Positions 1-64,000 of a stretch of DNA of 64,000 bases are shown piece after piece. Source of the stretch: Mycolicibacterium diernhoferi (GTDB lineage: Bacteria; Actinomycetota; Actinomycetes; Mycobacteriales; Mycobacteriaceae); assembly GCF_019456655.1 (NCBI RefSeq), contig NZ_CP080332.1, forward strand, positions 558,001-622,000, written 5' to 3'. Below the pieces are notes generated by a model. That model searched no databases. It saw only the letters and a program-made list of their open reading frames with translations, and had not been told where the DNA came from. Both the position numbers and the translations under genes were made by a program. The first letter of the stretch is position 1, and each line of letters starts with the position of its first letter.

Positions 1-1121
1 CCGACACCCCGTTCAGCAACGTCGGCAACGGGTACCCGGACGCGCCGCTCGCCGTCGACGAGTCCACCCGCATCCGACTGCCCTGGCGCCCGGGTGTGGA
101 TGCGGTGATCGCCGATCTGACCGGTCCGGACGGTGCGCCGCTGGAGCTCTCCCCGCGCGCCGCCGTGCAGTCCCTGGCCGCCCGTTACACCGAGCTGAAT
201 CTGGAACCGGTCCTCGGCTTCGAATACGAGCTCTGGTTGTTCCGCGACGGACCGCAGGGGCGGACCCCGCTGGGCCGCACCGAGAATGCCTACAGCCTCA
301 CCCGGAACGCCGAAATCCACGACCTCACCATGGAATTCGTCTCGCGGATGGATCAGGTCGGCATCGAGGTCGAAATGGTGCACGGCGAGCTCGGGCCCGG
401 ATTCTTCGAGTTCACCCTGGCGCCACGGCCGGCGGTGCAGGCCTGCGACGCCGCGGTGCGGGCCCGCCAGTACCTGCGCGATCTGTGCGCCGAGCGCGGA
501 CTGCACGCCAGCTTCATGGCCAAGCCCTACGCCGACAAGTCCGGCGCGGGCGGCCATGTGCACTCCAGCCTGACCCGCGACGGGGTGAATGTCTTCACCG
601 ACGGTGACCGCGCACTCAGCGCGCAGGCCGAACACTATCTCGCCGGCCTGATCGCCACCATGGCCGATGTGTCGCTGCTGTTCAACCCGTATGTCAACTC
701 CTACAAGCGGATCGACCCGGAGATGTACACCCCGTGCACGGCGACGTGGGGCGATGACGACCGCTCGACAGCCTGCCGGTTGATCCTCGGCAACCCCGGA
801 TCCGCCCGGGTCGAACACCGCCGTCCCGGGGCCGACGCCAACCCCTACCTGGTGGCCGCCGCACTGCTGGCCGGTGGTCTGCACGGACTGCAGGAGCGGC
901 TCACATTGCCGGCCGCCGACGCCGAACCCGCGCCGCTGCCCGGCGATCTGAGTGCGGCGCTGACGAACTTCGAGAACGCGTTGTGGCTGAACGACATGCT
1001 GGGCAAGAACTTCTGCACCTCCTACGCCGCGACCCGGCGGGCCGAACTCGAGCGTTATGAGACCTGGTTGAAGACGACCATCACAGAGTGGGAAACCGCA
1101 CGGCATCTGGAGCACCAATGA
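1..1121 (+). CDS. Glutamine synthetase-like gamma-glutamyl ligase, 5' end cut by window
   Basis: The frame is open from the window edge (first full codon at 3) to TGA at 1121, so the start and most of the N-terminal beta-grasp domain lie outside; about 372 codons are visible. What remains is a type-I glutamine synthetase catalytic domain: FEYELWLF near 220, ELGPGFFEF near 390, GGHVH near 550, NSYKR near 696 and EHRRPGADANPY near 812. These enzymes make a gamma-glutamyl-phosphate that is attacked by ammonia or an amine. A second paralogue follows with a 4-bp ATGA overlap and a PuuD-like hydrolase lies 5 kb downstream, so an amine rather than ammonia is the likelier acceptor (compare PuuA and GlnA3/GlnA4-type enzymes). 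The substrate cannot be read from the sequence. Family certain, substrate inferred. Confidence 0.9.
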   Translation, partial: DTPFSNVGNGYPDAPLAVDESTRIRLPWRPGVDAVIADLTGPDGAPLELSPRAAVQSLAARYTELNLEPVLGFEYELWLFRDGPQGRTPLGRTENAYSLTRNAEIHDLTMEFVSRMDQVGIEVEMVHGELGPGFFEFTLAPRPAVQACDAAVRARQYLRDLCAERGLHASFMAKPYADKSGAGGHVHSSLTRDGVNVFTDGDRALSAQAEHYLAGLIATMADVSLLFNPYVNSYKRIDPEMYTPCTATWGDDDRSTACRLILGNPGSARVEHRRPGADANPYLVAAALLAGGLHGLQERLTLPAADAEPAPLPGDLSAALTNFENALWLNDMLGKNFCTSYAATRRAELERYETWLKTTITEWETARHLEHQ

Positions 1122-2518
1122 GCGAAGCCCGCGAAGCTCGTATGAACACCAACACCGCTCACCTCGACCTCGCCGAGTTCGACGACCTCGTCGGCCGCGG
1201 TGAGATCGATACGGTCATCTGCGCGGCACCCGACCCCTACGGTCGCCTGGTCGGCAAGCGGCTGACCGTCCAGGCATTCCGGTCGTTGGGCCTCAACGGT
1301 GAGGGCATCAACGCCAGCAGCTTCGTGTTCGCCGTCGACCTGGAGATGAACCCGCTGGACCTGCCGGTGTCCAGCGCGGCCAACGGCTGGGCCGACATCC
1401 GGCTGGTTCCGGATCTGTCGACCATGCGTCGGGTGCCCTGGGAACCCAATGTGGCACTGGTGATCTGCGATGCGTACCAGGGCGACCGCGACGAACTGCT
1501 GCCGGTGGCACCGCGCACCATCCTGCGCCGCCAGATCGAACGCGCCCAGCAGCACGGGCTGCGGTTCCAGTTCGCCTCGGAGCTGGAGTTCTTCCTGGCC
1601 GCCACCCCGCCGCGGGAGGCCTGGGAGCGCGGCTACCAGGACCTGAAGATGATGTCGGACTACCGCTCGGACTACCAGATGATCCAAGCCGGCCGTGACG
1701 ACTGGTTCATCTCCCGAATCCGCAACCAGATGCCCGATTTCGGGGTGCCCGTCGAGTCCTCCAAACCGGAGTGGGGCCTCGGGCAGCAGGAAGTCACCCT
1801 GGATTACTGCGACACCATGGAAATGGCCGACCGGCACGTGCTGTTCAAGTACGGCATCAAACAGCTCGCGACGCAGGCCGATCTGACGGTCACCTTCATG
1901 GCCAAACCCAAGATCGACGAGGTCGGCTCGTCCTGCCACCTGCACGTCAGCATGTGGTCCGACGGCAAGAGCATGTGCTGGACCGACGGCCCGGACGGGC
2001 CGATGTCCGAGCAGTTCGGCTCGTTCGTGGCAGGCCAGCTGCGCCACGCCGCCGACATGACCCTGATGTTCGCTCCGACGGTCAACTCCTACAAGCGGTT
2101 CCAGCCGGACCAGTTCGCCGGGACGGCCATCGCGCTCGGCAACGACAACCGGTCGTGTGCCTTCCGACTGGTCGGCCACGGGCCGTCCTACCGGGTGGAG
2201 AACCGGATCCCGGGGGCCGACGTGAACCCGTACTACGCCTACTCCGCCACCATCGCGGCCGGGCTGGACGGTATCGAGCAGCAGCTGCCGAGGCCGGACA
2301 TCCTGGATGGCAACGCCTGGACCCGGGACGGTGTCGGACTGGTGCCCACCTCACTGCACCGTGCGCTGGATCTGTTCGCAGAGAACAAGATGGTGCGCAG
2401 CGCCTTCGGCGACGAGGTGTTCGAGCACCTGCTGGCCTCCAGTCAGGCCGAACTGCTGGCCTACGACTCGCACACCGTCACCGACTGGGAGACCCGCCGG
2501 TACTACGAGCGCGTCTGA
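1118..2518 (+). CDS. Glutamine synthetase-like gamma-glutamyl ligase (second paralogue)
   Basis: Full-length type-I glutamine synthetase fold of 466 aa. I start at the ATG overlapping the upstream TGA (ATGA at 1118); a longer GTG at 1088 would run back into the upstream gene, and an internal ATG at 1142 is a shorter alternative. Catalytic-domain landmarks are ASELEFFL, VESSKPEWGLGQQEVTLDY, SSCHLH, NSYKR and ENRIPGADVNPY. Tight coupling to the first ligase suggests a hetero-oligomer or two enzymes with different amine acceptors. The pair resembles glutamine synthetase-like proteins that gamma-glutamylate polyamines or ethanolamine in actinomycetes more than nitrogen-assimilating GlnA1, but this is inference from context. 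Followed after 45 bp by an alpha/beta hydrolase on the same strand. Confidence 0.92.
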   Translation: MSEAREARMNTNTAHLDLAEFDDLVGRGEIDTVICAAPDPYGRLVGKRLTVQAFRSLGLNGEGINASSFVFAVDLEMNPLDLPVSSAANGWADIRLVPDLSTMRRVPWEPNVALVICDAYQGDRDELLPVAPRTILRRQIERAQQHGLRFQFASELEFFLAATPPREAWERGYQDLKMMSDYRSDYQMIQAGRDDWFISRIRNQMPDFGVPVESSKPEWGLGQQEVTLDYCDTMEMADRHVLFKYGIKQLATQADLTVTFMAKPKIDEVGSSCHLHVSMWSDGKSMCWTDGPDGPMSEQFGSFVAGQLRHAADMTLMFAPTVNSYKRFQPDQFAGTAIALGNDNRSCAFRLVGHGPSYRVENRIPGADVNPYYAYSATIAAGLDGIEQQLPRPDILDGNAWTRDGVGLVPTSLHRALDLFAENKMVRSAFGDEVFEHLLASSQAELLAYDSHTVTDWETRRYYERV

Positions 2519-2563
2519 TCCCCGATACCACTCCACCACTGCTCATGAACAAGGAAGTGCCGC

Positions 2564-3520
2564 ATGCCCATTGATCCGATCGCCCAGAAGATGCTCGACG
2601 ACGCCAAGGCGTCGGGACGTCCGAACGCGCACCTCCTTCCGGTGCCCGTCGCCCGGGAGAACTTCGAGAACACCTTCGGCGCGCTGGCCAAACCGGACAT
2701 CCACCGGGTCGTCGACGTCGAGATCCCCACCCGCGACGGTGTCGGCGTGCCCGGCCGGCTGTACCTGCCCGCCGAGCAGGCCGCCGACCTGCCGCTGGTG
2801 GTCTACTACCACGGCGGCGGCTGGCTGCTGGGCAGCATCGACTCGCACGACGTCGCAACCCGGTTGTTGGCCAACGCCTCCGGTGCCGCGGTGCTGTCGG
2901 TGGGTTACCGGCGCGGACCGGAGTCCCGTTTCCCCACCGCCGTCAACGATGCGGTGGACGCCCTGAACTGGGCGGTGTCGGCGGACTCGGGACTGGGCGT
3001 GGACACCGGGCGGGTCGCCGTCGCCGGGGACAGTGCGGGTGGCAACCTCGCCGCCGCGGTCGCGCTGCACGTGCGCGACTCGATTCGTCGAGGGGATGGC
3101 GGCCCGCAGCTGCGCCACCAGCTGCTCGTCTACCCGGTGACGACCACCGACCTGGCGCGCGGAATGGATCCGGCCTACGACGGGGTGATGCTGGAGCGCG
3201 ACGAGCTGCAGTGGCATCAGGACAACTACCTGGCGGATCCGTCCGCCGCGGCCGATCCACTGGTCAACATGCTGGACGCCGAACTGGCCGGGCTGCCCGA
3301 CGCCACGGTGATCCTCGCCGAATGCGATCCCATCCGTCCGCAGGGCGAGTTGTACGCCAAAGCGCTTGCCGCAGCGGGTGTCGCCGTCGAGACCCATGAG
3401 ACCCCCGGCATGGTGCACGGCTTCTTCGGTCTGGACGAGGTGTTCCCGACCGCCGGCGGGGCGATGACCTTCGCCGGTGAGCGGCTGGCCGCTGCGCTGG
3501 CGACGGGTGCGCACCGATGA
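2564..3520 (+). CDS. Alpha/beta hydrolase, hormone-sensitive lipase (HSL) type
   Basis: A 318-aa esterase/lipase of the HSL (Lip) family. The oxyanion-hole motif HGGG is at residues 83-86, the nucleophile elbow GDSAG puts the catalytic serine at 157, the acid is Asp255 (AECDP) and the histidine is His285 (GMVHGF), so the triad is intact. An AAGGAAG Shine-Dalgarno lies ahead of ATG 2564. It probably hydrolyses an ester, or an amide/lactone, made in the surrounding catabolic pathway; a Baeyer-Villiger-type monooxygenase 0.9 kb downstream would produce such an ester. No signal peptide, so cytoplasmic. Overlaps the next SDR gene by 4 bp. Confidence 0.92.
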   Translation: MPIDPIAQKMLDDAKASGRPNAHLLPVPVARENFENTFGALAKPDIHRVVDVEIPTRDGVGVPGRLYLPAEQAADLPLVVYYHGGGWLLGSIDSHDVATRLLANASGAAVLSVGYRRGPESRFPTAVNDAVDALNWAVSADSGLGVDTGRVAVAGDSAGGNLAAAVALHVRDSIRRGDGGPQLRHQLLVYPVTTTDLARGMDPAYDGVMLERDELQWHQDNYLADPSAAADPLVNMLDAELAGLPDATVILAECDPIRPQGELYAKALAAAGVAVETHETPGMVHGFFGLDEVFPTAGGAMTFAGERLAAALATGAHR

Positions 3521-4245
3521 GCCTGACCGCACTCGTCACCGGGGCCGGCGGCGGCATCGGGCTGGCCACGGTCGTCCGGCTGGCCGCCGACGGGGTCGAC
3601 GTCATCGCCACCGACGTGAAACCGCAGTCTCCCGAGTTGCCGGCCGGTGTGCGGTATGTGCCGTTCGATCTGCTCAAGGGTGACCCGGCGGTGCTGCTGG
3701 GCAACCTCGACGGTAGGCCACTGGACTATCTGGTCAATGCCGCCGGTCTGGCCCTGTTCGACCGGGACGGCTCGGTGCTCGACACCGACGAAGCGGTCTG
3801 GACGGCCACCCTCGGGGTCAACCTGCACGCGCTACGGCATCTGACGGTCGCCGCCGTGCCGCTGCTGCGCCAGGGCCGCGGCCGCAGCATCGTCAACGTG
3901 GCCAGTACCGCGGGGCTGCGCGGGATGGACTCCCCGCTGGACGCCTATCAGGTCAGCAAGGCCGCCGTGGTGTCGCTCTCGCAGAGTCTTGCCCTGCAGC
4001 TGGGGCCGGAGGGGATCCGCTGCAACACGGTGTGCCCGGGTGCCATCCTCACGCCGATGATCGAGCCGCTGTATCAGGAGAATCCGGACCGGCGCACCAA
4101 TATGGAACAGCGCACCCCGCTGCGCAGGCTGGGACTGCCCGAGGACATCGCCAACGCCATCGCATTCCTGCTGTCCGAGCAGGCATCGTTCATCACCGCA
4201 ACGGATTTGGTGGTCGATGGCGGCTGGATCGCGCAGATCAGGTAA
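3517..4245 (+). CDS. Short-chain dehydrogenase/reductase (SDR)
   Basis: A 242-aa classical SDR: cofactor motif TGAGGGIG at residues 7-14, NAAG in the middle strand, the active-site Ser in VASTAG and the YQVSK catalytic Tyr/Lys pair, followed by the usual CPGAILTPM segment and a C-terminal VVDGGW. It should oxidise a secondary alcohol or reduce a ketone with NAD(P). Its ATG overlaps the hydrolase stop (ATGA), so the two are co-translated. An alcohol-to-ketone step feeding the downstream Baeyer-Villiger-type monooxygenase would make a coherent route (alcohol, ketone, ester, hydrolysis), but this is inference. Last gene of the first operon segment; a separate promoter follows. Confidence 0.92.
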   Translation: MSLTALVTGAGGGIGLATVVRLAADGVDVIATDVKPQSPELPAGVRYVPFDLLKGDPAVLLGNLDGRPLDYLVNAAGLALFDRDGSVLDTDEAVWTATLGVNLHALRHLTVAAVPLLRQGRGRSIVNVASTAGLRGMDSPLDAYQVSKAAVVSLSQSLALQLGPEGIRCNTVCPGAILTPMIEPLYQENPDRRTNMEQRTPLRRLGLPEDIANAIAFLLSEQASFITATDLVVDGGWIAQIR

Positions 4246-4271
4246 CCACTGGTGCGCCGACCCGGCACCTA

Positions 4272-4300
4272 TTGACAACCCCGTTTAAGGTCTAAATAAT
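4272..4300 (+). promoter_or_regulatory. Sigma-A-type promoter for the BVMO-whiB-amidotransferase genes
   Basis: TTGACA at 4272-4277, a 17-nt spacer, then AATAAT at 4295-4300, a near-consensus SigA promoter. It lies in the only sizeable gap between the SDR and the monooxygenase gene and points at the latter. Confidence 0.6.
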
Positions 4301-4328
4301 GAGCCTATAGACATTAAATGTCTGGCTC
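4301..4328. promoter_or_regulatory. Perfect palindrome at predicted transcription start (operator candidate)
   Basis: AGACATT-A-AATGTCT (4309-4323) is a perfect inverted repeat. It is flanked by a second matching pair, GAGCC (4301-4305) and GGCTC (4324-4328), with a 3-nt offset on the left arm. It begins one base after the -10 hexamer, the classic place for a repressor operator; as RNA it could also form a 5'-leader hairpin. No regulator gene of a matching family is adjacent. Confidence 0.5.
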
Positions 4329-4369
4329 AGACCACCGGCACCGACCGATCACTCATGAGGAGAACACCG

Positions 4370-5839
4370 ATGAACGCTTCCGTCCGTATGACGCCCCGGG
4401 TGGCGATCATCGGTGCCGGCTTCAGCGGCATCGCGGCTGCGGTCGCACTGCAGCGCAAGGGCATCGATGACTTCGTCATCTTCGAGCAGGCGCCGGGCCT
4501 CGGCGGGACATGGTGGCACAACCGGTATCCCGGAGCAGAGGTCGATCTCGAGTCGCACATCTACTCGTTCTCCTTCGAGCGGCACGACTGGACCCGCACC
4601 CACGCCGACTGGCGTGAACTGCAGGGCTACCTGGAAGGCGTCGCGCAGAAGTGGGACCTGCCGCGCCGCATCCGGTTCAACGAGACGGTGCAGGACGTGT
4701 CGTGGTCGGACACCAACCACACCTACACGGTGACCACCTCCACCGGCGAGGACCACGGCAGTTTCACCGCCGTCATCAGTGCGGTCGGATTCCTGAACAT
4801 TCCCGTGGTGCCGCCGTTCGCCCGGGGTGACCACGACTTCGAAGGCGCGATGTGCCACACGTCGCGCTGGATCGAGGGGCTGGACATGACCGGCAAGAAG
4901 GTCGGTGTGGTGGGCACCGGATCGTCGGCGGTTCAGATCGTCACCGAGGCCGAGAAGGTTGCGTCGGAGGTGAAGATCTTCCAGCTGGAGCCGAACTGGA
5001 TCCTGCCCAAGGAAAGTCGCGACTTCACGCCGGCCGAGCGGCGCCTCAACCGCAACCCGCTGGTGTATGCCTGGCGCCGGTTCAAGCTCTACTACGAGTA
5101 CGACACGCGTCAGCTGACCTCCGGGCACGCCCGCGCCGATGGCAAGGCCAACCGGTCGCGGCGGGAGAAGTCGCTGGCCTTCCTGCGCCGTGAACTCGGT
5201 TCGCGGCCGGACCTGATGGAACTGGCCACGCCGACGTTCGCATTCGAGGCCAGGCGCACGGTGCTCAGCGACACGTATTACGCCGCGCTGCGCAACCCGA
5301 AGGTCGCGTTGGTGCCGCATGGCGTGAAGGGGCTCACCAAGACCGGTGCGATCGACGCCAACGGCGATGAGCACGAGCTGGACATCATCGTGATGGCAAC
5401 AGGTTTCGACGCCGCCAACTACCTGGGCAACTATGAGGTGCATGGACAGCGTGGCACCGAACTGCACAGCGCCTGGCAGGGTGAACCCGAGGCGTTCCTG
5501 GGCATGATGGTGCCGGGCTTCCCGAACTTCTTCATCATGTACGGACCCAACACCAACTCGGTGCCGCTGGTCTCGTTCTACGAGGCGCAGGGCGGGTTCG
5601 CCGCCGGCCTCATCGCGCGCGCCGCCAAGAAGGGCAAGACCGTCATCGATGTCCGGCGCTCGGCCTTCGTCATCTACAACGATCTCATCCAGGCGCAGCT
5701 GGCCAAGACGGTCTGGGCCACCACGAGTAACTATTTCCAGTCCGGGACCGGAAAGATCGTGTCGCAATGGCCTTTCGGCGCCACTCCGTACATCCTCGGC
5801 ACGAAGCTGCTGCGCCGGATCGCAGTTCGCCTGTCCTGA
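4370..5839 (+). CDS. Flavin-containing Baeyer-Villiger-type monooxygenase
   Basis: A 489-aa FAD/NADPH monooxygenase. The FAD-binding GAGFSG is near the N-terminus and the NADPH-binding GTGSSA near residue 180. Between them FEGAMCHTSRW matches the Baeyer-Villiger signature FxGxxxHxxxW exactly, and an ATG motif (MATGFDAANY) sits in the second half. I choose ATG 4370 over 4355 because GAGGAGA lies 7 nt upstream of it. It should insert oxygen next to a ketone (or at N or S) using NADPH and O2. It heads a unit with whiB-like and amidotransferase genes. The ketone substrate is unknown; the nearby SDR could supply it. Confidence 0.92.
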   Translation: MNASVRMTPRVAIIGAGFSGIAAAVALQRKGIDDFVIFEQAPGLGGTWWHNRYPGAEVDLESHIYSFSFERHDWTRTHADWRELQGYLEGVAQKWDLPRRIRFNETVQDVSWSDTNHTYTVTTSTGEDHGSFTAVISAVGFLNIPVVPPFARGDHDFEGAMCHTSRWIEGLDMTGKKVGVVGTGSSAVQIVTEAEKVASEVKIFQLEPNWILPKESRDFTPAERRLNRNPLVYAWRRFKLYYEYDTRQLTSGHARADGKANRSRREKSLAFLRRELGSRPDLMELATPTFAFEARRTVLSDTYYAALRNPKVALVPHGVKGLTKTGAIDANGDEHELDIIVMATGFDAANYLGNYEVHGQRGTELHSAWQGEPEAFLGMMVPGFPNFFIMYGPNTNSVPLVSFYEAQGGFAAGLIARAAKKGKTVIDVRRSAFVIYNDLIQAQLAKTVWATTSNYFQSGTGKIVSQWPFGATPYILGTKLLRRIAVRLS

Positions 5840-5845
5840 GGCACC

Positions 5846-6127
5846 ATGTCGACCGGGAACTGGGCTGAGGAGGCACGCTGCCGCACCGCGGATCCGGACC
5901 TGTTCTTCCATCCGGACGGGGAACGGGCCGGTGCCCGCGCCGAACGGCTGCGGCGGGCCCGGCTGGTCTGCGCAGCGTGCCCGGTCGCCCGGCAGTGCGC
6001 GGATCACGCCATCAGCAGTCGCGAGGGATTCGGCATCTGGGGCGGGCTGTCCGAGGACGAGCGCATCGGGCGACTACTCGCCGACGGTGCCCGCCCGCGC
6101 GGCCGATCTGTTCATCTCACACGGTAG
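5846..6127 (+). CDS. WhiB-like iron-sulfur transcription factor
   Basis: A 93-aa Wbl protein, an actinobacteria-specific [4Fe-4S] redox-sensing regulator. Four cysteines occur in the family pattern: one in ARCRTADPDLFF, then CAACPVARQC, followed by the GIWGG turn. The C-terminus is short and basic (RPRGRSVHLTR), as expected for the DNA-contacting tail. It begins 6 nt after the monooxygenase stop and 13 nt before the amidotransferase start, so it is probably co-transcribed with two catabolic enzymes. That is unusual: most wbl genes stand alone. It may tune the operon to redox or nitric-oxide state, but no target site is evident. Which WhiB subgroup it belongs to is not clear. Confidence 0.92.
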   Translation: MSTGNWAEEARCRTADPDLFFHPDGERAGARAERLRRARLVCAACPVARQCADHAISSREGFGIWGGLSEDERIGRLLADGARPRGRSVHLTR

Positions 6128-6140
6128 TTAGGAGCTCGAG

Positions 6141-6869
6141 TTGGCGTCCAAGCCTGTCATCGCCGTCACCATCGCCGGCCGGGAACTTCCCGCAATGGTG
6201 CACTGGCGCTTGATGTTCGAAGGGCTGTCGCAGTGCGGCGCGATCCCGGTGGCGATCGACTGCGGGGAGACTCCGATTGAGATCGCCATGCTGCTGGAAC
6301 AGGTGGACGGGCTGTTGATCAGCGGTGGCGCCGATGTCGATCCCAGCAGGTATGGCGGTGACCCCGAGGACCCCTCGCTGCGCGGGGTGAATTCGGTGCG
6401 TGACGCCAACGAGATCGCCGCGTTCGAGGCGGCCTGGGCGCGCGGGTTGCCCACCCTGGCGATCTGCCGGGGTCTGCAACTGGTCAACGTGGCGCGCGGC
6501 GGGACGCTGTACGCCGACCTGCCCCGGGACTTCGGGACCGCACTGAATCACCGTCTCGGTGAGGAGGCCCTGCTGCAGAGTGCCCACCAGGTCGAGATCG
6601 ATGCGGACAGCCGGCTGGCGCAGTGGATGCAGACCTCCGGCGCTATCTCGGTCAACAGCCAGCACCACCAGGGCATCCGCACGCTGGCGGACGGATTCAC
6701 CGTGGCCGCGCGGGCCACCGACGGGCTGGTCGAAGCCTACGAGTCACTCACCCGTCCCGTCACCGCGATCCAGTGGCACCCCGAGATCAGTTGGCACAAC
6801 GACGATGTGGCACGACGGCTGCTGAGCGGTTTCGTGACCTCCTGCGTGGCACCGGTACCCGCCTACTGA
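6141..6869 (+). CDS. PuuD-like class I glutamine amidotransferase (peptidase C26)
   Basis: A 242-aa peptidase C26 family protein, the family of gamma-glutamyl-GABA hydrolase PuuD. The nucleophile cysteine is in LAICRGLQL, and the catalytic His/Glu pair is in QWHPE near the C-terminus; GGADVDP is a conserved family segment. The start is TTG at 6141, supported by an AGGAG Shine-Dalgarno 6 nt upstream. It should cleave the gamma-glutamyl bond of an oxidised gamma-glutamyl amine, releasing glutamate, which matches the two glutamine synthetase-like ligases at the start of the window: ligase, oxidation, hydrolase is the logic of the Puu pathway. Its end overlaps the convergent thioesterase gene by 7 bp. 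Confidence 0.88.
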   Translation: MASKPVIAVTIAGRELPAMVHWRLMFEGLSQCGAIPVAIDCGETPIEIAMLLEQVDGLLISGGADVDPSRYGGDPEDPSLRGVNSVRDANEIAAFEAAWARGLPTLAICRGLQLVNVARGGTLYADLPRDFGTALNHRLGEEALLQSAHQVEIDADSRLAQWMQTSGAISVNSQHHQGIRTLADGFTVAARATDGLVEAYESLTRPVTAIQWHPEISWHNDDVARRLLSGFVTSCVAPVPAY

Positions 6870-7636
6870 GCGGGTCGGACCGTCAGGATCTGCGAGGTGG
6901 AGCCGATCGGCCCCGTCTCGTCGTGGATGACGCTCTCGGTCAACCCCAGTCCGCCCGGGCCGAACGACACCGTGGTGTCGAATCCCACCCAGCCGCCGCG
7001 CGGCTCGGCGAACAGGTGCGCGGTCAGGTCGATGTTGGGGAAGACCACCTTGGCCGGATCGGCCCGCACGGCCAACCCGTTGGCGATGTCGAGCAGCCCG
7101 ATGGTCGCGGCGGCGGGGCTCACCGCCTCACCGGCGACCAGGCCGATGTCGGTGCGGACCCAGGCCGTCGCCCGCCCGAGCCCGTGCTCCACGCGCCGGA
7201 CCTCGGCGGAGGCGATGAAGCCGCCGCGCCACAGCCCGGACATGTTCCAGGCCGGGATGCCGGCCGGACCGGGGATCGGGGCGGAACCCGAGCCGGCGAG
7301 TTGCGCGGTGTCGAAGCGCCGCATCAGCCAGGCGCGCAGCACCAGCACGTCGCGGCCGGCGTGGCTCAGGGTCGCCTCGACGAGTTCGATGCTGCGCCCG
7401 GGCCGGATGACCCGCACGTCCACGTCGACGTCGGCGACGGGGACCGTCCCGAGGATGTCGTAGGACAGCCGGGCCAGCGGTAACCGATCATCGCGACGGT
7501 GGTCGCGATGCTGTTCCACGGCGTGGGCGAGCAGGCCGATCGACGGAGCGATGTGCTGCTCGGCGGTGTTCCACGCCCCCTGGGTGTGCCCGGTCGCCCG
7601 AAAGCTCGACGCACCGAGCCTTTCGAAGTAATGCAC
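6863..7636 (-). CDS. Acyl-CoA thioesterase-like (hotdog-fold) protein
   Basis: A 257-aa protein of the mycobacterial thioesterase superfamily (double hotdog, TesB/YiiD-like). It starts VHYFERLGASSFRATGHT and carries the family's GAWNTAEQH segment and a C-terminal WVGFDTTVSFGPGGLGLTES half. I place the start at GTG 7636, because the frame further upstream reads low-complexity sequence unlike the family; no strong Shine-Dalgarno is visible, so this start is tentative. It probably hydrolyses or binds acyl-CoA. It converges on the amidotransferase and diverges from the ABC importer; nothing in the sequence ties it firmly to either. Confidence 0.78.
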   Translation of the reverse strand: MHYFERLGASSFRATGHTQGAWNTAEQHIAPSIGLLAHAVEQHRDHRRDDRLPLARLSYDILGTVPVADVDVDVRVIRPGRSIELVEATLSHAGRDVLVLRAWLMRRFDTAQLAGSGSAPIPGPAGIPAWNMSGLWRGGFIASAEVRRVEHGLGRATAWVRTDIGLVAGEAVSPAAATIGLLDIANGLAVRADPAKVVFPNIDLTAHLFAEPRGGWVGFDTTVSFGPGGLGLTESVIHDETGPIGSTSQILTVRPAQ

Positions 7637-7867
7637 CCGACGATGATGCCCGCCCGCCCCCGACACGCCCGAATCGCGGACCGGGGTCTGTGGGCGAATC
7701 CACACCTGCCCTCGTGAGCACCGCCACATCGAGGGCGCGTTGTGCGGTGAATGTGACGGAAGGTTACAGCGAAAAATCTGCCCGATTTGATAGCTGGCTT
7801 GTGCATCCCGAATTCGGCACCGTGTGCCGGTACTCATCACCGCACCAACCGAAGGACTCCGACCGCG
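7637..7867. other. Divergent intergenic region (thioesterase / ABC importer)
   Basis: A 231-bp gap holding the promoters of two divergent genes. A perfect dyad CGGCAC-CGT-GTGCCG (7815-7829) lies about 40 nt before the importer start and may be an operator. No convincing -35/-10 pair and no small gene were found. Confidence 0.35.
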
Positions 7868-9535
7868 ATGTCACCCTTGCCTCCCGTTCGCCGGCACGCC
7901 GCCCTGGGCTCGACCGCACTCGCCGTCGCGCTGGTTCTCTCCGGCTGTGGCGGCGGCAGCGGCAACGAGGCATCGTCGGAGGACGCCGGCACCCCGGTCA
8001 GCGGTGGCTCCATCGTCTACGCCACCGACCGCGAGCCCACCTGCCTGGACCCGCACAACTTCGGTGACATGCCGCAGACCTACATCGCCCGGCAGTACCT
8101 CGACAGCCTGGTCTCCGAGCGGCCGGACGGCTCGGTGGTGCCCTGGTTGGCCGACTCCTGGGAGGTCTCGCCCGACGGGCTGACCTACATCTTCAAGATC
8201 AAGCAGGGCGTGAAGTTCCACGACGGCACCCCGCTGGACGCCGAGGCGGTGCACGCGAACTTCGTGCAGATCCTCGACCCGGCCACCGAGTCGGCCACCG
8301 ACGCCGGCTACCTGCGGCCGTACTACGAGTCCTCGCGCGCCATCGACCCGGCCACCTTCGAGCTCAAGCTCAAGACCCCGTACTCGGCGCTGCTGCCGGT
8401 GCTCTCGCAGGCGTTCTTCGGCATCGAGTCGCCCAAGGCCATGGCGCGTGGCCTGGAGCAGAACTGCCAGTCCCCGGTCGGCACCGGGCCGTTCATCGTC
8501 AAGGCCTGGCACCGCGGGCAGAGCGTCGAGTTGGAGCGCAATCCGGACTACAACTCCGCCCCTGCCGACGCCAAGCATCAGGGTCCGGCCTATCTGGACA
8601 GCGTGACCTGGAAGTTCATCGAGGACGGCTCGGTGCGGGCCGCCGCGGTGCAGGGCCGTGACGCCGACATCATCTTCAATCCGCCGCCGCAGCAGGTCGC
8701 CGCGCTCAAGGCCGATCCCAACCTGACGACGCAGGAGTTCACCCACACCGGGCTGCCCAACGGCATCGCGCTGAACACCAGCCGGGCGCCGTTCGACGAC
8801 ACCTTGGTGCGCCAGGCGTTCATCCACGGCGCCAACGCCGAGGCCGCGGTCAAGAGCGCCTACCTCGGTGTCTACGAGTGGGAGCACGGCCCGATCTCGT
8901 CGACCACGCCGTACTTCAAGGACCTGCGCAGCTTCTATTCCTATGACAGGGACAAGGCCGACAAGCTGCTCGACGAGGCCGGCTGGACGCAGCGTGACGC
9001 CGACGGCTTCCGCACCAAGGACGGCAAGCGCCTGACCGCCGAACTGGTCTACTCGGCCGACACCGGGGACACCCCGCCGGCCGACGTGACGCTGTTCCAG
9101 AACATCCAGTCCGCGGAGAAGGAGATCGGCTTCGACGTCGTGCTCAAGCCGCTGCCCCAGGACCAGTACTTTGCGGCGTTCAGCGACAAGGACGCCTATG
9201 ACGGACTGACCGGCGCGTACTGGAACAGCCCGACCCCGGCCGTGCTGTCCATCGTCTTCTCCTCGGATTCGCTCAAGGCCGCCCCCGGGAACAACATGAG
9301 CTGGGTCGAGAACCCGAAGATCGACGAACTGGTCCGCGCCGCGGCAGGCACCACCGATACCGCTGAGCAGCAACGCCTCTACGGTCAGACGCAGGAGATC
9401 GTCGCCGAGGAGGCCTATCAGCTGGGCCTGTACCCGGTGCTCACCCGGCTGGTGGCCAAGAAGAACCTCAGGGACGTCTGGATCGAGCCGTCCGAGGGTG
9501 AGCCGGTGCTGCACGACGCCTGGCTGGCCCCGTGA
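7868..9535 (+). CDS. ABC importer substrate-binding lipoprotein, peptide/opine/nickel (SBP_bac_5) family
   Basis: A 555-aa extracytoplasmic binding protein. ATG 7868 gives a typical lipoprotein signal: basic PVRRH, hydrophobic ALGSTALAVALVL, then lipobox LSGC. The mature part is an SBP_bac_5 domain (YATDREPTCLDPHNFGD, WEVSPDGLTYIFKIKQGVKFHDGTPLDAEAV split across the first lobe). A longer frame upstream would bury the signal peptide, so it is rejected. It captures the substrate outside the membrane for the permeases and the fused ATPase that follow. Members of this family carry many small molecules besides peptides, so the flavin monooxygenase genes at the operon's end are a better guide to the substrate than the family name. 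Confidence 0.93.
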   Translation: MSPLPPVRRHAALGSTALAVALVLSGCGGGSGNEASSEDAGTPVSGGSIVYATDREPTCLDPHNFGDMPQTYIARQYLDSLVSERPDGSVVPWLADSWEVSPDGLTYIFKIKQGVKFHDGTPLDAEAVHANFVQILDPATESATDAGYLRPYYESSRAIDPATFELKLKTPYSALLPVLSQAFFGIESPKAMARGLEQNCQSPVGTGPFIVKAWHRGQSVELERNPDYNSAPADAKHQGPAYLDSVTWKFIEDGSVRAAAVQGRDADIIFNPPPQQVAALKADPNLTTQEFTHTGLPNGIALNTSRAPFDDTLVRQAFIHGANAEAAVKSAYLGVYEWEHGPISSTTPYFKDLRSFYSYDRDKADKLLDEAGWTQRDADGFRTKDGKRLTAELVYSADTGDTPPADVTLFQNIQSAEKEIGFDVVLKPLPQDQYFAAFSDKDAYDGLTGAYWNSPTPAVLSIVFSSDSLKAAPGNNMSWVENPKIDELVRAAAGTTDTAEQQRLYGQTQEIVAEEAYQLGLYPVLTRLVAKKNLRDVWIEPSEGEPVLHDAWLAP

Positions 9536-10500
9536 GTCTGGCAGTACCCGGAGCCCGCCGCACCCCGATCGGGGTGCGGCGGTTCCTCGTTCGACTGGCC
9601 GGTGTCATCGGTGTGCTGTGGGGTGCGGCCACCCTCACCTTCATCGCCGCCCAGCTGATGCCGGGTGATCCGGCCCAGACCATCCTGGGCGGGGCGGGCT
9701 CACGCCCGTCCCCGGAGCAGATCGCGGCGGTCCGTGAGCAGTACGGGTTCAACGACCCGGTGCTCGTGCAGTACCTGAACTACCTGGGCGGGCTGCTGCG
9801 CGGCGACCTCGGCACCTCCTACATCCTCAAGCAGCCCGTCACCGGTGTGATCACCGAACAGCTCGCTCCGACAGTGGTTCTCACCCTGACCGCGCTCGTG
9901 CTGTCATGGGTCATCGCGGTGGCGGTCACCCTGCTCACAGCGCACCGCAGCCGTTGGCTGTCGTCCATCGGCTCGGGCCTGGAGATCTTCCTGGCCGCGC
10001 TGCCGCAGTACTGGCTGGGCATCGTGCTGCTGGTGGTGTTCGCCTTCCAGCTCCGGCTGCTGCCGGTGGTGGGGGACAGCGGCCCCGAAGGGCTGGTGCT
10101 GCCCGCCCTCACCCTGGCCCTGCCGCTGGCCGGCTACCTGGGCCAGGTGACCCGCGACGAGTTCTCCTCGGCCATGGAACAACCGTTCGCCGTGTCGGCG
10201 CGGGCCCGCGGGATGAGCGACTGGGCGGTGCGCTGGCGGCACGCCCTGCGCCACGCACTGCTGCCCGGGCTCACCCTGTCCGGGTGGGCGCTGGGGTCGC
10301 TGTTCTCCACCGCCGTCATCGTCGAATCGGTGTTCGTCCGGCCCGGTTTGGGGCGGTTGCTCGTCGACGCCGTGACATCCAAGGACATGCCGGTGGTGAT
10401 CGGGGTGACGTTGTTCGTCGCGGCGGTCTACGTGCTGGCCAACCTCTTGGTCGACATCGCCTTCGTGCGCGTCGACCCGCGACTGCGGAGGACCCGATGA
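9532..10500 (+). CDS. ABC importer permease, DppB type
   Basis: A 322-aa inner-membrane permease with about six transmembrane helices. The N-terminal helix (VIGVLWGAATLTFIAAQLMPGDPA) is the DppB signature with its conserved PGDP. The cytoplasmic EAA-type loop (FAVSARARGMSDWAVRWRHALRHALLPG) contacts the ATPase. The GTG start overlaps the binding-protein stop by 4 bp, showing translational coupling. It pairs with the DppC-type permease that follows to form the channel. Confidence 0.93.
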   Translation: MSLAVPGARRTPIGVRRFLVRLAGVIGVLWGAATLTFIAAQLMPGDPAQTILGGAGSRPSPEQIAAVREQYGFNDPVLVQYLNYLGGLLRGDLGTSYILKQPVTGVITEQLAPTVVLTLTALVLSWVIAVAVTLLTAHRSRWLSSIGSGLEIFLAALPQYWLGIVLLVVFAFQLRLLPVVGDSGPEGLVLPALTLALPLAGYLGQVTRDEFSSAMEQPFAVSARARGMSDWAVRWRHALRHALLPGLTLSGWALGSLFSTAVIVESVFVRPGLGRLLVDAVTSKDMPVVIGVTLFVAAVYVLANLLVDIAFVRVDPRLRRTR

Positions 10501-11336
10501 CCATCGCGAACCCGGTGACCGGCAGCCGGCGGGCATTGCGGCCCGCGGTGGTTCTCGCCGCGGCCTACCTGGCGCTGATGTTCGCCTGGGCGGTCGCGCC
10601 CGGGGTGTTCACCAGCGGCACCCCATACGACACCGATATCGAAACACCCTTGAAGCCACCGTCGTTGGAGCACTGGTTCGGCACCGACGCCTCCGGCCGG
10701 GACATTTACACCCGGGTGGTCTTCGGTGCGCAGAGCTCACTGGCCATCGGGGTGGGCGCCACGGCGCTGGCCCTGATCGTGGCGATCGCCCTCGGGTTCG
10801 CCGCCGGGCTGGGCGGGCGGTTCGCCGACGGGGTCATCAGCCGCTTCCTCGAAGTGGTGCTGTCCATCCCCGGACTGCTCATCGCGCTGCTGTTCATCGC
10901 GGTGCTCGGCCCCGGCGTGGCCACCCAGATCCTGGCCGTGGCGATCGGCTCGGCCGTCGGCTACGCGCGCATGGTGCGCGGTCAGGTGATTGCGGTCAAG
11001 GATTCCGGATACGTCCATGCCGCAACGGCACTCGGTCACTCCCGGCGCCGCATCATCACCGCGCACGTGTTCCCCAACGCGATGCGCCCGCTGGTGGTGC
11101 TCGGCACCATGGGCATCGGCCAGTCGATCATCTGGGCGTCCTCGCTGAGCTTTTTGGGACTCGGCGTCGCGCCGCCCGCCCCGGAGTGGGGCGCCATGCT
11201 CAACGCCGGCCGCGACTTCGTCTCCACCGCATGGTGGCTGGAGCTGTTCCCGGGTCTGGCCATCATCGGTTGCACCCTGGCCGTCACCGTGGTGGGCCGG
11301 TATCTGCAGCAGCGCCTGGAAGGACGGCTCGAATGA
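10497..11336 (+). CDS. ABC importer permease, DppC type
   Basis: A 279-aa permease. ATG 10497 overlaps the DppB stop (ATGA). The N-terminal helix is followed by the DppC hallmark HWFGTDASGRDIYTRV, and the EAA loop reads GYVHAATALGHSRRRII. Around six transmembrane helices are apparent. The frame is open far upstream of this ATG but the upstream part has no family resemblance and lies inside the DppB gene. Confidence 0.93.
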   Translation: MTIANPVTGSRRALRPAVVLAAAYLALMFAWAVAPGVFTSGTPYDTDIETPLKPPSLEHWFGTDASGRDIYTRVVFGAQSSLAIGVGATALALIVAIALGFAAGLGGRFADGVISRFLEVVLSIPGLLIALLFIAVLGPGVATQILAVAIGSAVGYARMVRGQVIAVKDSGYVHAATALGHSRRRIITAHVFPNAMRPLVVLGTMGIGQSIIWASSLSFLGLGVAPPAPEWGAMLNAGRDFVSTAWWLELFPGLAIIGCTLAVTVVGRYLQQRLEGRLE

Positions 11337-12970
11337 GTCCATTGGTAGCGGTCGAGGACCTGACGGTGTCCTTCGGCAAGCACCGCCGCGAGGTGGTGCG
11401 CGGTGTCTCCTTCGAGGTGGCGCCGGGCGAATGCTTCGCCATCGTCGGCGAATCCGGGTCCGGTAAGAGCGTCACCGCCCGCGCCCTGCTCGGGCTGACC
11501 GGTCCGACCTCGCACACCGCGGCGAGCCGCCTGGAACTGCACGGAAAGTCCTTGCTGGGCCACAAGGACCGGGACTGGCGCCGCATCCGGGGCCGCGAGG
11601 TCGGCTTCGTGCTGCAGGACGCGCTGGTCTCACTGGACCCGTTGCGCACCGTGGGCGCGGAGATCGCCGAGACGCTGCGGCTGCACAAGTACGGCAACAA
11701 GTCCGCCCGGCAGAAACGCGTGCTGGAACTGCTCGACGCCGTCGGGGTGCCGGAGCCACCGTTGCGGGCCCGCCAACTGCCCCAGGAACTGTCCGGCGGG
11801 CAGCGCCAGCGTGCCCTGATCGCCTCGGCCATCGCCCTGCAACCGCCGCTGCTCATCGCCGACGAGCCGACCACCGCCCTGGACGTCACCGTGCAGGCGC
11901 AGATCCTCGAGCTGCTGCAGACCATGAAGGACAACGGCACCGGGCTGATCCTGATCAGCCACGACCTGTCGGTGGTCAGCCGTCTCGCGGACCGGGTGGC
12001 GGTGATGCGGGAGGGACAGTTCGTGGAACAGGGCGCGGTCGGCGAGGTGCTGGCCAACCCCGGGCACCCCTACACCCAGGCACTGATCGATGCGGTCCCG
12101 GCCACCCACCGCAAGGGCACCCGACTGTCCGCGCAGCCGCCACGCCCGGTGCACGAGGGACGGCGCCGCACGACATTCGACGGTGTGGTGCTGCAGGCCG
12201 AGGGCCTCACCAAGCGTTTCCGCGGCCCCGACGGTGCGGACCGCACTGCCGTGCAGGATGTCTCGTTCAGCATCGCGGCCGGCGAGACGCTGGGCATCGT
12301 CGGTGAGTCCGGATCCGGCAAGACCACCACCGCCCGGATGGCGCTGGCACTGCTGGAACCCGACGCCGGCACCGTGCTGCTCGGCGGGCAGCCCTGGAGT
12401 GCGCTGACCGAATCGCAGCGCCGGCCGCGGCGCCGGGAGATCTCGGTCGTCTACCAGGATCCGCTGGGATCCTTCGATCCGCGCTGGACGGTGCGCCGGA
12501 TCGTCTCCGACGCCCTGCCCGCCGACACCTACCCCGACGCCGAGACGCGCCGGGCCCGCACCGAGGAGCTGCTGGCCGATGTCGGTCTGGGCGCCGAACA
12601 CCTGGACCGCAGGCCGCTGCTGCTCTCCGGCGGGCAGCGTCAGCGGGTGGCCATCGCCCGCGCCCTGGCACCCGAACCCGCACTGATCGTCCTCGACGAA
12701 CCGGTGTCCGCGCTGGACGTGACGATCCAGGCCCAGGTGCTCGATCTGCTGGCCGACCTGCAGGACCGGTTGGGGCTGTCTTACCTGTTCATCTCGCACG
12801 ATCTCGGTGTCATCCATCACGTCGCCGACCGGGTGCTGGTGATGCGGCACGGGAAGGTCGTCGAATCCGGTGGTGCGGCAGAGATCTTCGACTCGCCCCA
12901 GGACCCCTACACCCGTCAGCTACTGGCGAGCCTGCTGGTCGCCGAACCCACTCCCGGAGGTACCGCATGA
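11333..12970 (+). CDS. ABC importer dual ATPase (DppD-DppF fusion)
   Basis: A 545-aa protein holding two complete ATPase domains in one chain, replacing separate DppD and DppF subunits. Domain 1: Walker A GESGSGKS at 39-46, signature LSGGQRQRAL near 153, Walker B LLIADEPTTALD near 178. Domain 2: Walker A GESGSGKT near 324, signature LSGGQRQRVAI near 431, Walker B LIVLDEPVSALD. Both sets look intact. ATG 11333 overlaps the DppC stop. Each half ends with the oligopeptide-type extension (PYTQALIDAVP and PYTRQLLASLL). It energises uptake by the upstream permeases. Confidence 0.94.
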   Translation: MSPLVAVEDLTVSFGKHRREVVRGVSFEVAPGECFAIVGESGSGKSVTARALLGLTGPTSHTAASRLELHGKSLLGHKDRDWRRIRGREVGFVLQDALVSLDPLRTVGAEIAETLRLHKYGNKSARQKRVLELLDAVGVPEPPLRARQLPQELSGGQRQRALIASAIALQPPLLIADEPTTALDVTVQAQILELLQTMKDNGTGLILISHDLSVVSRLADRVAVMREGQFVEQGAVGEVLANPGHPYTQALIDAVPATHRKGTRLSAQPPRPVHEGRRRTTFDGVVLQAEGLTKRFRGPDGADRTAVQDVSFSIAAGETLGIVGESGSGKTTTARMALALLEPDAGTVLLGGQPWSALTESQRRPRRREISVVYQDPLGSFDPRWTVRRIVSDALPADTYPDAETRRARTEELLADVGLGAEHLDRRPLLLSGGQRQRVAIARALAPEPALIVLDEPVSALDVTIQAQVLDLLADLQDRLGLSYLFISHDLGVIHHVADRVLVMRHGKVVESGGAAEIFDSPQDPYTRQLLASLLVAEPTPGGTA

Positions 12971-14337
12971 GCCGCCAGATCATCCTCAATGCGTTCGACA
13001 TGAACTGTGTGACGCACATCGTCGCCGGTACCTGGCGGCACCCCCAGTCCCAGGCCGTGCGGTACAAGGACATCGAGTACTGGACGGATCTGGCCAAGGT
13101 GCTCGAGCGCGGCCTGTTCGACGGCCTGTTCATCGCCGATGTGCTCGGGATCTACGACGTGTACGCGCAGGGCCCGGAGGCCGCGCTGCGTGCGGGCGCC
13201 CAAGTGCCGGTGAATGATCCGATGCTGGTGGTCTCGGCGATGGCCGCGGTCACCGAGCATCTCGGTTTCGGGGTCACCGCGGCCACCTCCTTCGAGCATC
13301 CCTATTCGTTCGCGCGCCGGATGTCGACGCTGGATCACCTGACCAAGGGGCGGGTCGGCTGGAACATCGTGACCGGATACCTGGAGAGCGCCGCCCGCAA
13401 CCACGGCCTGGACACCATCACCCCGCACGCCGACCGCTACGACATCGCCGACGAGTACACCGAGGTGCTCTACAAGCTGTGGGAGGGCTCCTGGGAGGAC
13501 GATGCGGTGGGCACCGACCCGACCCGCACCGAGTACGCCGACCCGGCCAAGGTCCACCCGATCGGGCACGAGGGCAGGCACTTCCGGGTCCCGGGCATCC
13601 ATCTGTGCGAACCCTCGCTGCAGCGCACCCCGGTGCTCTATCAGGCCGGGGCATCCACCCGGGGGCGGCAGTTCGGCGCCGAGAACGCCGAGGTCATCTT
13701 CATCGGCGCGCCCACCAAGGACATCCTGCGCGAGGCGGTGGCCGATATCCGGGCCCGCGCCGCGGCGGCCGGCCGGGACCCGTATGACGTGAAGATCGTC
13801 AACAGCCACGTCATCGTCACCGGCGCGACCGAGACCGCTGCGCAGGCACGGTATGACGAGTTCCGCAGTTACACCGATCCGCAAGGGGCGCTGGCCCTGT
13901 GGTCGGGTTGGCTCGGCACCGACCTGTCCCGGTTCGAGCTCGACGCCCCGGTCGAGGTCACCGACAACGAGTTCCTGAAGTCCTCGGTGGAGATGTTCGG
14001 TCAGGGCCAGTGGACGCTGCGCGACTTCATCGACGCCCACGCGATCAACGTCGATGGGGCCATGTCGGTGGGCGGGCCCTCGCAGGTCGCCGACGAACTG
14101 CAGGAATGGGTCGCCGAGACCGATGTCGACGGTTTCAACCTGACCAACGTGATCACCCCCGGCACCTTCGTCGACATCGCCGACCACGTCATCCCGGAAC
14201 TGCAGCGCCGGGGCGTCTACAAGACCGAGTACACCGAAGGGACCCTGCGGCACAAGCTGTTCGGCCGTGGTCCCCGACTGCCCGAATCCCACCGTGCGGC
14301 CGACTACCGCCACGTCACCCAGGAGGTCTCCCGATGA
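12967..14337 (+). CDS. LLM-class flavin monooxygenase, NtaA/SnaA/DszA family
   Basis: A 456-aa luciferase-like monooxygenase of the subgroup that includes nitrilotriacetate monooxygenase NtaA and the sulfone monooxygenase DszA. Family landmarks are NAFDMNCVTHIVAGTWRHP at the start, LAKVLERGLFDGLFIADVLG, HPYSFARRMSTLDHLTKGR, WNIVTGYL, and YQAGASTRGRQF. These enzymes use reduced FMN from a partner reductase; no reductase is visible nearby. The ATG overlaps the ATPase stop, so enzyme and importer are one operon. With the DszC-like gene next door, oxidative attack on an imported sulfur (or amine/ether) compound is likely; the exact substrate is not readable. Confidence 0.9.
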   Translation: MSRQIILNAFDMNCVTHIVAGTWRHPQSQAVRYKDIEYWTDLAKVLERGLFDGLFIADVLGIYDVYAQGPEAALRAGAQVPVNDPMLVVSAMAAVTEHLGFGVTAATSFEHPYSFARRMSTLDHLTKGRVGWNIVTGYLESAARNHGLDTITPHADRYDIADEYTEVLYKLWEGSWEDDAVGTDPTRTEYADPAKVHPIGHEGRHFRVPGIHLCEPSLQRTPVLYQAGASTRGRQFGAENAEVIFIGAPTKDILREAVADIRARAAAAGRDPYDVKIVNSHVIVTGATETAAQARYDEFRSYTDPQGALALWSGWLGTDLSRFELDAPVEVTDNEFLKSSVEMFGQGQWTLRDFIDAHAINVDGAMSVGGPSQVADELQEWVAETDVDGFNLTNVITPGTFVDIADHVIPELQRRGVYKTEYTEGTLRHKLFGRGPRLPESHRAADYRHVTQEVSR

Positions 14338-15551
14338 CCAGCATCACCACCGAACCACTGACCTACGGGTCGCAGCAGTTGGCCGAACTGATCGAGAAGA
14401 TCGGCGAGGGCGCGCTGGAACGTGAGCGCACCGGGGAACGGCCCTTCGCGGTGATCGACCTCATCAAGGAGTCCGGCCTGGGTGCGCTGCGGGTGCCGCG
14501 CGCCGAGGGCGGTGGTGGCGCCACCCTGCGCGAACTGTTCGCCACCGTCATCGCGATCGCGGAGGTCGACGTCAACGTCGCCCACATCCTGCGCGGGCAC
14601 TTCGCCCACATCGAGGAGCGGCTGCGGGTCGACGGCGAGGTCCGGCGCCAGGGCATCGACCTGGCGCTGTCGGGCAAGCTGATCGGCAACGCCTCCACCG
14701 AGATCGGCTCCACCCCGGCCGGCGGGTTCACCTGGCAGACCACGCTGACCCCCGACGGTGAGGACTACCTGCTCAACGGCAAGAAGTTCTTCACCACCGG
14801 CACGCTGTACTCCGACTACGCCGAGGTGCTGGCCAGCGACCCCACCGGCGCCTCGGTGATCGTGCTGGTGCCCACCGACCATCCCGGCGTCACGGTGCTC
14901 GACGACTGGGACGGGATGGGCCAGCGCGCCACCGGCACCGGCACCGCCATCTTCGAGAACGTCCCGGTACGGGCCGCGGAGGTGATGGAGTTCGCGCCGC
15001 CGGGCGCCGATGACGAGGAGCAGTCGCTGTACCTGTCCGGGGCGTTCTTCCAGCTCTACGTGACGGCACTGGAAGTCGGGGTGATCCACGCGCTGCGCAA
15101 AGATGCGGTGGCGCACGTGCATTCGCGGACACGCAGTTTCGCCTGGGCGCCGAACCCGGTACCGGCCGATGATCCGCTGCTGCAGCGCGAGATCGGTGAG
15201 ATCGCCGCCGCGGCCTACGCCGGGCAGGCCACCGTGCTGGCCGCCGCCGACGCGCTGGCCGCGGCCTTCGAGGCCGATGTGCACAAGACCGACCCGGATC
15301 TGGAACTGGCGCACGAGGCCTCGCTGCAGGCCGCGTCCGCCAAGATCGTGGTGGACGCGCTGGCGCAGAAGGCCGCATCGCAGATCTTCGACGTGGGCGG
15401 GGCCTCGATCGTGCGTCAGGTACACCTGCTGGACCGGCACTGGCGCAACATCCGCACGCTGGCCTCGCACAACCCGTCGTCGTACAAGGCGCAGGCCATC
15501 GGCGCGCTGTACGCCCGCGGGACGAAACTGCCGGGCAGCGGCTACTTCTGA
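14334..15551 (+). CDS. Acyl-CoA dehydrogenase-fold flavin monooxygenase, DszC/SfnC-like
   Basis: A 405-aa acyl-CoA dehydrogenase-fold protein. The N-terminal helical domain (PFAVIDLIKESGLGALRVP), the beta-domain segment GNASTEIGS and GKKFFTTGT, and the C-terminal QIFDVGGASIVRQVHLLDRHWRNIRTLASHNPS (split motif) are typical of the DszC/SfnC group, which oxygenates sulfur or other heteroatoms with reduced flavin rather than dehydrogenating CoA esters. The ending HWRN.R..ASHNP is a good marker of that group. The ATG overlaps the LLM stop. DszC and DszA partners act one after the other in thiophene desulfurisation, and the same pairing here argues for a sulfur-scavenging route. Confidence 0.86.
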   Translation: MTSITTEPLTYGSQQLAELIEKIGEGALERERTGERPFAVIDLIKESGLGALRVPRAEGGGGATLRELFATVIAIAEVDVNVAHILRGHFAHIEERLRVDGEVRRQGIDLALSGKLIGNASTEIGSTPAGGFTWQTTLTPDGEDYLLNGKKFFTTGTLYSDYAEVLASDPTGASVIVLVPTDHPGVTVLDDWDGMGQRATGTGTAIFENVPVRAAEVMEFAPPGADDEEQSLYLSGAFFQLYVTALEVGVIHALRKDAVAHVHSRTRSFAWAPNPVPADDPLLQREIGEIAAAAYAGQATVLAAADALAAAFEADVHKTDPDLELAHEASLQAASAKIVVDALAQKAASQIFDVGGASIVRQVHLLDRHWRNIRTLASHNPSSYKAQAIGALYARGTKLPGSGYF

Positions 15552-15561
15552 CCCGCGGTTC

Positions 15562-15600
15562 GCGGAGTTCTAGCCGTAACCATTCCGGCTGGAACTCCGC
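15562..15600. terminator. Bidirectional hairpin between convergent genes
   Basis: GCGGAGTTCTAGCCG (15562-15576), 9-nt loop, CGGCTGGAACTCCGC (15586-15600): a 15-bp stem with one T-G pair. It sits in the 52-bp gap between the DszC-like gene and a convergent LLM gene. There is no U-tract, as is usual in mycobacteria. Confidence 0.7.
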
Positions 15601-15603
15601 AAA

Positions 15604-17001
15604 TCACGAGAACGCACCCCGGTACTGCGCCGCCGGGTGCCGCTCGTTGATCAGGTCGGTGCCGAACAGCTTGGCCCGCGTCGATCCCGGCGCGTACTCG
15701 CGCTGGGCCAGCCCGCGGTCCTGCAGCACCGGGATGACGTGCTCGACGAATTCCACATAACTGCCCGGGATGGTGGCGTTGACGACGTTGATGCCGTCCA
15801 CACCGGCGTCGCGCCACCGCTGCAACTGATCGGCGATGCTCTCCGGAGTGCCGACCACCCGAGAGTTACGTCCTTGCAGCAGACCGAGATCGCGCACCGT
15901 GGCCGCTCTGCCTGGCGATTCCCCGGGTCGCTGCGCTCCTGCCCGCCGAGAAACCGATTCCTGGACCCACTCCACAATGCTGCGGGTCCCATCGGTGTTG
16001 CCGATGTCGCCGAGCGGGGCGTCCAGGTCGTGGCCGCCGAAGTCGACGCCGACCGCACCGGACAGATGCGCCACCATCCCGTCCAGATCGATCGCCTCGT
16101 CCAGTTCGATCTCCTTGCGGCGGGCCTCCTCCTCGGTACTGCCGATGACGAAGTGCAGGCCCTGGAAGAACTTCAGGTCGTCGCGTTTGCGCCCGGTGGC
16201 CACCACCCGGCGGCGGGTGTCCTCGATCAGGTCCCGGGCCTGCTCCGGGCCGGGGCTGATGATGAATTGCGCCTCGGCATGCCGGGCCGCGAAATCCCTT
16301 CCCGCGGTGGATGATCCGGCCTGGAACAGGATCGGTGTGCGCTGCGGTGACGGTGCGACAAGATGCGGCCCCTCGACCCGGTACCGCTTGCCGACATGGT
16401 TGATCTTGTGGATCTTGGCGAAGTCGCCGTGCAGTCCGCGCGCCCGGTCCTGCAGCAGCGCCCCGTCATCCCAGGAGCCCTCCCACAGTTTGTAGGTGAC
16501 ATCGACGTACTCGTCGGCCCACCGGTAGCGCTCATCGTGCTCCTCCAGTCCGTCGTAGCCGAAGTTACGGGCCGCGTTCTCCAGCGCACTGGTCACGATG
16601 TTCCACGCAATCCGGCCGTTGGTGGCGTGGTCGAGGGTGGAGATCTTGCGGGCGAAGTTGAACGGATGGTCCTGGATGACCGAACTGGTGATGGCGATAC
16701 CGAGATCGGTGGTGTTGTACGCGATGGCCGAGGCGATCACGCTGGGATCGTTGCTCGGAATCTGCAGACCGGCCTGCACGTACTTCTCATAGGAGCCGCC
16801 GTAATCCCCGTACAGGCCCACCACATCGGCGAAGAAGATGAAGTCGAACCGGCCTCGCTCAAGCACTTTCGCCAGCGCGACCCAGTGCTCGAGGGAGTTG
16901 AAATCGGTCTGGCCGGCATCGGGTCGACGCCACAGTCCCTGCAGGATGTGCGAGGTCGTGTTCATCACGAATGCGGAGAAATGAAGGTGTGGGGTCGGCA
17001 T
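15604..17001 (-). CDS. LLM-class flavin monooxygenase with repeat-encoded insertion
   Basis: A 465-aa NtaA/SnaA/DszA-type monooxygenase related to the one at 12967: HFSAFVMNTTSHILQGLWR, LAKVLERGRFDFIFFADVVG, HPFNFARKISTLDHATNGR, WNIVTSAL and FQAGSSTAGRDF. Residues about 351-362 (RRAGAQRPGES) come from a dispersed DNA repeat at 15918-15950, an in-frame addition just before the conserved VGTPESIADQL segment; it lies in what should be a surface loop, so activity may be kept. It runs opposite to the first importer operon and diverges from the second importer. No Shine-Dalgarno precedes the ATG; a GAGATT hexamer lies 7 nt upstream, so a leaderless transcript is possible. Confidence 0.88.
   Translation of the reverse strand: MPTPHLHFSAFVMNTTSHILQGLWRRPDAGQTDFNSLEHWVALAKVLERGRFDFIFFADVVGLYGDYGGSYEKYVQAGLQIPSNDPSVIASAIAYNTTDLGIAITSSVIQDHPFNFARKISTLDHATNGRIAWNIVTSALENAARNFGYDGLEEHDERYRWADEYVDVTYKLWEGSWDDGALLQDRARGLHGDFAKIHKINHVGKRYRVEGPHLVAPSPQRTPILFQAGSSTAGRDFAARHAEAQFIISPGPEQARDLIEDTRRRVVATGRKRDDLKFFQGLHFVIGSTEEEARRKEIELDEAIDLDGMVAHLSGAVGVDFGGHDLDAPLGDIGNTDGTRSIVEWVQESVSRRAGAQRPGESPGRAATVRDLGLLQGRNSRVVGTPESIADQLQRWRDAGVDGINVVNATIPGSYVEFVEHVIPVLQDRGLAQREYAPGSTRAKLFGTDLINERHPAAQYRGAFS
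15918..15950. repeat. Dispersed ~30-bp repeat, copy inside LLM gene
   Basis: This 33-bp segment is identical, base for base, to 52829-52861. Related copies lie at 48439-48468 and 63775-63798. Here it is read in frame as RRAGAQRPGE on the minus strand. Confidence 0.85.
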
Positions 17002-17116
17002 TCGAGGAAATCTCGCAACCGAACCCCAGGCACGACAACAGTTTCACTCACCGTGCGTTGCAGTCACGGTAATTATTATCCTGCGCCAGACGCTCGGCAG
17101 ATCTGTTTGCTACGAC

Positions 17117-17129
17117 TAGCTTCTGCCCG
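17117..17129 (+). promoter_or_regulatory. Leaderless -10 element for the ribose-type importer
   Basis: TAGCTT (17117-17122) lies exactly 7 nt before ATG 17130, and no Shine-Dalgarno is present. This is the mycobacterial leaderless layout. A weak dyad ACCGT/ACGGT lies further upstream, around 17051-17071. Confidence 0.45.
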
Positions 17130-18482
17130 ATGACTTCCGACAACAGCGGCAATCCGCGCCGCGCCGTCGACTCCGTGATGGAGCGACTGGACACCTATGG
17201 CATCGGGCGCCGGCAGTTCGTGAAACTGCTGGCCGGTAGCACCGCCGCGCTGGCCGGTGTCGGCGCGCTGTCCGCGGTGGGACGCCGCGATGCGGCCCGT
17301 GGCGGTGCCGTCGCCTACACCGACGGTCAGTTCGCGCTGCTGAACTGGTCTTCCACCGGCGACTACCAGGTGCAGTGGGGGCGAGCGTTCCAGGACGCGG
17401 CCGGCCAGCTCGGCTACAAGAGCGTGGTGCTCGACGGCAAGAACGATGCGGCCGTGCAGTCCAACCAGTTCAACCAGCTGCTCACCCAGAAGACCACCGC
17501 CATCTTCGTCGGCCTCAACGACGCCGGCGCGCTACCGACGCTTGCGCACGACGCCAACGAGAACGGCGTGCTGTTCCAGGCGGCCTGGAACTCGCCGGCC
17601 TGGTACACCCCCTGGCACAGCGACGTCGACGGCGACAAGTACACCACCTTCCTGATGCCCGACGAGTACGTGTCGGTGGGCAAGGCCGTGGACGTGCTGG
17701 CCCGCAAGATCGGGGAGGAGGGCACGATCGTCCGGGTCGGCGGCTACTACCCGTCCATCGACGGTTGCGAGGTGCAGCGCCGGCTCGCAGTCCACGAAAC
17801 CCTGAAGAAATACCCGAAGATCAAGTTCGCGGGGGAACTGCACGCCAAATACGACGCCGACCTGTCCCAGCGTGCGGCCGCGTCCCTGCTGGCGCGGTTC
17901 CCCGACACCCGCGGCATCGTCGCGGTCAACGACGACGCCGCCACCGGTGTGGTGGCCGGTATCGAGGCGGCCGGCAAGGTGCCCGGTAAGGACGTCTTCG
18001 TGGTGGGCGCCAACGGATCCACCGCAGGAATCGACCGGATCGTCAAGGGCACCCAGCTCGCCACCACCGGCAACGTGCCGGCCTACCCGTCCTTCTTCAC
18101 CCTGGCCCAGTTCCACGACCGGCTACAGGGCTGGAAACCCGAAGCGGCCGAACGGTTCTACGGCTGGCACGCCGAGATCATCACCGCGGAGAACGTGCAC
18201 AAGTTCAAGACCCGCTTCGTCGACGGGCCGATCGCCGAGTCCTTCGACGTGCGGCTGCTCTCGCGCACCCTGCACCCGACCGACTTCGACCTGCAGTTCG
18301 ACGGCTACCCGGTCGAGGACCTGGAGACCATCTGGCCGGGGGTGCCCAAACCGGCGGGCTTCGAATACCCCGAGGCCTATCTGAATGCTCAGCGCAACGG
18401 CGATTTCGACCGGATCCGCGCGCTCTACAAGCAGCACTACCGGACCCCGGTGCTGGGTCCCTCCCCGTACAGGAAGGTCTGA
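17130..18482 (+). CDS. ABC importer substrate-binding protein (ribose/periplasmic-binding type) with Tat signal
   Basis: A 450-aa type I periplasmic binding protein (Peripla_BP_4-like). The N-terminus carries a twin-arginine signal, IGRRQFVKLLAG followed by STAALAGVGALSAVG, so it is probably exported folded. The mature protein has the alternating pattern of the RbsB/LsrB group: LNWSSTGDYQVQWGRAF, a cue for ligand binding in IFVGLNDAGALPTL, GIVAVNDDAATGVVAGIE, and DVFVVGANGSTAGID. It is the first gene of an importer whose ATPase and permease follow. Despite the sugar-type family, the downstream flavin monooxygenase suggests a non-sugar ligand; this is inference. Confidence 0.88.
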   Translation: MTSDNSGNPRRAVDSVMERLDTYGIGRRQFVKLLAGSTAALAGVGALSAVGRRDAARGGAVAYTDGQFALLNWSSTGDYQVQWGRAFQDAAGQLGYKSVVLDGKNDAAVQSNQFNQLLTQKTTAIFVGLNDAGALPTLAHDANENGVLFQAAWNSPAWYTPWHSDVDGDKYTTFLMPDEYVSVGKAVDVLARKIGEEGTIVRVGGYYPSIDGCEVQRRLAVHETLKKYPKIKFAGELHAKYDADLSQRAAASLLARFPDTRGIVAVNDDAATGVVAGIEAAGKVPGKDVFVVGANGSTAGIDRIVKGTQLATTGNVPAYPSFFTLAQFHDRLQGWKPEAAERFYGWHAEIITAENVHKFKTRFVDGPIAESFDVRLLSRTLHPTDFDLQFDGYPVEDLETIWPGVPKPAGFEYPEAYLNAQRNGDFDRIRALYKQHYRTPVLGPSPYRKV

Positions 18483-18483
18483 C

Positions 18484-20097
18484 ATGACGGTGTTGGAAGA
18501 AGAGGCGGTGGCACACGAGCCGGTTCGGGCCGAGCCCCGGCTGCAGGCCCACGACATCGTCAAGACCTTCGGCGCCAACCGGGCGCTCAAGGGCGTCGAC
18601 CTGACCGTCGGCGACGGCGAGGTCGTCGGCCTGATCGGGGAGAACGGCGCCGGTAAGAGCACCATCCTCAACATCGTCTCCGGGGTGCTGCCGTTCGACT
18701 CGGGCACCCTGCAACTCGACGGCCGCGACATCGCCCCGAAGTCCTACCAGGAAGCCAACAAACTGGGCATCTTCCGGGTGTTCCAGGAGGCGAACCTGGT
18801 GGACACCCTGCCCGTCTACCAGAACGTGTTCTTCGGCTGGGAGCACCTGTTCCGCACCCGGCTCGGTGGACTGGACCACCGGGCACTGCGCAGGGCGGCC
18901 AGCACGGCGCTGGAATCCGCCGGGGTGGACGGCGTGGACGTGTCCGCCCCGACCGGCGTGCTGGCCCCCGGGCAGAAGCAGAGCCTGGACATCGCCCGGG
19001 TCACCGCACTGGCCGACCTGCTGGAGGTCGAACGCCCGGTGGTGTTGTTCGACGAACCGACCACCGCACTGGACTCCGAGCACGAGGACAATTTCCTGCT
19101 GCTGCTCAAACGCCTGCGCGGTGTCGCGGCCGTCGTCTTCGTCTCGCACCGGCTGCCCGAGATCATCGAAACCACCGACCGGATCACCGTTTTCAAAGAC
19201 GGTGAATCGGTCGCCGACCGGCCCACCCAGGGCACCGACGAGAGTGAACTGCACCGGTTGATGGTGGGCCGGCTGCGCACCGAGAACTACTACCGTGAGC
19301 ACGCCCAGGTCGAGATCGCCGCGCAGACCCCGCCCCGGCTGGTGGTCGAGTCCGTCGCCGGTGCGGGCGTGCTCCGGGAGGCCTCGCTGGCGGTGGCGCC
19401 CGGTGAGATCCTCGGCCTGGCCGGCACCGAGGGCTCCGGGAAGCGGGTGCTGGGCGAGATCGTCGCCGGCGCGGTCCGCGCCACCGCGGGCCGGGTGCTG
19501 CTCGACGGGCAGGAGGTCACCGGTGACATCGGCGAGCACGTCCGTGCCGGCATCGCCTACGTACCCCCGGACCGCTCCGAGAAGGGTCTGGTCACCTCGT
19601 CCTCGATCGTCGACAACATCCAATTGGCGTCGCTGCACGATCTTTTCGCCACCCGCCGGGTCGGGCTGTGGGCGGTCGGGCGGGCCCGCAAGGTCGCCGA
19701 CCAGTACGTCGACGAACTCGGCATCGTCACCCAGGGCATCGACGCACCCGTGTCCTCGCTGTCCGGCGGCAACGCGCAGAAGGTGCTGATCGCCAAATGG
19801 CTGCTGCGCAAACCAGATGTGCTGGTCCTCGACGAACCCACCCAGGGCGTGGACACCGGCGCCCGCGAAGGCATCTACGACCTGCTCCGCAAGGTCGCCG
19901 CCGAGGGCACCGCGATCGTCCTGGTCAGCGATGACCTTCCCGAACTCATCGGCCTGTCCAACCGGATCGCCGTCGTCACCGAGGGCCGCCTGGTGGCCAC
20001 CGTCGACGCACCGGCCGGGGCCAAACCCGATGAACACGATCTCGTCGCGCTGATGATCCCCGGCACCACTTCCCCCGTACCCACCACCACTGGATGA
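18484..20097 (+). CDS. ABC importer dual ATPase, RbsA/MglA type
   Basis: A 537-aa sugar-type double ATPase, starting 1 nt after the binding-protein stop region. Domain 1 has a good Walker A (GENGAGKST, about 53-61) and Walker B (PVVLFDEPTTALD) but an odd signature, LAPGQKQSLDI, where LSxGQ is usual. Domain 2 has the family's expected degenerate Walker A (GTEGSGKRV) but a good signature (LSGGNAQKVLIAKWL) and Walker B (VLVLDEPTQGVD). One active site is therefore probably built from domain 1 Walker A/B and the domain 2 signature. The frame continues upstream without family resemblance; ATG 18484 is chosen for context. Confidence 0.9.
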   Translation: MTVLEEEAVAHEPVRAEPRLQAHDIVKTFGANRALKGVDLTVGDGEVVGLIGENGAGKSTILNIVSGVLPFDSGTLQLDGRDIAPKSYQEANKLGIFRVFQEANLVDTLPVYQNVFFGWEHLFRTRLGGLDHRALRRAASTALESAGVDGVDVSAPTGVLAPGQKQSLDIARVTALADLLEVERPVVLFDEPTTALDSEHEDNFLLLLKRLRGVAAVVFVSHRLPEIIETTDRITVFKDGESVADRPTQGTDESELHRLMVGRLRTENYYREHAQVEIAAQTPPRLVVESVAGAGVLREASLAVAPGEILGLAGTEGSGKRVLGEIVAGAVRATAGRVLLDGQEVTGDIGEHVRAGIAYVPPDRSEKGLVTSSSIVDNIQLASLHDLFATRRVGLWAVGRARKVADQYVDELGIVTQGIDAPVSSLSGGNAQKVLIAKWLLRKPDVLVLDEPTQGVDTGAREGIYDLLRKVAAEGTAIVLVSDDLPELIGLSNRIAVVTEGRLVATVDAPAGAKPDEHDLVALMIPGTTSPVPTTTG

Positions 20098-20101
20098 GGC
20101 C

Positions 20102-21124
20102 ATGACCACTGAATTGACGCTTCCCGCACCCACTCCCGACGCACCCGCCGAGCGCCCCACGCCCCGCGGCTCGCTGTTCGGCCGGCTCAACGTGGTGCGT
20201 GACCTGCTCCCACTGGCCGCTCTGCTGGCGCTGTTCGTGTTCTTCTCGGTACGTGCCGAGGCGTTCCTGTCCGCGGCGAACCTCACCCTGATCAGCGGGC
20301 AGGCCGGCATCCTGCTGCTCGCCTCGCTGGGGGCGACGCTGGTGATCATCGCCGGCAGCGTCGACCTGTCCGTCGGCTCCATCGCCCTGCTCACCGGGGC
20401 GGTGGTGGCCCTGTCGATCAACAACGGCTTCGGCAACCCGATCGTGGTGCTGCTCATCGCGATTGCGGTGGGCGCGCTGATCGGGCTGGTCAACGGGGTG
20501 GTGTTCGCCTACGGCCGGGTGCCGTCGTTCATCGCCACCCTGGGCACCCTGTCGCTGTTCGCCGGTATCGGGCTGTCCATCCTGCAGGGCAGCACCATCA
20601 ACTTCACCAACCAGGCCGTCCGCGACCTTGCCATCGGCCAGTTCATCCCGAATGTGCAGAACGCCGCGCTGATCGCGCTGGCCGCCTTCCTGGTGGTGTG
20701 GTTCTTCGCGCGGCGCACCCGGCTTGGCCTGTACGTCTACGCGGTCGGCGGCAATGAGCGGGTGGTCGACCTGGCCGGTGTGCGCACCCGCCGGGTGAAG
20801 GTGCTGATCCTGATCCTGTCCGGTATCACCGCCGGGCTGGCCGGGCTGCTGCTGACCGCCCAATTGGGCGCCGCCGGGCCGTCATTGGGGTCGACCATCC
20901 TGCTGGATTCGATCGCCGCGATCGTGATCGGCGGGACCGCGCTGTCCGGCGGTGTCGGCGGAGTCGGGCGCACCGTGCTGGGCGTGCTGATCCTGACGGT
21001 ACTGTCCAACGGGCTCAACCAGATCGGCGCCGCCGACTACACCCAGACCATCATCAAGGGTCTGGTGATCATCGTGGCGGCGGTCTTCACGATGGCCTCC
21101 CAGCGCAAGCTGATCGTCAAATAG
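20102..21124 (+). CDS. ABC importer permease, RbsC type
   Basis: A 340-aa permease of the branched-chain/ribose family (BPD_transp_2) with roughly eight to ten transmembrane helices. Landmarks are the early LPLAALLALFVFFSVRAEAFL helix, GSVDLSVGSIALL, GRVPSFIATLGTLSLFAGIG, VYAVGGNERVVDLAGVR and TALSGGVGGVGRTVLGVLIL. It starts 4 nt after the ATPase stop, and the next gene (LLM oxidoreductase) starts 1 nt after its own stop, so importer and enzyme are one operon. Confidence 0.92.
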   Translation: MTTELTLPAPTPDAPAERPTPRGSLFGRLNVVRDLLPLAALLALFVFFSVRAEAFLSAANLTLISGQAGILLLASLGATLVIIAGSVDLSVGSIALLTGAVVALSINNGFGNPIVVLLIAIAVGALIGLVNGVVFAYGRVPSFIATLGTLSLFAGIGLSILQGSTINFTNQAVRDLAIGQFIPNVQNAALIALAAFLVVWFFARRTRLGLYVYAVGGNERVVDLAGVRTRRVKVLILILSGITAGLAGLLLTAQLGAAGPSLGSTILLDSIAAIVIGGTALSGGVGGVGRTVLGVLILTVLSNGLNQIGAADYTQTIIKGLVIIVAAVFTMASQRKLIVK

Positions 21125-21125
21125 C

Positions 21126-22175
21126 ATGAGCGGGCCACGATTCGGAGTCTGGGCACTGGAGGAGGGCTGCTTCGGCTCTCCCCATCACCCCGAGGACCCG
21201 CACGACGCCCGCTGGGAGCGGGTGCGGGATCAGGTGTTGCTCGCCGAGGAGCTGGGCTACGACAGCACCCTGATCGCGCAACTGTTCATCAGCCCGTTCG
21301 GAGAGGACTACGACCAGGGTGAGGCCTGGTCGCTGGCGGCCGCGCTGGCGGCACTGACCAGCCGGATCGAGCTGATCGCCGCGGTCAAACCGTATTCCTA
21401 CCCGCCCGGGGTGCTGGCCAAGATGGCCCTGCAGATCGAGGAGATCAGCGGCGGCCGCTTCGCCGTCAACCTGGTCAACGGCTGGTTCGCCACCGAGGCC
21501 CGTCGACTCGGGTTGACCTTCGGCGACCGGGACGAGCGGTACGCCTATGGGCGGGAATGGATCACGATCGTCCGTGAGTTGCTGACCGGTGGCCCGTCGA
21601 CATTCCAGGGCCGGTGGTTTCGCACCGACGGTTACCGACCCCGGCCGGTGTCCCGGTGGCGGGACCGGCCGAAGATCTACAGCGGAGGCGAGTCGGAACC
21701 GGCCCGGGCGCTGGCCGCCGACGCCTGTGACGCCTGGTTCATCAACGGCCAACCGCTCGAGCGGGTCGCGGCGCTGATCGAGGATGTGCGGGCCCGCCCG
21801 CGGATCGGCCCGCCGGTCGAGTTCGGGATGGCGGCGTTCGTCATCGCCCGCGACACCGACGCCGAGGCCGCCGACGCGCTGGCCTACGCCTGGGAGATCA
21901 GCAAGCGCGACCGCCTCGAGCAGGAATGGATCAGCGGGCAGGTCGCCCCCGACGTGCAGATGTTCAAGACGTTCGAGGAGTTCCCGCACATCGGCACCAA
22001 CGGCGGTACCGCGGCCGGCCTGGTCGGCAGCTACGACACCGTCGCCCGGCGGGTCGAGGAATTCCACGACGCCGGCATCGACCTGTTCATGCTGCAGTTC
22101 CAGCCCTTCGAGGCCGAGATGAGCCGGTTCGCCGAGCACGTCCTGTGCCGGGTCAAAGGCCGCGTACGCGCCTAG
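21126..22175 (+). CDS. LLM-class flavin oxidoreductase, SsuD/SfnG-like
   Basis: A 349-aa bacterial-luciferase-like protein resembling alkanesulfonate and dimethylsulfone monooxygenases (SsuD, SfnG). Landmarks are FGVWALEEGCFGSP, AEELGYDSTLIAQLF, the barrel strand RIELIAAVKPYSYPPGVLAKMALQIEEISGGRFAVNLVNGW (split), FGDRDERYAYGREWI and KIYSGGESEPARALAA. It is expected to use FMNH2 and O2, or F420. It is coupled to the RbsC-type permease by a 1-nt gap. The import-plus-oxygenation pairing repeats the logic of the first importer operon. Confidence 0.85.
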   Translation: MSGPRFGVWALEEGCFGSPHHPEDPHDARWERVRDQVLLAEELGYDSTLIAQLFISPFGEDYDQGEAWSLAAALAALTSRIELIAAVKPYSYPPGVLAKMALQIEEISGGRFAVNLVNGWFATEARRLGLTFGDRDERYAYGREWITIVRELLTGGPSTFQGRWFRTDGYRPRPVSRWRDRPKIYSGGESEPARALAADACDAWFINGQPLERVAALIEDVRARPRIGPPVEFGMAAFVIARDTDAEAADALAYAWEISKRDRLEQEWISGQVAPDVQMFKTFEEFPHIGTNGGTAAGLVGSYDTVARRVEEFHDAGIDLFMLQFQPFEAEMSRFAEHVLCRVKGRVRA

Positions 22176-22185
22176 GATCGAGTAC
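22173..22185 (+). promoter_or_regulatory. Possible leaderless -10 for the PNPOx-like gene
   Basis: TAGGAT (22173-22178) overlaps the LLM stop codon and is 7 nt before ATG 22186. It may give the small downstream gene its own transcript in addition to read-through from the importer operon. Confidence 0.35.
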
Positions 22186-22644
22186 ATGGCCCGTCACTAC
22201 GCGACCGCAGACCAGGTCTCCCTCGATGAGCTGCTGGAGTTCGTCCGCCCGCGGCACCGGATGGTGCTCACCACCTTCCGCGCGGATGGGTCGCTGCAGA
22301 GTTCCCCGGTCACCGGCGGGGTCGATGACCAGGGCCGACTGGTCATCGCGAGCTATCCGCAGCGCGCCAAATCGGTGAACATCGGCCGCACCGCGCGGGC
22401 CAGCGTGACGGTCCTCTCCGACGAGTTCAACGGCCCCTACGTCCAGATCGACGGCGAGGCCGAACGCATCGACCTGCCCGATGCGGTGGAACCGCTGGTG
22501 GACTATTTCCGCGCGGTCGCCGGGGAGCACCCGGACTGGGACGAGTACCGCCAGGCGATGATCGATCAACGGAAGTGCCTGCTGCGCATCACCCCTCGCA
22601 GCTGGGGACCCGTTGCCGCCGGCGGCTTCCCGCCACCGGCCTAG
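22186..22644 (+). CDS. Pyridoxamine 5'-phosphate oxidase-fold protein (F420/FMN-dependent type)
   Basis: A 152-aa split-barrel flavin-binding protein of the PPOX class that is greatly expanded in mycobacteria, many members of which use F420. Landmarks are FVRPRHRMVLTTFRADGSLQSSPV, VIASYPQRAKSVNIGRTARASVTVL and the C-terminal YRQAMIDQRKCLLRITP. It may be a redox partner or a detoxifying reductase; the partner for the LLM monooxygenases is otherwise missing from this region, but nothing proves that role. Its stop overlaps that of the convergent thioesterase gene. Confidence 0.85.
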   Translation: MARHYATADQVSLDELLEFVRPRHRMVLTTFRADGSLQSSPVTGGVDDQGRLVIASYPQRAKSVNIGRTARASVTVLSDEFNGPYVQIDGEAERIDLPDAVEPLVDYFRAVAGEHPDWDEYRQAMIDQRKCLLRITPRSWGPVAAGGFPPPA

Positions 22645-23462
22645 GACGGACGGGCGTACTTGCCCTTCGGATCGAAATTGGCGTTGCTGATCGCGGTGGA
22701 CAGACCGGTGCCGATCGGCCCGAGGTGATCGAACAGCTCGGAGGATCCGGTGGCCACACCGTCGGCGCTGGTGTGGGTCAGTGCCGCGAGTGCGATGTAG
22801 GGCCCGTCCGGCAGCCGGCTCAGCGCCAGCGTGTAGTCGGCGTTGATGAACGCCAGTCCGGCGGTGCTGAAGTTGGTCATCGAACTGGTGACATCGACGG
22901 CCATCGCCGCCCGGATGAACGGAGTCAGCTCCTCGCCGTCCACCAGATCCCGGAACTCGCGGATCCATGCGTACCGGGGACCTGCCTGCTGCCAAGGAAA
23001 TTCGAGGCCGTTGGAGTCGCCGGTCGGGCCGTAGGCGCGGATGAACATCGGTATCGCTTCGTCGATCTGCTCGGGCTCCTCCGGTATCGGCGGAAGGTCG
23101 ACCGGGGTGCTCCAGAACTCGCCGTCGGGCTGGGTGCTGCGGCGCAGGTAGAGCGCCGACGCCCGGGCGACCAGCGCCCCGCCCTGGGTCATGGCCGCAT
23201 CGACCGACCGCATCCGGGCGCCGGCGCGCACCACAGTGGCACTGACCTGCAGAGGTTCGGTCGCCACCCGGCGCAGGATCTCCACCGTCAGCCGGGCCGG
23301 CTGCAGGGTGGTGTCTTCCACCTGGGCCTCGATGGCGCGGGCGAGCAGTCCGCCGACCACCTGGCCGCCGAGGGTCGGTCCCCATCCGCCGTGCGCGATC
23401 GGATTGGGAACCAGGTCCGCACCGTACTGAACCACGAACGGCGTCGCAGTGCTGAGCGTCAT
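22641..23462 (-). CDS. Acyl-CoA thioesterase-like double-hotdog protein
   Basis: A 273-aa thioesterase of the TesB-like mycobacterial family: NPIAHGGWGPTLGGQVVGGLLARAIE in the first hotdog (split), and ALTHTSADGVATGSSELFDHLGPIGTG in the second. I start at ATG 23462, preceded by GGAAG; an upstream extension reads like non-coding sequence. It should cleave or bind acyl-CoA thioesters. It is convergent with the PNPOx-like gene (stops overlap) and stands apart from the nitrilase cluster upstream, with its own promoter/operator region at 23508-23533. Confidence 0.82.
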   Translation of the reverse strand: MTLSTATPFVVQYGADLVPNPIAHGGWGPTLGGQVVGGLLARAIEAQVEDTTLQPARLTVEILRRVATEPLQVSATVVRAGARMRSVDAAMTQGGALVARASALYLRRSTQPDGEFWSTPVDLPPIPEEPEQIDEAIPMFIRAYGPTGDSNGLEFPWQQAGPRYAWIREFRDLVDGEELTPFIRAAMAVDVTSSMTNFSTAGLAFINADYTLALSRLPDGPYIALAALTHTSADGVATGSSELFDHLGPIGTGLSTAISNANFDPKGKYARPS

Positions 23463-23507
23463 GGGCTTCCTTTCGCGGGCGCCCCGCGCGCCGACCACGT
23501 CGACGTT

Positions 23508-23533
23508 ATTACAAAAACAGTCACAACTGTAAT
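23508..23533. promoter_or_regulatory. Dyad overlapping thioesterase promoter
   Basis: ATTACA (23508-23513) and TGTAAT (23528-23533) are mirror arms, with a nested ACAGT-CACA-ACTGT (23517-23530) between them. On the minus strand the first arm reads TGTAAT, one base from a consensus -10, so a repressor bound here would block transcription of the thioesterase gene. Confidence 0.45.
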
Positions 23534-23534
23534 C

Positions 23535-24614
23535 TCAGGACCGGGGTTTGCGACCGTGTTCCCGGTAGAAGTCCACATGCGCCCGAGCCGCATCTGCCCA
23601 CGTCATCGACAGTGCGAGAGCCCGTCCCGGGCCGGGGTCACCGGGATCGGTGAGGGCGTCACCGAGCTCGGCGGCGAATCCGGTCACGTCCGCCGCATAG
23701 CGCACGGTCGGCCCGAAGACCTCGCGCAACACGGGCAGATCACGCGCGACGACGGGGCGGCCGGCGGCCAGCGCCTCCAGGGCCGCCAACCCGAAACCCT
23801 CCTTGGTCGACGGGAACGCGAACACCTCGCAGTCCTTGACCAGTCCGGGCAGGTCGTCGTCGGCGACCGCGCCGAGGATGATCGGGGCGATATCCAGTTC
23901 CCGGCAGCGTGCCTCGAAGGCGCTGCGATAGTCGCGGTAGTCGAACAGGGTCTCTCCGCCGGCGATGACCAGCGCCAGATCCGGGCATGTCCGTCGCAGC
24001 AGTCGATACGCCTCGAGCAGGTCGAGGGTGCCCTTACGGGGTTCGATTCCGCCGACGGTCAGCAGGTACCGTCCCAGCCGTCCGCGCCACTGTCCGTGAG
24101 TTGCATCGATGAATCGCTGGGCATCAACACCATTGGGGATCACGGTCGGTTCGAACCCCCAACCGGCCCGCACCTCGGCGGCGACCGCCGCCGACACGCA
24201 GATCCGCGCGTACGGTTCGACGATCGCCTTTTCGTGGCATTCGGCGAGGATCGGCGTGGTGAACTCGTCGAGGTGGTGGATGGTGCGGATGCAGTCTCCG
24301 ACCGCGTTGGCGCTGATGCAGTCCTGCGCGTGCACGATGTCGTAATCGCCCGGCGTGAACGCTCGCCCCAACACCTCGATCGAGCGGACGATGCGGTCGG
24401 TGACGGTGTCCCCGTCGTGATCGACGAACTCCACCAACTTCACCGTCACCGCCGGATCCACCGTCCGGAAGAACCCCCGGTCACCCGCGCGGGCCAGCGA
24501 CCACACCGTGACCTCGGCACCCGCAGCGGCCAGCGCCTCGGCCAGGTTCAGGGTGTGCACCACCCCGCCGCGCGGTTTGGTCGAATAGGTCAGCAAGGCG
24601 ATCCGCAGGCTCAT
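23535..24614 (-). CDS. Glycosyltransferase family 4-type, MSMEG_0565 family
   Basis: A 359-aa GT-B glycosyltransferase: TYSTKPRGGVVHTLNLAEAL at the acceptor-side N-terminus, IVHAQDCISANAVG in the middle, and the donor-site GFGLAALEALAAGRPVVARDLPVL with its conserved E-x7-E. It starts by ATGA overlap with the nitrilase-like gene and is last in the nitrogen-starvation cluster. A homologue closes the same cluster in M. smegmatis. Why a glycosyltransferase belongs with nitrilases is unknown; modification of a nitrile-derived or peptide-like metabolite is one idea. Confidence 0.88.
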   Translation of the reverse strand: MSLRIALLTYSTKPRGGVVHTLNLAEALAAAGAEVTVWSLARAGDRGFFRTVDPAVTVKLVEFVDHDGDTVTDRIVRSIEVLGRAFTPGDYDIVHAQDCISANAVGDCIRTIHHLDEFTTPILAECHEKAIVEPYARICVSAAVAAEVRAGWGFEPTVIPNGVDAQRFIDATHGQWRGRLGRYLLTVGGIEPRKGTLDLLEAYRLLRRTCPDLALVIAGGETLFDYRDYRSAFEARCRELDIAPIILGAVADDDLPGLVKDCEVFAFPSTKEGFGLAALEALAAGRPVVARDLPVLREVFGPTVRYAADVTGFAAELGDALTDPGDPGPGRALALSMTWADAARAHVDFYREHGRKPRS

Positions 24615-25456
24615 CCGCGCTCCGATCCGGCCCGATACAGGTCCGGGCGCAGCTCGTCGAGGTGATTGAGAACCTTTCGGGCCCTTGCGATCTCGGACTC
24701 GACATCGATCTCGGCCTGGGCCAGCCCGCCCTTGGCCCCGGTATTGGCCAGGATGTCACCGCCGGGCCCGACGATCTTGGCCTGGCCGAGGAACCGCAAC
24801 CTGCCCATCACGCCGGTCTGGTTCGAGGAGACCAGCACCACCTGGTTCTCCGCGGCGCGGGCGCAGTCGTACAAGTCGAACAGCCGGGACTGCCGGTCGG
24901 CCGGCAGCCGGGAGGCCCGGTCGGTGATGCTGGCCGGCCAGGCCGACAGTGCGGCGACGATGTGGGCACCGTCGAGTGCCAGTGTCCGGGCGGCTTCCGG
25001 GAATGTCTTGTCGTAGTCGATGAGCATCCCGACCCGACCGACCGGGGTGTCGAAGCTACTGAACCGGTCACCGGCCAGATAGGTCAGGGCCTCCCCGGCG
25101 GGCTGGTGGACCTTGCGGTATCTGCCCAGAACACCGTCACCGGACACACAGACGGCCGCGTTGTAGCGGCTACCGCCGGCGGCCTCCTCGGCATAGCCCA
25201 CGCAGACGGTCATGGCGCCCGCCGCCGCGATCACCGCACCGATCTCCGGACCGTCGGGGTCCAGCGCGGGCGGCGGACCGGTGGGGTCGGGGGCGGTGAA
25301 ATCGCCGATGTAGCCACCCAGACAGGCATCCGGCAGTACCAACAGGTCGACACCGTCTCGCGCGGCGGACTCGATGATGCCGACGACCTTGGATACGCCG
25401 CGGTCGACGTCACGGCCGAAGTGCGCCGCGACCGCGCCCAGCCTGACCGGTGCCAT
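24611..25456 (-). CDS. Nitrilase-family paralogue lacking catalytic Cys (predicted pseudoenzyme)
   Basis: A 281-aa carbon-nitrogen hydrolase-fold protein. In the nitrilase superfamily the triad is Glu, Lys, Cys. Here the Lys is kept (YRKVHQ, Lys115), but the Glu position reads LPDA (Asp43 instead of Glu) and the nucleophile position reads LIDYDK (Asp147 instead of Cys). The intact paralogue at 29509 has LPEA and QICYDK at the same places, so the loss is clear by internal alignment. The rest is well conserved (HQPAGE, TFPEAARTLALDGAH), arguing against simple decay. It may be a non-catalytic subunit of a nitrilase filament or a ligand-binding protein. GGGGAG precedes ATG 25456. Confidence 0.9.
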   Translation of the reverse strand: MAPVRLGAVAAHFGRDVDRGVSKVVGIIESAARDGVDLLVLPDACLGGYIGDFTAPDPTGPPPALDPDGPEIGAVIAAAGAMTVCVGYAEEAAGGSRYNAAVCVSGDGVLGRYRKVHQPAGEALTYLAGDRFSSFDTPVGRVGMLIDYDKTFPEAARTLALDGAHIVAALSAWPASITDRASRLPADRQSRLFDLYDCARAAENQVVLVSSNQTGVMGRLRFLGQAKIVGPGGDILANTGAKGGLAQAEIDVESEIARARKVLNHLDELRPDLYRAGSERG

Positions 25457-25465
25457 GCGCTCCCC

Positions 25466-26884
25466 TCAGGCCGGTCCGATACCGGTGACCGAGGCCGTCA
25501 ACACGGTCGTCGTCACCCCGTCCGGCCAGCGTAGGCGCACCCCGGGCGTGGCCGTCAACGACCCGCAGTCCGCGTCGGCGACACCGGGCGGCAGGCCCGG
25601 TGCACGCCGGGTCCGGCCGGCGGTCAGCATGGCGTAGCCGGGGAAGCAGGTCAGCCACTGGCCGGCAGAGGCACCGGCGGGGCGGGGGATGTCCGCGACG
25701 GCCAGTTCGGCACCGACCCCACTGGCCTCGGCCAGCATGCCCAAGGTGCCCACCACACCGGCCATGCTGACGTCCTTGGCGGCGCGAGGCCGCAGTTCGG
25801 CGACCAACCCGGCCATCGCGGCCAGATCCGTCGCGGAGCGGGCACTGGTGCAATCCCATTGCTTGCCGGTGTATCCGGGCCGCCAGCCGCCGGTGAGGTC
25901 GGCGGTGAGCCGGACTCGGTCCCCGGCCCGCCCGCCGCCGGCCGGCACCGGATCGGCGGTGCGCCCGAGTGCGGTGACCGCCAGCGCGGCCGGCACCCCG
26001 AGCTGGGTGTGGCCGCCGAGCACCGGGACCCGCCAGGCGGCCGATGCCGCCGTGATACCGCGGACGACGCGGTCCAGGATGGGCCGCGTCGGCGCACCGA
26101 CCGCGTCCAGCAGTCCGATCGGCCGGGCGCCCATCGCGGTCAGGTCGTTGATGTTGACCAGCACCGAGCACCAGCCCGCCCACTCCGGATCACGTTCGAC
26201 CATCGACGGGATGATGGCGTCGCAGGCCGCGACCACGTCGGTACCCGGGACCGGGGCACCGTCATCGCCGACGAAACCGGCCGGGCCGAGTCCGCCGCGG
26301 ATCGCCCGCAGCGGTGCCAGGGTGTCCCCGAGAAAGGATTTGGTGGCGGCGGCAAGCCCGACGAACGGGTTGATCGGGTACCGCATCCGGGTGTGCGAGC
26401 GGCCGGCGATCATCTTTTCGCCCAACGGTTTCCAGTTGAGATCGCTGAACACCCGGACATATCGGGTCTGTACGTCGGCCTCGAAGCGCAGCACCCCGGC
26501 CGACTCGACGTGCGCGCAGGCCGCCCGGATCAACGCCGGCCCGACGCCGCTGGATCGGGCGGCCCGGGTGGTGACCAGTCGGCTGCCGGTCCACCACCCG
26601 ATGTCCACCGCGCCGACCGGGGCGAGCCGCACCCCGCCCAGCACGGTGCCGTCGGGCCCGCGAGCCACCAGCACCACGGTGCGCGGGTCGTCATCGATCT
26701 CATCGGCGTCGGACCCGGCGAACAGCGCCTGCTCGCGCACGAACTCCGCCGTGCGCAGCCGGCGGTAGTCGGCCAGGTCGGCGCCGCAGGCCGGCTCGAT
26801 CAGAAACGGCGGAGTCGGCCGGGTACCGGCCAGGATGGACAGATCCTCTGGCGAAGACGGAGTGCTGGAGTCGAAGTGGATCAT
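25466..26884 (-). CDS. GNAT acetyltransferase fused to AIR synthase-like domain (NitE-NitF type)
   Basis: A 472-aa two-domain protein. Residues about 30-175 form a GNAT acyltransferase (YRRLRTAEFVREQALF, RAARSSGVGPALIRAA, RVFSDLNWKPLGEKM). Residues about 185-472 form a PurM/AIR synthase-like ATP-binding domain (GDDGAPVP, VNINDLTAMGARPIGLLDAVG, VLGGHTQLG, AKDVSMAGVVGTLGMLAE). In several bacteria these are separate neighbouring genes of the nitrilase cluster; here they are one chain. I start at ATG 26884, which forms ATGA with the radical SAM stop. The chemistry is unproven; an acyl transfer and an ATP-dependent step on the same intermediate are implied. Confidence 0.88.
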   Translation of the reverse strand: MIHFDSSTPSSPEDLSILAGTRPTPPFLIEPACGADLADYRRLRTAEFVREQALFAGSDADEIDDDPRTVVLVARGPDGTVLGGVRLAPVGAVDIGWWTGSRLVTTRAARSSGVGPALIRAACAHVESAGVLRFEADVQTRYVRVFSDLNWKPLGEKMIAGRSHTRMRYPINPFVGLAAATKSFLGDTLAPLRAIRGGLGPAGFVGDDGAPVPGTDVVAACDAIIPSMVERDPEWAGWCSVLVNINDLTAMGARPIGLLDAVGAPTRPILDRVVRGITAASAAWRVPVLGGHTQLGVPAALAVTALGRTADPVPAGGGRAGDRVRLTADLTGGWRPGYTGKQWDCTSARSATDLAAMAGLVAELRPRAAKDVSMAGVVGTLGMLAEASGVGAELAVADIPRPAGASAGQWLTCFPGYAMLTAGRTRRAPGLPPGVADADCGSLTATPGVRLRWPDGVTTTVLTASVTGIGPA

Positions 26885-27942
26885 CAGGCACCCAGCCCCT
26901 GCAGCACCGAGCAGGCCCCGCAGGCCGCGCATCCGGCCCGCTGGTCGGTGCCGGCCATCCCGGCCATCGCGAGTTTCGCGGCGACCTCACGGGACACCTT
27001 CTCCACCGCCGCGGCCGACGGGGCGGGGGCGGCATCGATCTCGACGGCCAGCGAGCCGGGCTGCGGGCGATAGGGCACCACGAACGGGTACACCCCCATG
27101 TCGATCAGTTCGGACGCGCCGGCGATCAGCTCGTCCTGGTCCTCCCCGAGGCCCACCAGCAGATAGGTCGACACCTGATTACGGCCGAACACCCGGACCG
27201 CTTCGCGCCACGCCGCCCGGTACTGCTCCAGCGGTACCGTCGCCTTCCCGGGCATCCACCGGCGGCGCACCCGGTCGTCGAGGGATTCCACGTGGATACC
27301 GATCGCGTCGGCGCCTGCGGAGCGCAACTCGCCGATGACCGCCAGATCGGCGGGCGGTTCACACTGGACCTGGACCGCAAGACCGGGCTCGGCCTCCTTG
27401 ACGGCCTGCACGCATCGGATCAGATGCCTTGCGCCACGGTCGGATCCAGCAGAGGTCCCGGTGGTCATCACCATCTGCCGCACGCCGTCCAGCCGTACCG
27501 CGGCCGCGGCCACCTCGGCGAGTTCGGCCGGCCGCTTCACCGCGGTGGTGGCCCCCGAGCGCAGGGATTCCTCGATCGTGCAGAACCGGCAGCGTTGATC
27601 GGGTGCGTACCGGATGCAGGTCTGCACCACCGTGGTGGCCAGCACGTCGCGGCCGTGCAGCCGGGCCAGTTTCTCGTACGGGACGCCCTCGGCGGTGCAC
27701 AGGTCGTAGAACTTCGGCCGGTCGATGACCTCGACGTCCAGTCCGGTGTCCACGCCGTCGAGCAGCACCCGGGTGCCGTCGAACACGAACGGGCTGGTGG
27801 CATTTCGCGGGATCGCGGCGTTGAGGCCGTCGATGACGAGGTGCCCGTCCGCGCTGGGGCCGGCCCCGGAGGTGCGGCTGACCGGCGGCTCACCGCGGAA
27901 ACCCGACAGTGCGAGGTCGACCCTGGTGGATACGCTCATCAT
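26884..27942 (-). CDS. Radical SAM protein of the nitrilase cluster (MSMEG_0568/NitD-type)
   Basis: A 352-aa radical SAM protein. The cluster-binding cysteines are spaced C-x8-C-x2-C (CIRYAPDQRCRFC), an unusual expansion of the classical Cx3Cx2C loop. The barrel continues with MVMTTGTSAGSDRG and VQCEPPADL, and there is a second Cys group at the C-terminus (CAACGAC) that may hold an auxiliary cluster. Two in-frame ATGs lie at 27942 and 27939, preceded by GGGGCC. It is co-translated with the GNAT-AIR gene. Homologues accompany the nitrilase in Nit1C clusters linked to cyanide assimilation in pseudomonads; the reaction is not established. Confidence 0.9.
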   Translation of the reverse strand: MMSVSTRVDLALSGFRGEPPVSRTSGAGPSADGHLVIDGLNAAIPRNATSPFVFDGTRVLLDGVDTGLDVEVIDRPKFYDLCTAEGVPYEKLARLHGRDVLATTVVQTCIRYAPDQRCRFCTIEESLRSGATTAVKRPAELAEVAAAAVRLDGVRQMVMTTGTSAGSDRGARHLIRCVQAVKEAEPGLAVQVQCEPPADLAVIGELRSAGADAIGIHVESLDDRVRRRWMPGKATVPLEQYRAAWREAVRVFGRNQVSTYLLVGLGEDQDELIAGASELIDMGVYPFVVPYRPQPGSLAVEIDAAPAPSAAAVEKVSREVAAKLAMAGMAGTDQRAGCAACGACSVLQGLGA

Positions 27943-27948
27943 GGCCCC

Positions 27949-29223
27949 TTAGCTGGCAGACGCGGTGACGGAGTGGAATGTCTTGTGGTCGACGATGATC
28001 GCGTCCGCGATGTGCCGCGCGTCGCGGTCTATTCCGAGGAACCGGCCCGAGCCCCAGGTGTGCATCCAGGGCAGGCCGACGAAGCTGAGCCCGGGTACGG
28101 TGGTGATGCCGCGGGTCTGCATGGGGCGTCCGGACCCGTCGAAGGCGCTGGCCTCGATCCACCGGTAGTCCGGCCGGTAGCCGATGGCCCACAACACGCT
28201 GGTGACGCCTGCAGCCCGCAGATCCAGTGTGCTGGTTTCTGTCTCGGGATGCCAGACCGGTTCGTAGCGCGATGCCGGCGGTGCCGGGATGCCCTCGCGT
28301 TCGATGTGGGCGTCGATGTCTGCGCAGATCGAGTTGTACACCGCGTCGGCGTGGTCCAGTGCGGCGGTCAGGGTGGGCGCGAACCGCAGGGTGTGGTCCT
28401 TGCCGTCGGTCAGCGTCCCGTAGAGCTGCATGCCTTCGAGGGCGAACTGGCGCAGGTCCACGTCGCGGCCGCCGTCGCGTCCGGTGACGTAATGGTTGGT
28501 CTTCTCGATGGCAGCCTGGCCGCCCGGATACTGCGCGGCCGGCCGATCGTACAGTCCCATCTCGTGCAGCCAGGTCATGCAGTCCCGGCCGCGGTAGGTG
28601 CGCGCGACCCGGGGTGCCCCGCCGACGGCCAGGTGCACGGTGCGTCCGCTCAGGTGCAGGTCCTCGGCGATCTGCGCGCCGGACTGCCCGCTGCCCACCA
28701 CCAGCACCGCGCCGTCGGGTAGCTGGTCGGCATTGCGGTACTGCTCGGAATGCAATTGGTGCACAGAGGGATCCAGCGACCGGGCCCAGGGTGGGGTGAT
28801 CGGCAGCGGATAGCCGCCGGTGGCGACGACGGCGTGGTCGCAGATGACGGTCTGGGTACCGGTCGCGGTCTGCACCGTCAGTTCGAAACCACCGCCGGGA
28901 TGGTTGGCCAGCCGGCTGACCCGGCTGTGCGTCCGGACCGGCGGATCGAAGGTCCGCAACCAGCCGGCGAGCCAGTCGACGACCTCATCGCGGGTCATGA
29001 AGCCGTCCGGGTCCGGCCCGTCGTAGGCGTAGCCGGGAAGCCGGCAGTGCCAGTTGGGGGTGACCAGGGTGAAGTTGTCCCACCGGGTGTCGAACCAGGC
29101 GTGTGCCGGGGTTGCGGCCTCCAGGACGACGTGGTCGATACCGGCGCGGCCGAGATACCAGCTGACCGACAGGCCGGCCTGACCGCCCCCGATGACGACG
29201 ACGGGAATGACGGTGGTGGTCAT
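27949..29223 (-). CDS. FAD-dependent oxidoreductase of the nitrilase cluster (MSMEG_0569/NitH-type)
   Basis: A 424-aa flavoprotein: FAD-binding VVVIGGGQAGLSVSWYL at the N-terminus, VVATGGYPLP, then a second Rossmann motif VVGSGQSGAQIAEDL, and VLWAIGYRPDYRW near the C-terminus. This is the layout of flavin N-/C-monooxygenases. I start at ATG 29223, which overlaps the stop of the small gene upstream (ATGA); the frame further upstream lies inside that gene. It may oxidise an intermediate using NADPH and O2. A conserved member of the cluster. Confidence 0.9.
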   Translation of the reverse strand: MTTTVIPVVVIGGGQAGLSVSWYLGRAGIDHVVLEAATPAHAWFDTRWDNFTLVTPNWHCRLPGYAYDGPDPDGFMTRDEVVDWLAGWLRTFDPPVRTHSRVSRLANHPGGGFELTVQTATGTQTVICDHAVVATGGYPLPITPPWARSLDPSVHQLHSEQYRNADQLPDGAVLVVGSGQSGAQIAEDLHLSGRTVHLAVGGAPRVARTYRGRDCMTWLHEMGLYDRPAAQYPGGQAAIEKTNHYVTGRDGGRDVDLRQFALEGMQLYGTLTDGKDHTLRFAPTLTAALDHADAVYNSICADIDAHIEREGIPAPPASRYEPVWHPETETSTLDLRAAGVTSVLWAIGYRPDYRWIEASAFDGSGRPMQTRGITTVPGLSFVGLPWMHTWGSGRFLGIDRDARHIADAIIVDHKTFHSVTASAS

Positions 29224-29516
29224 GACTGCTCCAGTTGCGGGTGCATCGCGGTGATCTCGATCAACGCATCGGATGGGTAAGCCGCTGCGGCGTGGGTGAT
29301 CCCCTCCTTCGTCGCGGCCGCCGAGGTGCAGGCGAAGCCGAACCGGGCCCGTACCCGCTCGCTCGCCTCGGCCATGGCACGCCCGACGCGGTCGACGAAG
29401 TCGTCGACCCGGTAGCGTCCACCGGTGGCCAGGTAGTCGTGCACGACCAGGCTGGGGGAGTAGCAACGCTGGGTGCTGCCGTCCGGCCAGCGGACCTCGA
29501 AGGTCATCTCAGGCAT
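29220..29516 (-). CDS. Small nitrogen-starvation-response protein, MSMEG_0570 family
   Basis: A 98-aa protein of unknown function that is a regular member of this cluster: MPEMTFEVRWPDGSTQRCYS at the N-terminus and RVRARFGFACTSAAATKEGI in the second half, with two cysteines. It starts inside the nitrilase end (8-bp overlap) and overlaps the flavoprotein start by 4 bp. ATG 29507 (Met4) is an alternative start. The small acidic-basic mix and lack of signal or membrane segment suggest a cytoplasmic accessory or substrate-carrier protein, but no function can be assigned. Confidence 0.82.
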   Translation of the reverse strand: MPEMTFEVRWPDGSTQRCYSPSLVVHDYLATGGRYRVDDFVDRVGRAMAEASERVRARFGFACTSAAATKEGITHAAAAYPSDALIEITAMHPQLEQS

Positions 29517-30411
29517 GAGCCGGTGCCTTCCACCCGGCCTCGTGGAAGGCGGTCGGGGCGGTCAGCGGTCCGTACACATCGGGCCGGCGGTCGCGCAGGT
29601 GGAACATGCCGGCCCGGGTGGTGCGGAAGGTGGCGTCCAGGTCGACCTCGGCGACCGCCATGCCGCTGTCCAGAAGAGTTGTGGCCAGGATGTTTCCACC
29701 TGGATCGACGATCTTGGCGTTGCCGACGTAGCGCAGCGACCCGAAAGTGCCGCTCTGGTTGGACGAGACCCAGAACACCTGGTTGTCCAGCGCGCGGGCG
29801 GTGTCGAACAGGTTGAACCGGTAGGTCCAGCGGTCGTCCTGCAGATTCTGCGCGGTGGCAGTCCGGGCTGCCGGCCAGGCTGACAGGCTCGCGATGATCT
29901 GCGCGCCGTCCAGCGCCATCAGGCGGGCCGCCTCCGGGAAGGCCTTGTCGTAACAGATTTGCAGGCCGACCCGGCCGACCGGGGTATCGAACACCCCGTA
30001 CCGGGAGCCCGCGGAGTACGACATCGACTCGCCGAGTGGCTGGTGCACCTTGCGGTAGGTGCCGTACACCTGAGTGCCGTCCAGGATGGCGGCGGAGTTG
30101 TAGCGGGTCTCTCCGTCGTCGGCCAGTTCGCAGAATCCGATCGCGACTGTCAGATCACCGATGATCTGCTGCACCCGGGCGATCTCCGGGCCGTCGAGCC
30201 GAATAGCCGGGGGCAGCGACTTTTTGGTGGTCCTGACGGTGTCGCCGTGGTTGCCCAGTGAGGACAGGTAGCCACCGATGGCGGCCTCGGGCAGCACGAG
30301 GAAATGCACGCCCGCGGCGCGGGCCCGCTCGGTGAGCGTGGTGATCAGCGTGTAATTCTGTTCGAGGTCCCGGGTGAAGTTCGCCGAGACGGCGGCCAGT
30401 GTGGTCGTCAT
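29509..30411 (-). CDS. Nitrilase with intact catalytic triad (NitC-type)
   Basis: A 300-aa nitrilase-superfamily hydrolase with complete catalytic residues: Glu42 (LPEAAIGGY), Lys121 (TYRKVHQPLGE) and Cys153 (QICYDKAFPE). It should hydrolyse a nitrile, or possibly cyanide, to acid plus ammonia, providing nitrogen. It belongs with the Nit1C cluster nitrilases; work in Pseudomonas fluorescens linked that cluster to growth on cyanide as nitrogen source (recalled, not checked). It is the second gene of the operon and overlaps the 98-aa gene by 8 bp. Its dead paralogue sits five genes downstream. Confidence 0.92.
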   Translation of the reverse strand: MTTTLAAVSANFTRDLEQNYTLITTLTERARAAGVHFLVLPEAAIGGYLSSLGNHGDTVRTTKKSLPPAIRLDGPEIARVQQIIGDLTVAIGFCELADDGETRYNSAAILDGTQVYGTYRKVHQPLGESMSYSAGSRYGVFDTPVGRVGLQICYDKAFPEAARLMALDGAQIIASLSAWPAARTATAQNLQDDRWTYRFNLFDTARALDNQVFWVSSNQSGTFGSLRYVGNAKIVDPGGNILATTLLDSGMAVAEVDLDATFRTTRAGMFHLRDRRPDVYGPLTAPTAFHEAGWKAPAHA

Positions 30412-30421
30412 GGTCGCGTCC

Positions 30422-30943
30422 CTAGACCATATAGGTGGAATTGATGATGGCGCCCTTGCGGGCGTAGTAGATCAGCGCGTCCTGGACGTCGAGCGGATGG
30501 GCCGGGATGACACCCTCGATCAGGTCCTCTTCACGTCCGCCGTGCAGGCCGAGTCCGAACCGGCAGCAGAACACGGTGCCGCCTTCCTTGATGAACGTGG
30601 TCAACGCATCGTTGATGTTCTGCTCGCCGGGGAAACCGGAGTCTCCGGTGGTCGGAAAACCTCGGGTGGCAAGGCAATTGATGGATCCAGGACCGTAGAA
30701 GTAGAGCGCGGACTCGAATCCTTTGCGCAGCGCGCGGGTGGCCTGTAGGACGGCGACGAACGATACCGAGGACTCGTGTGCGATCCCGTGCACCAGGGTG
30801 AAGTAACTCTCGCCCTCCTGGGCCTGGTAGTCGGGGAAGATCTTGGTCCCACCGTAGATGCTGGTGCCCTTGGGCAGTGCGGGATGCGGGATCTCGGCCA
30901 ACGATGCGGTGATGTTCTCGGCGATGGACGAGTCAAAAGGCAT
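30422..30943 (-). CDS. Nitrogen-starvation-response protein, MSMEG_0572/Sll0783 family
   Basis: A 173-aa protein, first gene of the nitrilase cluster. ATG 30943 is chosen because GGAG lies upstream; a TTG at 30994 would add an unlikely extension. Recognisable segments are FTLVHGIAHESSVSFVAVLQATRAL, SALYFYGPGSINCLATRGFP and FCCRFGLGLHGGREEDLI (with a Cys-Cys pair). The family resembles DsrE-like small proteins in length and in having conserved cysteines; I do not assign a reaction. Homologues in cyanobacteria are induced by nitrogen limitation. The divergent LysR gene may control it. Confidence 0.82.
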   Translation of the reverse strand: MPFDSSIAENITASLAEIPHPALPKGTSIYGGTKIFPDYQAQEGESYFTLVHGIAHESSVSFVAVLQATRALRKGFESALYFYGPGSINCLATRGFPTTGDSGFPGEQNINDALTTFIKEGGTVFCCRFGLGLHGGREEDLIEGVIPAHPLDVQDALIYYARKGAIINSTYMV

Positions 30944-31095
30944 GAGGGGCTCCGTATTTCGTGTCGGGTGATCGGCCGGTATCGGTTGGGTCAATTAGAT
31001 GCGCCGGCTGTTGCGTCGTGGTTAGGGCTGGAATACGGCTGCATTGCCGTCGGCTCACCACCGAAACCGGGCGGAAACATCACCGACCCCTGGTC

Positions 31096-31108
31096 TAACC
31101 TGGGAGTC
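31096..31108 (+). promoter_or_regulatory. Leaderless -10 element for the LysR gene
   Basis: TAACCT (31096-31101) lies exactly 7 nt before GTG 31109. The only purine-rich stretch (GGGAG) is 2 nt from the GTG, too close to act as a Shine-Dalgarno. The 165-bp gap (30944-31108) must also hold the nitrilase-cluster promoter. Confidence 0.45.
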
Positions 31109-31969
31109 GTGAAGCTGGACAGTCATCAGCTGGCGGCCTTCGCCGCGGTCATCGAGCTGGGCAGCTTCGATGCCGCGGCCGAGCGTCTGCACGTCACTCC
31201 GTCGGCCATCAGTCAGCGGATCAAGGCTCTGGAGCAGCGGGTGGGTCAGGTGCTGGTGGTCCGTGAAAAGCCGTGCCGGGCAACCATGGCCGGGGTCCCA
31301 CTGCTCCGGCTGGCGGCGCAGACCGAGATTCTTGAGGCCGAGGCGCTGGCCGAGACGGCGGGCGGTCGGACCGACCGGACCCGGATCGCGATCGCGGTCA
31401 ACGCCGACTCGATGGCCACCTGGTTCCACACCGTCTTCGCCCGGCTCCCGGCGGTGCTGCTCGACATCCGCATCGAGGATCAGGATCACTCGGCACGGTT
31501 GCTGCGTGAGGGGGCGGTGATGGGCGCGGTGACCACCGAACGCACCGCGGTGCCGGGTTGCCGGGTGCAGTCGCTCGGGGTGATGCGCTATGTCCCGGTG
31601 GCGGCCGAACGGTATGTGCGCGAATATCTGCCCGACGGGTTCATCGCCCCGGCGGTCGCCACCGCTCCATCGCTGGCATGGAACCGCGACGATGCGTTGC
31701 AGGATAATTTGGTTCGTCAGGTCTTCCGGCGGCCGATCGACCGGCCCGTGCATCATGTGCCGACCGCCGAGGGCTTCGGCGCCGCGGTGCGCGCCGGTCT
31801 GGGCTGGGGCATGTACCCCGAACAGTTGGTCACCGCCGACTTCGTGCGCGTCGTCGACGCTCACCTCGATGTGCCGCTGTTCTGGCAGAGCTGGAAGTTG
31901 GACAGCGCCGTGGTCGGTGCGGTGGGTGCGGCCGTGCGGCACGCGGCCGCCGGGCTGCGCAGCGGCTAA
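31109..31969 (+). CDS. LysR-family regulator, ArgP/LysG type
   Basis: A 286-aa LysR-type activator of the ArgP/LysG branch. The helix-turn-helix is LAAFAAVIELGSFDAAAERLHVTPSAISQRIKALE (split across about residues 6-40), followed by GQVLVVREKPCRAT, a hallmark of LysG from M. tuberculosis (Rv1985c). GTG 31109 is the start: the frame upstream is non-coding. LysG normally controls a neighbouring lysE exporter, but none is here; the divergent nitrilase cluster is the only nearby target, suggesting the regulator was recruited to sense an amino-acid-like product or nitrogen status. This is inference. It is convergent with the desaturase gene (4-bp overlap). Confidence 0.88.
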   Translation: MKLDSHQLAAFAAVIELGSFDAAAERLHVTPSAISQRIKALEQRVGQVLVVREKPCRATMAGVPLLRLAAQTEILEAEALAETAGGRTDRTRIAIAVNADSMATWFHTVFARLPAVLLDIRIEDQDHSARLLREGAVMGAVTTERTAVPGCRVQSLGVMRYVPVAAERYVREYLPDGFIAPAVATAPSLAWNRDDALQDNLVRQVFRRPIDRPVHHVPTAEGFGAAVRAGLGWGMYPEQLVTADFVRVVDAHLDVPLFWQSWKLDSAVVGAVGAAVRHAAAGLRSG

Positions 31970-32886
31970 GCCGGTGCGCCGGCCTCGCGCTGGGCCGCCT
32001 TCTCCTCGTAGAAGCGCGCGCGCTCGTCGACGGCGTCGAGGAACTGGGCGAGCTCGGTGCGGGCCCGTTCGCCGGCCGGGCCGAAATCGGTGCGCTCGAA
32101 GATCCGCCAGAAGCGCAGCACCGGTTGCAGCACATCGTCGTGGTGGATGCGGAGGTCGTAGATGCCGGCCTTGGCGATCAGGATCGAGCTCTCCCGGAAG
32201 TCGGCCATGCCCGCCCCGGGCATGGTGAAGCCGACGACCTCGTCGCGGATGGCCGCCATGGCGGCATCGGGAGCGATGTCCAGCGCGGCCGCCATGAGAT
32301 TGCGGTAGAAGACCATGTGCAGGTTCTCGTCGGCGGCGATCCGGGCGAGCAGTTGATCGGCGATCGGGCAGCCGGAGGCACGGCCGGTGTTGCGGTGCGA
32401 CACCCGGGTGGCGAGCTCCTGGAAGGACACGTAGGCCAGCGCGGCCAGCGGAGTCTTGTCGCCGGAGTCGTATCCGGCGATGGTGTGCGCCATGCGCAGC
32501 GCTTCCAGCTTGGACGGGTCCACTCCGCGGGTGACCACCAGGTAGTCGCGCAGCGCGATGCTGTGCCGGCCCTCCTCGGCGGTCCATTGGCCGACCCAGG
32601 TGCCCCACGCGCCGTCGCGCCCGAACCGGGTGGCGATCTCGCGGTGGTAGGAGGGCAGGTTGTCCTCGGTGAGCAGGTTTACCGTGAGTGCGGCCTTGGC
32701 GACCGGGTCCAGCGGGGAGTCCTCGGGTTGCCAGTCCTCGCCGCCCAGGAACGCGAAATCCCTTCCGCGGCTCCACGGCACGTAATCGTGTGGCTCCCAC
32801 GCCCGGGCCATCGTGAGATGACGTTCGAGGTTCTGCTCGACGATCGGTTCCAACTCGTGCAGCAGTCCGGTCTGGGCATCCGTCAT
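31966..32886 (-). CDS. Acyl-ACP desaturase, ferritin-like di-iron (DesA type)
   Basis: A 306-aa soluble type II fatty-acid desaturase. The di-iron ligands are visible: Glu74 (LLTEDN), Glu105/His108 (EEGRH), Glu157 with His164 (FQELATRVSH), and Glu187/His190 (DENLH). It would insert a double bond into an acyl-ACP chain using O2 and ferredoxin. It is related to mycobacterial DesA1/DesA2 but is a separate paralogue. GGAG lies 8 nt before ATG 32886. A 30-bp palindrome sits directly upstream, so it is probably under acyl-responsive repression. The ferritin-like gene upstream on the same strand may be functionally linked. Confidence 0.9.
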   Translation of the reverse strand: MTDAQTGLLHELEPIVEQNLERHLTMARAWEPHDYVPWSRGRDFAFLGGEDWQPEDSPLDPVAKAALTVNLLTEDNLPSYHREIATRFGRDGAWGTWVGQWTAEEGRHSIALRDYLVVTRGVDPSKLEALRMAHTIAGYDSGDKTPLAALAYVSFQELATRVSHRNTGRASGCPIADQLLARIAADENLHMVFYRNLMAAALDIAPDAAMAAIRDEVVGFTMPGAGMADFRESSILIAKAGIYDLRIHHDDVLQPVLRFWRIFERTDFGPAGERARTELAQFLDAVDERARFYEEKAAQREAGAPA

Positions 32887-32905
32887 GGTGCGACTCCGTT
32901 CATAG

Positions 32906-32935
32906 CAAGTAACCTACGGTTCCGTAGGTTACTTG
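32906..32935. promoter_or_regulatory. Perfect 14-bp inverted repeat upstream of desaturase (operator)
   Basis: Left arm CAAGTAACCTACGG (32906-32919), centre TT, right arm CCGTAGGTTACTTG (32922-32935). All 14 positions pair. It lies 20 nt before the desaturase start region in a 67-bp gap, with no coding function. The size and symmetry fit a TetR-family operator; mycobacterial desaturase genes are known to be controlled by such repressors. Confidence 0.75.
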
Positions 32936-32953
32936 TCGGGTCGATGGTTTCGG

Positions 32954-33910
32954 CTAGCTGATGCCGACGATCTCCTGTGCGATGGTGCTCAGCCGGGACT
33001 GTGCCGCCGACACCACCCGCTGACGGTTCTTGTGGAACTCCTCGTAGGCGATGATCACCCGGATGTCGGCGGGTTCGGACAGTTCCTTGACGGCGGCGAC
33101 CGCGTCGTTGACGTTGAGCTCGTCGTAGCCGGCGATCGGCAGTTCGTCGGGCTCCAGGACGCCGGCGTTCCCGCGCAAGGTGTGCAGTGCATCGGCGACG
33201 TCTTCGGCGCCCTCGCGCCGGCTGACCTTCTCGGCGGCCGACAGGGCGGCGTCGCGGGAGGCCGACAGCGTCTTGGCGGCGATCTCACCGGCGTGGCCAC
33301 CGCGGGCCAGTGCGTCGTCGACGGCCGGCCGGGTCGCGCGGACGGTCGTCAGCAGGCGGTCGACGGCCCGGGTCGCCAGGATGCCGGGCAGGTTCGCGAG
33401 CTTGACCGCGGCGCCGGCGGCAGCCTGAATCGGGGTGCGGCGCAACGCCGCCGGGCCGCCGAGTGCCTCTTCGGCCAGGATGGTGGTCAGCCACAGCACG
33501 GTGGCGCTGTGTGCGTCGATCAGCGAGTCGGCAAGATCGGCGACCTCACGGTAGCCACCCGCCACGGCCAGCGACTTCAGGTAACGGGCGCGGTCGACGA
33601 GCTGGTGCTCGAGCGCCAGATCGCCCAGCAGGGCCTCGGCGAACGGTTCGGCCTGCTCGGTGAGCGCCTTGACGGTGGCGGCCGCACGGCCGAGAAACGG
33701 TCCGATGATGTCGGGGGAGCCCCCGAGCTCGCGGATGGTTGCCTCGATCAGTGCGGCGCGCGTCCGGGCGTTCTCCGCATTCTGCGAGAGCTCCTCGCGA
33801 ACGGCTTCGGTGCGGGCCTGGCCGGTCCGGACCTCGGCGATCTGTATCTCCGTGCTGGTGAGTTCCAGGACGGTACGCAAGTTCGTGATCAGTGTGGTGG
33901 TGTCGGTCAT
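32954..33910 (-). CDS. Ferritin-like-domain protein of unknown function
   Basis: A 318-aa, almost entirely helical protein. The N-terminal ~190 residues look like a four-helix ferritin-like bundle (EIQIAEVRTGQARTEAVREEL, EHQLVDRARYLKSLAVAGGY, IDAHSATVLWLTTILAEEALGG). The C-terminal part is alanine-rich and charged, resembling heparin-binding or phasin-like tails (AKTLSASRDAALSAAEKVSRREG). No full set of di-iron ligands stands out, so enzymatic activity is uncertain. It lies 67 bp upstream of the di-iron desaturase on the same strand, which could mean a partner in lipid desaturation or stress. A GGGGGAG precedes ATG 33910. Function not assigned. Confidence 0.75.
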   Translation of the reverse strand: MTDTTTLITNLRTVLELTSTEIQIAEVRTGQARTEAVREELSQNAENARTRAALIEATIRELGGSPDIIGPFLGRAAATVKALTEQAEPFAEALLGDLALEHQLVDRARYLKSLAVAGGYREVADLADSLIDAHSATVLWLTTILAEEALGGPAALRRTPIQAAAGAAVKLANLPGILATRAVDRLLTTVRATRPAVDDALARGGHAGEIAAKTLSASRDAALSAAEKVSRREGAEDVADALHTLRGNAGVLEPDELPIAGYDELNVNDAVAAVKELSEPADIRVIIAYEEFHKNRQRVVSAAQSRLSTIAQEIVGIS

Positions 33911-34058
33911 AACTCCCCCTTGATATCTGTGCTGTCTGGTGTGTGGTGTCGTTCCCAGCGCCAGAAGCGCTCACCTTCGACTACCCGTCATGGCCGGGAC
34001 TGACACGAGATCCCCCAAGGTTGTGGTCCAGGTCTCGTATTGGCTGCGACACGCACCC

Positions 34059-34109
34059 TATGACGGTCGTAATAACAGGAGGTGAACGGCTAATATGACG
34101 AGTGTCATA
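34059..34109. promoter_or_regulatory. Two related dyads in the divergent region (TetR autoregulation candidate)
   Basis: TATGAC-GAGT-GTCATA (34094-34109) is a perfect 6-bp dyad immediately before the Shine-Dalgarno of the TetR gene. A second, imperfect copy TATGAC-G-GTCGTA is at 34059-34071. Shared half-sites 35 bp apart suggest a single regulator with two sites controlling both divergent genes. Confidence 0.5.
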
Positions 34110-34119
34110 GGAGGCGGAC

Positions 34120-34710
34120 GTGGTGCAGGCGAACGAGAATGCCCGGCAGCGAATGGTGGCGGGCGCGGCGGACATGCTGGGCAGTCGGGGCTTGAACGCG
34201 ACCGGCGTGCGTGAACTGGCCAAGCATGCCGGTGCGCCGCTGGGCTCCGTTTACCACTACTTCCCGGGCGGAAAAGCCCAGTTGGCGGCCGAGGCGGTGC
34301 GCTGGGCCGACGAGCAGACCGCCGCCGCGCTCACCCGGTCATCGGCCGAGGGCCCGGCGGCCATGATCCGCGACCTTCTGGACATGTGGCGGAACACCCT
34401 GCTGGGTAGTGACTTCCGTCGCGGTTGCCCGGTGTTGGCGGTGGCCGTGGAGGATCTCCCGGGCGACGACACGGCACCCCGGGACGCGGCGGTGTTCGCT
34501 TTCAGCGCGTGGTCGACTCACATCGCTGCGGCACTGCGTGCCGCCGGCCTGGAACACGCCGCGGCGGCCGGCACCGCCACGCTCGTCATCGCCGCGGTCG
34601 AGGGCGCGGTGGCGATGAGCCGTGCCGAGCGCAGCATCGAGCCGCTGGAGGTGGTGGGCGCCCAGTTGCAGCAGCTGCTCTCCGGCCTGGGATGTCCGCT
34701 CAGACCCTGA
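34120..34710 (+). CDS. TetR-family regulator
   Basis: A 196-aa TetR repressor. The helix-turn-helix reads ATGVRELAKHAGAPLGSVYHYFPGGKAQL (split, about residues 27-55), followed by a ligand domain with GCPVLAVAVEDLPGDD, typical of the TetR_C_16/LfrR-like group that senses small hydrophobic compounds. Two in-frame GTG starts (34120, 34123) follow AGGAGG. Dyads in the upstream gap suggest it represses itself and perhaps the divergent ferritin-like gene. It converges on the nitroreductase gene (11-bp overlap). Confidence 0.9.
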   Translation: MVQANENARQRMVAGAADMLGSRGLNATGVRELAKHAGAPLGSVYHYFPGGKAQLAAEAVRWADEQTAAALTRSSAEGPAAMIRDLLDMWRNTLLGSDFRRGCPVLAVAVEDLPGDDTAPRDAAVFAFSAWSTHIAAALRAAGLEHAAAAGTATLVIAAVEGAVAMSRAERSIEPLEVVGAQLQQLLSGLGCPLRP

Positions 34711-35680
34711 CCCGCAGCACATCCGAGAGCGGGCGTCGTGGTGTCGGCGGTGCTACCTCGCCGAGTTCCGGGATGCGGCCGATGCGGACCACGACCTGCG
34801 GGTAGGGCCGGTCGACCAGGGCGCCGACGATGTCGCGGCTGACCTCCACCTCGGTCAGGTGACTCAGCGTGCACGACGCGAAACCCGCCATGGTGGCGTC
34901 CAACAGCAGAGCCGACAGCGCTTCACCGCATCGCAGCAGGTCCGCCCGGGTGTCCTCGAGTGCGGAGATCACCACCAGCTGCGCGGTGTCCTCGGCGACG
35001 GTCTGCCGGCGTTCCCGGTTCCGGGTCACGGGGAAGGACCGTCCAACATCCACCCGATCGGCTTCGGCGGCCGAGACCAGCGAGCTGTGTGGGATGCCAT
35101 CGGTGACCTCGAACGGCGATGTCCACCAGTCGATCTCGTGATGGTAGGCAGAATCGTAGAGGCGCAGGGCGTCGGTGAGCTGGGAGGCGTCCGCGACGGT
35201 CGGCCGGTCGGTGGGCGCGATCACGTCCACGGCGGTATCGGAGGCGACGGCCTGGAGTGTCAACTCGAAGGAGTCCCAGTTCTCCGGAGCCGACATCGGC
35301 AGCCGGTCGGTGCGCCGGGACAGGATGGCATCGGCGCGGCGCCGGTGTCCCTCGGTGACCGCGACCGGCGTCCCGAATGTGATGGTGGCCAGGTGATGGT
35401 GATCGTCGGGATCGGGATAGCGCTGCACCCGGGCCTCCAGGCCGGCGGCGGCCGCCGCGACCCGGAAGTGATCGAGCGCTGCGCCGCAACTGATCACGGC
35501 CTGCCGCCCGCTGCTGTCGGTGGCCACCAGCCGGTCGGTGTCGACCCACAGCTGCACGCCCTCGGGGGAGATGATCCACCGCCACGGCTGGCTGTTGTGA
35601 TACGACGGGGCGCGGCACGCGAGCCGGACCGCGTCCTCGATGACCTTCACCGGGGCCAGGGTGTGCGATGTTGTTGCCAT
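34700..35680 (-). CDS. Acg-family nitroreductase-fold FMN protein
   Basis: A 326-aa member of the Acg family of duplicated nitroreductase-like proteins: APSYHNSQPWRW at the N-terminus is the family signature, followed by FEVTDGIPHSS, DTAQLVVISA, and the C-terminal YPQVVVRIGR with PPTPRRPLSDVL. In M. tuberculosis the Acg proteins (Rv2032, Rv3127, Rv3131) belong to the DosR dormancy regulon; they bind FMN and may store rather than turn over the flavin. A DosR-box-like palindrome lies 42 bp upstream of ATG 35680, so hypoxia/NO control is probable. Confidence 0.9.
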   Translation of the reverse strand: MATTSHTLAPVKVIEDAVRLACRAPSYHNSQPWRWIISPEGVQLWVDTDRLVATDSSGRQAVISCGAALDHFRVAAAAAGLEARVQRYPDPDDHHHLATITFGTPVAVTEGHRRRADAILSRRTDRLPMSAPENWDSFELTLQAVASDTAVDVIAPTDRPTVADASQLTDALRLYDSAYHHEIDWWTSPFEVTDGIPHSSLVSAAEADRVDVGRSFPVTRNRERRQTVAEDTAQLVVISALEDTRADLLRCGEALSALLLDATMAGFASCTLSHLTEVEVSRDIVGALVDRPYPQVVVRIGRIPELGEVAPPTPRRPLSDVLRVRV

Positions 35681-35712
35681 GGAACAAGTCTGTGCCCCTG
35701 CGGCTCGGGTGG

Positions 35713-35732
35713 GTAGGGCCGGAAGTCCCTAA
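35713..35732 (-). promoter_or_regulatory. DosR-box-like palindrome upstream of Acg-type gene
   Basis: On the minus strand the 20-mer TTAGGGACTTCCGGCCCTAC matches the DosR consensus TTSGGGACTWWAGTCCCSAA at 14 of 20 positions, with the left half nearly perfect. It is centred about 42 nt upstream of the start of an Acg-type gene, a family that is classically DosR-controlled. It overlaps the stop codon of the TetR gene behind it. Confidence 0.6.
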
Positions 35733-36379
35733 CTCGCACGGTGGGCCGGCCCGGAATTCCGCAGGTACGCAACGATCGCGTTGGACAGGGCGCGGCGGGC
35801 CTCGTCGAGGTCGATATAGGACCCGAGTTGGCGTTCGGAGGTGATACCGCGCATCGCTCCCGGGATGAACAGGGCCACTTCGCGCACCCGGGCCGGATCC
35901 ACGTCGAGATCGGAAAAGGCGTTCTGGCAATCGGTGATCCAGGTCTTCTGCCAGGACGCCAACTCGGCGGCCGTCTGCGGAAAGTGCTGTTCGAGTTCGG
36001 CGCGGTCCCGGGGGAGTGCGGCGCGCAGGTTCTCGATGGCCCGCGAGTCGGTGGTGCCCAGGCCGTCATACATGACGTCGAGGATCGCGGCCACCCGTCG
36101 GGAGAGTGATCCGCGCGGCGCGGCGTGTGACGGCATCGCGCCCCGGCGTTGCGCGGTGTGGCGCAGCACCGCGGCCCACAGCCCGTCGATATCGCCGAAC
36201 TGGTACTTGACCGTGCCCCAGGTGGCGCCGGCGGCCTTGGCGATGCGGTTACCCGACACCGAACCCGGGGCCCCGGATGCCAACGCCTGCAACGCGGCTT
36301 CGAGCATGCTCTCGCGGGTGGCCTGCCCGCGCCGATTGGAGCGGCGGCCGCTGGGGACGGGCACGACGGCTTCGCTCAC
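35729..36379 (-). CDS. TetR-family regulator
   Basis: A 216-aa TetR protein. The helix-turn-helix lies at about residues 38-60 (GNRIAKAAGATWGTVKYQFG). The start is GTG 36379; there is no Shine-Dalgarno, but TAGCAT lies 7 nt upstream, suggesting a leaderless message. It diverges from the KshA-like oxygenase gene with only 57 bp between starts, and is the likeliest regulator of that operon. It is followed closely by the Acg-type gene, which has its own regulatory site. Confidence 0.9.
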   Translation of the reverse strand: MSEAVVPVPSGRRSNRRGQATRESMLEAALQALASGAPGSVSGNRIAKAAGATWGTVKYQFGDIDGLWAAVLRHTAQRRGAMPSHAAPRGSLSRRVAAILDVMYDGLGTTDSRAIENLRAALPRDRAELEQHFPQTAAELASWQKTWITDCQNAFSDLDVDPARVREVALFIPGAMRGITSERQLGSYIDLDEARRALSNAIVAYLRNSGPAHRAS

Positions 36380-36386
36380 GCGGGCG

Positions 36387-36429
36387 ATGCTACGCGACTA
36401 TTGACTTTGATAGAACCCTCTGTGATTGT
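36387..36429. promoter_or_regulatory. Overlapping divergent leaderless promoters (TetR / Rieske oxygenase)
   Basis: Plus strand: TTGACT (36401-36406), 17-nt spacer, GATTGT (36424-36429), then 7 nt to ATG 36437. Minus strand: TAGCAT (36392-36387), 7 nt to GTG 36379. A short dyad CTAT...ATAG (36398-36413) covers the -35 of the plus promoter and could be the TetR operator. Confidence 0.55.
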
Positions 36430-36436
36430 GGGCGCC

Positions 36437-37465
36437 ATGGCAAAGCCACCGCTGTCGATGAAGCCGACGGGCTGGTTCCAGGTGGCCTGGTCGGACGAGA
36501 TCGGCGTCGGCGACGTCCATCGGATGACGTACTTCGGCGAGGAGATGATCGCCTGGCGTGCGCAGTCCGGCCGGCTGACGGTGATGAACGCCTACTGCGA
36601 GCACCTCGGCGCACACCTGGGCCACGGCGGACACGTGCAAGGTGATGTGCTGCAGTGCCCGTTCCACGGATGGCAGTGGAACCACGAGGGCCGCAACGTC
36701 TGTATCCCGTACCAGGAACGGCCCAACCGGGGGCGTCGGATACGCACCTACCCGGTGGTCGAACGCAACTCCTCGGTCTACATCTGGCACGACGTCGACG
36801 GCCGCGAGCCGTTCTTCGACGCCCCCGACATCTTCGCCGACTTCGGTGAGCGCACCGCGCAGGACTACTACCCGCAACAGCGGCTGTTCCGCCAAGGCCT
36901 GGAGTTGCACCCGCAGTACGTGCTCGAAAACGGGGTGGACTTCGCGCATTTCAAGTTCGTGCACCAGACGCCGATCGTCCCGGTGTTCACCCGGCATGAT
37001 TTCGCGCAGCCGGTGTCCTACGTCGACTTCACCATCACCTTCGAGGGTGACGACGGCCAGACGATCGACGATGTGAACAGCGGCGTCGAGGCGATCAACG
37101 GTGGACTCGGCATCGCCGTCACCAAGAGCTGGGGCATGGTCGACAACCGGACCATCTCAGCGGTCACCCCGGTCGACGACCGCACCTCCGACGTGCGATT
37201 CATGGTCTACATCGGCCGTACCCCGGGTCGCGACGACCAGCGAACCGAGGACCGGGCCCGCCAGTTCGGCGAGGAAGTCATCCGGCAGTTCACCCAGGAC
37301 ATCCACATCTGGTCGCACCAACGGTATTCGGACCCGCCCGCGTTGGCCGCCGCCGAGTACGAGGGGTTCACCGCTATTCGCCGGTGGGCCATGCAGTTCT
37401 ATCCGGACGGTCTGGGCGGCAGTGCCGCAGACCTGGCACGCGTGAGGAAGGCCGATACCCTATGA
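36437..37465 (+). CDS. Rieske non-heme iron oxygenase, KshA-like
   Basis: A 342-aa oxygenase subunit. The Rieske [2Fe-2S] motif is Cys54-x-His56 ... Cys74-x2-His77 (CEH, CPFH); mononuclear iron ligands are in ENGVDFAHFKFVH (Asp168, His171, His176). Overall it resembles 3-ketosteroid 9-alpha-hydroxylase oxygenase KshA (QWNHEGRNVCIPY, WSHQRYSDPP). It needs an electron-transfer reductase (KshB-type), not present here. Steroid-like or other bulky hydrophobic substrates are expected, but actinobacteria carry many KshA paralogues, and no other sterol genes are nearby. ATG 36437 follows a -35/-10 promoter by 7 nt. Confidence 0.88.
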   Translation: MAKPPLSMKPTGWFQVAWSDEIGVGDVHRMTYFGEEMIAWRAQSGRLTVMNAYCEHLGAHLGHGGHVQGDVLQCPFHGWQWNHEGRNVCIPYQERPNRGRRIRTYPVVERNSSVYIWHDVDGREPFFDAPDIFADFGERTAQDYYPQQRLFRQGLELHPQYVLENGVDFAHFKFVHQTPIVPVFTRHDFAQPVSYVDFTITFEGDDGQTIDDVNSGVEAINGGLGIAVTKSWGMVDNRTISAVTPVDDRTSDVRFMVYIGRTPGRDDQRTEDRARQFGEEVIRQFTQDIHIWSHQRYSDPPALAAAEYEGFTAIRRWAMQFYPDGLGGSAADLARVRKADTL

Positions 37466-38541
37466 CCCGCAACAGAACCCGCGTCTTCCAGGTTGCCACC
37501 GGCAACGTGGGCACCGAGATGATCAAACGGATCGCCGCACATCCCGATCTGGAACTGATCGGACTGCACTGCTACAGCCCGGACAAGGTGGGCCGCGACG
37601 CCGGCGAGATCGCCGGTCTGGCGCCCAACGGGGTGATCGCCACCGGCTCGGTCGACGAGATCATCGCGGCCAAGCCCGATGTGCTGACCTTCCACGGGGT
37701 CTTCCCCGACGAGGACCTCTACGTCAAGGTGCTCGAAGCCGGCATCAACATCGTGACCACTGCCGACTGGATCACCGGCTGGCACCGTGACACCAACCAC
37801 CCGCATCCGTCCGGGCGTCCGGTCAGCGAGGTGCTGGCCGCGGCCGCCGCCAAGGGCGGCGCGACGTTCTACGGCACCGGGATGAATCCCGGCCTGAATC
37901 AGATTCTGGGCGTGGTGTGTTCGGCGGATGTGGCAGAGATCGAGAACGTCACCACCATCGAATCGGTGGACGTGTCGTGTCACCACTCGGCGGACACCTG
38001 GAAGGAGGTGGGCTACGGACTGCCCGTCGACGACCCGCGGCTCCCGGGCATGCTGGAGCGCTACACCCGGGTATTCGCCGACAGCGTGTTGCTGATGGCC
38101 GACTGCTTCGACGTACACCTCGACGAGGTGAAGTTCGACTACGAACTCGGTGCCGCCACCAAGGACGTCGACCTGGGCTGGTACCAACTGCCCAAGGGTT
38201 CGCTCGGCGGCAGTTACATCAAGTACCAGGGCATGGTCGGCGGCGTGCCCCGGATCGAGACCCATCTGGAATGGCAGATGACCCCGCACACCGATCCGAG
38301 CTGGGATATCAAGGGCTGCTACATCACTCAGATCCAGGGTGATCCGTGCGTCTACAACAAGCACATGATCTTCCCCAAGCCCGGCGTCGATCTGTCCGAT
38401 CCGACCAGCTTCGCGTCAATCGGGATGACCGTCACCGGACTGCCCGCGCTCAACGCCATCGGGTCGGTGGTCGCGGCGCCGCCGGGATTGTTGACCAGTG
38501 CCGATCTCCCGCTGAGGGCCTTCGCCGGCCGGTTCAGATAA
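37462..38541 (+). CDS. NAD(P)-dependent dihydrodipicolinate reductase-like oxidoreductase
   Basis: A 359-aa protein with an N-terminal Rossmann domain (RVFQVATGNVGTEMIKRIAAHPDLELIGLHCYSP, split) of the DapB-N/amine-dehydrogenase-like family that is common beside mycobacterial steroid and lipid catabolic genes. Further motifs are FYGTGMNPGLNQ and SVDVSCHHSADTW. ATGA overlap with the Rieske gene shows co-translation, so it probably acts on the hydroxylated product or its precursor. True lysine-pathway DapB is about 245 aa, so that role is unlikely. Confidence 0.82.
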   Translation: MTRNRTRVFQVATGNVGTEMIKRIAAHPDLELIGLHCYSPDKVGRDAGEIAGLAPNGVIATGSVDEIIAAKPDVLTFHGVFPDEDLYVKVLEAGINIVTTADWITGWHRDTNHPHPSGRPVSEVLAAAAAKGGATFYGTGMNPGLNQILGVVCSADVAEIENVTTIESVDVSCHHSADTWKEVGYGLPVDDPRLPGMLERYTRVFADSVLLMADCFDVHLDEVKFDYELGAATKDVDLGWYQLPKGSLGGSYIKYQGMVGGVPRIETHLEWQMTPHTDPSWDIKGCYITQIQGDPCVYNKHMIFPKPGVDLSDPTSFASIGMTVTGLPALNAIGSVVAAPPGLLTSADLPLRAFAGRFR

Positions 38542-38567
38542 CCCCGGGTGCAGCGGGCGACCCTAAC

Positions 38568-38604
38568 TAAACGGCTGTTTATTTACATGTGTTAAGTTGC
38601 ATCG
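38568..38604 (+). promoter_or_regulatory. TetR promoter region: dyad plus leaderless -10
   Basis: TAAAC-GGCT-GTTTA (38568-38581) is a perfect 5-bp dyad. TTAAGT (38592-38597) lies 7 nt before GTG 38605, which has no Shine-Dalgarno. The dyad would cover the -35 region, consistent with autorepression. Confidence 0.45.
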
Positions 38605-39219
38605 GTGGGCAGTCCGGTGCGGAAACGCAATGCGCGGGGATCGGGTGCGCTGCTGCGTGCCGAGATCCTGGCCGCCGCGGGTGAGCTGCTGGACGCGGCC
38701 GACCGCGAATCCGACCTCACTCTGCGTGGAATAGCCTGTGCGGCAGGAATATCCGCCCCAGCCATCTACGCCCACTTCGAGGACCGCGACGCCATTCTGT
38801 CGGCCATCGCCGAACAGAGTTGGCAGCAGGTGGTCGCCGACATCCGCGCCGAAGCGTCCGCGCAGGACTCCGCGCGCGGCCGGCTGCTCCGCGGCTGCCA
38901 GGTCTACGTGGCGTTCGCGCAGCGCTACCCGATGCGCTACGCCTTGATGACCCAGACGGCCGGGCCGTCCCACTCGGCGCGCGAGGCGCTCGGGGTGCTC
39001 ACCGCCGCCTTGGCGCATTGCCGGCAACGCCCGGGGACGCACCCCGGCGCGGGACGCATCGCCGCGGCGTTGTCCACCGCCCTGCACGGGGTGGCCATGC
39101 TCAACCGCACCGATGTCCCGGCCATGTGGCTCAGCGACGCCAGTCCCGACGATGTGCTGCGCACCCTGGTCGACGGCGCCATCGGGCAACTGAACGAAGA
39201 AACCGATGACGGAGCGTAA
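38605..39219 (+). CDS. TetR-family regulator
   Basis: A 204-aa TetR protein with helix-turn-helix LRGIACAAGISAPAIYAHFEDRDAIL (split; about residues 37-62) and the TetR_C_13-like effector domain (YVAFAQRYPMRYALM, LSTALHGVAMLN). GTG 38605. It follows the Rieske/DapB-like genes with a 63-bp gap and is closely followed by a thioesterase-like gene, probably co-transcribed. Confidence 0.9.
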   Translation: MGSPVRKRNARGSGALLRAEILAAAGELLDAADRESDLTLRGIACAAGISAPAIYAHFEDRDAILSAIAEQSWQQVVADIRAEASAQDSARGRLLRGCQVYVAFAQRYPMRYALMTQTAGPSHSAREALGVLTAALAHCRQRPGTHPGAGRIAAALSTALHGVAMLNRTDVPAMWLSDASPDDVLRTLVDGAIGQLNEETDDGA

Positions 39220-39229
39220 AGGAACGCCG

Positions 39230-40024
39230 ATGACTGTGCTCGACAACGGAATTGCGCTGGAGCGCATCGAAGACGGGGTGCTGCGGGGCCGCACCGTGCC
39301 GGAGTGGGCCAATATGGTCGGGCCATTCGGGGGCATCACGGCGGCGGTCCTGGTGCGGGCCATCGAACTGCAGTCCGATGTGCACGGCCAACCGGTCGCG
39401 CTGACCGCGAACTACCTGGCCCCCATCGTCGACGGCCCCTTCGAGATCTCGGCACGCGCGGTACGCACCAACCGGACCAACCAGCACTGGTACGTCGAGC
39501 TCAGCCAGGACCGTGAGGTCAAGACCACCGCGACCGCGGTCTTCGGTCCCCGCCGCGACACCTGGGGCGACACCGAGCTCGTCCGACCCTCGGCGCCGGC
39601 ACCGGAGGACGTGCCCGCCGGAGGTGCCGGACCCACCTGGATGAGCAACTACGACATGCGCTACGTCACGGGCGGCATCCCAGGCGAGACCGATGGCGAA
39701 TCCGACTCCTCCGAGACCCTCCTCTGGTTGCGCGACAATCCCGCCCGGCCATGGGATTTCGCTTCCCTCGCCGCGGCCTGCGACGTCTTCTACCCGCGGG
39801 TCTTCCGGCGGCTGGGCCGCATGCTGCCGGCCGGCACCATCTCGTTCACCGTGTACTTCCACGCCGACACCGAGACCCTGGCCGCGCAGGGAACGGGCCA
39901 CGTGCTGGCCCGGGCCCGGGCCCAGCAGTTCTCGGCCGGCCACTTCGACCAGTCCGCCCAGCTCTGGGCCACCGACGGCGCGCTGCTCGCCACCAGCCAC
40001 CAGATCGTCTACTTCAAGGGATGA
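39230..40024 (+). CDS. Acyl-CoA thioesterase-like double-hotdog protein
   Basis: A 264-aa TesB-like protein: VPEWANMVGPFGGITAAVLVRAIEL in the first hotdog (split) and FHADTETLAAQGTGHVLARARAQQFSAGHFDQSAQLW in the second (split). ATG 39230 has AAAGGA 6 nt upstream; an earlier ATG at 39206 overlaps the TetR gene and lacks a site. It is the third member of this fold in the window, after 6863 and 22641. Likely role: hydrolysis of an acyl-CoA. The gene end overlaps the convergent NAD(P)-binding gene by 16 bp. Confidence 0.82.
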   Translation: MTVLDNGIALERIEDGVLRGRTVPEWANMVGPFGGITAAVLVRAIELQSDVHGQPVALTANYLAPIVDGPFEISARAVRTNRTNQHWYVELSQDREVKTTATAVFGPRRDTWGDTELVRPSAPAPEDVPAGGAGPTWMSNYDMRYVTGGIPGETDGESDSSETLLWLRDNPARPWDFASLAAACDVFYPRVFRRLGRMLPAGTISFTVYFHADTETLAAQGTGHVLARARAQQFSAGHFDQSAQLWATDGALLATSHQIVYFKG

Positions 40025-40773
40025 GCACTGGAGGCGAGTAGCCACTCCTCGAACCGGGTGCCGAACAATGTCGCGCCGGGGCCGGGCACCAGCGTGTCTT
40101 CCTGCAGGTGCGCTCCCCAGTACCGCGATCGCGGATCGGGGCTCACCGTGCGCCGGTCACCGCGCGCGGTGAGCGCGGTCCGGATCAGTTCGTCGAGCCG
40201 ATAGCGTTGTGGCCCTGCGATTTCGGTGATGCCGTTCACCGGATTGCCCAGCGCGGCAATGGACACCGCCTCGGCGACGTCGGCGGAGGCGATCGGCTGG
40301 AATCCCACCGGAGCCAACCGGACGAGGTCACCGTCGGTCGCGGCATCGGCGATGCCCCGGACAAACTCGAAGAACTGCGTCGCCCGCACGATCGTGTACG
40401 GCAGCCCGCCGTTCCGGACCAGGGTTTCCTGCGCCAACTTGGCGCGGAAGTACCCACTCTCGGCGGCCAGCCGGTCGGTGCCCACCACCGACAGCGCCAC
40501 ATGATGGCCGACAGCCGCCGCCGCCTCGGCGGCCAGCAGATTCGTCGTGGCGGTGTGGAAGAACTCCATCGCCGCGTCATCGGCGAAGGACGGTGAGTTC
40601 GACACGTCGACGACCGCCGCAGCGTCGGTGAGCGCATCGGCGAGTCCCTCGCCGGTGAGGGTGTTCACCCCGGTGGCGGGCGCGGCGGCGACGGCATCGT
40701 GGCCGTGCTCGGCCAATCCCTGCACCACCTGGGACCCGATCAGGCCGGTGCCCCCGATCACAACGATTCTCAT
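40009..40773 (-). CDS. NmrA-like/atypical SDR NAD(P)-binding protein
   Basis: A 254-aa atypical SDR: MRIVVIGGTGLIGSQVVQGL with the TGxxGxxG motif at the extreme N-terminus, a SVVGTDRL segment, YFRAKLAQE with the Tyr/Lys pair, and IVRATQFFEFV. Such NmrA-like proteins are NAD(P)H-dependent reductases, quinone reductases or redox sensors. ATG 40773 follows GGAGG. It diverges from the ECF sigma gene with 152 bp between starts and may be part of its regulon, as often seen with redox-response sigma factors. Confidence 0.88.
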   Translation of the reverse strand: MRIVVIGGTGLIGSQVVQGLAEHGHDAVAAAPATGVNTLTGEGLADALTDAAAVVDVSNSPSFADDAAMEFFHTATTNLLAAEAAAAVGHHVALSVVGTDRLAAESGYFRAKLAQETLVRNGGLPYTIVRATQFFEFVRGIADAATDGDLVRLAPVGFQPIASADVAEAVSIAALGNPVNGITEIAGPQRYRLDELIRTALTARGDRRTVSPDPRSRYWGAHLQEDTLVPGPGATLFGTRFEEWLLASSAHPLK

Positions 40774-40925
40774 GGCGAAACCTCCTGTCGGTGTGCGGGC
40801 GGGATGGACGCCCACCCACCAGAACGGACGCACGCCGCCGGAGTCATCCGCACCCGGACCACGGACTGCAGACCACGGATAGTCAAGGGTGCGCCCGGTA
40901 CTGCGCGGGGCAAGTCTGGAATGCG

Positions 40926-41525
40926 ATGAACGCCAAGAGACCCATCCCCGAGACCGATGCCGAGCTGGCCGCGCGGTTCGAGCGGGACACTGCGCCCCTG
41001 CGGCCCGCCCTGATGCGCGGTGCGCGCAGGCTGACCCGGACCGAGGTCGACGCCGAGGACCTGTTGCAGGACGCGCTGCTGCATGCGTTCATGGGTTTCC
41101 GCGGGTTCGAACCCGACACCAACCTCAACGCCTGGCTCTTCCGCATCATGCGTAACCGGTGGATCAGCGGCTACCGGATGAAGCAACGCCGCCCGGCGGA
41201 GTACGCGACGGACTCCCTCGCGGAGCTGGAACAGACCGCCGGCCCGCGGCGCAGCGCCCGTTCCGCGGAGGCGGTGGCCCTGGACATCCTTCCCGACGCC
41301 CGACTGCGGGCCGCCCTGGACGAGCTCCCGGAAGGCTTCCGGATCGCGCTGTACTACGCGGACGTCCAGGGCTTGACCTATGCCGAAACCGCGGCGGCGA
41401 TGGGCACGCCGGTGGGCACCGTCATGTCCCGGGTGTTCCGCGCGCGGGCCCAGCTGCGCCACACCCTGGCCGCGATCGCCGACCGCGGGGCGCACCCGGT
41501 CGAGCTCGATCATCAGAGCGCATGA
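40926..41525 (+). CDS. ECF RNA polymerase sigma factor, SigH/SigR-like
   Basis: A 199-aa ECF sigma. Region 2 is DAEDLLQDALLHAFMGFRGFEPDTNLNAWLFRIMRNRWISGYR (split); region 4 is LPEGFRIALYYADVQGLTYAETAAAMGTPVGTVMSRVFRARAQL (split). The NLNAWLFRI...KQRRPAEY stretch is close to the SigH/SigR oxidative-stress group. Start ATG 40926 has only a weak GGA upstream. No anti-sigma gene with a zinc-binding HxxxCxxC domain is adjacent, which is unusual for this group. SDR and cupin genes follow immediately. Confidence 0.88.
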   Translation: MNAKRPIPETDAELAARFERDTAPLRPALMRGARRLTRTEVDAEDLLQDALLHAFMGFRGFEPDTNLNAWLFRIMRNRWISGYRMKQRRPAEYATDSLAELEQTAGPRRSARSAEAVALDILPDARLRAALDELPEGFRIALYYADVQGLTYAETAAAMGTPVGTVMSRVFRARAQLRHTLAAIADRGAHPVELDHQSA

Positions 41526-41539
41526 GAGAAAGGTATTGC

Positions 41540-42268
41540 ATGTCAACACAATTGGCCGGACAGACCGCACTGGTCACCGGTGGTACGGCGGGTATCGGGC
41601 TGGCCTGTGCGCGGCTGCTGGCCGGTGCCGGCGCCGCGGTGCTGATCACCGGGCGCGACCGTGCGCGGGGCGAGGCTGCGGCGGCCGCACTCGGCGCCGG
41701 CGTCCGTTTCGTCCGCGCCGATATCGCCGACCTCGACTCGGTGGCAGAGCTGGTGGCGCAGAGTTCCCGGGTCGACATCCTGGTCAACAACGCGGCCAGT
41801 TTCCCCGGTGCGCTGACCCTCGAGCAGGACGTGGCGTCGTTCGAGTCCACCTTCGACACGAATGTGCGCGGGACCTACTTCCTGGTCGCCGGGCTGGTTC
41901 CGGGCATGCTGGCGCGCGGTCACGGCAGCATCATCAACGTCACCTCCATGGTGGCGTCCAAGGGTGTGGCAGGTGCGTCGGTGTACAGCGCGTCCAAGGC
42001 TGCGGTGGAGTCGCTGACCAGGACGTGGGCCGCCGAGTTCGGGCCGGGCGGGGTGCGGGTCAACGCGGTGGCGCCGGGCCCGACCAACACCGAGGGCGTG
42101 GTCGCCGAATGGGGCGACGTCAATGACGAACTGGGCCGGGCGCTTCCGCTCGGGCGCACGGCCGAACCGGCCGAGATCGCCGAGGCGGTGTTGTTCCTGG
42201 CCTCGTCGGCATCGAGTTTCGTCACCGGAGCGACGCTGCACGCCGACGGCGGCGGCATCGCCGCGTGA
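41540..42268 (+). CDS. Short-chain dehydrogenase/reductase (SDR)
   Basis: A 242-aa classical SDR: TGGTAGIG cofactor motif, VNNAASF, Ser in VTSMVASKG, and catalytic YSASK. Start ATG 41540 has a GAGAAAGG Shine-Dalgarno; ATG 41522, overlapping the sigma stop, is the alternative. Co-transcribed with the sigma factor, so probably a stress-response oxidoreductase. Substrate unknown. Confidence 0.9.
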   Translation: MSTQLAGQTALVTGGTAGIGLACARLLAGAGAAVLITGRDRARGEAAAAALGAGVRFVRADIADLDSVAELVAQSSRVDILVNNAASFPGALTLEQDVASFESTFDTNVRGTYFLVAGLVPGMLARGHGSIINVTSMVASKGVAGASVYSASKAAVESLTRTWAAEFGPGGVRVNAVAPGPTNTEGVVAEWGDVNDELGRALPLGRTAEPAEIAEAVLFLASSASSFVTGATLHADGGGIAA

Positions 42269-42304
42269 GACAGCGACGTGAGAACTTCAGAACAGGAGAA
42301 CAGG

Positions 42305-42700
42305 ATGTCTGATACCTGGCGCACCGCACTGACCGTGCTGCAGGAGGCCAAGCCGGAGATCCCGGCCGACGCCCATGTGATGACCGTGGTCATCGAATTT
42401 CCGCCCGGCGATGCCGGCACCCCGCCGCACCGGCATGCCGGGCCGGCGTTCGGGTACGTCATCGAGGGCGAGATGCTGTTCGAACTCGAAGGGCAACCAC
42501 CCCGGGTGATCAAGGCCGGGGAGGCGTTCTGGGAGCCGGGAGGCGACGTCATCCACTACAGCGACGGCAACAACCGCACCGATATCCCGAGCAAGTTCAC
42601 CGTGACGATGATGTGTGTGCCCGGCCGGCCGATGCTGGAGCTGGTGGACGAGGGCGAACTGGAAGGGCGCAAAGACCTGCGGTGGCGGCCACCTTCCTGA
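42305..42700 (+). CDS. Single-domain cupin protein
   Basis: A 131-aa cupin. The metal-binding histidines are in TPPHRHAGPAFGYVIEG and VIHYSDG, giving the HxH...E...H arrangement. ATG 42305 is preceded by AGGAG. Small cupins of this type are often quercetinase-, pirin- or ChrR-like. ChrR anti-sigma factors combine a cupin with a zinc anti-sigma domain; that domain is absent here, so an anti-sigma role for this protein would be non-canonical. Last gene of the sigma operon, followed by a strong terminator. Confidence 0.85.
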   Translation: MSDTWRTALTVLQEAKPEIPADAHVMTVVIEFPPGDAGTPPHRHAGPAFGYVIEGEMLFELEGQPPRVIKAGEAFWEPGGDVIHYSDGNNRTDIPSKFTVTMMCVPGRPMLELVDEGELEGRKDLRWRPPS

Positions 42701-42719
42701 CGGAGCGAGTCCTGACAGC

Positions 42720-42755
42720 GATGAGCCCTCCCGCCGGTCGGCGGGAGGGCTCATC
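42720..42755. terminator. Strong hairpin terminator (16-bp perfect stem)
   Basis: GATGAGCCCTCCCGCC (42720-42735), loop GGTC, GGCGGGAGGGCTCATC (42740-42755): sixteen uninterrupted base pairs with a 4-nt loop, no U-tract. It ends the sigma/SDR/cupin operon and, being symmetrical, can also serve the convergent genes. Confidence 0.85.
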
Positions 42756-42771
42756 GGATGAGTAGGGGACC

Positions 42772-42834
42772 CTAGCGGGCGTACTTGCGGTGACGGCCCA
42801 TCAGGGCGGTCAGCCAGCGAACGTCGAGCAACAT
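42772..42834 (-). CDS. Possible 20-aa microprotein downstream of STAS gene
   Basis: A short frame encoding MLLDVRWLTALMGRHRKYAR, ending in TAG. It begins 15 nt after the STAS stop and is preceded by AAGGCGG at good spacing, as if translated as the last cistron of the STAS message. It has a hydrophobic first half and a strongly basic end, and ends just before a 16-bp terminator. No homologue is recognised; the small size means chance cannot be excluded. Confidence 0.35.
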   Translation of the reverse strand: MLLDVRWLTALMGRHRKYAR

Positions 42835-42849
42835 CTCTGTTCCGCCTTT

Positions 42850-43272
42850 CTATGCGGTCTTGTGCAGGAGCGGCAGCAGCCGGCGTCGGGCGAGCGTGCC
42901 CTCGGCGAAATGGTGCAGCGCCTCCGGGATGGAGGATGTGATGGGGAATGCGTCGTCGAGCAGCCGCAGGACATTGCTCACGGCCGGGCTGGAGACCACT
43001 GCCCATTCGACTCCTGCGAGGTCGCACTCGTCATCGAGGGCGTAGAGCAGTGACACACCACGCGCGGACAGGAACGTCACGCCACTCAGATCGAGGGCGA
43101 ACGGCTTCTCTGCGAGGACCAGTCGGCGGACCTTCTGGGTGAGTCGATCGAAGTTGTCGTCGTCGATGACACCCGAGATGGTCACCACCATGGCGAGGTG
43201 GCGGCACTGTGCTCGTAGCTCGGCGCCGTCGCAATCGACCGCCGGGTTCCCGTAGCGGAATGCGATCGTCAT
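42850..43272 (-). CDS. STAS-domain protein (anti-sigma factor antagonist-like)
   Basis: A 140-aa STAS-domain protein: MVVTISGVIDDDNF strand-turn, then ALDLSGVTFLSARGVSLLYAL, where the serine in LSARG corresponds to the phosphorylation site of SpoIIAA-type antagonists. A GGGAGG Shine-Dalgarno supports ATG 43272. Such proteins free a sigma factor by binding its anti-sigma factor when unphosphorylated; mycobacteria use them around SigF. No kinase or sigma partner is adjacent on this strand, so its partner must be elsewhere. Confidence 0.85.
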   Translation of the reverse strand: MTIAFRYGNPAVDCDGAELRAQCRHLAMVVTISGVIDDDNFDRLTQKVRRLVLAEKPFALDLSGVTFLSARGVSLLYALDDECDLAGVEWAVVSSPAVSNVLRLLDDAFPITSSIPEALHHFAEGTLARRRLLPLLHKTA

Positions 43273-43506
43273 GTTCTGCCTCCCTTCTGGTTCTGACCTG
43301 TCGTTCATCACTGACACCGAAGTTATCGGCGGAACTTAAGGTAGTTGGGAGTAGTGATTGAGACTTTGCTAAGAAGAAAGTCTGAGAGCCGGGTAAGGGT
43401 TCGCTGAGCGAAATGTACGTGGTTGTGCCACAAGGCATTTCGTTTTCATGTTTGATTACGCAAATTGGCGGGCACACCTTACCGCCGAGTAGCCTCAGGC
43501 CGGGGT
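43273..43506. other. AT-richer intergenic region with two hairpins
   Basis: A 234-bp gap that is visibly less GC-rich than its surroundings. It holds AGACTTT-N9-AAAGTCT (43361-43383), and CGAAATG...CATTTCG (43409-43442) with an inner GTGG/CCAC stem, followed on the plus strand by TTTT. The second hairpin lies 65 bp past the polymerase stop and may end that transcript. The STAS promoter must lie here. No gene was found. Confidence 0.4.
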
Positions 43507-44760
43507 TCAGTGCTCGGACTGATTTCCCGAATAGTTCTGCCACGGCGAGTAGTCGGCGATCAACGCCTCCTGGGGCGGTCGCAGCCGCTGCGGAACATGC
43601 TGCAGATTGATCCGGACGCGGTACCAGATCGAGCTCGGTCCACGCATACCGTCGACCAGGACATCGACCGGCTCCAGCAGGTCGGCAGCCTCAGGGTGGC
43701 TGCCGCGCCACACCTCGAGCGCGGCCATCGCCTCGTCCCGGGTCTTGGTCCGGGCCACCTCGATCAGCGGCATCTGGGACGCCCTGCGACCGTTCACACT
43801 CTTGCGGCCGGGTGGTTTCTCCGCGGGTCCGAGTGTCTCGGCGAGATCCAGCAGCCCGGTCAGCTCACCCGGATACGCATCCATCTCGGCCCACGGATCG
43901 CCGATCGCGGCGAACCGTGCCGGCACGCTGGCCACGGTGAACGCCTCGGGCCGGCAATCGGGCACCTCGTCCCAGTACAGCGGGGTGGACACCCGGGCAT
44001 CGGGCTTGGCCCGCACCGAGTAGGCGGAGGCGACGGTGCGGTCCTTGGCGTTCTGGTTGAAGTCCACGAACACCCGGGCGCCGCGTTCCTCCTTCCACCA
44101 GCGGGCGGTCGCGAGATCGGGTGCACGCTGCTCGACCACCCGCGCCACGGTCTCCGCCGCCAGCCGGACCTGCTTGAACGGCCAGTTCGGGTGGATGCGC
44201 GCATAGATGTGGAAGCCGCGGGAGCCCGACGTCTTCGGCCACGCGGTCAGGCCGTACTCCTCCAGCACCTCGCGGGCCACCGCCGCCACCGCCAGGATCT
44301 GCGCCCACTCCACGCCGGGCATCGGGTCCAGATCGACCCGCAACTCGTCGGGGTGCTCCAGGTCCTGCGCGCGCACCGGGTGTGGGTTGAGGTCGATGCA
44401 CCCCAATCCCACCGCCCACACCAGCCCGGCCGGTTCGGTGATCACGGCTTCCTTCGCCGACGTTCCGGATGCGTATTTGAGTTCGGCGACGTCGACGAAA
44501 TCCGGCCGCTTCTCCGGTGCCCGCTTCTGGAAGATCGCTTCTTCCTCGATGCCCTTGACGAACCGCTTCAGGATCATCGGGCGGTTGTGCACCCCGCGCA
44601 GCGCGCCGTCGGCAACCGCGAGGTAGTAGTCGACGAGATCGAGTTTGGTGATGTCGGCCCGCCCGCCCGCACCCGGAAAGATCACCTTCCCGGGGTTGCT
44701 GACCGAAACCTCGCGCCCGCCCACCTCCAGCGTCCTGCGACTACCGGCAGAAGCCCCCAT
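43507..44760 (-). CDS. LigD-type DNA polymerase/primase domain protein (PolD2-like)
   Basis: A 417-aa stand-alone polymerase of the archaeo-eukaryotic primase fold, as found in LigD and the mycobacterial PolD1/PolD2 paralogues. Recognisable segments are VSVSNPGKVIFPGAG, ILKRFVKGIEEEAIFQKRAP (metal-site neighbourhood), the catalytic acidic pair in LRVDLDPMPG, KTSGSRGFHIYARI (nucleotide-binding Ser/His) and VFVDFNQNAKDRTVASAYSVR. It can add ribo- or deoxynucleotides in repair of breaks or gaps; it lacks ligase and nuclease domains. ATG 44760 is chosen; the frame upstream runs into the fadD promoter. Its position next to fadD2 matches M. smegmatis, where PolD2 is encoded here (recalled). Confidence 0.85.
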   Translation of the reverse strand: MGASAGSRRTLEVGGREVSVSNPGKVIFPGAGGRADITKLDLVDYYLAVADGALRGVHNRPMILKRFVKGIEEEAIFQKRAPEKRPDFVDVAELKYASGTSAKEAVITEPAGLVWAVGLGCIDLNPHPVRAQDLEHPDELRVDLDPMPGVEWAQILAVAAVAREVLEEYGLTAWPKTSGSRGFHIYARIHPNWPFKQVRLAAETVARVVEQRAPDLATARWWKEERGARVFVDFNQNAKDRTVASAYSVRAKPDARVSTPLYWDEVPDCRPEAFTVASVPARFAAIGDPWAEMDAYPGELTGLLDLAETLGPAEKPPGRKSVNGRRASQMPLIEVARTKTRDEAMAALEVWRGSHPEAADLLEPVDVLVDGMRGPSSIWYRVRINLQHVPQRLRPPQEALIADYSPWQNYSGNQSEH

Positions 44761-44784
44761 GCGGCCATGGTAGTTATCCGTCCC

Positions 44785-44815
44785 GACTCGACACGAGTCA
44801 CATATTGTGGCGTGC
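44785..44815 (+). promoter_or_regulatory. fadD2 promoter: dyad and leaderless -10
   Basis: GACTC-GACAC-GAGTC (44785-44799) is a perfect 5-bp dyad. TATTGT (44803-44808) lies 7 nt before ATG 44816, with no Shine-Dalgarno. A regulator at the dyad would contact the -35 region of fadD2 and the divergent polymerase promoter. Confidence 0.45.
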
Positions 44816-46495
44816 ATGCCCAGCCTCACAGACCTGCCCGCTCAGGCAGCGGCCAAAGCCCAGCTGTATCTCGGCCGTGGAGCCGCGGAACTGCACTACG
44901 CGCGCAAGATGTTCGAAGCCGGTGCGCTGCGCCTGGAATCGCCTCAGGCCATGGCGGCGCTGTTCGCCGATATCCGACGATGGGGTGAGATCGGGATGAT
45001 CCCGGCGCTCAACGCCCGTCGGCATCCGGACCGACTCGCCGTCATCGACGACGAGGGGGAGTTCACCTTCGGCGAACTGGACCGGGCGGCCAACGCGGTC
45101 GCCAATGGCTTGCGCGCCAAGGGAGTCAAGGACGGTGACGGAGTCGCGCTGCTGATCCGTAACAACCGCTGGTTCCTGGTCGCGCTGTACGGCGCGGCCC
45201 GGGTCGGCGCCCGGATCATCATGCTCAACAGCGAGTTCTCCGGCCCGCAGATCAAGGAGGTGTCCGAGCGCGAGGGCACCGCGATCATCATCTACGACGA
45301 TGAGTACACCGCCGCGGTCGCGCAGGCCGAACCGGCGCTGGGCAAGCTGCGGGCGTTGCCCACCAACCCCGACAAGCCGGAGCCCTCGGGCAGCACCGAC
45401 GACACCCTGGCCGACCTCATCGCCCGCAGCAGCAAACAGACCGCCCCCAAGGTCGGCAAACACGCGTCGATCGTCATCCTGACCAGCGGCACCACCGGCA
45501 CTCCCAAGGGTGCCAACCGGCAGTCGCCGCCGTCGTTGGCGCCGATCGGCGGGGTGCTCTCGCATGTGCCCTTCAAATCCGGTGAGGTCACCGCGCTGCC
45601 TGCGCCGATGTTCCACGCACTGGGATTCCTGCACGCCACCATCGCGATGATGCTCGGCACCACGCTGGTGCTGCGCCGCCGGTTCAAGCCGGCCACCCTG
45701 CTCGCCGACATCGAGAAGCACAAGGTGACCGCCGTCGTGGTGGTCCCGGTGATGCTGTCGCGGCTGCTCGACGAACTCGACAAGACCCAGCCCAAGCCGG
45801 ACCTGTCCAGCCTGCGGATCGTGTTCGTCTCCGGCTCGCAACTCGGTGCCGAACTGGCCACCCGCGCGCTGCGGGAACTGGGCCCGATCATCTACAACCT
45901 GTACGGGTCCACCGAGATCGCCTTCGCGACCATCGCACGGCCGCAGGATCTGTCCATCAATCCCGCCACGGTGGGCCCGGTGGTCAAGGGCAACGTGGTG
46001 AAGTTGTTGGACGACAACGGGGTTGAGGTTCCACAGGGCGAGGTCGGGCGGATCTTCGTGCGCAACACCATCCCCTTCGAGGGGTACACCGGCGGCGGTG
46101 GCAAGCAGATCATCGACGGCATGATGTCCTCCGGCGATGTCGGCTACTTCGATGAGCACGGCCTGCTCTATGTATCAGGGCGGGATGACGAGATGATCGT
46201 CTCCGGTGGCGAGAACGTCTTCCCCGCCGAAGTCGAAGACCTGATCAGCGGGCATGCGGAGGTGGTCGAGGCGACCGCGATCGGTGTCGAGGACAAGGAT
46301 TGGGGGCACCGGCTGCGCGCCTTCGTCGTGAAGGTCGAGGGTGCCAGCATCGATGAGGACACCATCAAGGCCTACGTGCGCGACAACCTGGCCCGCTACA
46401 AGGTGCCGCGCGAGGTGATCTTCCTCGACGAGTTGCCGCGCAACCCGACCGGCAAGATCCTCAAGCGGGAGCTGCGTGACATCGAGGTCGATTAG
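44816..46495 (+). CDS. fadD2: Fatty acyl-CoA/AMP ligase FadD2
   Basis: A 559-aa adenylate-forming ligase. The AMP-binding P-loop TSGTTGTPKGA is at about residues 222-232, YGSTE in the middle, SGDVGYFDEHGLLYVSGRDDEMI (split) is the A8 hinge, and PTGKILKRELR holds the catalytic lysine. It activates a fatty acid to acyl-CoA for beta-oxidation or lipid remodelling. Convergent placement with FadE6 and proximity to Rv0272c-Rv0276-like genes match Rv0270 (fadD2) of M. tuberculosis. ATG 44816 is the start (GTG 44807 is an alternative). Confidence 0.88.
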   Translation: MPSLTDLPAQAAAKAQLYLGRGAAELHYARKMFEAGALRLESPQAMAALFADIRRWGEIGMIPALNARRHPDRLAVIDDEGEFTFGELDRAANAVANGLRAKGVKDGDGVALLIRNNRWFLVALYGAARVGARIIMLNSEFSGPQIKEVSEREGTAIIIYDDEYTAAVAQAEPALGKLRALPTNPDKPEPSGSTDDTLADLIARSSKQTAPKVGKHASIVILTSGTTGTPKGANRQSPPSLAPIGGVLSHVPFKSGEVTALPAPMFHALGFLHATIAMMLGTTLVLRRRFKPATLLADIEKHKVTAVVVVPVMLSRLLDELDKTQPKPDLSSLRIVFVSGSQLGAELATRALRELGPIIYNLYGSTEIAFATIARPQDLSINPATVGPVVKGNVVKLLDDNGVEVPQGEVGRIFVRNTIPFEGYTGGGGKQIIDGMMSSGDVGYFDEHGLLYVSGRDDEMIVSGGENVFPAEVEDLISGHAEVVEATAIGVEDKDWGHRLRAFVVKVEGASIDEDTIKAYVRDNLARYKVPREVIFLDELPRNPTGKILKRELRDIEVD

Positions 46496-46522
46496 CCCGC
46501 CGCACGGAATATCGCGGCACGC

Positions 46523-46541
46523 GCCGGGGTAGTACCTCGGC
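46523..46541. promoter_or_regulatory. Near-perfect 19-bp palindrome abutting an SDR start
   Basis: GCCGGGGTAGTACCTCGGC pairs at all positions around a central G except one G-T. Its core GGTAGTACCTCG is repeated exactly at 49364-49375 upstream of fadE6, pointing to one shared regulator. Confidence 0.5.
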
Positions 46542-47018
46542 GTGAGCATCGATCTGACCGGTAAGACCGCGCTCGTCACCGGCTCCACCCAGGGTCTGCC
46601 CCGCATGACCGAAAAGGGTTGGGGCAGAGTCTTTCAGATCGCCAGCGACTCGGCAATCGTGACGCCGGCGGAGATGATCCACTACGGGGTGTCCAAGACC
46701 GCGCTGCTGGCGGTGACCCGCGGCTTCGCCAAGGACGCGGCCGGCACCGGGGTGACGGTGAATTCGGTGATCGCCGGACCGACGCACACCGCGGGCGTGC
46801 AGGATTTCGTCTACCAGCTGGTGGGCAAGGACCTGCCGTGGGACGAGGCGCAGCGCGAATTCATGCGGCTGCACCGGCCGCAGTCGTTGATCCAGCGGCT
46901 GATCGAGCCGGCCGAGATCGCCAATATGGTGACGTACCTGGCCTCACCGCTGGCCTCGGCGACCACCGGTGGTGCGCTGCGGGTGGACGGCGGCTACGTG
47001 GACGCCATCCTGCCCTGA
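46542..47018 (+). pseudogene. SDR with ~100-residue in-frame internal deletion
   Basis: A 158-aa frame that begins like a full SDR (LTGKTALVTGSTQG, residues 5-18) and then jumps directly to the middle of the fold (LPRMTEKGWGRVFQIASDSAIV), missing roughly 100 residues: the rest of the cofactor-binding half including the expected NNAG region. The second half is well kept, including the catalytic HYGVSK Tyr/Lys and the C-terminal VDGGYVDAI. The reading frame is intact across the junction near 46596. Without the nucleotide-binding strands it should not work as a dehydrogenase. I call it a decayed gene; a retained small protein is possible since no stop has accumulated. GTG start. Confidence 0.75.
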
Positions 47019-47042
47019 CCTGTTGCCCGTGCTGAGCAGACG

Positions 47043-47080
47043 CAAAATCGCCCTATTTCCCGGGAAATAGGGCGATTTTG
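47043..47080. terminator. Perfect 19-bp palindromic terminator between convergent genes
   Basis: CAAAATCGCCCTATTTCCC (47043-47061) is followed directly by its exact complement (47062-47080), ending in ATTTTG. It fills the 81-bp gap between the SDR remnant and fadE6, which converge. With T-rich ends in both directions it fits a bidirectional intrinsic terminator. Confidence 0.85.
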
Positions 47081-47099
47081 TGCTTGCTCGCGGAGGGCT

Positions 47100-49313
47100 T
47101 TACGGATCGCGGGGCAGGCCGAGCAGACGTTCGGCGATGATGTTGAGCTGCACCTCGGTGGTGCCGCCGTAGATGGTGGTGGCACGGCTGAACAGCAGTC
47201 GCTCCGACCACTGGCCGGGCGCCTGCTCCTTGTCACCGATGATCGCGTCGGTGCCGAACGAGGACACCCCGAACTCGGCGTAGCCCTGACCGGTCTTCAT
47301 GGACAGCAGCTTGGAGATCGCCGCGGCCGGCATCGGATCGCCACCGGCCAGGGTGAGCAGCGTGGAGCGCAGGTTGAGCACCTTGGCGGCGTAGCCCTCG
47401 GCGATCAGCTTGCCGGCGTGGTTCTGCTCGATCTGATCGAAGTGCCCGTCGCGGATGAACTCCACGAACTGTTCCAGGCTGGCCAGGAACGGCGGCTCGG
47501 CGCTGCCGATCGACACCCGCTCGTTGGTCAGGGTGTTGCGGCTGACCTCCCAGCCGCGGTCCACCTCGCCGAGCACCATCGAGTCCGGCACGAACACGTC
47601 ATCGATGAAGACCGTGTTGAACATGGCGTCACCGGTGAGTTCCCGCAGCGGCTTCACCTCCACCCCCGGCGACTTCATGTCGATCAGGAAGTAGGTGATG
47701 CCATTGTGTTTCGGCGCGTCCGGGTTGGTGCGGGCCAGCAGCGCGCCCCACTGGGAGAACTGCGCGCCGGTGGTCCAGATCTTCTGCCCGGTGATCCGCC
47801 AGCCGTCGTCGACCTTGATGGCCTTGGTGGTCAGGCTGGCCAGGTCGGAGCCCGCACCCGGCTCGGAGAACAGCTGGCACCAGATCATCTCGCCGCGGAA
47901 CGTCGGCGGCAGGAATTGCTGCTGCTGCGCATCGGTGCCGTAGGCGACGATGGACGGGATGATCCAGGCGGCGATACCCATCTGCGGCCGGGCCACCCGG
48001 CCGGCCGAGAACTCCTGGGCGATGATGATCTGCTCGATCGGCGTGGCATTGCGGCCCCAGGGCTTGGGCAGATGCGGCTGCACCCAGCCGCCTTCCGCGA
48101 TCGCCGCGTTGCGTTCTTCGCGCGCAATGGCTTTCAGTGCCGCAACCTCGGCGCGGATCTCGTCGCGGACCTTCTCGGTCTCGGGATCCAGGTCGATGTC
48201 GAGCTTGCGCAGGCCCGTGCCGGTGGCGGTGTCGACGACCTGCTGCGGGTAGTCGGCGGCCCGGCCGAAGCCGGCGACCAGGGCCAGTGCACGGCGGTAG
48301 TAGACATTCGTGTCGTGCTCCCAGGTGAACCCGATGCCACCGTGCACCTGGATGCACTCCTGCGCGCAGTGCTGTGCCGCGACCGGAGCCAGCGTGCCCG
48401 CGACGGCGGCCGCGAACTCGTACCGGGAATCGGATCCGCTCCCCGAGTCGCTTCGCTCTCCCCCGCCGTGGAACTCGTCAAGGGCGCGGCTGGCGTCCCA
48501 CACCGCGGCGGTGGCCCGCTCGGTCTCGGCGATCATCCCGGCACACTTGTGCTTGATGGCCTGGAACTGGCCGATCGGGCGGCCGAACTGTTCGCGGATC
48601 TTTGCGTACTCGGTGGCGGTGTCGGTGGCCCAGCGGGCGACGCCGACGCATTCGGCGGACAGCAGTGTGGAGATGAGCGCGCGGGCATGGCCCCGGCTGA
48701 GGTCGGACAGCACCCGATCGGCGTCCACCTCCACGGCATTGGCCCGCACATGCGCCGCCGGGCGCAACGGGTCGATGCTCTTGACCTCTTCGATCTCCAG
48801 CAGGTCGGCGTCGAGCACGATCCATTCTTCGCTGCTCTCGATCGACACCGGCAGCACCAGCAGCGAGGCCTGCGCGGCGCCCGGGACGGCCCGCACCTCA
48901 CCGCGGATGACGAGCTTGGCGCCCTGGCGGGTCGCGGTCAGACCGGAGTCGATGGCGTAGGCGGCGATGGTCTCACCGGACGCGAGGCCGGCCAGCAGCG
49001 GGGATCGTGCGTCGTGCGCGGAGATCAGTGCGCTCGCGATCGCCGACGGGACGAACGGTCCGGGAACCGCGCCGTAGCCGAATTCGGCCAGCGTGATGGC
49101 CAGTTCGAGGATGCCGAAGCCCTGTCCGCCGACGGCTTCGGACAGATGGACGCCGGTAAGACCCTGCTCGGCGGCGGCGTTCCAGTACGGCGGGGGATTG
49201 GTGATCGGTGTCTCGAGGGCCTCGTGCAGAACGTCTGCCGGGGCGACCTTGGCCACCAGCGACCGGACCGAGTCGGCCAGGTCATTGTGTTCAGAGTTGA
49301 TCGCGATGGGCAC
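47100..49313 (-). CDS. fadE6: Double-domain acyl-CoA dehydrogenase FadE6
   Basis: A 737-aa protein containing two acyl-CoA dehydrogenase domains. The first (to about residue 350) has EFGYGAVPGPFVPSAIAS and IQVHGGIGFTWEHD; the second has LPKPWGRNATPIEQIIIAQE, FSEPGAGSDLASLTTKA, GQKIWTTGAQFSQWGALLARTN and IYGGTTEVQLNIIAERLLGLP. Length and design match FadE6 (Rv0271c). Residues about 282-291 (GERSDSGSG) are contributed by a dispersed DNA repeat (48439-48468). GTG 49313 is preceded by GGAGG. It would oxidise acyl-CoA at the alpha-beta position; likely partner of FadD2. Confidence 0.88.
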   Translation of the reverse strand: MPIAINSEHNDLADSVRSLVAKVAPADVLHEALETPITNPPPYWNAAAEQGLTGVHLSEAVGGQGFGILELAITLAEFGYGAVPGPFVPSAIASALISAHDARSPLLAGLASGETIAAYAIDSGLTATRQGAKLVIRGEVRAVPGAAQASLLVLPVSIESSEEWIVLDADLLEIEEVKSIDPLRPAAHVRANAVEVDADRVLSDLSRGHARALISTLLSAECVGVARWATDTATEYAKIREQFGRPIGQFQAIKHKCAGMIAETERATAAVWDASRALDEFHGGGERSDSGSGSDSRYEFAAAVAGTLAPVAAQHCAQECIQVHGGIGFTWEHDTNVYYRRALALVAGFGRAADYPQQVVDTATGTGLRKLDIDLDPETEKVRDEIRAEVAALKAIAREERNAAIAEGGWVQPHLPKPWGRNATPIEQIIIAQEFSAGRVARPQMGIAAWIIPSIVAYGTDAQQQQFLPPTFRGEMIWCQLFSEPGAGSDLASLTTKAIKVDDGWRITGQKIWTTGAQFSQWGALLARTNPDAPKHNGITYFLIDMKSPGVEVKPLRELTGDAMFNTVFIDDVFVPDSMVLGEVDRGWEVSRNTLTNERVSIGSAEPPFLASLEQFVEFIRDGHFDQIEQNHAGKLIAEGYAAKVLNLRSTLLTLAGGDPMPAAAISKLLSMKTGQGYAEFGVSSFGTDAIIGDKEQAPGQWSERLLFSRATTIYGGTTEVQLNIIAERLLGLPRDP
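48439..48468. repeat. Dispersed repeat, diverged copy inside fadE6
   Basis: 24 of 30 positions match the 15919-15948/52830-52859 copies. On the minus strand it is read in a different frame, giving GERSDSG. Confidence 0.7.
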
Positions 49314-49359
49314 GCTTAACCTCCATGGGCAACTTCCCTAATAACCGGTCGGTTGGGAC

Positions 49360-49393
49360 CGAGGGTAGTACCTCGTGCGTGACCGCCGTCACG
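49360..49393. promoter_or_regulatory. fadE6 upstream region with shared motif and dyads
   Basis: GGTAGTACCTCG (49364-49375) repeats the core of the palindrome at 46523-46541. Next to it, CGTGAC-CGCC-GTCACG (49378-49393) is a perfect 6-bp dyad. Both lie between the fadE6 start and the end of the hydroxyacid dehydrogenase gene. Confidence 0.45.
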
Positions 49394-49403
49394 GCCTCCC
49401 CTG

Positions 49404-50363
49404 TCAGTCCGCGTTCACCACGTGGGCCAGGGGTTCGCCGTCCCGCAGTCGCCGGCAGTTGTCCACCGCGATCTCCAGATAGCGGCGCATGGTGTCGGCG
49501 GTGTACCAGGTGACGTGCGGGGTGAGCACGACGTTGTCCAGCCCGAGCAGCGGGTTGTCCGCGGGGACCGGTTCGACGGCGAACACGTCGAGTCCGGCGG
49601 CGGCCAGCCGACCCGCCCGGAGTGCCTCGGCCAGGGCGACCTCGTCGACGATCGCCCCGCGCGCGGTGTTGATCAGTACCGCCCCCGGCTTCATCGAGTC
49701 GAGCGCCGCCCGGTCCAGCAGGTGGTGGGTGGCCTCGGTGAGCGGCAGATGCAGGGAGACGATGTCGCTCTCGGCCAGCAGAGCGGACAGGGGCCGCCAG
49801 TCCGGCAGGCCGTCATCGCGGGTGCTGGTATGCAGCACCCGTGCTCCCAGCGTCCGCAGCACGGTCTCGACCTGTTTGGCGATGTTGCCGTAGCCGACCA
49901 ACCCGACCGTGCATCCGCCGATGTCGCGCACCGTCTCGCCCAGGGTGGGATCGGACGGCCAGCCACGCCCCTCGCGGGTTGCGCGGTCCAGTTCCGGGAG
50001 CCGGCGCAGCGCGGCCAGCATCAGCAGCAGGGTGCCCTCGGTGACCGACGGCGCGTTGGCGCCGGGCATGTTCGCGACCGCGATGCTGCGTGCGGTCGCG
50101 GCGGCGACGTCGATGGTGTTCACCCCGGCGCCCAGCTTGTGCACCAACCGGCAGTGTGTGGCGCGTTCCAGGTCGGCGGCGGAGAGCGGGCGCAGCACGT
50201 GCCACACCACGTCGACCTCGGGCAACTCGCGGTACAGAGTGGTGTCGTCGTCCTCCGCGCACCACCGGATGTCCAGCCAGTCCGCCTCGGGGGCAACGAA
50301 ATCCAGAACTTTCCGGCCGGGGGTGAAGTGGGCCAGAACCTTGATCCGGCGCCCTAGCGCCAC
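49404..50363 (-). CDS. D-2-hydroxyacid dehydrogenase family protein
   Basis: A 319-aa NAD-dependent dehydrogenase. The Rossmann fold has VGLVGYGNIAKQ; the catalytic Arg is in INTARGAIVDE, the Glu in DVFAVEPVP, and the His in LTPHVTWYT, all present. It would interconvert a 2-hydroxy acid and 2-oxo acid. The start is uncertain: I use GTG 50363, which overlaps the upstream hydrolase by 10 bp; no clear Shine-Dalgarno is present. Part of a minus-strand TetR-hydrolase-dehydrogenase unit. Confidence 0.85.
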   Translation of the reverse strand: MALGRRIKVLAHFTPGRKVLDFVAPEADWLDIRWCAEDDDTTLYRELPEVDVVWHVLRPLSAADLERATHCRLVHKLGAGVNTIDVAAATARSIAVANMPGANAPSVTEGTLLLMLAALRRLPELDRATREGRGWPSDPTLGETVRDIGGCTVGLVGYGNIAKQVETVLRTLGARVLHTSTRDDGLPDWRPLSALLAESDIVSLHLPLTEATHHLLDRAALDSMKPGAVLINTARGAIVDEVALAEALRAGRLAAAGLDVFAVEPVPADNPLLGLDNVVLTPHVTWYTADTMRRYLEIAVDNCRRLRDGEPLAHVVNAD

Positions 50364-51487
50364 CTCTTCGCGATCCACTTGGCGATGGTATCGGCCTGCT
50401 CGCTGCGGGCACCGGGTGTGCTGAAGTAGTGATCGGTGTCGATCGACAACTGCGTCTTGTCGGGACTGGCCAGCGCATCGTAAATGCGTTTGGCGTCCGA
50501 GGGATAGACGCCGGTGTCCTGCTCGGCGTTGATGACCAGGGCCGGGCAGTCGATGAGCGACAGATGCGGTTCGGCCCGGGTCTGGGCGTGCCGCAGGCTC
50601 CACATCCCGATCCAGTTGCGCAGCGTGCAGGACGCGGCGATGCCGTGGGCGGACCGGTTGGCCTTGATCGGTGGGCCGGCGTAACACATGTTCGGCTGGC
50701 GCTTGGTCGGTTCCAGCGTGGGATCGACCATCCGTGGGTCCGCCCAGGTGCGCATGACCGTGAACGGCCGATCCGAGTAGCCGGCGGCCTGCACCCGTTT
50801 GAGTTCGGTCTCCGCCCAGTCGGTGATGGCCTCGTTGCGGGCGATCTGCGCCGCGCGATAGCGGTCGACGAAATCGGCCGTGTACGGCGGACCGTTGCGC
50901 TCGTCGAACAGATCCAGATCCGGGTCGGTGGACAGCGCATCGTTCTCATCGGTGACCGAGGCGTCCATCCAGGCGGTGAGCACGTCCGGCCGGCCCGGGT
51001 GTGCGGCGCTGGCCACGTAGCCGTCCGCCGGTGGCAGGCCGGTGAGCCCCGCGGCCGGGCGCATGCCCTCCAGCGGCGTCACGTGGTGATGCACCGCCTG
51101 AGCCTGATACGCGGCCATCAGTGAGCCGCCACCGGAGTTGCCGAGCAGCACCACGGTCTCGATGCTCTGTACCTCGCGCAGCCAGCGCACCCCGACGCCG
51201 ATGTCGACCAGCGCGTGATCGAGCAGAAAAGAACTCTCGAAGCCGCGGAACCGGGTGTTCCAGCCGAGGAACCCGATGCCGCGGGTGGCCAGGTAGTCGG
51301 CGAGATAGTGCTCGGAGAAATCGATCTGATAGTGCGTGGCGATCACCGCGACCTTGGGCTTGCGGCCGACCCCGCGGTGGTAGAGCCCCTGGCACGGGTG
51401 CCCGCCGGCGCCCGCGCGGCGCGCGGTGGGGGAATCCATCCCGACGAATTCCCGGGTGACTCCCGGCGTCGGGCCCTTCGTCGTCAT
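50354..51487 (-). CDS. Alpha/beta hydrolase, Rv0272c-like
   Basis: A 377-aa alpha/beta-hydrolase-fold protein. The nucleophile elbow reads LLGNSGGGSLM, the acid probably lies in INAEQDTGVYP and the His in SIDTDHYF. Gene order and length match Rv0272c of M. tuberculosis, whose function is unknown. No signal peptide. It starts by ATGA-type overlap with the TetR stop, so both are on one transcript. Confidence 0.85.
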   Translation of the reverse strand: MTTKGPTPGVTREFVGMDSPTARRAGAGGHPCQGLYHRGVGRKPKVAVIATHYQIDFSEHYLADYLATRGIGFLGWNTRFRGFESSFLLDHALVDIGVGVRWLREVQSIETVVLLGNSGGGSLMAAYQAQAVHHHVTPLEGMRPAAGLTGLPPADGYVASAAHPGRPDVLTAWMDASVTDENDALSTDPDLDLFDERNGPPYTADFVDRYRAAQIARNEAITDWAETELKRVQAAGYSDRPFTVMRTWADPRMVDPTLEPTKRQPNMCYAGPPIKANRSAHGIAASCTLRNWIGMWSLRHAQTRAEPHLSLIDCPALVINAEQDTGVYPSDAKRIYDALASPDKTQLSIDTDHYFSTPGARSEQADTIAKWIAKRWR

Positions 51488-52107
51488 GGCTGTCCGGTCT
51501 CCTTGTGGTAGATCGTGCGGTAGAAGATGGCGGCCAGCGTGGCCACGCAGGCGTCGTCGTCGGCGGTCTGGGCCCCGGTTCCGGCGAGTTGGGCGTAGCA
51601 GAACTGGTTCAGCATGGACACCAGCGCGACCGCCACCAGGTGGGCGTCATCGCCCGCGCAGTAGCCGTCGAGCTGGGCCTGCTGGACCATCTTGGTGATC
51701 ATTGCGATGGGCAGCGCGCAGATCTCGGACCAGTATTGCGCGAAATCATCACTGACCATTGCCAATTGAGAAACTGCGATGATCTCGGCAAGACGATGCC
51801 GGTAGGTGTTCCAGTGCGCGGCCGCAGCGGCGTGCGCGCGCTCGGCGTTCGTCAGGTCCGGTTCAGTGGCCGCCAGCACCCGGTCGCGGGCCTCGTCACG
51901 GAACCGGACGGCCCAGTCCCGGACCATGGCCTCTTTGGAGTCGTAATAGTTGTAGTACGACGCGGTGGACCGGCCCGCCTCGGCCGCGATGTCGGCAATT
52001 GTGGTGGCCAGGATGCCCTTTCGGGCGACGACGGTCCGGGCCGCGGCGTCGATCGCGGCCTGCGTCTGTCGTCCGCGGGCGGTGGGCAGCTCTACCCGAG
52101 CGGTCAC
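51484..52107 (-). CDS. TetR-family regulator, Rv0275c-like
   Basis: A 207-aa TetR regulator with helix-turn-helix TTIADIAAEAGRSTASYYNYYDSKEAM (split). I choose GTG 52107, supported by GGAGA 7 nt upstream; a TTG at 52165-52167 would lie inside the operator. It heads a TetR-hydrolase-dehydrogenase unit and diverges from a VOC-family gene, as Rv0275c and Rv0274 do in M. tuberculosis. It probably represses both directions through the dyad at 52140-52161. Confidence 0.9.
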   Translation of the reverse strand: MTARVELPTARGRQTQAAIDAAARTVVARKGILATTIADIAAEAGRSTASYYNYYDSKEAMVRDWAVRFRDEARDRVLAATEPDLTNAERAHAAAAAHWNTYRHRLAEIIAVSQLAMVSDDFAQYWSEICALPIAMITKMVQQAQLDGYCAGDDAHLVAVALVSMLNQFCYAQLAGTGAQTADDDACVATLAAIFYRTIYHKETGQP

Positions 52108-52129
52108 GGCAATCTCCGGTCGTTTTTCG

Positions 52130-52161
52130 TTGTTCGGACCTGAATCTGATGTTAGATTCAG
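52130..52161 (+). promoter_or_regulatory. VOC-gene promoter with TetR operator over the -10
   Basis: TTGTTC (52130-52135), 17-nt spacer, TAGATT (52153-52158). A perfect dyad CTGAATCT-N6-AGATTCAG (52140-52161) covers the -10, so a bound repressor would stop transcription. Confidence 0.65.
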
Positions 52162-52193
52162 TTTCAATTCTGCGCCAGATCCCGGGAGCCGAC

Positions 52194-52769
52194 ATGATCA
52201 AGCCTTCGAACCCCAATTCCGAATTCGCGCTGGGCGGCATCAACCACGTCGCCCTGGTCTGCTCGGACATGCAGCGCACCGTCGACTTCTACTCCGGCGT
52301 GCTGGGAATGCCGCTGGTCAAGTCGCTGGATCTGCCCAACGGCATGGGTCAGCACTTCTTCTTCGACGCCGGCAACGGCGACTGCGTGGCCTTTTTCTGG
52401 TTCACCGACGGACCCGACGGTGAACCCGTGGTGTCCTCCCCGGCCGCGCTGCCCGGCATCGGCGAGTTCACCAGTGCGGTCTCCACCATGAACCACCTGG
52501 CCTTCCACGTACCCGCGGAGAAGTTCGACGAGTACCGGGAGAAGCTGAAGGCCAAGGGGGTCCGGGTCGGCCCGGTGCTCAACCACGACGACAGCGAGTG
52601 GCAGGCCTCGCCGACCCTGCATCCCGGCGTCTATGTCCGGTCCTTCTACTTCCAGGACCCCGACGGCATCACGCTGGAATTTGCTTGCTGGATCAAAGAA
52701 TTCACCGAGGCCGACACGACCACGGCGCCCAAGACCGCGTCCGATCGCCGGCCGCGCGCATCCGTCTAG
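52194..52769 (+). CDS. Glyoxalase/VOC-family protein, Rv0274-like
   Basis: A 191-aa vicinal oxygen chelate protein. Likely metal ligands are His18 (GGINHVALV), His101 (STMNHLAFHV) and Glu162 (GITLEFACW). ATG 52194 follows GGGAG. VOC proteins include dioxygenases, isomerases and glutathione/fosfomycin-type enzymes; the particular reaction cannot be read. It diverges from its presumed TetR regulator. Confidence 0.88.
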   Translation: MIKPSNPNSEFALGGINHVALVCSDMQRTVDFYSGVLGMPLVKSLDLPNGMGQHFFFDAGNGDCVAFFWFTDGPDGEPVVSSPAALPGIGEFTSAVSTMNHLAFHVPAEKFDEYREKLKAKGVRVGPVLNHDDSEWQASPTLHPGVYVRSFYFQDPDGITLEFACWIKEFTEADTTTAPKTASDRRPRASV

Positions 52770-52783
52770 GGGGCTTCAGTCGC

Positions 52784-52861
52784 GCCGGCACTATTGCCCG
52801 GGTCGCTGCGCTCCAGCCCGCCGGCACTATTCCCCGGGTCGCTGCGCTCCTGCCCGCCGAG
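52784..52861. repeat. Tandem pair of dispersed repeat (two 36-bp units)
   Basis: Units 52784-52819 and 52820-52855 differ at two positions. The sequence 52829-52861 is identical to 15918-15950. The second unit supplies the stop codon and last residues of the TetR gene on the minus strand. Confidence 0.85.
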
Positions 52862-53456
52862 GGGCGGGGAAGGTGTCCAGCACCGACGTCAGCAGGTCGA
52901 TGAGTTCGTCGGCGCTCAGGCCGATCGTCCCGCTCAGCCACCCGTTGATGGTCTGACTGACCCCGCCGACCACGAAATGCGCGACGGCCTTGATCTCGTC
53001 GCTGTCGTCCTGCTGCAGAACGGTCTGTGCGTGCTGGCCGGCCAGCACCGCGAAGAACCCGCCGAGTTCGGCGCGTTTGCGCACCAGCACGGCGTTGGAC
53101 AACGTGCTGTCGAACAACAACCGCCCCACCCGGGCGTCCTCGCCGATGGTGCGGACCAGGTTGGTGATGCCCGCCCGGTTCTGCTCGGCCGGGCCGACCG
53201 AGGCAACGGCCTCCTGGGTGGTCGCGGCGATCCGGGCGACCACCGAATCGAACACCGCGGAGACGAACTCGTCCTTGTCGGCGAAGGCCTCGTAGAAGTG
53301 CCGGGTGGCGATCCCGGACTCGCGGCAGATGGCCCGCACCGTCAGATCGGCGTCCGGGCCGGTCAGCAGGTCGAGACCGGCCACGAGTAGGCGGTCGTGA
53401 CGGTCGGCGACGCGCTGGGCGGCCGCCACCCCGCGGTAGGGCCGAACCTGGGACAC
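52827..53456 (-). CDS. TetR-family regulator with repeat-derived C-terminus
   Basis: A 209-aa TetR regulator: helix-turn-helix LTVRAICRESGIATRHFYEAFADKDEF (split), typical effector domain. The last ten residues (RRAGAQRPGE) and the TAG stop are encoded by the tandem repeat at 52820-52855, so the native end has been replaced. GTG 53456 is the start; no Shine-Dalgarno is seen, and CAAGAT lies 6 nt upstream. It diverges from the DUF2236 gene and probably controls it through GGAAAC-CAAC-GTTTCC. Confidence 0.88.
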   Translation of the reverse strand: MSQVRPYRGVAAAQRVADRHDRLLVAGLDLLTGPDADLTVRAICRESGIATRHFYEAFADKDEFVSAVFDSVVARIAATTQEAVASVGPAEQNRAGITNLVRTIGEDARVGRLLFDSTLSNAVLVRKRAELGGFFAVLAGQHAQTVLQQDDSDEIKAVAHFVVGGVSQTINGWLSGTIGLSADELIDLLTSVLDTFPAPRRAGAQRPGE

Positions 53457-53465
53457 CGCACCATC

Positions 53466-53513
53466 TTGACACCTGTCCGGCACCCGGGGCAATATCAGGA
53501 AACCAACGTTTCC
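53466..53513 (+). promoter_or_regulatory. DUF2236-gene promoter with TetR operator
   Basis: TTGACA (53466-53471), 18-nt spacer, CAATAT (53490-53495). A perfect dyad GGAAAC-CAAC-GTTTCC (53498-53513) lies just downstream at the predicted transcription start. Confidence 0.55.
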
Positions 53514-53537
53514 GCTTTACGGCCTGCAGGGGTGTCA

Positions 53538-54416
53538 ATGACGATCATCGAGCGTCCGATCAACGAGACCGTCCGGGTCCCGGCCCGCCGGAAGCGTTGG
53601 GGTGCCGGCTTCGATGACGGGCTGATGGGCGTGGCGCTGCTCGCCGGCCCGGCAAACGTGATCATGCAGCTCGCCCGCCCCGGCGTCGGCTACGGCGTGC
53701 AGGAGAGCAAGGTGCACAGCGGCCGGGTCGACCTGCACCCGATCAAACGGGCCCGCACCACCTTCACCTATCTGGCGGTGGCCGGCCGCGGCACCGACGA
53801 GCAGAAGGCCGCCTTCCGTCGCGCGGTGAACAAGGCCCACGCCCAGGTGCGCTCCACCCCGGAGAGCCCGGTGGAGTACAACGCCTTCGACAAGAACCTG
53901 CAGCTGTGGGTGGCGGCCTGCCTGTACAAGGGGTCCGTCGACGTCTACCGGCTGTTCATCGGGGAGATGGACGAGGCGACCGCCGACCGGCACTACCGGG
54001 ACGGCATCACCCTGGGCACCACCCTGCAGGTGCCCGCCGAGATGTGGCCGGCCGACCGGGCCGCCTTCGACAAGTACTGGCAGGAATCGCTGGACCAGGT
54101 ACACATCGACGACACCATCCGCGAGTACCTGTACCCGATCGCGGTGGGCCGGCTGCGCGGCCTGACCCTGCCCGGCCCGCTGCAGCGGTTCAACGAGAAC
54201 CTGGCCTGCCTGATCACCACCGGCTTTCTGCCGCAGCGGTTCCGCGACGAGATGCGGCTGCCCTGGGATCCGCAGCGTCAGCGTCGCTTCGAGCGGCTGA
54301 TGAAGGCGCTGAGTTTCGTGAACAACGCGGTGCCGGGCTTCGTGCGCCAGTTTCCGTTCAACGTGTTGCTCAAGGATCTGGACTGGCGCGTGCGTACCGG
54401 CCGTCCCCTGGTCTGA
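53538..54416 (+). CDS. DUF2236 (oxygenase MpaB/latex-clearing-like) protein, Rv0276-like
   Basis: A 292-aa protein of the DUF2236 family, now grouped with the fungal oxygenase MpaB and rubber oxygenase Lcp, which are heme b proteins. Segments are ALLAGPANVIMQLARPGVGYGV, VHSGRVDLHPIKRARTTFTYL, VEYNAFDKNLQLWVAACLYKG (split) and LRGLTLPGPLQRFNENLACL. The family's conserved His/Arg-rich first helix region is present. ATG 53538 is chosen; the longer frame overlaps the TetR promoter. Position just before ESX-3 matches Rv0276 in M. tuberculosis. The substrate is unknown. Confidence 0.85.
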   Translation: MTIIERPINETVRVPARRKRWGAGFDDGLMGVALLAGPANVIMQLARPGVGYGVQESKVHSGRVDLHPIKRARTTFTYLAVAGRGTDEQKAAFRRAVNKAHAQVRSTPESPVEYNAFDKNLQLWVAACLYKGSVDVYRLFIGEMDEATADRHYRDGITLGTTLQVPAEMWPADRAAFDKYWQESLDQVHIDDTIREYLYPIAVGRLRGLTLPGPLQRFNENLACLITTGFLPQRFRDEMRLPWDPQRQRRFERLMKALSFVNNAVPGFVRQFPFNVLLKDLDWRVRTGRPLV

Positions 54417-54702
54417 CCTGCACGTCAGATCCATTTGCTGAAAGCGCCCCGTGCGCGCGCGGTATGGCGCGTTCGGCGGGCGCTGCCTGCGCTGCTGCCC
54501 GCGCCCGGATGCGGCGACAGTCGGTCGGAACCGTTCGCCACCGGGATGCCTTCGCGCCCCGTGCCCGGGTGACACTGATCACCGCCTCAGGCGTAACCGA
54601 ACGTCTCGACACAGCGGTCGGTGCGGTGCTAACTTTCTCCGAAGTTAGCATAGGCATACTTAAGGAGACGGCAGGGGGCGTGAGCTTCTTTGCTAGTGAA
54701 AT
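54417..54702. other. Intergenic region before ESX-3
   Basis: A 286-bp gap. Its distal end carries an IdeR-box-like site and an overlapping dyad; the rest shows no gene, RNA or clear terminator. Confidence 0.5.
54628..54663 (+). promoter_or_regulatory. IdeR-box-like site with overlapping dyad, eccA3 promoter
   Basis: TTAGCATAGGCATACTTAA (54645-54663) matches the IdeR consensus TTAGGTTAGSCTAACCTAA at 14 of 19 positions. A perfect dyad GCTAACTT-TCTCCG-AAGTTAGC (54628-54649) overlaps it by five bases. CATACT inside the box may be the -10. ESX-3 is known to be repressed by IdeR in iron-replete mycobacteria. No Zur-box-like sequence was seen. Confidence 0.7.
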
Positions 54703-56553
54703 ATGGAAACGGTCAGTGAGACGCTCACGTCGGGCGTAGCGGGAACACGCGTCGATCGCGACGTGGTGAACAGGTTCGCGACCTGCTGTCGGGCGCTGGG
54801 ACTGTCGGTCAATGACCGGCAGCGACCCGCCGATCTGGCCGCGGCCCGGTCGGGTTTCACCGAACTGACCCGCATCGCCCGCGAGCAGTGCGACGCCTGG
54901 ATCGGGCTGGCCGCCGCCGGGGCGGGCACCGGCGAGAACGCCGGCCGCGTCATCGGCACCATCTGGCGCACTCTGCCCACCTTCGGCGCGCTGACCCGCG
55001 AGATCGATCTGGGTGCCGAGGACCTCGGCTTCACCTATGACACCGGCCTGTATCTCCAGTTCCGGGCGACCGGCCGCGATGACATCGCGCTGGCCTACGC
55101 GGCCACCCTCGCCGATTTCGGCGAGTTCGCCGAGGCCGACGCCATCGTCGAGGAACTGCTGACCCGCCGACCGTCCTGGCTGCAGGCCCGCTGGGTGCGG
55201 GTCGCGCTCTACCACCGCAGCCGCCGGTGGTCCGATGTGGTGCGCACACTGACCCCGGTGGTCAACGACACCCGCCTCGACGAGCACTACGCCCACGCGG
55301 CCCGGGTGACGCTGGCCATCGCGCTGGCGAATCTGGGCATGTTCGCCCCCGCGCTGTCGCACCTGGAGAACCCGGCGGGGCCCGTCGCGGTGGCCGCCGT
55401 CGACGGCGGACTGGTCAAGGGTCTGTGCCTGCGGGCCCAGGGCGAGGACGACGAGGCCGCCGACGTACTGGCCGAACTGTACGCCGCCAACCCCGAACAT
55501 GCCGGGATCGAAGAGGCGTTGTCGGACAAGTCATTCGGCCTGGACACCACCACCGCCGCGCGGATCGAGGCGCGCAGCAACCCCTGGGACCCGTCCACCG
55601 AACCGGGGGAGGCCGACTTCGTCGACCCAGGCGCCAAGGAACGCAAGGCGCACCTGCTCATCGAGGCCGAGGCCGAACTCGCCGAGTTCATCGGCCTGGA
55701 AGAGGTCAAGTACCAGGTCGCCCGGCTGAAGAGTTCGGTGGCCATGTCGATCCGGCGCCAGGAGCGCGGTCTGGCCGTCGCCCAGCGCACCAACCACCTG
55801 GTGTTCGCCGGTCCGCCCGGAACCGGTAAGACCACCATCGCCCGTGTGGTCGCCAAGATCTACTGTGGGCTCGGCCTTTTGAAGAAGGAGACGGTGCGCG
55901 AGGTGCACCGAGCCGATCTGATCGGCCAGCACATCGGCGAGACCGAGGCCAAGACCAACGCCATCATCGACAGCGCGCTCGACGGTGTGCTGTTCCTCGA
56001 CGAGGCATATGCCCTGGTGTCCACCGGCGCGAAGAACGACTTCGGGCTGGTCGCCATCGACACCCTGCTGGCCCGGATGGAGAACGACCGCGACCGGTTG
56101 GTCGTCATCGTCGCCGGCTACCGTGCCGACCTGGACCGCTTCCTGGACACCAATGAGGGTCTGCGCTCGCGTTTCACCCGCAGCATCGACTTCCCGTCCT
56201 ACAGCGCAACCGAACTCGTGGAGATGGCCACCCGGATGGCCGAGAAGCGGGACAGCATCTTCGAGCCCGCCGCACACGACGAGATGGAGAAGCTGTTCGG
56301 CTTCCTGGCCGCCAGCACCACCCCGGACGCCATCGGCACCGCCCGGCGCAGCCTGGACATCGCCGGTAACGGCCGCTTCGTGCGAAACCTTGTCGAGCGT
56401 TCCGAGGAGGAACGCGAATACCGATTGGACCACTCCGATTCCGACGACTTCACCGACGACGAGTTGATGACGATCACCGCCGACGACGTCAACCGCTCGG
56501 CAGGCCCGCTGCTGCGCGGGCTGGGCCTGACCGCACCCGAGGCCGGCGCATGA
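54703..56553 (+). CDS. eccA3: ESX-3 cytosolic AAA+ ATPase EccA3
   Basis: A 616-aa CbbX-type AAA+ ATPase. The N-terminal ~275 residues form TPR-like helices (ALAYAATLADFGEFAEADAIV, AHAARVTLAIALANLGMF). The C-terminal ATPase has Walker A GPPGTGKT at 370-377 and Walker B GVLFLDEA ending at 435, then RFTRSIDFPSYSATEL with the arginine finger. It works in the cytosol with ESX-3 substrates and chaperone EspG3. ATG 54703 lacks an obvious Shine-Dalgarno. It is first of the operon and overlaps eccB3 by 4 bp. Confidence 0.95.
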   Translation: METVSETLTSGVAGTRVDRDVVNRFATCCRALGLSVNDRQRPADLAAARSGFTELTRIAREQCDAWIGLAAAGAGTGENAGRVIGTIWRTLPTFGALTREIDLGAEDLGFTYDTGLYLQFRATGRDDIALAYAATLADFGEFAEADAIVEELLTRRPSWLQARWVRVALYHRSRRWSDVVRTLTPVVNDTRLDEHYAHAARVTLAIALANLGMFAPALSHLENPAGPVAVAAVDGGLVKGLCLRAQGEDDEAADVLAELYAANPEHAGIEEALSDKSFGLDTTTAARIEARSNPWDPSTEPGEADFVDPGAKERKAHLLIEAEAELAEFIGLEEVKYQVARLKSSVAMSIRRQERGLAVAQRTNHLVFAGPPGTGKTTIARVVAKIYCGLGLLKKETVREVHRADLIGQHIGETEAKTNAIIDSALDGVLFLDEAYALVSTGAKNDFGLVAIDTLLARMENDRDRLVVIVAGYRADLDRFLDTNEGLRSRFTRSIDFPSYSATELVEMATRMAEKRDSIFEPAAHDEMEKLFGFLAASTTPDAIGTARRSLDIAGNGRFVRNLVERSEEEREYRLDHSDSDDFTDDELMTITADDVNRSAGPLLRGLGLTAPEAGA

Positions 56554-58100
56554 GCGAGACGGGCGAAGAGCGCCGAGAATTCACCTCGCGCACACCGGTC
56601 AACGACAACCCCGAACGCGTGGTGCACCGCCGCGGATTCGTCACCCGACACCAGGTTTCGGGCTGGCGATTCGTCATGCGGCGCATCGCATCCGGGGTCG
56701 CCCTGCACGACACCCGGATGCTCGTGGACCCGCTGCGCACCCAGAACCGCGCGGTGCTGGTCGGTGCGCTGGTCTCGGCGACGGTGGTCGCGGGCTGCTT
56801 CGTATTCTCGCTGTTCCGTCCCGGCGGTGACGCCGGCAGCGCCACCATCCTGGCGGACCGCGACACCTCGGCGCTCTACGTGCGCATCGGTGACGTGGTG
56901 CACCCGGCGCTCAACCTCACCTCGGCGCGCCTGATCGCCGGTCAGGCCGACAACCCGACCACGGTCAAGAGCAGCGAGATCGACAAGTTCGCCCGCGGCA
57001 ACCTGATCGGTATCCCCGGCGCCCCGGAACGCATGGTGCAGAACAGCTCTCGGGATGCGAACTGGACGGTGTGCGACGCCGTATCGGGCAGCACCACCGG
57101 AGTCACCCTGATCGCCGGCGCCCCCGATCTGCAGGGGGAGCGGGCCACCGCGCTGCCCGCCGACCGTGCGGTGCTGATCCAGAACGTCGGCGGCGTGCAC
57201 GCCGGCACCTGGCTGCTGTGGGATGGCAAGCGCAGCCCGATCGACCTGGGCAACCGCGCCGTCACCTCCGCACTGGGCCTGGGCAACGACATCCCCGCAC
57301 CCCGGGTGATCGATCCGGGTCTGTTCAACGCCATCCCGGAGTCCGCGCCGCTGGTGGCACCTGCCCTGCCGGGCGCCGGCGAACCGCCGCGCTTCGACCT
57401 GCCGGTCCCGGCGCCCGTCGGCGCCGTCGTCGCGGCCTTCGAGGCGGACAACACCATCCGTTACTACGCGGTACACGCCGACGGCCTGCAGCCGATCTCG
57501 CCGGTGCTGGCCGCTATCCTGCGCAACTCCGATTCCTATGGGCTGCAACAGCCCCCGCGCCTCGGCGCGGACGAGGTGGCCAAGCTGCCGGTGGCCGGCG
57601 GGATCGACACCGCCGCCTACCCGGCCGACGAGGTCACCCTGGCCGAGACCGGTCCCGCGCCGGTCACCTGTGCCTACTGGTCCAAGCCCGCCGATGCGAC
57701 CGAGAGCCGGCTGACCCTGCTGTCCGGTGCCGCGCTGCCGCTGCCCGAGGGGCAGCGCACCGTGCAGCTGGTCGGGGCGGGCGGTGGCTCCACCGCCGAC
57801 CACGTCGCACTGACCCCGGGCAGCGGCTACTTCGTGCAATCCGTCGGCTCCGCCGCCGGTGCACCGCCGGCCGGCTCGGCCTTCTGGGTCAGCGACACCG
57901 GCGTCCGCTACGGGGTGGACACCTCCGATGACGCCAAATCGGTTGCCGCACTGGGCTTGAACCCGCCGCCGCTGGCCGTCCCGTGGTCGATGCTCGCGCA
58001 GTTCGCGCCCGGCCCCACCCTTTCCAAGGCCGATGCGCTGGTCGCGCATGACGCCGTCGCACCCGTGGCCGCAGCCGGCCCCGAGGGGGAGAACGAATGA
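56550..58100 (+). CDS. eccB3: ESX-3 membrane component EccB3
   Basis: A 516-aa protein with a cytosolic N-terminus (RRGFVTRHQVSGWRFVMRRIASG), one transmembrane helix at about 67-89 (LVGALVSATVVAGCFVFSLF), and a large periplasmic domain with repeats (SALYVRIGDVVHPALNLTSAR, YFVQSVGSAAG). Two cysteines (WTVCDAV, VTCAYW) probably form the conserved disulfide. A structural part of the ESX-3 translocon with EccC3, EccD3 and EccE3. ATGA overlap with eccA3. Confidence 0.95.
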   Translation: MSETGEERREFTSRTPVNDNPERVVHRRGFVTRHQVSGWRFVMRRIASGVALHDTRMLVDPLRTQNRAVLVGALVSATVVAGCFVFSLFRPGGDAGSATILADRDTSALYVRIGDVVHPALNLTSARLIAGQADNPTTVKSSEIDKFARGNLIGIPGAPERMVQNSSRDANWTVCDAVSGSTTGVTLIAGAPDLQGERATALPADRAVLIQNVGGVHAGTWLLWDGKRSPIDLGNRAVTSALGLGNDIPAPRVIDPGLFNAIPESAPLVAPALPGAGEPPRFDLPVPAPVGAVVAAFEADNTIRYYAVHADGLQPISPVLAAILRNSDSYGLQQPPRLGADEVAKLPVAGGIDTAAYPADEVTLAETGPAPVTCAYWSKPADATESRLTLLSGAALPLPEGQRTVQLVGAGGGSTADHVALTPGSGYFVQSVGSAAGAPPAGSAFWVSDTGVRYGVDTSDDAKSVAALGLNPPPLAVPWSMLAQFAPGPTLSKADALVAHDAVAPVAAAGPEGENE

Positions 58101-58161
58101 GCGCCGCTTGCAAGCGAATCATTGATCGGACATGGGACAACCGAGCTTGCGAGGGAGTCGC

Positions 58162-61100
58162 ATGAGTCGCTTGATCTTCGAGGCCCGCCGCCGGCTTCCG
58201 GCGCCGGAGGCGCGCAAGGGCACCATCACCATCGAGGCGCCGCCGTCGCTGCCCCGGCTGGTCCCGCCCTCGCTGCTGCGCCGGGTGCTGCCCTACCTGA
58301 TCGTCATCCTGATCGTCGGCATGATCGTCGCGCTGTTTGCGACCGGTATGCGGATGATCTCCCCGACGATGCTCTTCTTCCCGTTCGTCCTGCTGCTGGC
58401 CGCGAGCGCGCTCTACCGCGGATCGGACAACAAGCTGCGCACCGAGGAGGTCGACGCCGAACGCGCCGACTACCTGCGCTACCTCTCGGTGGTCCGGGAC
58501 AACGTCCGCGCCCAGGCCGCGGACCAGCGCGCCGCCCTGGAGTGGTCGCATCCCGCACCGGATCTGCTCGCCGCGGTACCGGGCACCCGCAGGCAGTGGG
58601 AACGCGATCCGGGCGACGCCGACTTCCTGGTGGTCCGCACCGGTCTGCACGACGTCCCGCTGAACACCGCGCTGCGGGTCAAGGACGCCGCCGACGAGAT
58701 CGACCTGGAACCGGTGGCGCACACCACCCTTCGCGGGCTGCTCGATGTGCACCGCACGGTGCGCAACGCCCCGACCGGCATCGATCTGGGCACCGTCTCC
58801 AGGATCACGGTGCTCGGCGAACCCGACGAGGTCCGCGACGCCCTGCGCGCTTGGGTTTCTCAGGCCGTCACCTGGCACGATCCCGCCGTGCTGGGCGTGG
58901 CTCTGGCCACCCCGGACCTGGAGGGTCCGGACTGGTCGTGGCTGAAGTGGCTGCCGCACACCGACGTTCCCGGCCAGACCGACGGTGTGGGCCCGGCCCG
59001 GTACCTGGCGACCACCGCCGACGGCCTGCGCGGTCTGCTGGCGCCGGTGCTCGACGAGCGGGATGCCTTCACCGGTTCGGCGTCGGCCGCGAACAAGCAC
59101 CTGCTGGTGCTCCTCGACGACCCGGACGCCGATCCGGACGTCATCGCCGGACGGCACGGACTGGCCGGCGTCACCGTGGTGCACCGGTCCACCACAGAGC
59201 CGCACCGCGAGCAGTACTCCGATCCCGAGCGGCCGGTCCTGAAGATCGCCGGCGGCCGGATCGAGCGCTGGCAGAGCGGGGGCTGGCAGGCCTTCGTCGA
59301 CACCGCCGATGCCTCCTCCGCCGGCCAGGCCGCGCACCTGGCGCGCCGGCTGGCCCGCTGGGACACCAACCCGGAGCAATCGAGGACGGGCGCGACCGGA
59401 TCATCCACGTTCACCACCCTGTTCGGCATCCAGGACGCCTCGGCGCTCGATGTCGCCGCGTTGTGGGCGCCCCGGCACCGCGACGAGGAACTGCGGGTGC
59501 CCATCGGCGTCACCGCGACCGGCGACCCGCTGATCTTCGACCTCAAGGACGAGGCCGAGGGCGGCATGGGCCCGCACGGCCTGATGATCGGTATGACGGG
59601 ATCGGGCAAGTCACAGACCCTGATGTCGATCCTGCTGGCGCTGCTGACCACACACTCGGCCGATCGGTTGATCGTCATCTACGCCGACTTCAAGGGTGAG
59701 GCGGGCGCGGATATCTTCCGGCACTTCCCGCAGGTCGTCGCGGTCATCTCCAACATGGCCGAAAAGCGGTCGCTGGCGGATCGTTTCGCCGACACGCTGC
59801 GAGGTGAGGTGGCTCGCCGCGAGCAGCTGCTCAAAGAAGCGGGCCGCACCGTGCAGGGCAGCGCCTTCAACTCGGTGACCGAATACGAGGGGGCGATCGC
59901 GGCGGGCCACGACCTGCCCCCGATCCCGACGCTGTTCGTGGTCGCCGACGAGTTCACCCTGATGCTGGCCGAGCACCCCGAGTATGCGGAACTGTTCGAC
60001 TACGTCGCCCGCAAGGGGCGCTCCTTCCGCATCCACATCCTGTTCGCGTCGCAGACCCTGGATGTCGGGCGGATCAAGGACATCGACAAGAACACCTCCT
60101 ACCGCATCGGTCTGAAGGTGGCCAGCCCGTCGATCAGCCGCCAGATCATCGGCACCGAGGACGCCTTCCAGATCGAATCCGGTCGCGAGCACAAGGGCGA
60201 GGGTTTCCTGGTACCGGCGCCGGGCGCGGACCCGATCAAGTTCCGCAGCACCTACGTCGACGGCATCTACGACCCGCCGCGTGCCGCGCAATCGGTGGTG
60301 GTGCACTCGGTGCCCGAACCACAGGTCTTCACCGCGGGCTGGGTGGAACCAGCCCCGGACACCGTCATCGTCACCGGCGAGATCGAGGATGCCCCGGTGC
60401 CCCGCAAGCTGATTGCCACCATCGGCGACCAGCTGGCCAACTACGGCCCACGGGCGCCGCAGCTGTGGCTGCCTCCGCTGGAGGAGACAATCCCGCTCAC
60501 CGATCTGCTGGCGCGCACCGATATCGGCGAACGGCAGTGGCGCTGGCCGCTCGGCGAGATCGACAAGCCGTTCGAGATGCGCCGCGACGCACTGGTGTTC
60601 GACGCCGGCACCGCCGCGGGCAACCTGCTCATCCACGGCGGGCCGAAGTCCGGTAAGTCCACCGCGCTGCAGACGTTCGTGCTGTCGGCCGCGGCGCTGC
60701 ACGCACCCGGCGACGTCAGCTTCTACTGCCTGGACTACGGCGGTGGACAGCTGCGCGCACTGGAGGACCTGGCCCATGTCGGCGCCGTCGCGACGCCGCT
60801 GGAACCCGAACTGATCCGGCGCACCTTCGCCGAGCTCGAACAGCTGCTGCGCACGCGCCAGGAACGTGGCGGGCGCGTCGGCACGGGCAGCCATGAGGAC
60901 GGTTACGGCGAAGTCTTCCTGGTGATCGACAACCTGTACGCGTTCAGCCGGGACAACATCGACACCTTCAACACCCGCAACCCGCTGCTGGCCCGGGTCA
61001 CCGAGCTGGTCAACGCCGGGCTGTCGTACGGCATCCACGTCGTCATCACCACGCCCAACTGGCTGGAGGTGCCGCTGGCCATGCGGGACGGTCTCGGACT

Positions 61101-62118
61101 GCGACTTGAGCTCAAGCTCAACGACTCCCATGACAGCAATGTCCGGGTGGCGGGTGCGCTGACCCGTCCGGCCGATGCCGTGCCCGCCGATCAGCCGGGC
61201 CGCGGTCTGACCATGGCCGCCGAGCACTTCCTGTTCGCGGCGCCCGACCTGCGCGAGATCGCGGTGCTCAACTCGCGTCACACCGGCCGGCACGCCCCGC
61301 CGGTGCGGCTGCTGCCGACCCAGCTCTCGCCGGCCGACGTGGGCACGATCTACGTGGGACCGGAGCAGGTGGTCATCGGTCAGCGCGAGGAAGACCTGCG
61401 TCCGGTGGCGATCGACTTCGCCCGCAACCCGCTGATGATGGTGTTCGGCGACAACAGGTCCGGGAAGACCACGCTGCTGCGCCACCTCATCCGCAGCATC
61501 CGGGACAACTCCACGCCCGACCAGGTGGCGTTCACGGTCGTCGACCGGCGCCTGCATCTGGTCGAGGAGCCACTGTTCCCGGACAACGAGTACACCCCGA
61601 ACGTCGATCGGGTCACCCCGGCGATGCTGGGACTGTCCGCGCTGATGGAGAAGCGCCGCCCGCCCGCCGGTCTGTCGGCAGAAGATCTGCGGCGCTGGTC
61701 CTTTGAAGGCCAGACCCACTACCTGATCATCGACGACGTCGACCAGATCCCGGACGGGCCCGCGATCAGCGGACCGTACGCCGGGCAACGGCCGTGGACC
61801 CCGCTGCTCGGCCTGCTGGCCGAGGCCGGTGACCTGGGTCTACGGGTCATCGTCACCGCGCGGGCCGGCGGATCGGCGCATGCGGTGATGACCGCGCCTC
61901 TGCTACGCCGCCTGAATGACCTCCAGGCGACTACCGTGATGTTGTCGGGCAGCCCGGCCGACGGGGGCAAGCTGCGGGGCATGCGCTTCAGCAGGCTGCC
62001 GGCGGGACGGGCGATGCTGCTCGGCGAGAGCGAAGAGGCCACCTACGTCCAATTGGTGAATCCGCTCGTGCCCGAGGGTGTTTCACCGGCCAGTACGAAC
62101 GGAAAGGAATACAGCTGA
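58162..62118 (+). CDS. eccC3: ESX-3 FtsK/SpoIIIE-type motor ATPase EccC3
   Basis: A 1318-aa motor. Two transmembrane helices at about 43-60 and 70-84 precede three ATPase domains. Walker A motifs: GMTGSGKS (477-484), GGPKSGKS (826-833) and GDNRSGKT (1096-1103). The first domain carries [11 protein letters not shown] and an intact Walker B-like VVADEF. ATG 58162 ([12 protein letters not shown]) has GAGGGAG before it and matches the M. tuberculosis N-terminus; an earlier ATG at 58132 is rejected. It binds the export signals of EsxG/EsxH and PE/PPE pairs. The 61-bp gap after eccB3 is the largest in the operon. Confidence 0.96.
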
Positions 62119-62429
62119 TGACTCTGCGTGTCGTTCCCGAAGGATTGGCCGCCGCCGGCTCGGCGGTCGAGGCGCTGACCGCACGGCTCGCCGCCGCGCA
62201 CGCCGCTGCGGCGCCACTGGTCAACGTGGTCGTGCCGCCGGCCGCCGACCCGGTCTCGCTGCAGACCGCTGTCGGTTTCAGTGTTGCGGCCAACGAGCAC
62301 AGTGCGGTGTCGGCGGTTGCCGTGCAGGAGTTGGGCCGCGCCGGTATGGGTGTCGCCCAGACCGGCGCCAGCTATGCCACCGGTGACGCACTGGCCGCAT
62401 CGACCTACCTGATCGCGCGGGGCGGCTGA
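62118..62429 (+). CDS. PE5: ESX-3 PE protein PE5
   Basis: A 103-aa PE protein with only the PE domain: [20 protein letters not shown] at the start, and the secretion motif YxxxD/E as YATGD near the end. It pairs with the PPE protein encoded 1 nt downstream and is exported by ESX-3; in M. tuberculosis PE5/PPE4 support siderophore-mediated iron uptake. The start overlaps the eccC3 stop by one base. Confidence 0.93.
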
Positions 62430-62430
62430 G

Positions 62431-64000
62431 ATGACCGCTCCCGTCTGGATGGCGTTGCCGCCCGAGGTGCATTCGGCGCTGCTGTCCAGCGGCCCGGGCC
62501 CCGGGTCGCTGTTGGCCGCCGCGGGAGCCTGGCAGTCGCTGAGTGCCGAATATGCTTCAGCCACAGCGGAACTTATTGCCACCCTGGGCGCAGTGGCCGC
62601 GGGTGCGTGGGAGGGTCCGAGCTCCGAGCAGTACGTCGCGGCGCACCAGCCGTACCTGGCCTGGCTGGCCCAGGCCAGCGCCAAGAGCGCCGTCGCCGCA
62701 GCCCAGCACGAGACCGCGGCCGCCGCCTACACGACCGCGCTGGCCACCATGCCGACGCTGGCCGAACTGGCCGCCAACCATGCCCTGCACGGGGCGTTGT
62801 TGGCCACCAACTTCTTCGGCATCAACACCATCCCGATTGCCCTCACCGAGGCGGATTACGTCCGGATGTGGGTGCAGGCGGCCACCACGATGAGCACCTA
62901 CCAAGCGGTCTCCGCGGCCACCGTGGCGGCCACCCCGGTCCTGGAACCGGCGCCGATGCTGCTGACCCCGGGCGTGGGGGAGGCGGGCAGCGCCGCGGCG
63001 ACCTCCACCCAGATGCTGGCGCAGGGCCAGGCAGCGAATGCCGGTGGCGCGCTGAACTCGTCGAACTGGCTCGTCGACCTGCTGGAGCCCTACCTGCGCA
63101 CCCTGGTCGGCGGCGACCTGATCATCGACTTCCTGCGCAATCCGCTGGGCATTCTGCGGCAGATGCTGATCGACTTCGTCACCAATCCGTCGGCGGCCCT
63201 GGTCACCTGGGGGCCGATGCTGTTCGCCGTGGTGTTCCAGCTGATCACCCAGCCGTTGGGCTGGGGTACCTGGATCGGTGCCGCGCTGGCGCCGATGCTG
63301 CTGCCGGTCCTGGCCGGTGTCGCGCTGGCGATGCTGGGTTTCCTTGCCCTGCTACCGAAGTTCGACGACCTCCCACCCATCGACCTCGGTGAGGCACCGG
63401 CGGCCGCCCAACGCACCGAACCCAACCTTCCGGTGGCGAGCATCACCCCGGCCGGTACCCCCACCGCCGCGGCTCCCGCGGCAGGCACCCCCGCGTCGGC
63501 TCCGGCGACCGCGCCCGCCGCCGCGCCGGCAGCCGCGGCTCCGGCCATGGCGTACGCGGTCTACGGCGGACACCCTGGCGGCGGCTTCAGCCCGACCGTC
63601 CGTGACAGCACCGCCGCCAAGGCACCCGCGTCGGGCTCCTCGGCGGCGGTGGCCTCGGCGGCCGCCCTGTCTGCGGCCGAGCGCCGGAAACGCCGCCGTA
63701 AGAAGGGTGGCGAGATCAAGGACCGCGCGTACGCCGACGAGTACATGGATTACGACGAGGATCCCGCACCGCCTGGGGCGAGCGAAGCGACGGGGAATGT
63801 GAAAGCACCCCGTCCCGAGCCGACGGTGCAGGCGAGCGAGCGCGGTGCCGGCCCGCTGGGCTTCACCGGCACCGTCACCAAGGACATCACCAGGGACACG
63901 GCGGCCGCCGGCATCACCGAACTGGCCGGGGACTCGTTCGGCAACGGACCCACCAACCCCATGCTGCCGGGTTCCTGGCGGCCCGACGATCCGTCGGCAC
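62431..64000 (+). CDS. PPE4: ESX-3 PPE protein PPE4, 3' end cut by window
   Basis: Open from ATG 62431 to the window end without a stop (523 full codons), so only the last part is missing. The PPE motif is at residues 10-12 (WMALPPEVH) and the WxG turn at 60-62 (WEG). The middle has hydrophobic segments ([32 protein letters not shown]), then a Pro/Ala-rich linker and the basic [21 protein letters not shown] tail (split) typical of PPE4. Residues about 448-456 (GASEATGN) come from a diverged copy of the dispersed repeat. Partner of PE5. Confidence 0.93.
63775..63798. repeat. Dispersed repeat, shortened copy inside PPE4
   Basis: GGGGCGAGCGAAGCGACGGG followed by GAAT matches the core GAGCGNAGCGAC..GGGGAAT of the other copies, with a 2-nt gap. 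It is read in the third possible frame, giving ASEATGN. Confidence 0.55.

What the first reader, a model, noticed from the sequence alone, without database searches (positions are those of the whole stretch)
24611..25456. Conserved but catalytically dead nitrilase paralogue in a nitrogen cluster
Direct comparison with the active nitrilase at 29509 shows Cys to Asp at the nucleophile (LIDYDK versus QICYDK) and Glu to Asp at the base (LPDA versus LPEA), with the Lys and the flanking scaffold retained. The gene is tightly embedded in the operon and not decaying. Nitrilases form helical oligomers, so a dead subunit could regulate or cap the active one, or bind a product.
Basis: seen in the sequence. 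Interest (0 to 1): 0.7.

Follow-up and report, generated by a model that had tools for sequence, protein, structure and literature searches.

The report
Conserved nitrilase paralogue lacking catalytic cysteine
In a nitrogen-starvation gene cluster of mycobacteria and many other actinobacteria, one of two sister amidase-like proteins has aspartate where the cutting residue, cysteine, should be, a change that seems to have happened once, long ago, and been kept, so it is probably a binding protein or a changed enzyme and not the amidase it is annotated as.

Summary
ORF 24611-25456(-) ('A') carries Asp147 where the paralogue 'B' (29509-30411) has its Cys nucleophile, and Asp43 for the base Glu; Lys is kept. 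It is not strain-specific: of 482 distinct relatives, 372 have Asp there, all with Lys115; 109 have Cys; 1 has Gly. With both active-site columns left out, the 29 Asp rows of a 55-row tree form one clade (94/92): one change, at least two bases, at the base of a family spread over Actinomycetota. A is under strong purifying selection (median dN/dS 0.10; B 0.14) and models as an intact nitrilase fold. The cluster is of the MSMEG_0565-0572 ('gpr') type, Nit1C-like. 97 of 98 A-bearing genomes also have a second match in B's score range, but clusters with B and no A exist, and A's presumed dimer helix does not follow the B type beside it. No function was tested.

The parts
24611..25456 (-). A: Asp-type nitrilase-fold paralogue (MSMEG_0566-like by position), 281 aa
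   Evidence: PF00795 118.7 bits; 49% identical to B; Asp in 372 of 482 distinct relatives
25016..25018 (-). codon GAC, Asp147 at the nucleophile position
   Evidence: aligned to Cys153 of B
25112..25114 (-). codon AAG, Lys115, the retained catalytic-type Lys
   Evidence: 372 of 372 Asp-type sequences
25328..25330 (-). codon GAT, Asp43 at the general-base position
   Evidence: Asp-type: D 353, H 9, G 7, Q 1, N 1, E 1 of 372; Cys-type: E 109 of 109
25091..25093 (-). codon GAG, Glu122, second conserved Glu
   Evidence: Asp-type E 334, D 38 of 372
29509..30411 (-). B: Cys-type paralogue (MSMEG_0571-like by position), 300 aa, E42/K121/C153 intact
23535..24614 (-). GT: glycosyltransferase, TIGR04047 (MSMEG_0565 family), overlaps the stop of A by 4 bases
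   Evidence: 449.1 bits, cut-off 259.85
25466..26884 (-). GNAT plus AIR-synthase-like fusion, TIGR04045 and TIGR04050 (start read as ATG at 26884; the ORF listed reaches 26932)
26884..27942 (-). radical SAM protein, TIGR04043
   Evidence: 501.9 bits, cut-off 303.7
27949..29223 (-). flavin-dependent oxidoreductase, TIGR04046 (start read as ATG at 29223; the ORF listed reaches 29466)
   Evidence: 638.5 bits, cut-off 498.35
29220..29516 (-). TIGR04042 nitrogen starvation response protein (p570)
   Evidence: 124.3 bits, cut-off 79.85
30422..30943 (-). TIGR04044 MSMEG_0572/Sll0783 family protein (p572), first gene (start read as ATG at 30943; the ORF listed reaches 30994)
   Evidence: 255.4 bits, cut-off 109.85; sequence

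Best explanation
A is an ancient, single-origin paralogue of the cluster's Cys amidase/nitrilase B that has given up the Cys-Glu-Lys hydrolysis mechanism and kept the fold and the pocket. In place of the thiolate it carries an invariant carboxylate, Asp147, next to the invariant Lys115 and, mostly, a second acid at position 43. Most likely it binds a small molecule of the pathway (substrate, amine or ammonium product, or an intermediate handed between the radical SAM, GNAT/AIR-like and glycosyltransferase steps) without hydrolysing it, and works as a carrier or sensor subunit of the Nit1C-like (gpr) pathway. Shown here: residues, single origin, constraint, intact predicted fold, co-occurrence. 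Inferred: loss of hydrolysis. Inferred more weakly: ligand binding and the carrier or sensor role.
Against: No ligand, structure with ligand, or assay. Invariance of Asp fits new chemistry as well as binding. One genome, G513, has an Asp-type A with no second match and no other cluster gene in the 19.5 kb fetched, so A can stand apart from the pathway. Clusters without any A exist, so A is not needed for the core pathway in those hosts. Tandem B-A pairs in some loci fit a subunit role as well.
Confidence: 0.5

Rival explanations
1. A is a regulatory or structural subunit of B: a pseudoenzyme that joins B in a mixed oligomer and tunes it.
For: 97 of 98 A-bearing genomes have a B-range match; in a number of class and order loci B and A are direct tandem neighbours (for example L171-L176); where B is not beside A in L060 and L100 it lies elsewhere in the genome (G486:C2 and G487:C6). 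In the nitrilase fold the equivalent of helix 188-204 lies at the dimer face (recalled), and it carries the A-specific residues Q189, L192 and A202.
Against: B occurs without A (16 of 49 matching genomes had a Cys-range match alone; 11 of these 16 read, all Cys, no Asp-type in the stretch). Related A proteins live in genomes with B1 only (L060, L100), B2 only (L110, L096, L111) or both (L069), although the A of L060 and of L110 are 80% identical; helix 187-206 of A is the same beside B1 (51 loci) and B2 (19 loci) but for positions 190 and 198, while that helix of B differs in the variants shown (40 of 51 and 17 of 19). Shared pathway membership alone would also give co-occurrence.
Confidence: 0.2
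2. A is a repurposed enzyme: Asp147 acts as nucleophile or metal/general-base ligand with Lys115 and the acids at 43 and 122, on a different substrate.
For: Asp147, Lys115 and the pocket surround are invariant in 372 sequences, and A-specific residues are as fixed as those of an enzyme (54 near-invariant positions against 34 in the Cys set; the Cys set is the more mixed one, so this is soft); A is more constrained than B. Three carboxylates and a Lys in one pocket could bind a cation (inference).
Against: Position 43 tolerates D, H, G, Q, N and E, and position 122 tolerates D, odd for catalytic groups. No natural Asp-nucleophile nitrilase was found in my paper searches.
Confidence: 0.24
3. A is an ordinary active aliphatic amidase, as MSMEG_0566 is annotated.
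For: MSMEG_0566 is listed as 'aliphatic amidase' in PMC4222082, PMC4617892 and PMC6039565.
Against: 26.9 bits against a cut-off of 427 for the aliphatic amidase model PRK13286; no Cys nucleophile and no base Glu.
Confidence: 0.04
4. Recent strain-specific loss of function or a pseudogene.
For: None found.
Against: Open frame, low dN/dS, one old change shared across the class and beyond.
Confidence: 0.01

Closest known systems
MSMEG_0566 of the M. smegmatis gpr cluster (MSMEG_0565-0572), PMC6039565
   Same: Same cluster by the NCBI family models named after MSMEG_0565, 0567, 0568, 0569, 0570 and 0572. Almost surely the orthologue (inference).
   Different: That paper calls it a putative aliphatic amidase that could contribute to nitrogen assimilation (passages). 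Its own sequence was not fetched here; all 81 A genes have Asp.
Nit1C cluster (PMC1199592; nitBCDEFGH of Pseudomonas, PMC11049912)
   Same: Counterparts of ORF1, radical SAM, GNAT, AIR-like, ORF6 and flavoprotein are present.
   Different: The nitrilase is not of the Nit6803 family (31-33 bits, cut-off 502.6), GNAT and AIR are fused, and a GT and a second, Asp-type paralogue are added (a GT insert is also told for Burkholderia and Rubrivivax, passage).
Small CN hydrolases: Pyrococcus PH0642 amidase (1j31, 6ypa), N-carbamoylputrescine amidase (5h8i)
   Different: They are Cys enzymes (6ypa is an engineered C146A form, title); A carries Asp by nature.
Pseudoenzyme paralogues paired with an active sister, e.g. 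trypanosome AdoMetDC prozyme (PMC6221367, start of abstract seen)
   Same: Conserved inactive-looking sister of an active enzyme.
   Different: No complex shown here; A is fixed for one replacement residue.

Membership tests
PF00795 carbon-nitrogen hydrolase (homology) | Pfam gathering score 23.2 | tested here: met
   118.7 bits
PF00795 carbon-nitrogen hydrolase (homology) | nitrilase fold | tested here: met
Active nitrilase/amidase | Cys nucleophile | tested here: not met
   Asp147 GAC; 372 Asp-type relatives
Active nitrilase/amidase | general-base Glu | tested here: not met
   Asp43; E in 1 of 372 Asp-type, 109 of 109 Cys-type
Active nitrilase/amidase | catalytic Lys | tested here: met
   Lys115, 372 of 372
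Nit6803 family nitrilase (TIGR04048) | cut-off 502.6 bits | tested here: not met
   A 32.6, B 31.1
Aliphatic amidase (PRK13286) | cut-off 427 bits | tested here: not met
   A 26.9, B 22.8
Nit1C cluster | ORF1, radical SAM, GNAT, AIR-like, ORF6 and flavoprotein families together | tested here: met
   TIGR04044, 04043, 04045, 04050, 04042 and 04046 above their cut-offs; the separate AIR model TIGR04049 is below its own (183.2, cut-off 321.3)
Nit1C cluster | subfamily 1 nitrilase (tested by TIGR04048) | tested here: not met
Pseudoenzyme | lost catalytic residue, conserved as a clade | tested here: met
Pseudoenzyme | no catalytic turnover | not testable with these tools
   needs purified protein
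Spiral-forming nitrilase | helical assembly | not testable with these tools
   A is 281 aa and B 300 aa; the cyanide dihydratases and nitrilases of 315-361 aa matched are longer (two are helical by their titles: 8uxu, 9er3); no assembly was modelled

The most novel reading that the evidence does not exclude
A is the first known natural nitrilase-fold family built on an Asp-Lys active site: a repurposed enzyme or cation/amine sensor, fixed once in Actinomycetota and needed for the GlnR/NADPH phenotype of the gpr cluster. In a peroxide-resistance locus the Asp could also stand in for a permanently oxidised (sulfinylated) cysteine.
Probability: 0.24. Interest if true: 0.8.

Novelty: new variant of a known kind. 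Interest (0 to 1): 0.55.

Why it matters
The cluster's biochemistry is an open question: it is strongly GlnR-induced in M. smegmatis and raises NADPH/NADP (PMC6039565), and an sll0783 mutant of the related Synechocystis cluster also has a more oxidised NADPH pool (PMC3901256). Knowing that one of its two 'amidases' has no cysteine nucleophile corrects an annotation and gives a precise, testable handle on what molecule the pathway handles. It would also be a clean natural case of a nitrilase pseudoenzyme or of a changed nitrilase mechanism.

Tried and rejected
Strain-specific mutation: rejected. Pseudogene: rejected. UGA as selenocysteine in A orthologues: searches flagged '1 TGA' in many A matches; in the three loci where my alignment held the stop (L193, L199, L201) it lay at query position 276 of 278-279, i.e. 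the ordinary stop just inside the matched stretch; the others were not looked at one by one.

Is A found outside Actinomycetota? Not settled. A search 'of G488' (its contig L092 is labelled Acidobacteriaceae) returned, besides G488 itself, matches that are also among those of the window's own phylum, so it was no test of another phylum. Plasmid records: 51 of 72,556 matched at 1e-20; 4 Rhodococcus records reach 60-80% identity; the other 47 are below 60% (the 26 of them listed are 32-35%); none was read for the residue.

GlnR box: 301 bases around the start of the first gene were looked at by eye only, nothing claimed. I found no model coordinates in the Python box, so no pocket distances were measured. 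A-A and A-B complexes were not modelled.

Bias to tell: the 80 named loci were found with two peptide patterns, one of which (LIDYDKTF) contains the Asp, so the 81 of 81 is biased; only the best 80 of 474 confirmed stretches were kept. Searches list only the best 120 of 3644 and 4066 matches, chosen by likeness to A or to a distant A. Searches searched whole genomes with protein A without such a pattern. In one search, matches weaker than 1e-40 or shorter than 240 residues were left out (544 pooled, 495 rows: D 383, C 111, G 1); one search removed trimmed copies (482 rows: D 372, C 109, G 1), and those are the numbers used here. The Asp set is defined by the residue; that it is a clade rests. 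In one search five of 27 loci were read on the wrong strand; three of the five were realigned and all were taken up again. The 98 A-bearing genomes and the 97 with a second match are my count from score ranges in the tables; the residue of A was read in 27, 2 and 49 fetched loci, that of the second match only where a locus was held. Left out of that count: G990 (57% complete; two partial matches) and G868, G876 and G883 (single weaker matches). One of ten p572 comparisons was saturated and not used for the median. In one search the LysR query was in a wrong frame; it was redone.

Papers: PMC6039565 abstract and passages; PMC4222082, PMC4617892, PMC1199592 and PMC11049912 passages only; PMC3901256 abstract and passages; PMC6221367 start of abstract in a listing. 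No paper reporting the missing Cys of MSMEG_0566 or any pseudo-nitrilase was seen in the listings of searches; the library holds open-licence papers only, and most listed papers were not opened.

Full report
WHAT IS THERE. The window lies in a 6.0 Mb, single-contig genome; the closest named loci for A are Mycolicibacterium bacteremicum (95%) and Mycobacterium aurum (93%). The minus-strand genes from 30943 down to 23535 form one compact run: p572 (TIGR04044), B, p570 (TIGR04042), flavoprotein (TIGR04046), radical SAM (TIGR04043), GNAT plus AIR-like fusion (TIGR04045/TIGR04050), A, glycosyltransferase GT (TIGR04047). Neighbours overlap or lie at most ten bases apart; the stop of A and the start of GT share ATGA. 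A and B are both PF00795 proteins (118.7 and 139 bits), 49% identical.

THE ACTIVE SITE. A has Asp147 (GAC) for the Cys nucleophile, Asp43 (GAT) for the base Glu, and keeps Lys115 and Glu122; B has E42, K121 and C153. Cys codons (TGC/TGT) and Asp codons (GAC/GAT) differ by two bases. In 80 named-locus A genes the codon is GAC 78, GAT 2; in 70 B genes it is TGC 41, TGT 29.

IS IT CONSERVED? Asp at the nucleophile: 120 of the 120 best hits listed for A; 81 of 81 in the window and 80 named loci, with Cys in 71 of 71 B genes (the locus search used a pattern holding the Asp, so this count is biased); 120 of the 120 best hits listed for a distant member that is 59-60% identical to A; 49 of 49 newly fetched loci of class- and order-wide genome searches. 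Pooled and freed of copies: 482 sequences, D 372, C 109, G 1. Among the 372, K115, D149, K150, E154, W173, D187, Q189, L192, Y196 and A202 are invariant. Position 43, E in 109 of 109 Cys-type sequences, is D 353, H 9, G 7, Q 1, N 1, E 1 in the Asp-type, and E122 is D in 38. So nucleophile position and Lys are fixed as a pair while the two acid positions have loosened.

WHEN DID IT HAPPEN? A 55-row maximum-likelihood tree, with the two active-site columns left out, puts all 29 Asp rows in one clade (94/92) with one change of state; the Cys rows, from B and from other Actinomycetota families, lie outside. The outgroup branches are very long, so the root is unsure, but the count of changes does not depend on it. 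Two genomes of the phylum have the cluster with a single Cys nitrilase and no A: G217, and, as far as its 11-kb contig reaches, G196; each has a second Cys-type relative elsewhere with no cluster gene beside it.

COMPANY. Whole-genome searches: A in 27 of 101 genomes of the family, 5 of 396 of the phylum, 33 of 394 of the class and 49 of 298 of the order, 98 different genomes in all by my reading of the tables; 97 have a second match in B's score range. The exception is G513, whose A has no other cluster gene in the 19.5 kb around it. The reverse does not hold: 16 of the 49 matching genomes have only a Cys-range match; I read 11 of the 16: Cys in 11, GT in 11, no Asp-type gene in the stretch. 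In the one A-less cluster looked at in detail a 517-aa FAD-binding-looking ORF stands between B and GT (L203). Named loci show three main orders (42, 15 and 7 of 80): in these the block B-p570-flavoprotein moves as a unit while p572, radical SAM, GNAT-AIR, A and GT keep their order. GT follows A in 80 of 80 and 48 of 49. Two genomes without B beside A carry it elsewhere.

DOES A FOLLOW B? In the named loci 51 have a B1-type (at least 70% to the window's B) and 19 a B2-type gene (under 65%) in the stretch. The helix 187-206 of A is the same in both groups apart from positions 190 and 198, while that helix of B differs in the variants shown (40 of 51 and 17 of 19 loci). Related A proteins live in genomes with B1 only (L060, L100), B2 only (L096, L110, L111) or both (L069); the A of L060 and L110 are 80% identical. 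This speaks mildly against a tight A-B interface as the reason for conserving A; it does not exclude one.

WHAT IS KNOWN. The same cluster type in M. smegmatis (MSMEG_0565-0572) is named gpr, for GlnR-dependent peroxide resistance: it is GlnR-induced without nitrogen, and its loss lowers NADPH/NADP (PMC6039565, abstract and passages). Several of its genes are listed with raised ratios in two nitrogen transcriptome papers, one of which shows GlnR binding upstream of msmeg_0572 (PMC4222082, PMC4617892; passages). PMC6039565 takes MSMEG_0566 for a putative aliphatic amidase. The related Nit1C cluster was defined by subfamily 1 nitrilases (PMC1199592, passages) and serves cyanide assimilation in Pseudomonas (PMC11049912, passages). 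A Synechocystis sll0783 mutant also has a more oxidised NADPH pool under nitrogen starvation (PMC3901256, abstract and passages). My reading that both phenotypes reflect one pathway is inference.

VERDICT ON FUNCTION. Loss of the canonical Cys mechanism is very likely (my estimate 0.9). Between a binding protein, a subunit of B and an Asp-based enzyme the data do not decide; I give 0.5, 0.2 and 0.24. The invariance of Asp and Lys together with the loosened acids favours a charged binding site.

Noticed in passing
L038-L117; window 27949-30411: B, p570 and the flavoprotein behave as a movable block: after p572, before p572, or between GNAT-AIR and A; in Rhodococcoides trifolii (L060) and Kitasatospora arboriphila (L100) B and the flavoprotein are absent beside A and B lies elsewhere in the genome.
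   Followed up: partly
window 29220-30411; 66 named loci: PMC6039565 proposes UGA read-through of MSMEG_0571 (B) into the flavoprotein as a selenoprotein. B ends in TGA in 70 of 70 named loci, but the frame from B to the flavoprotein is shared and open in only 25 of 66, and p570 is a family of its own in between.
   Followed up: partly
L210, L211, L212 (G868, G876, G851): Large genomes of one genus carry orphan relatives with S, C or G at the nucleophile and an altered or unaligned Lys motif: paralogues that look as if they drift.
   Followed up: partly
L202 (G513:C2:591000-610500): An Asp-type A at 63% identity stands without B or any other cluster gene in the fetched 19.5 kb.
   Followed up: partly
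L069 (G1238:C55 and C73): Williamsia sp. 1135 holds two B-like paralogues, 57% (beside A) and 79% identical to the window's B, on different contigs.
   Followed up: partly
window 31109-31969 (+): Divergent LysR-family regulator (PF00126) next to the first cluster gene; found divergent near p572 in 5 of 80 named loci, of which 71 hold p572.
   Followed up: partly
Rhodococcus plasmid records NZ_CP113952.1, NZ_AP026692.1, NZ_CP034156.1, NZ_CP088909.1: A-like genes (about 69% identical, residue not read) on plasmids of 0.5-1.4 Mb: the gene can travel.
   Followed up: no
L203 7769-9322: In an A-less cluster a 517-aa FAD-binding-looking ORF stands where p570 and the flavoprotein would be; a similar-looking ORF lies upstream of A in L119.
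   Followed up: no
window 17130-23498: Next to the cluster: a sugar-type ABC transporter, a luciferase-like monooxygenase and a PNPOx-like protein on the + strand, and an acyl-CoA thioesterase-like gene (22641-23498, -) just downstream of GT.
   Followed up: no
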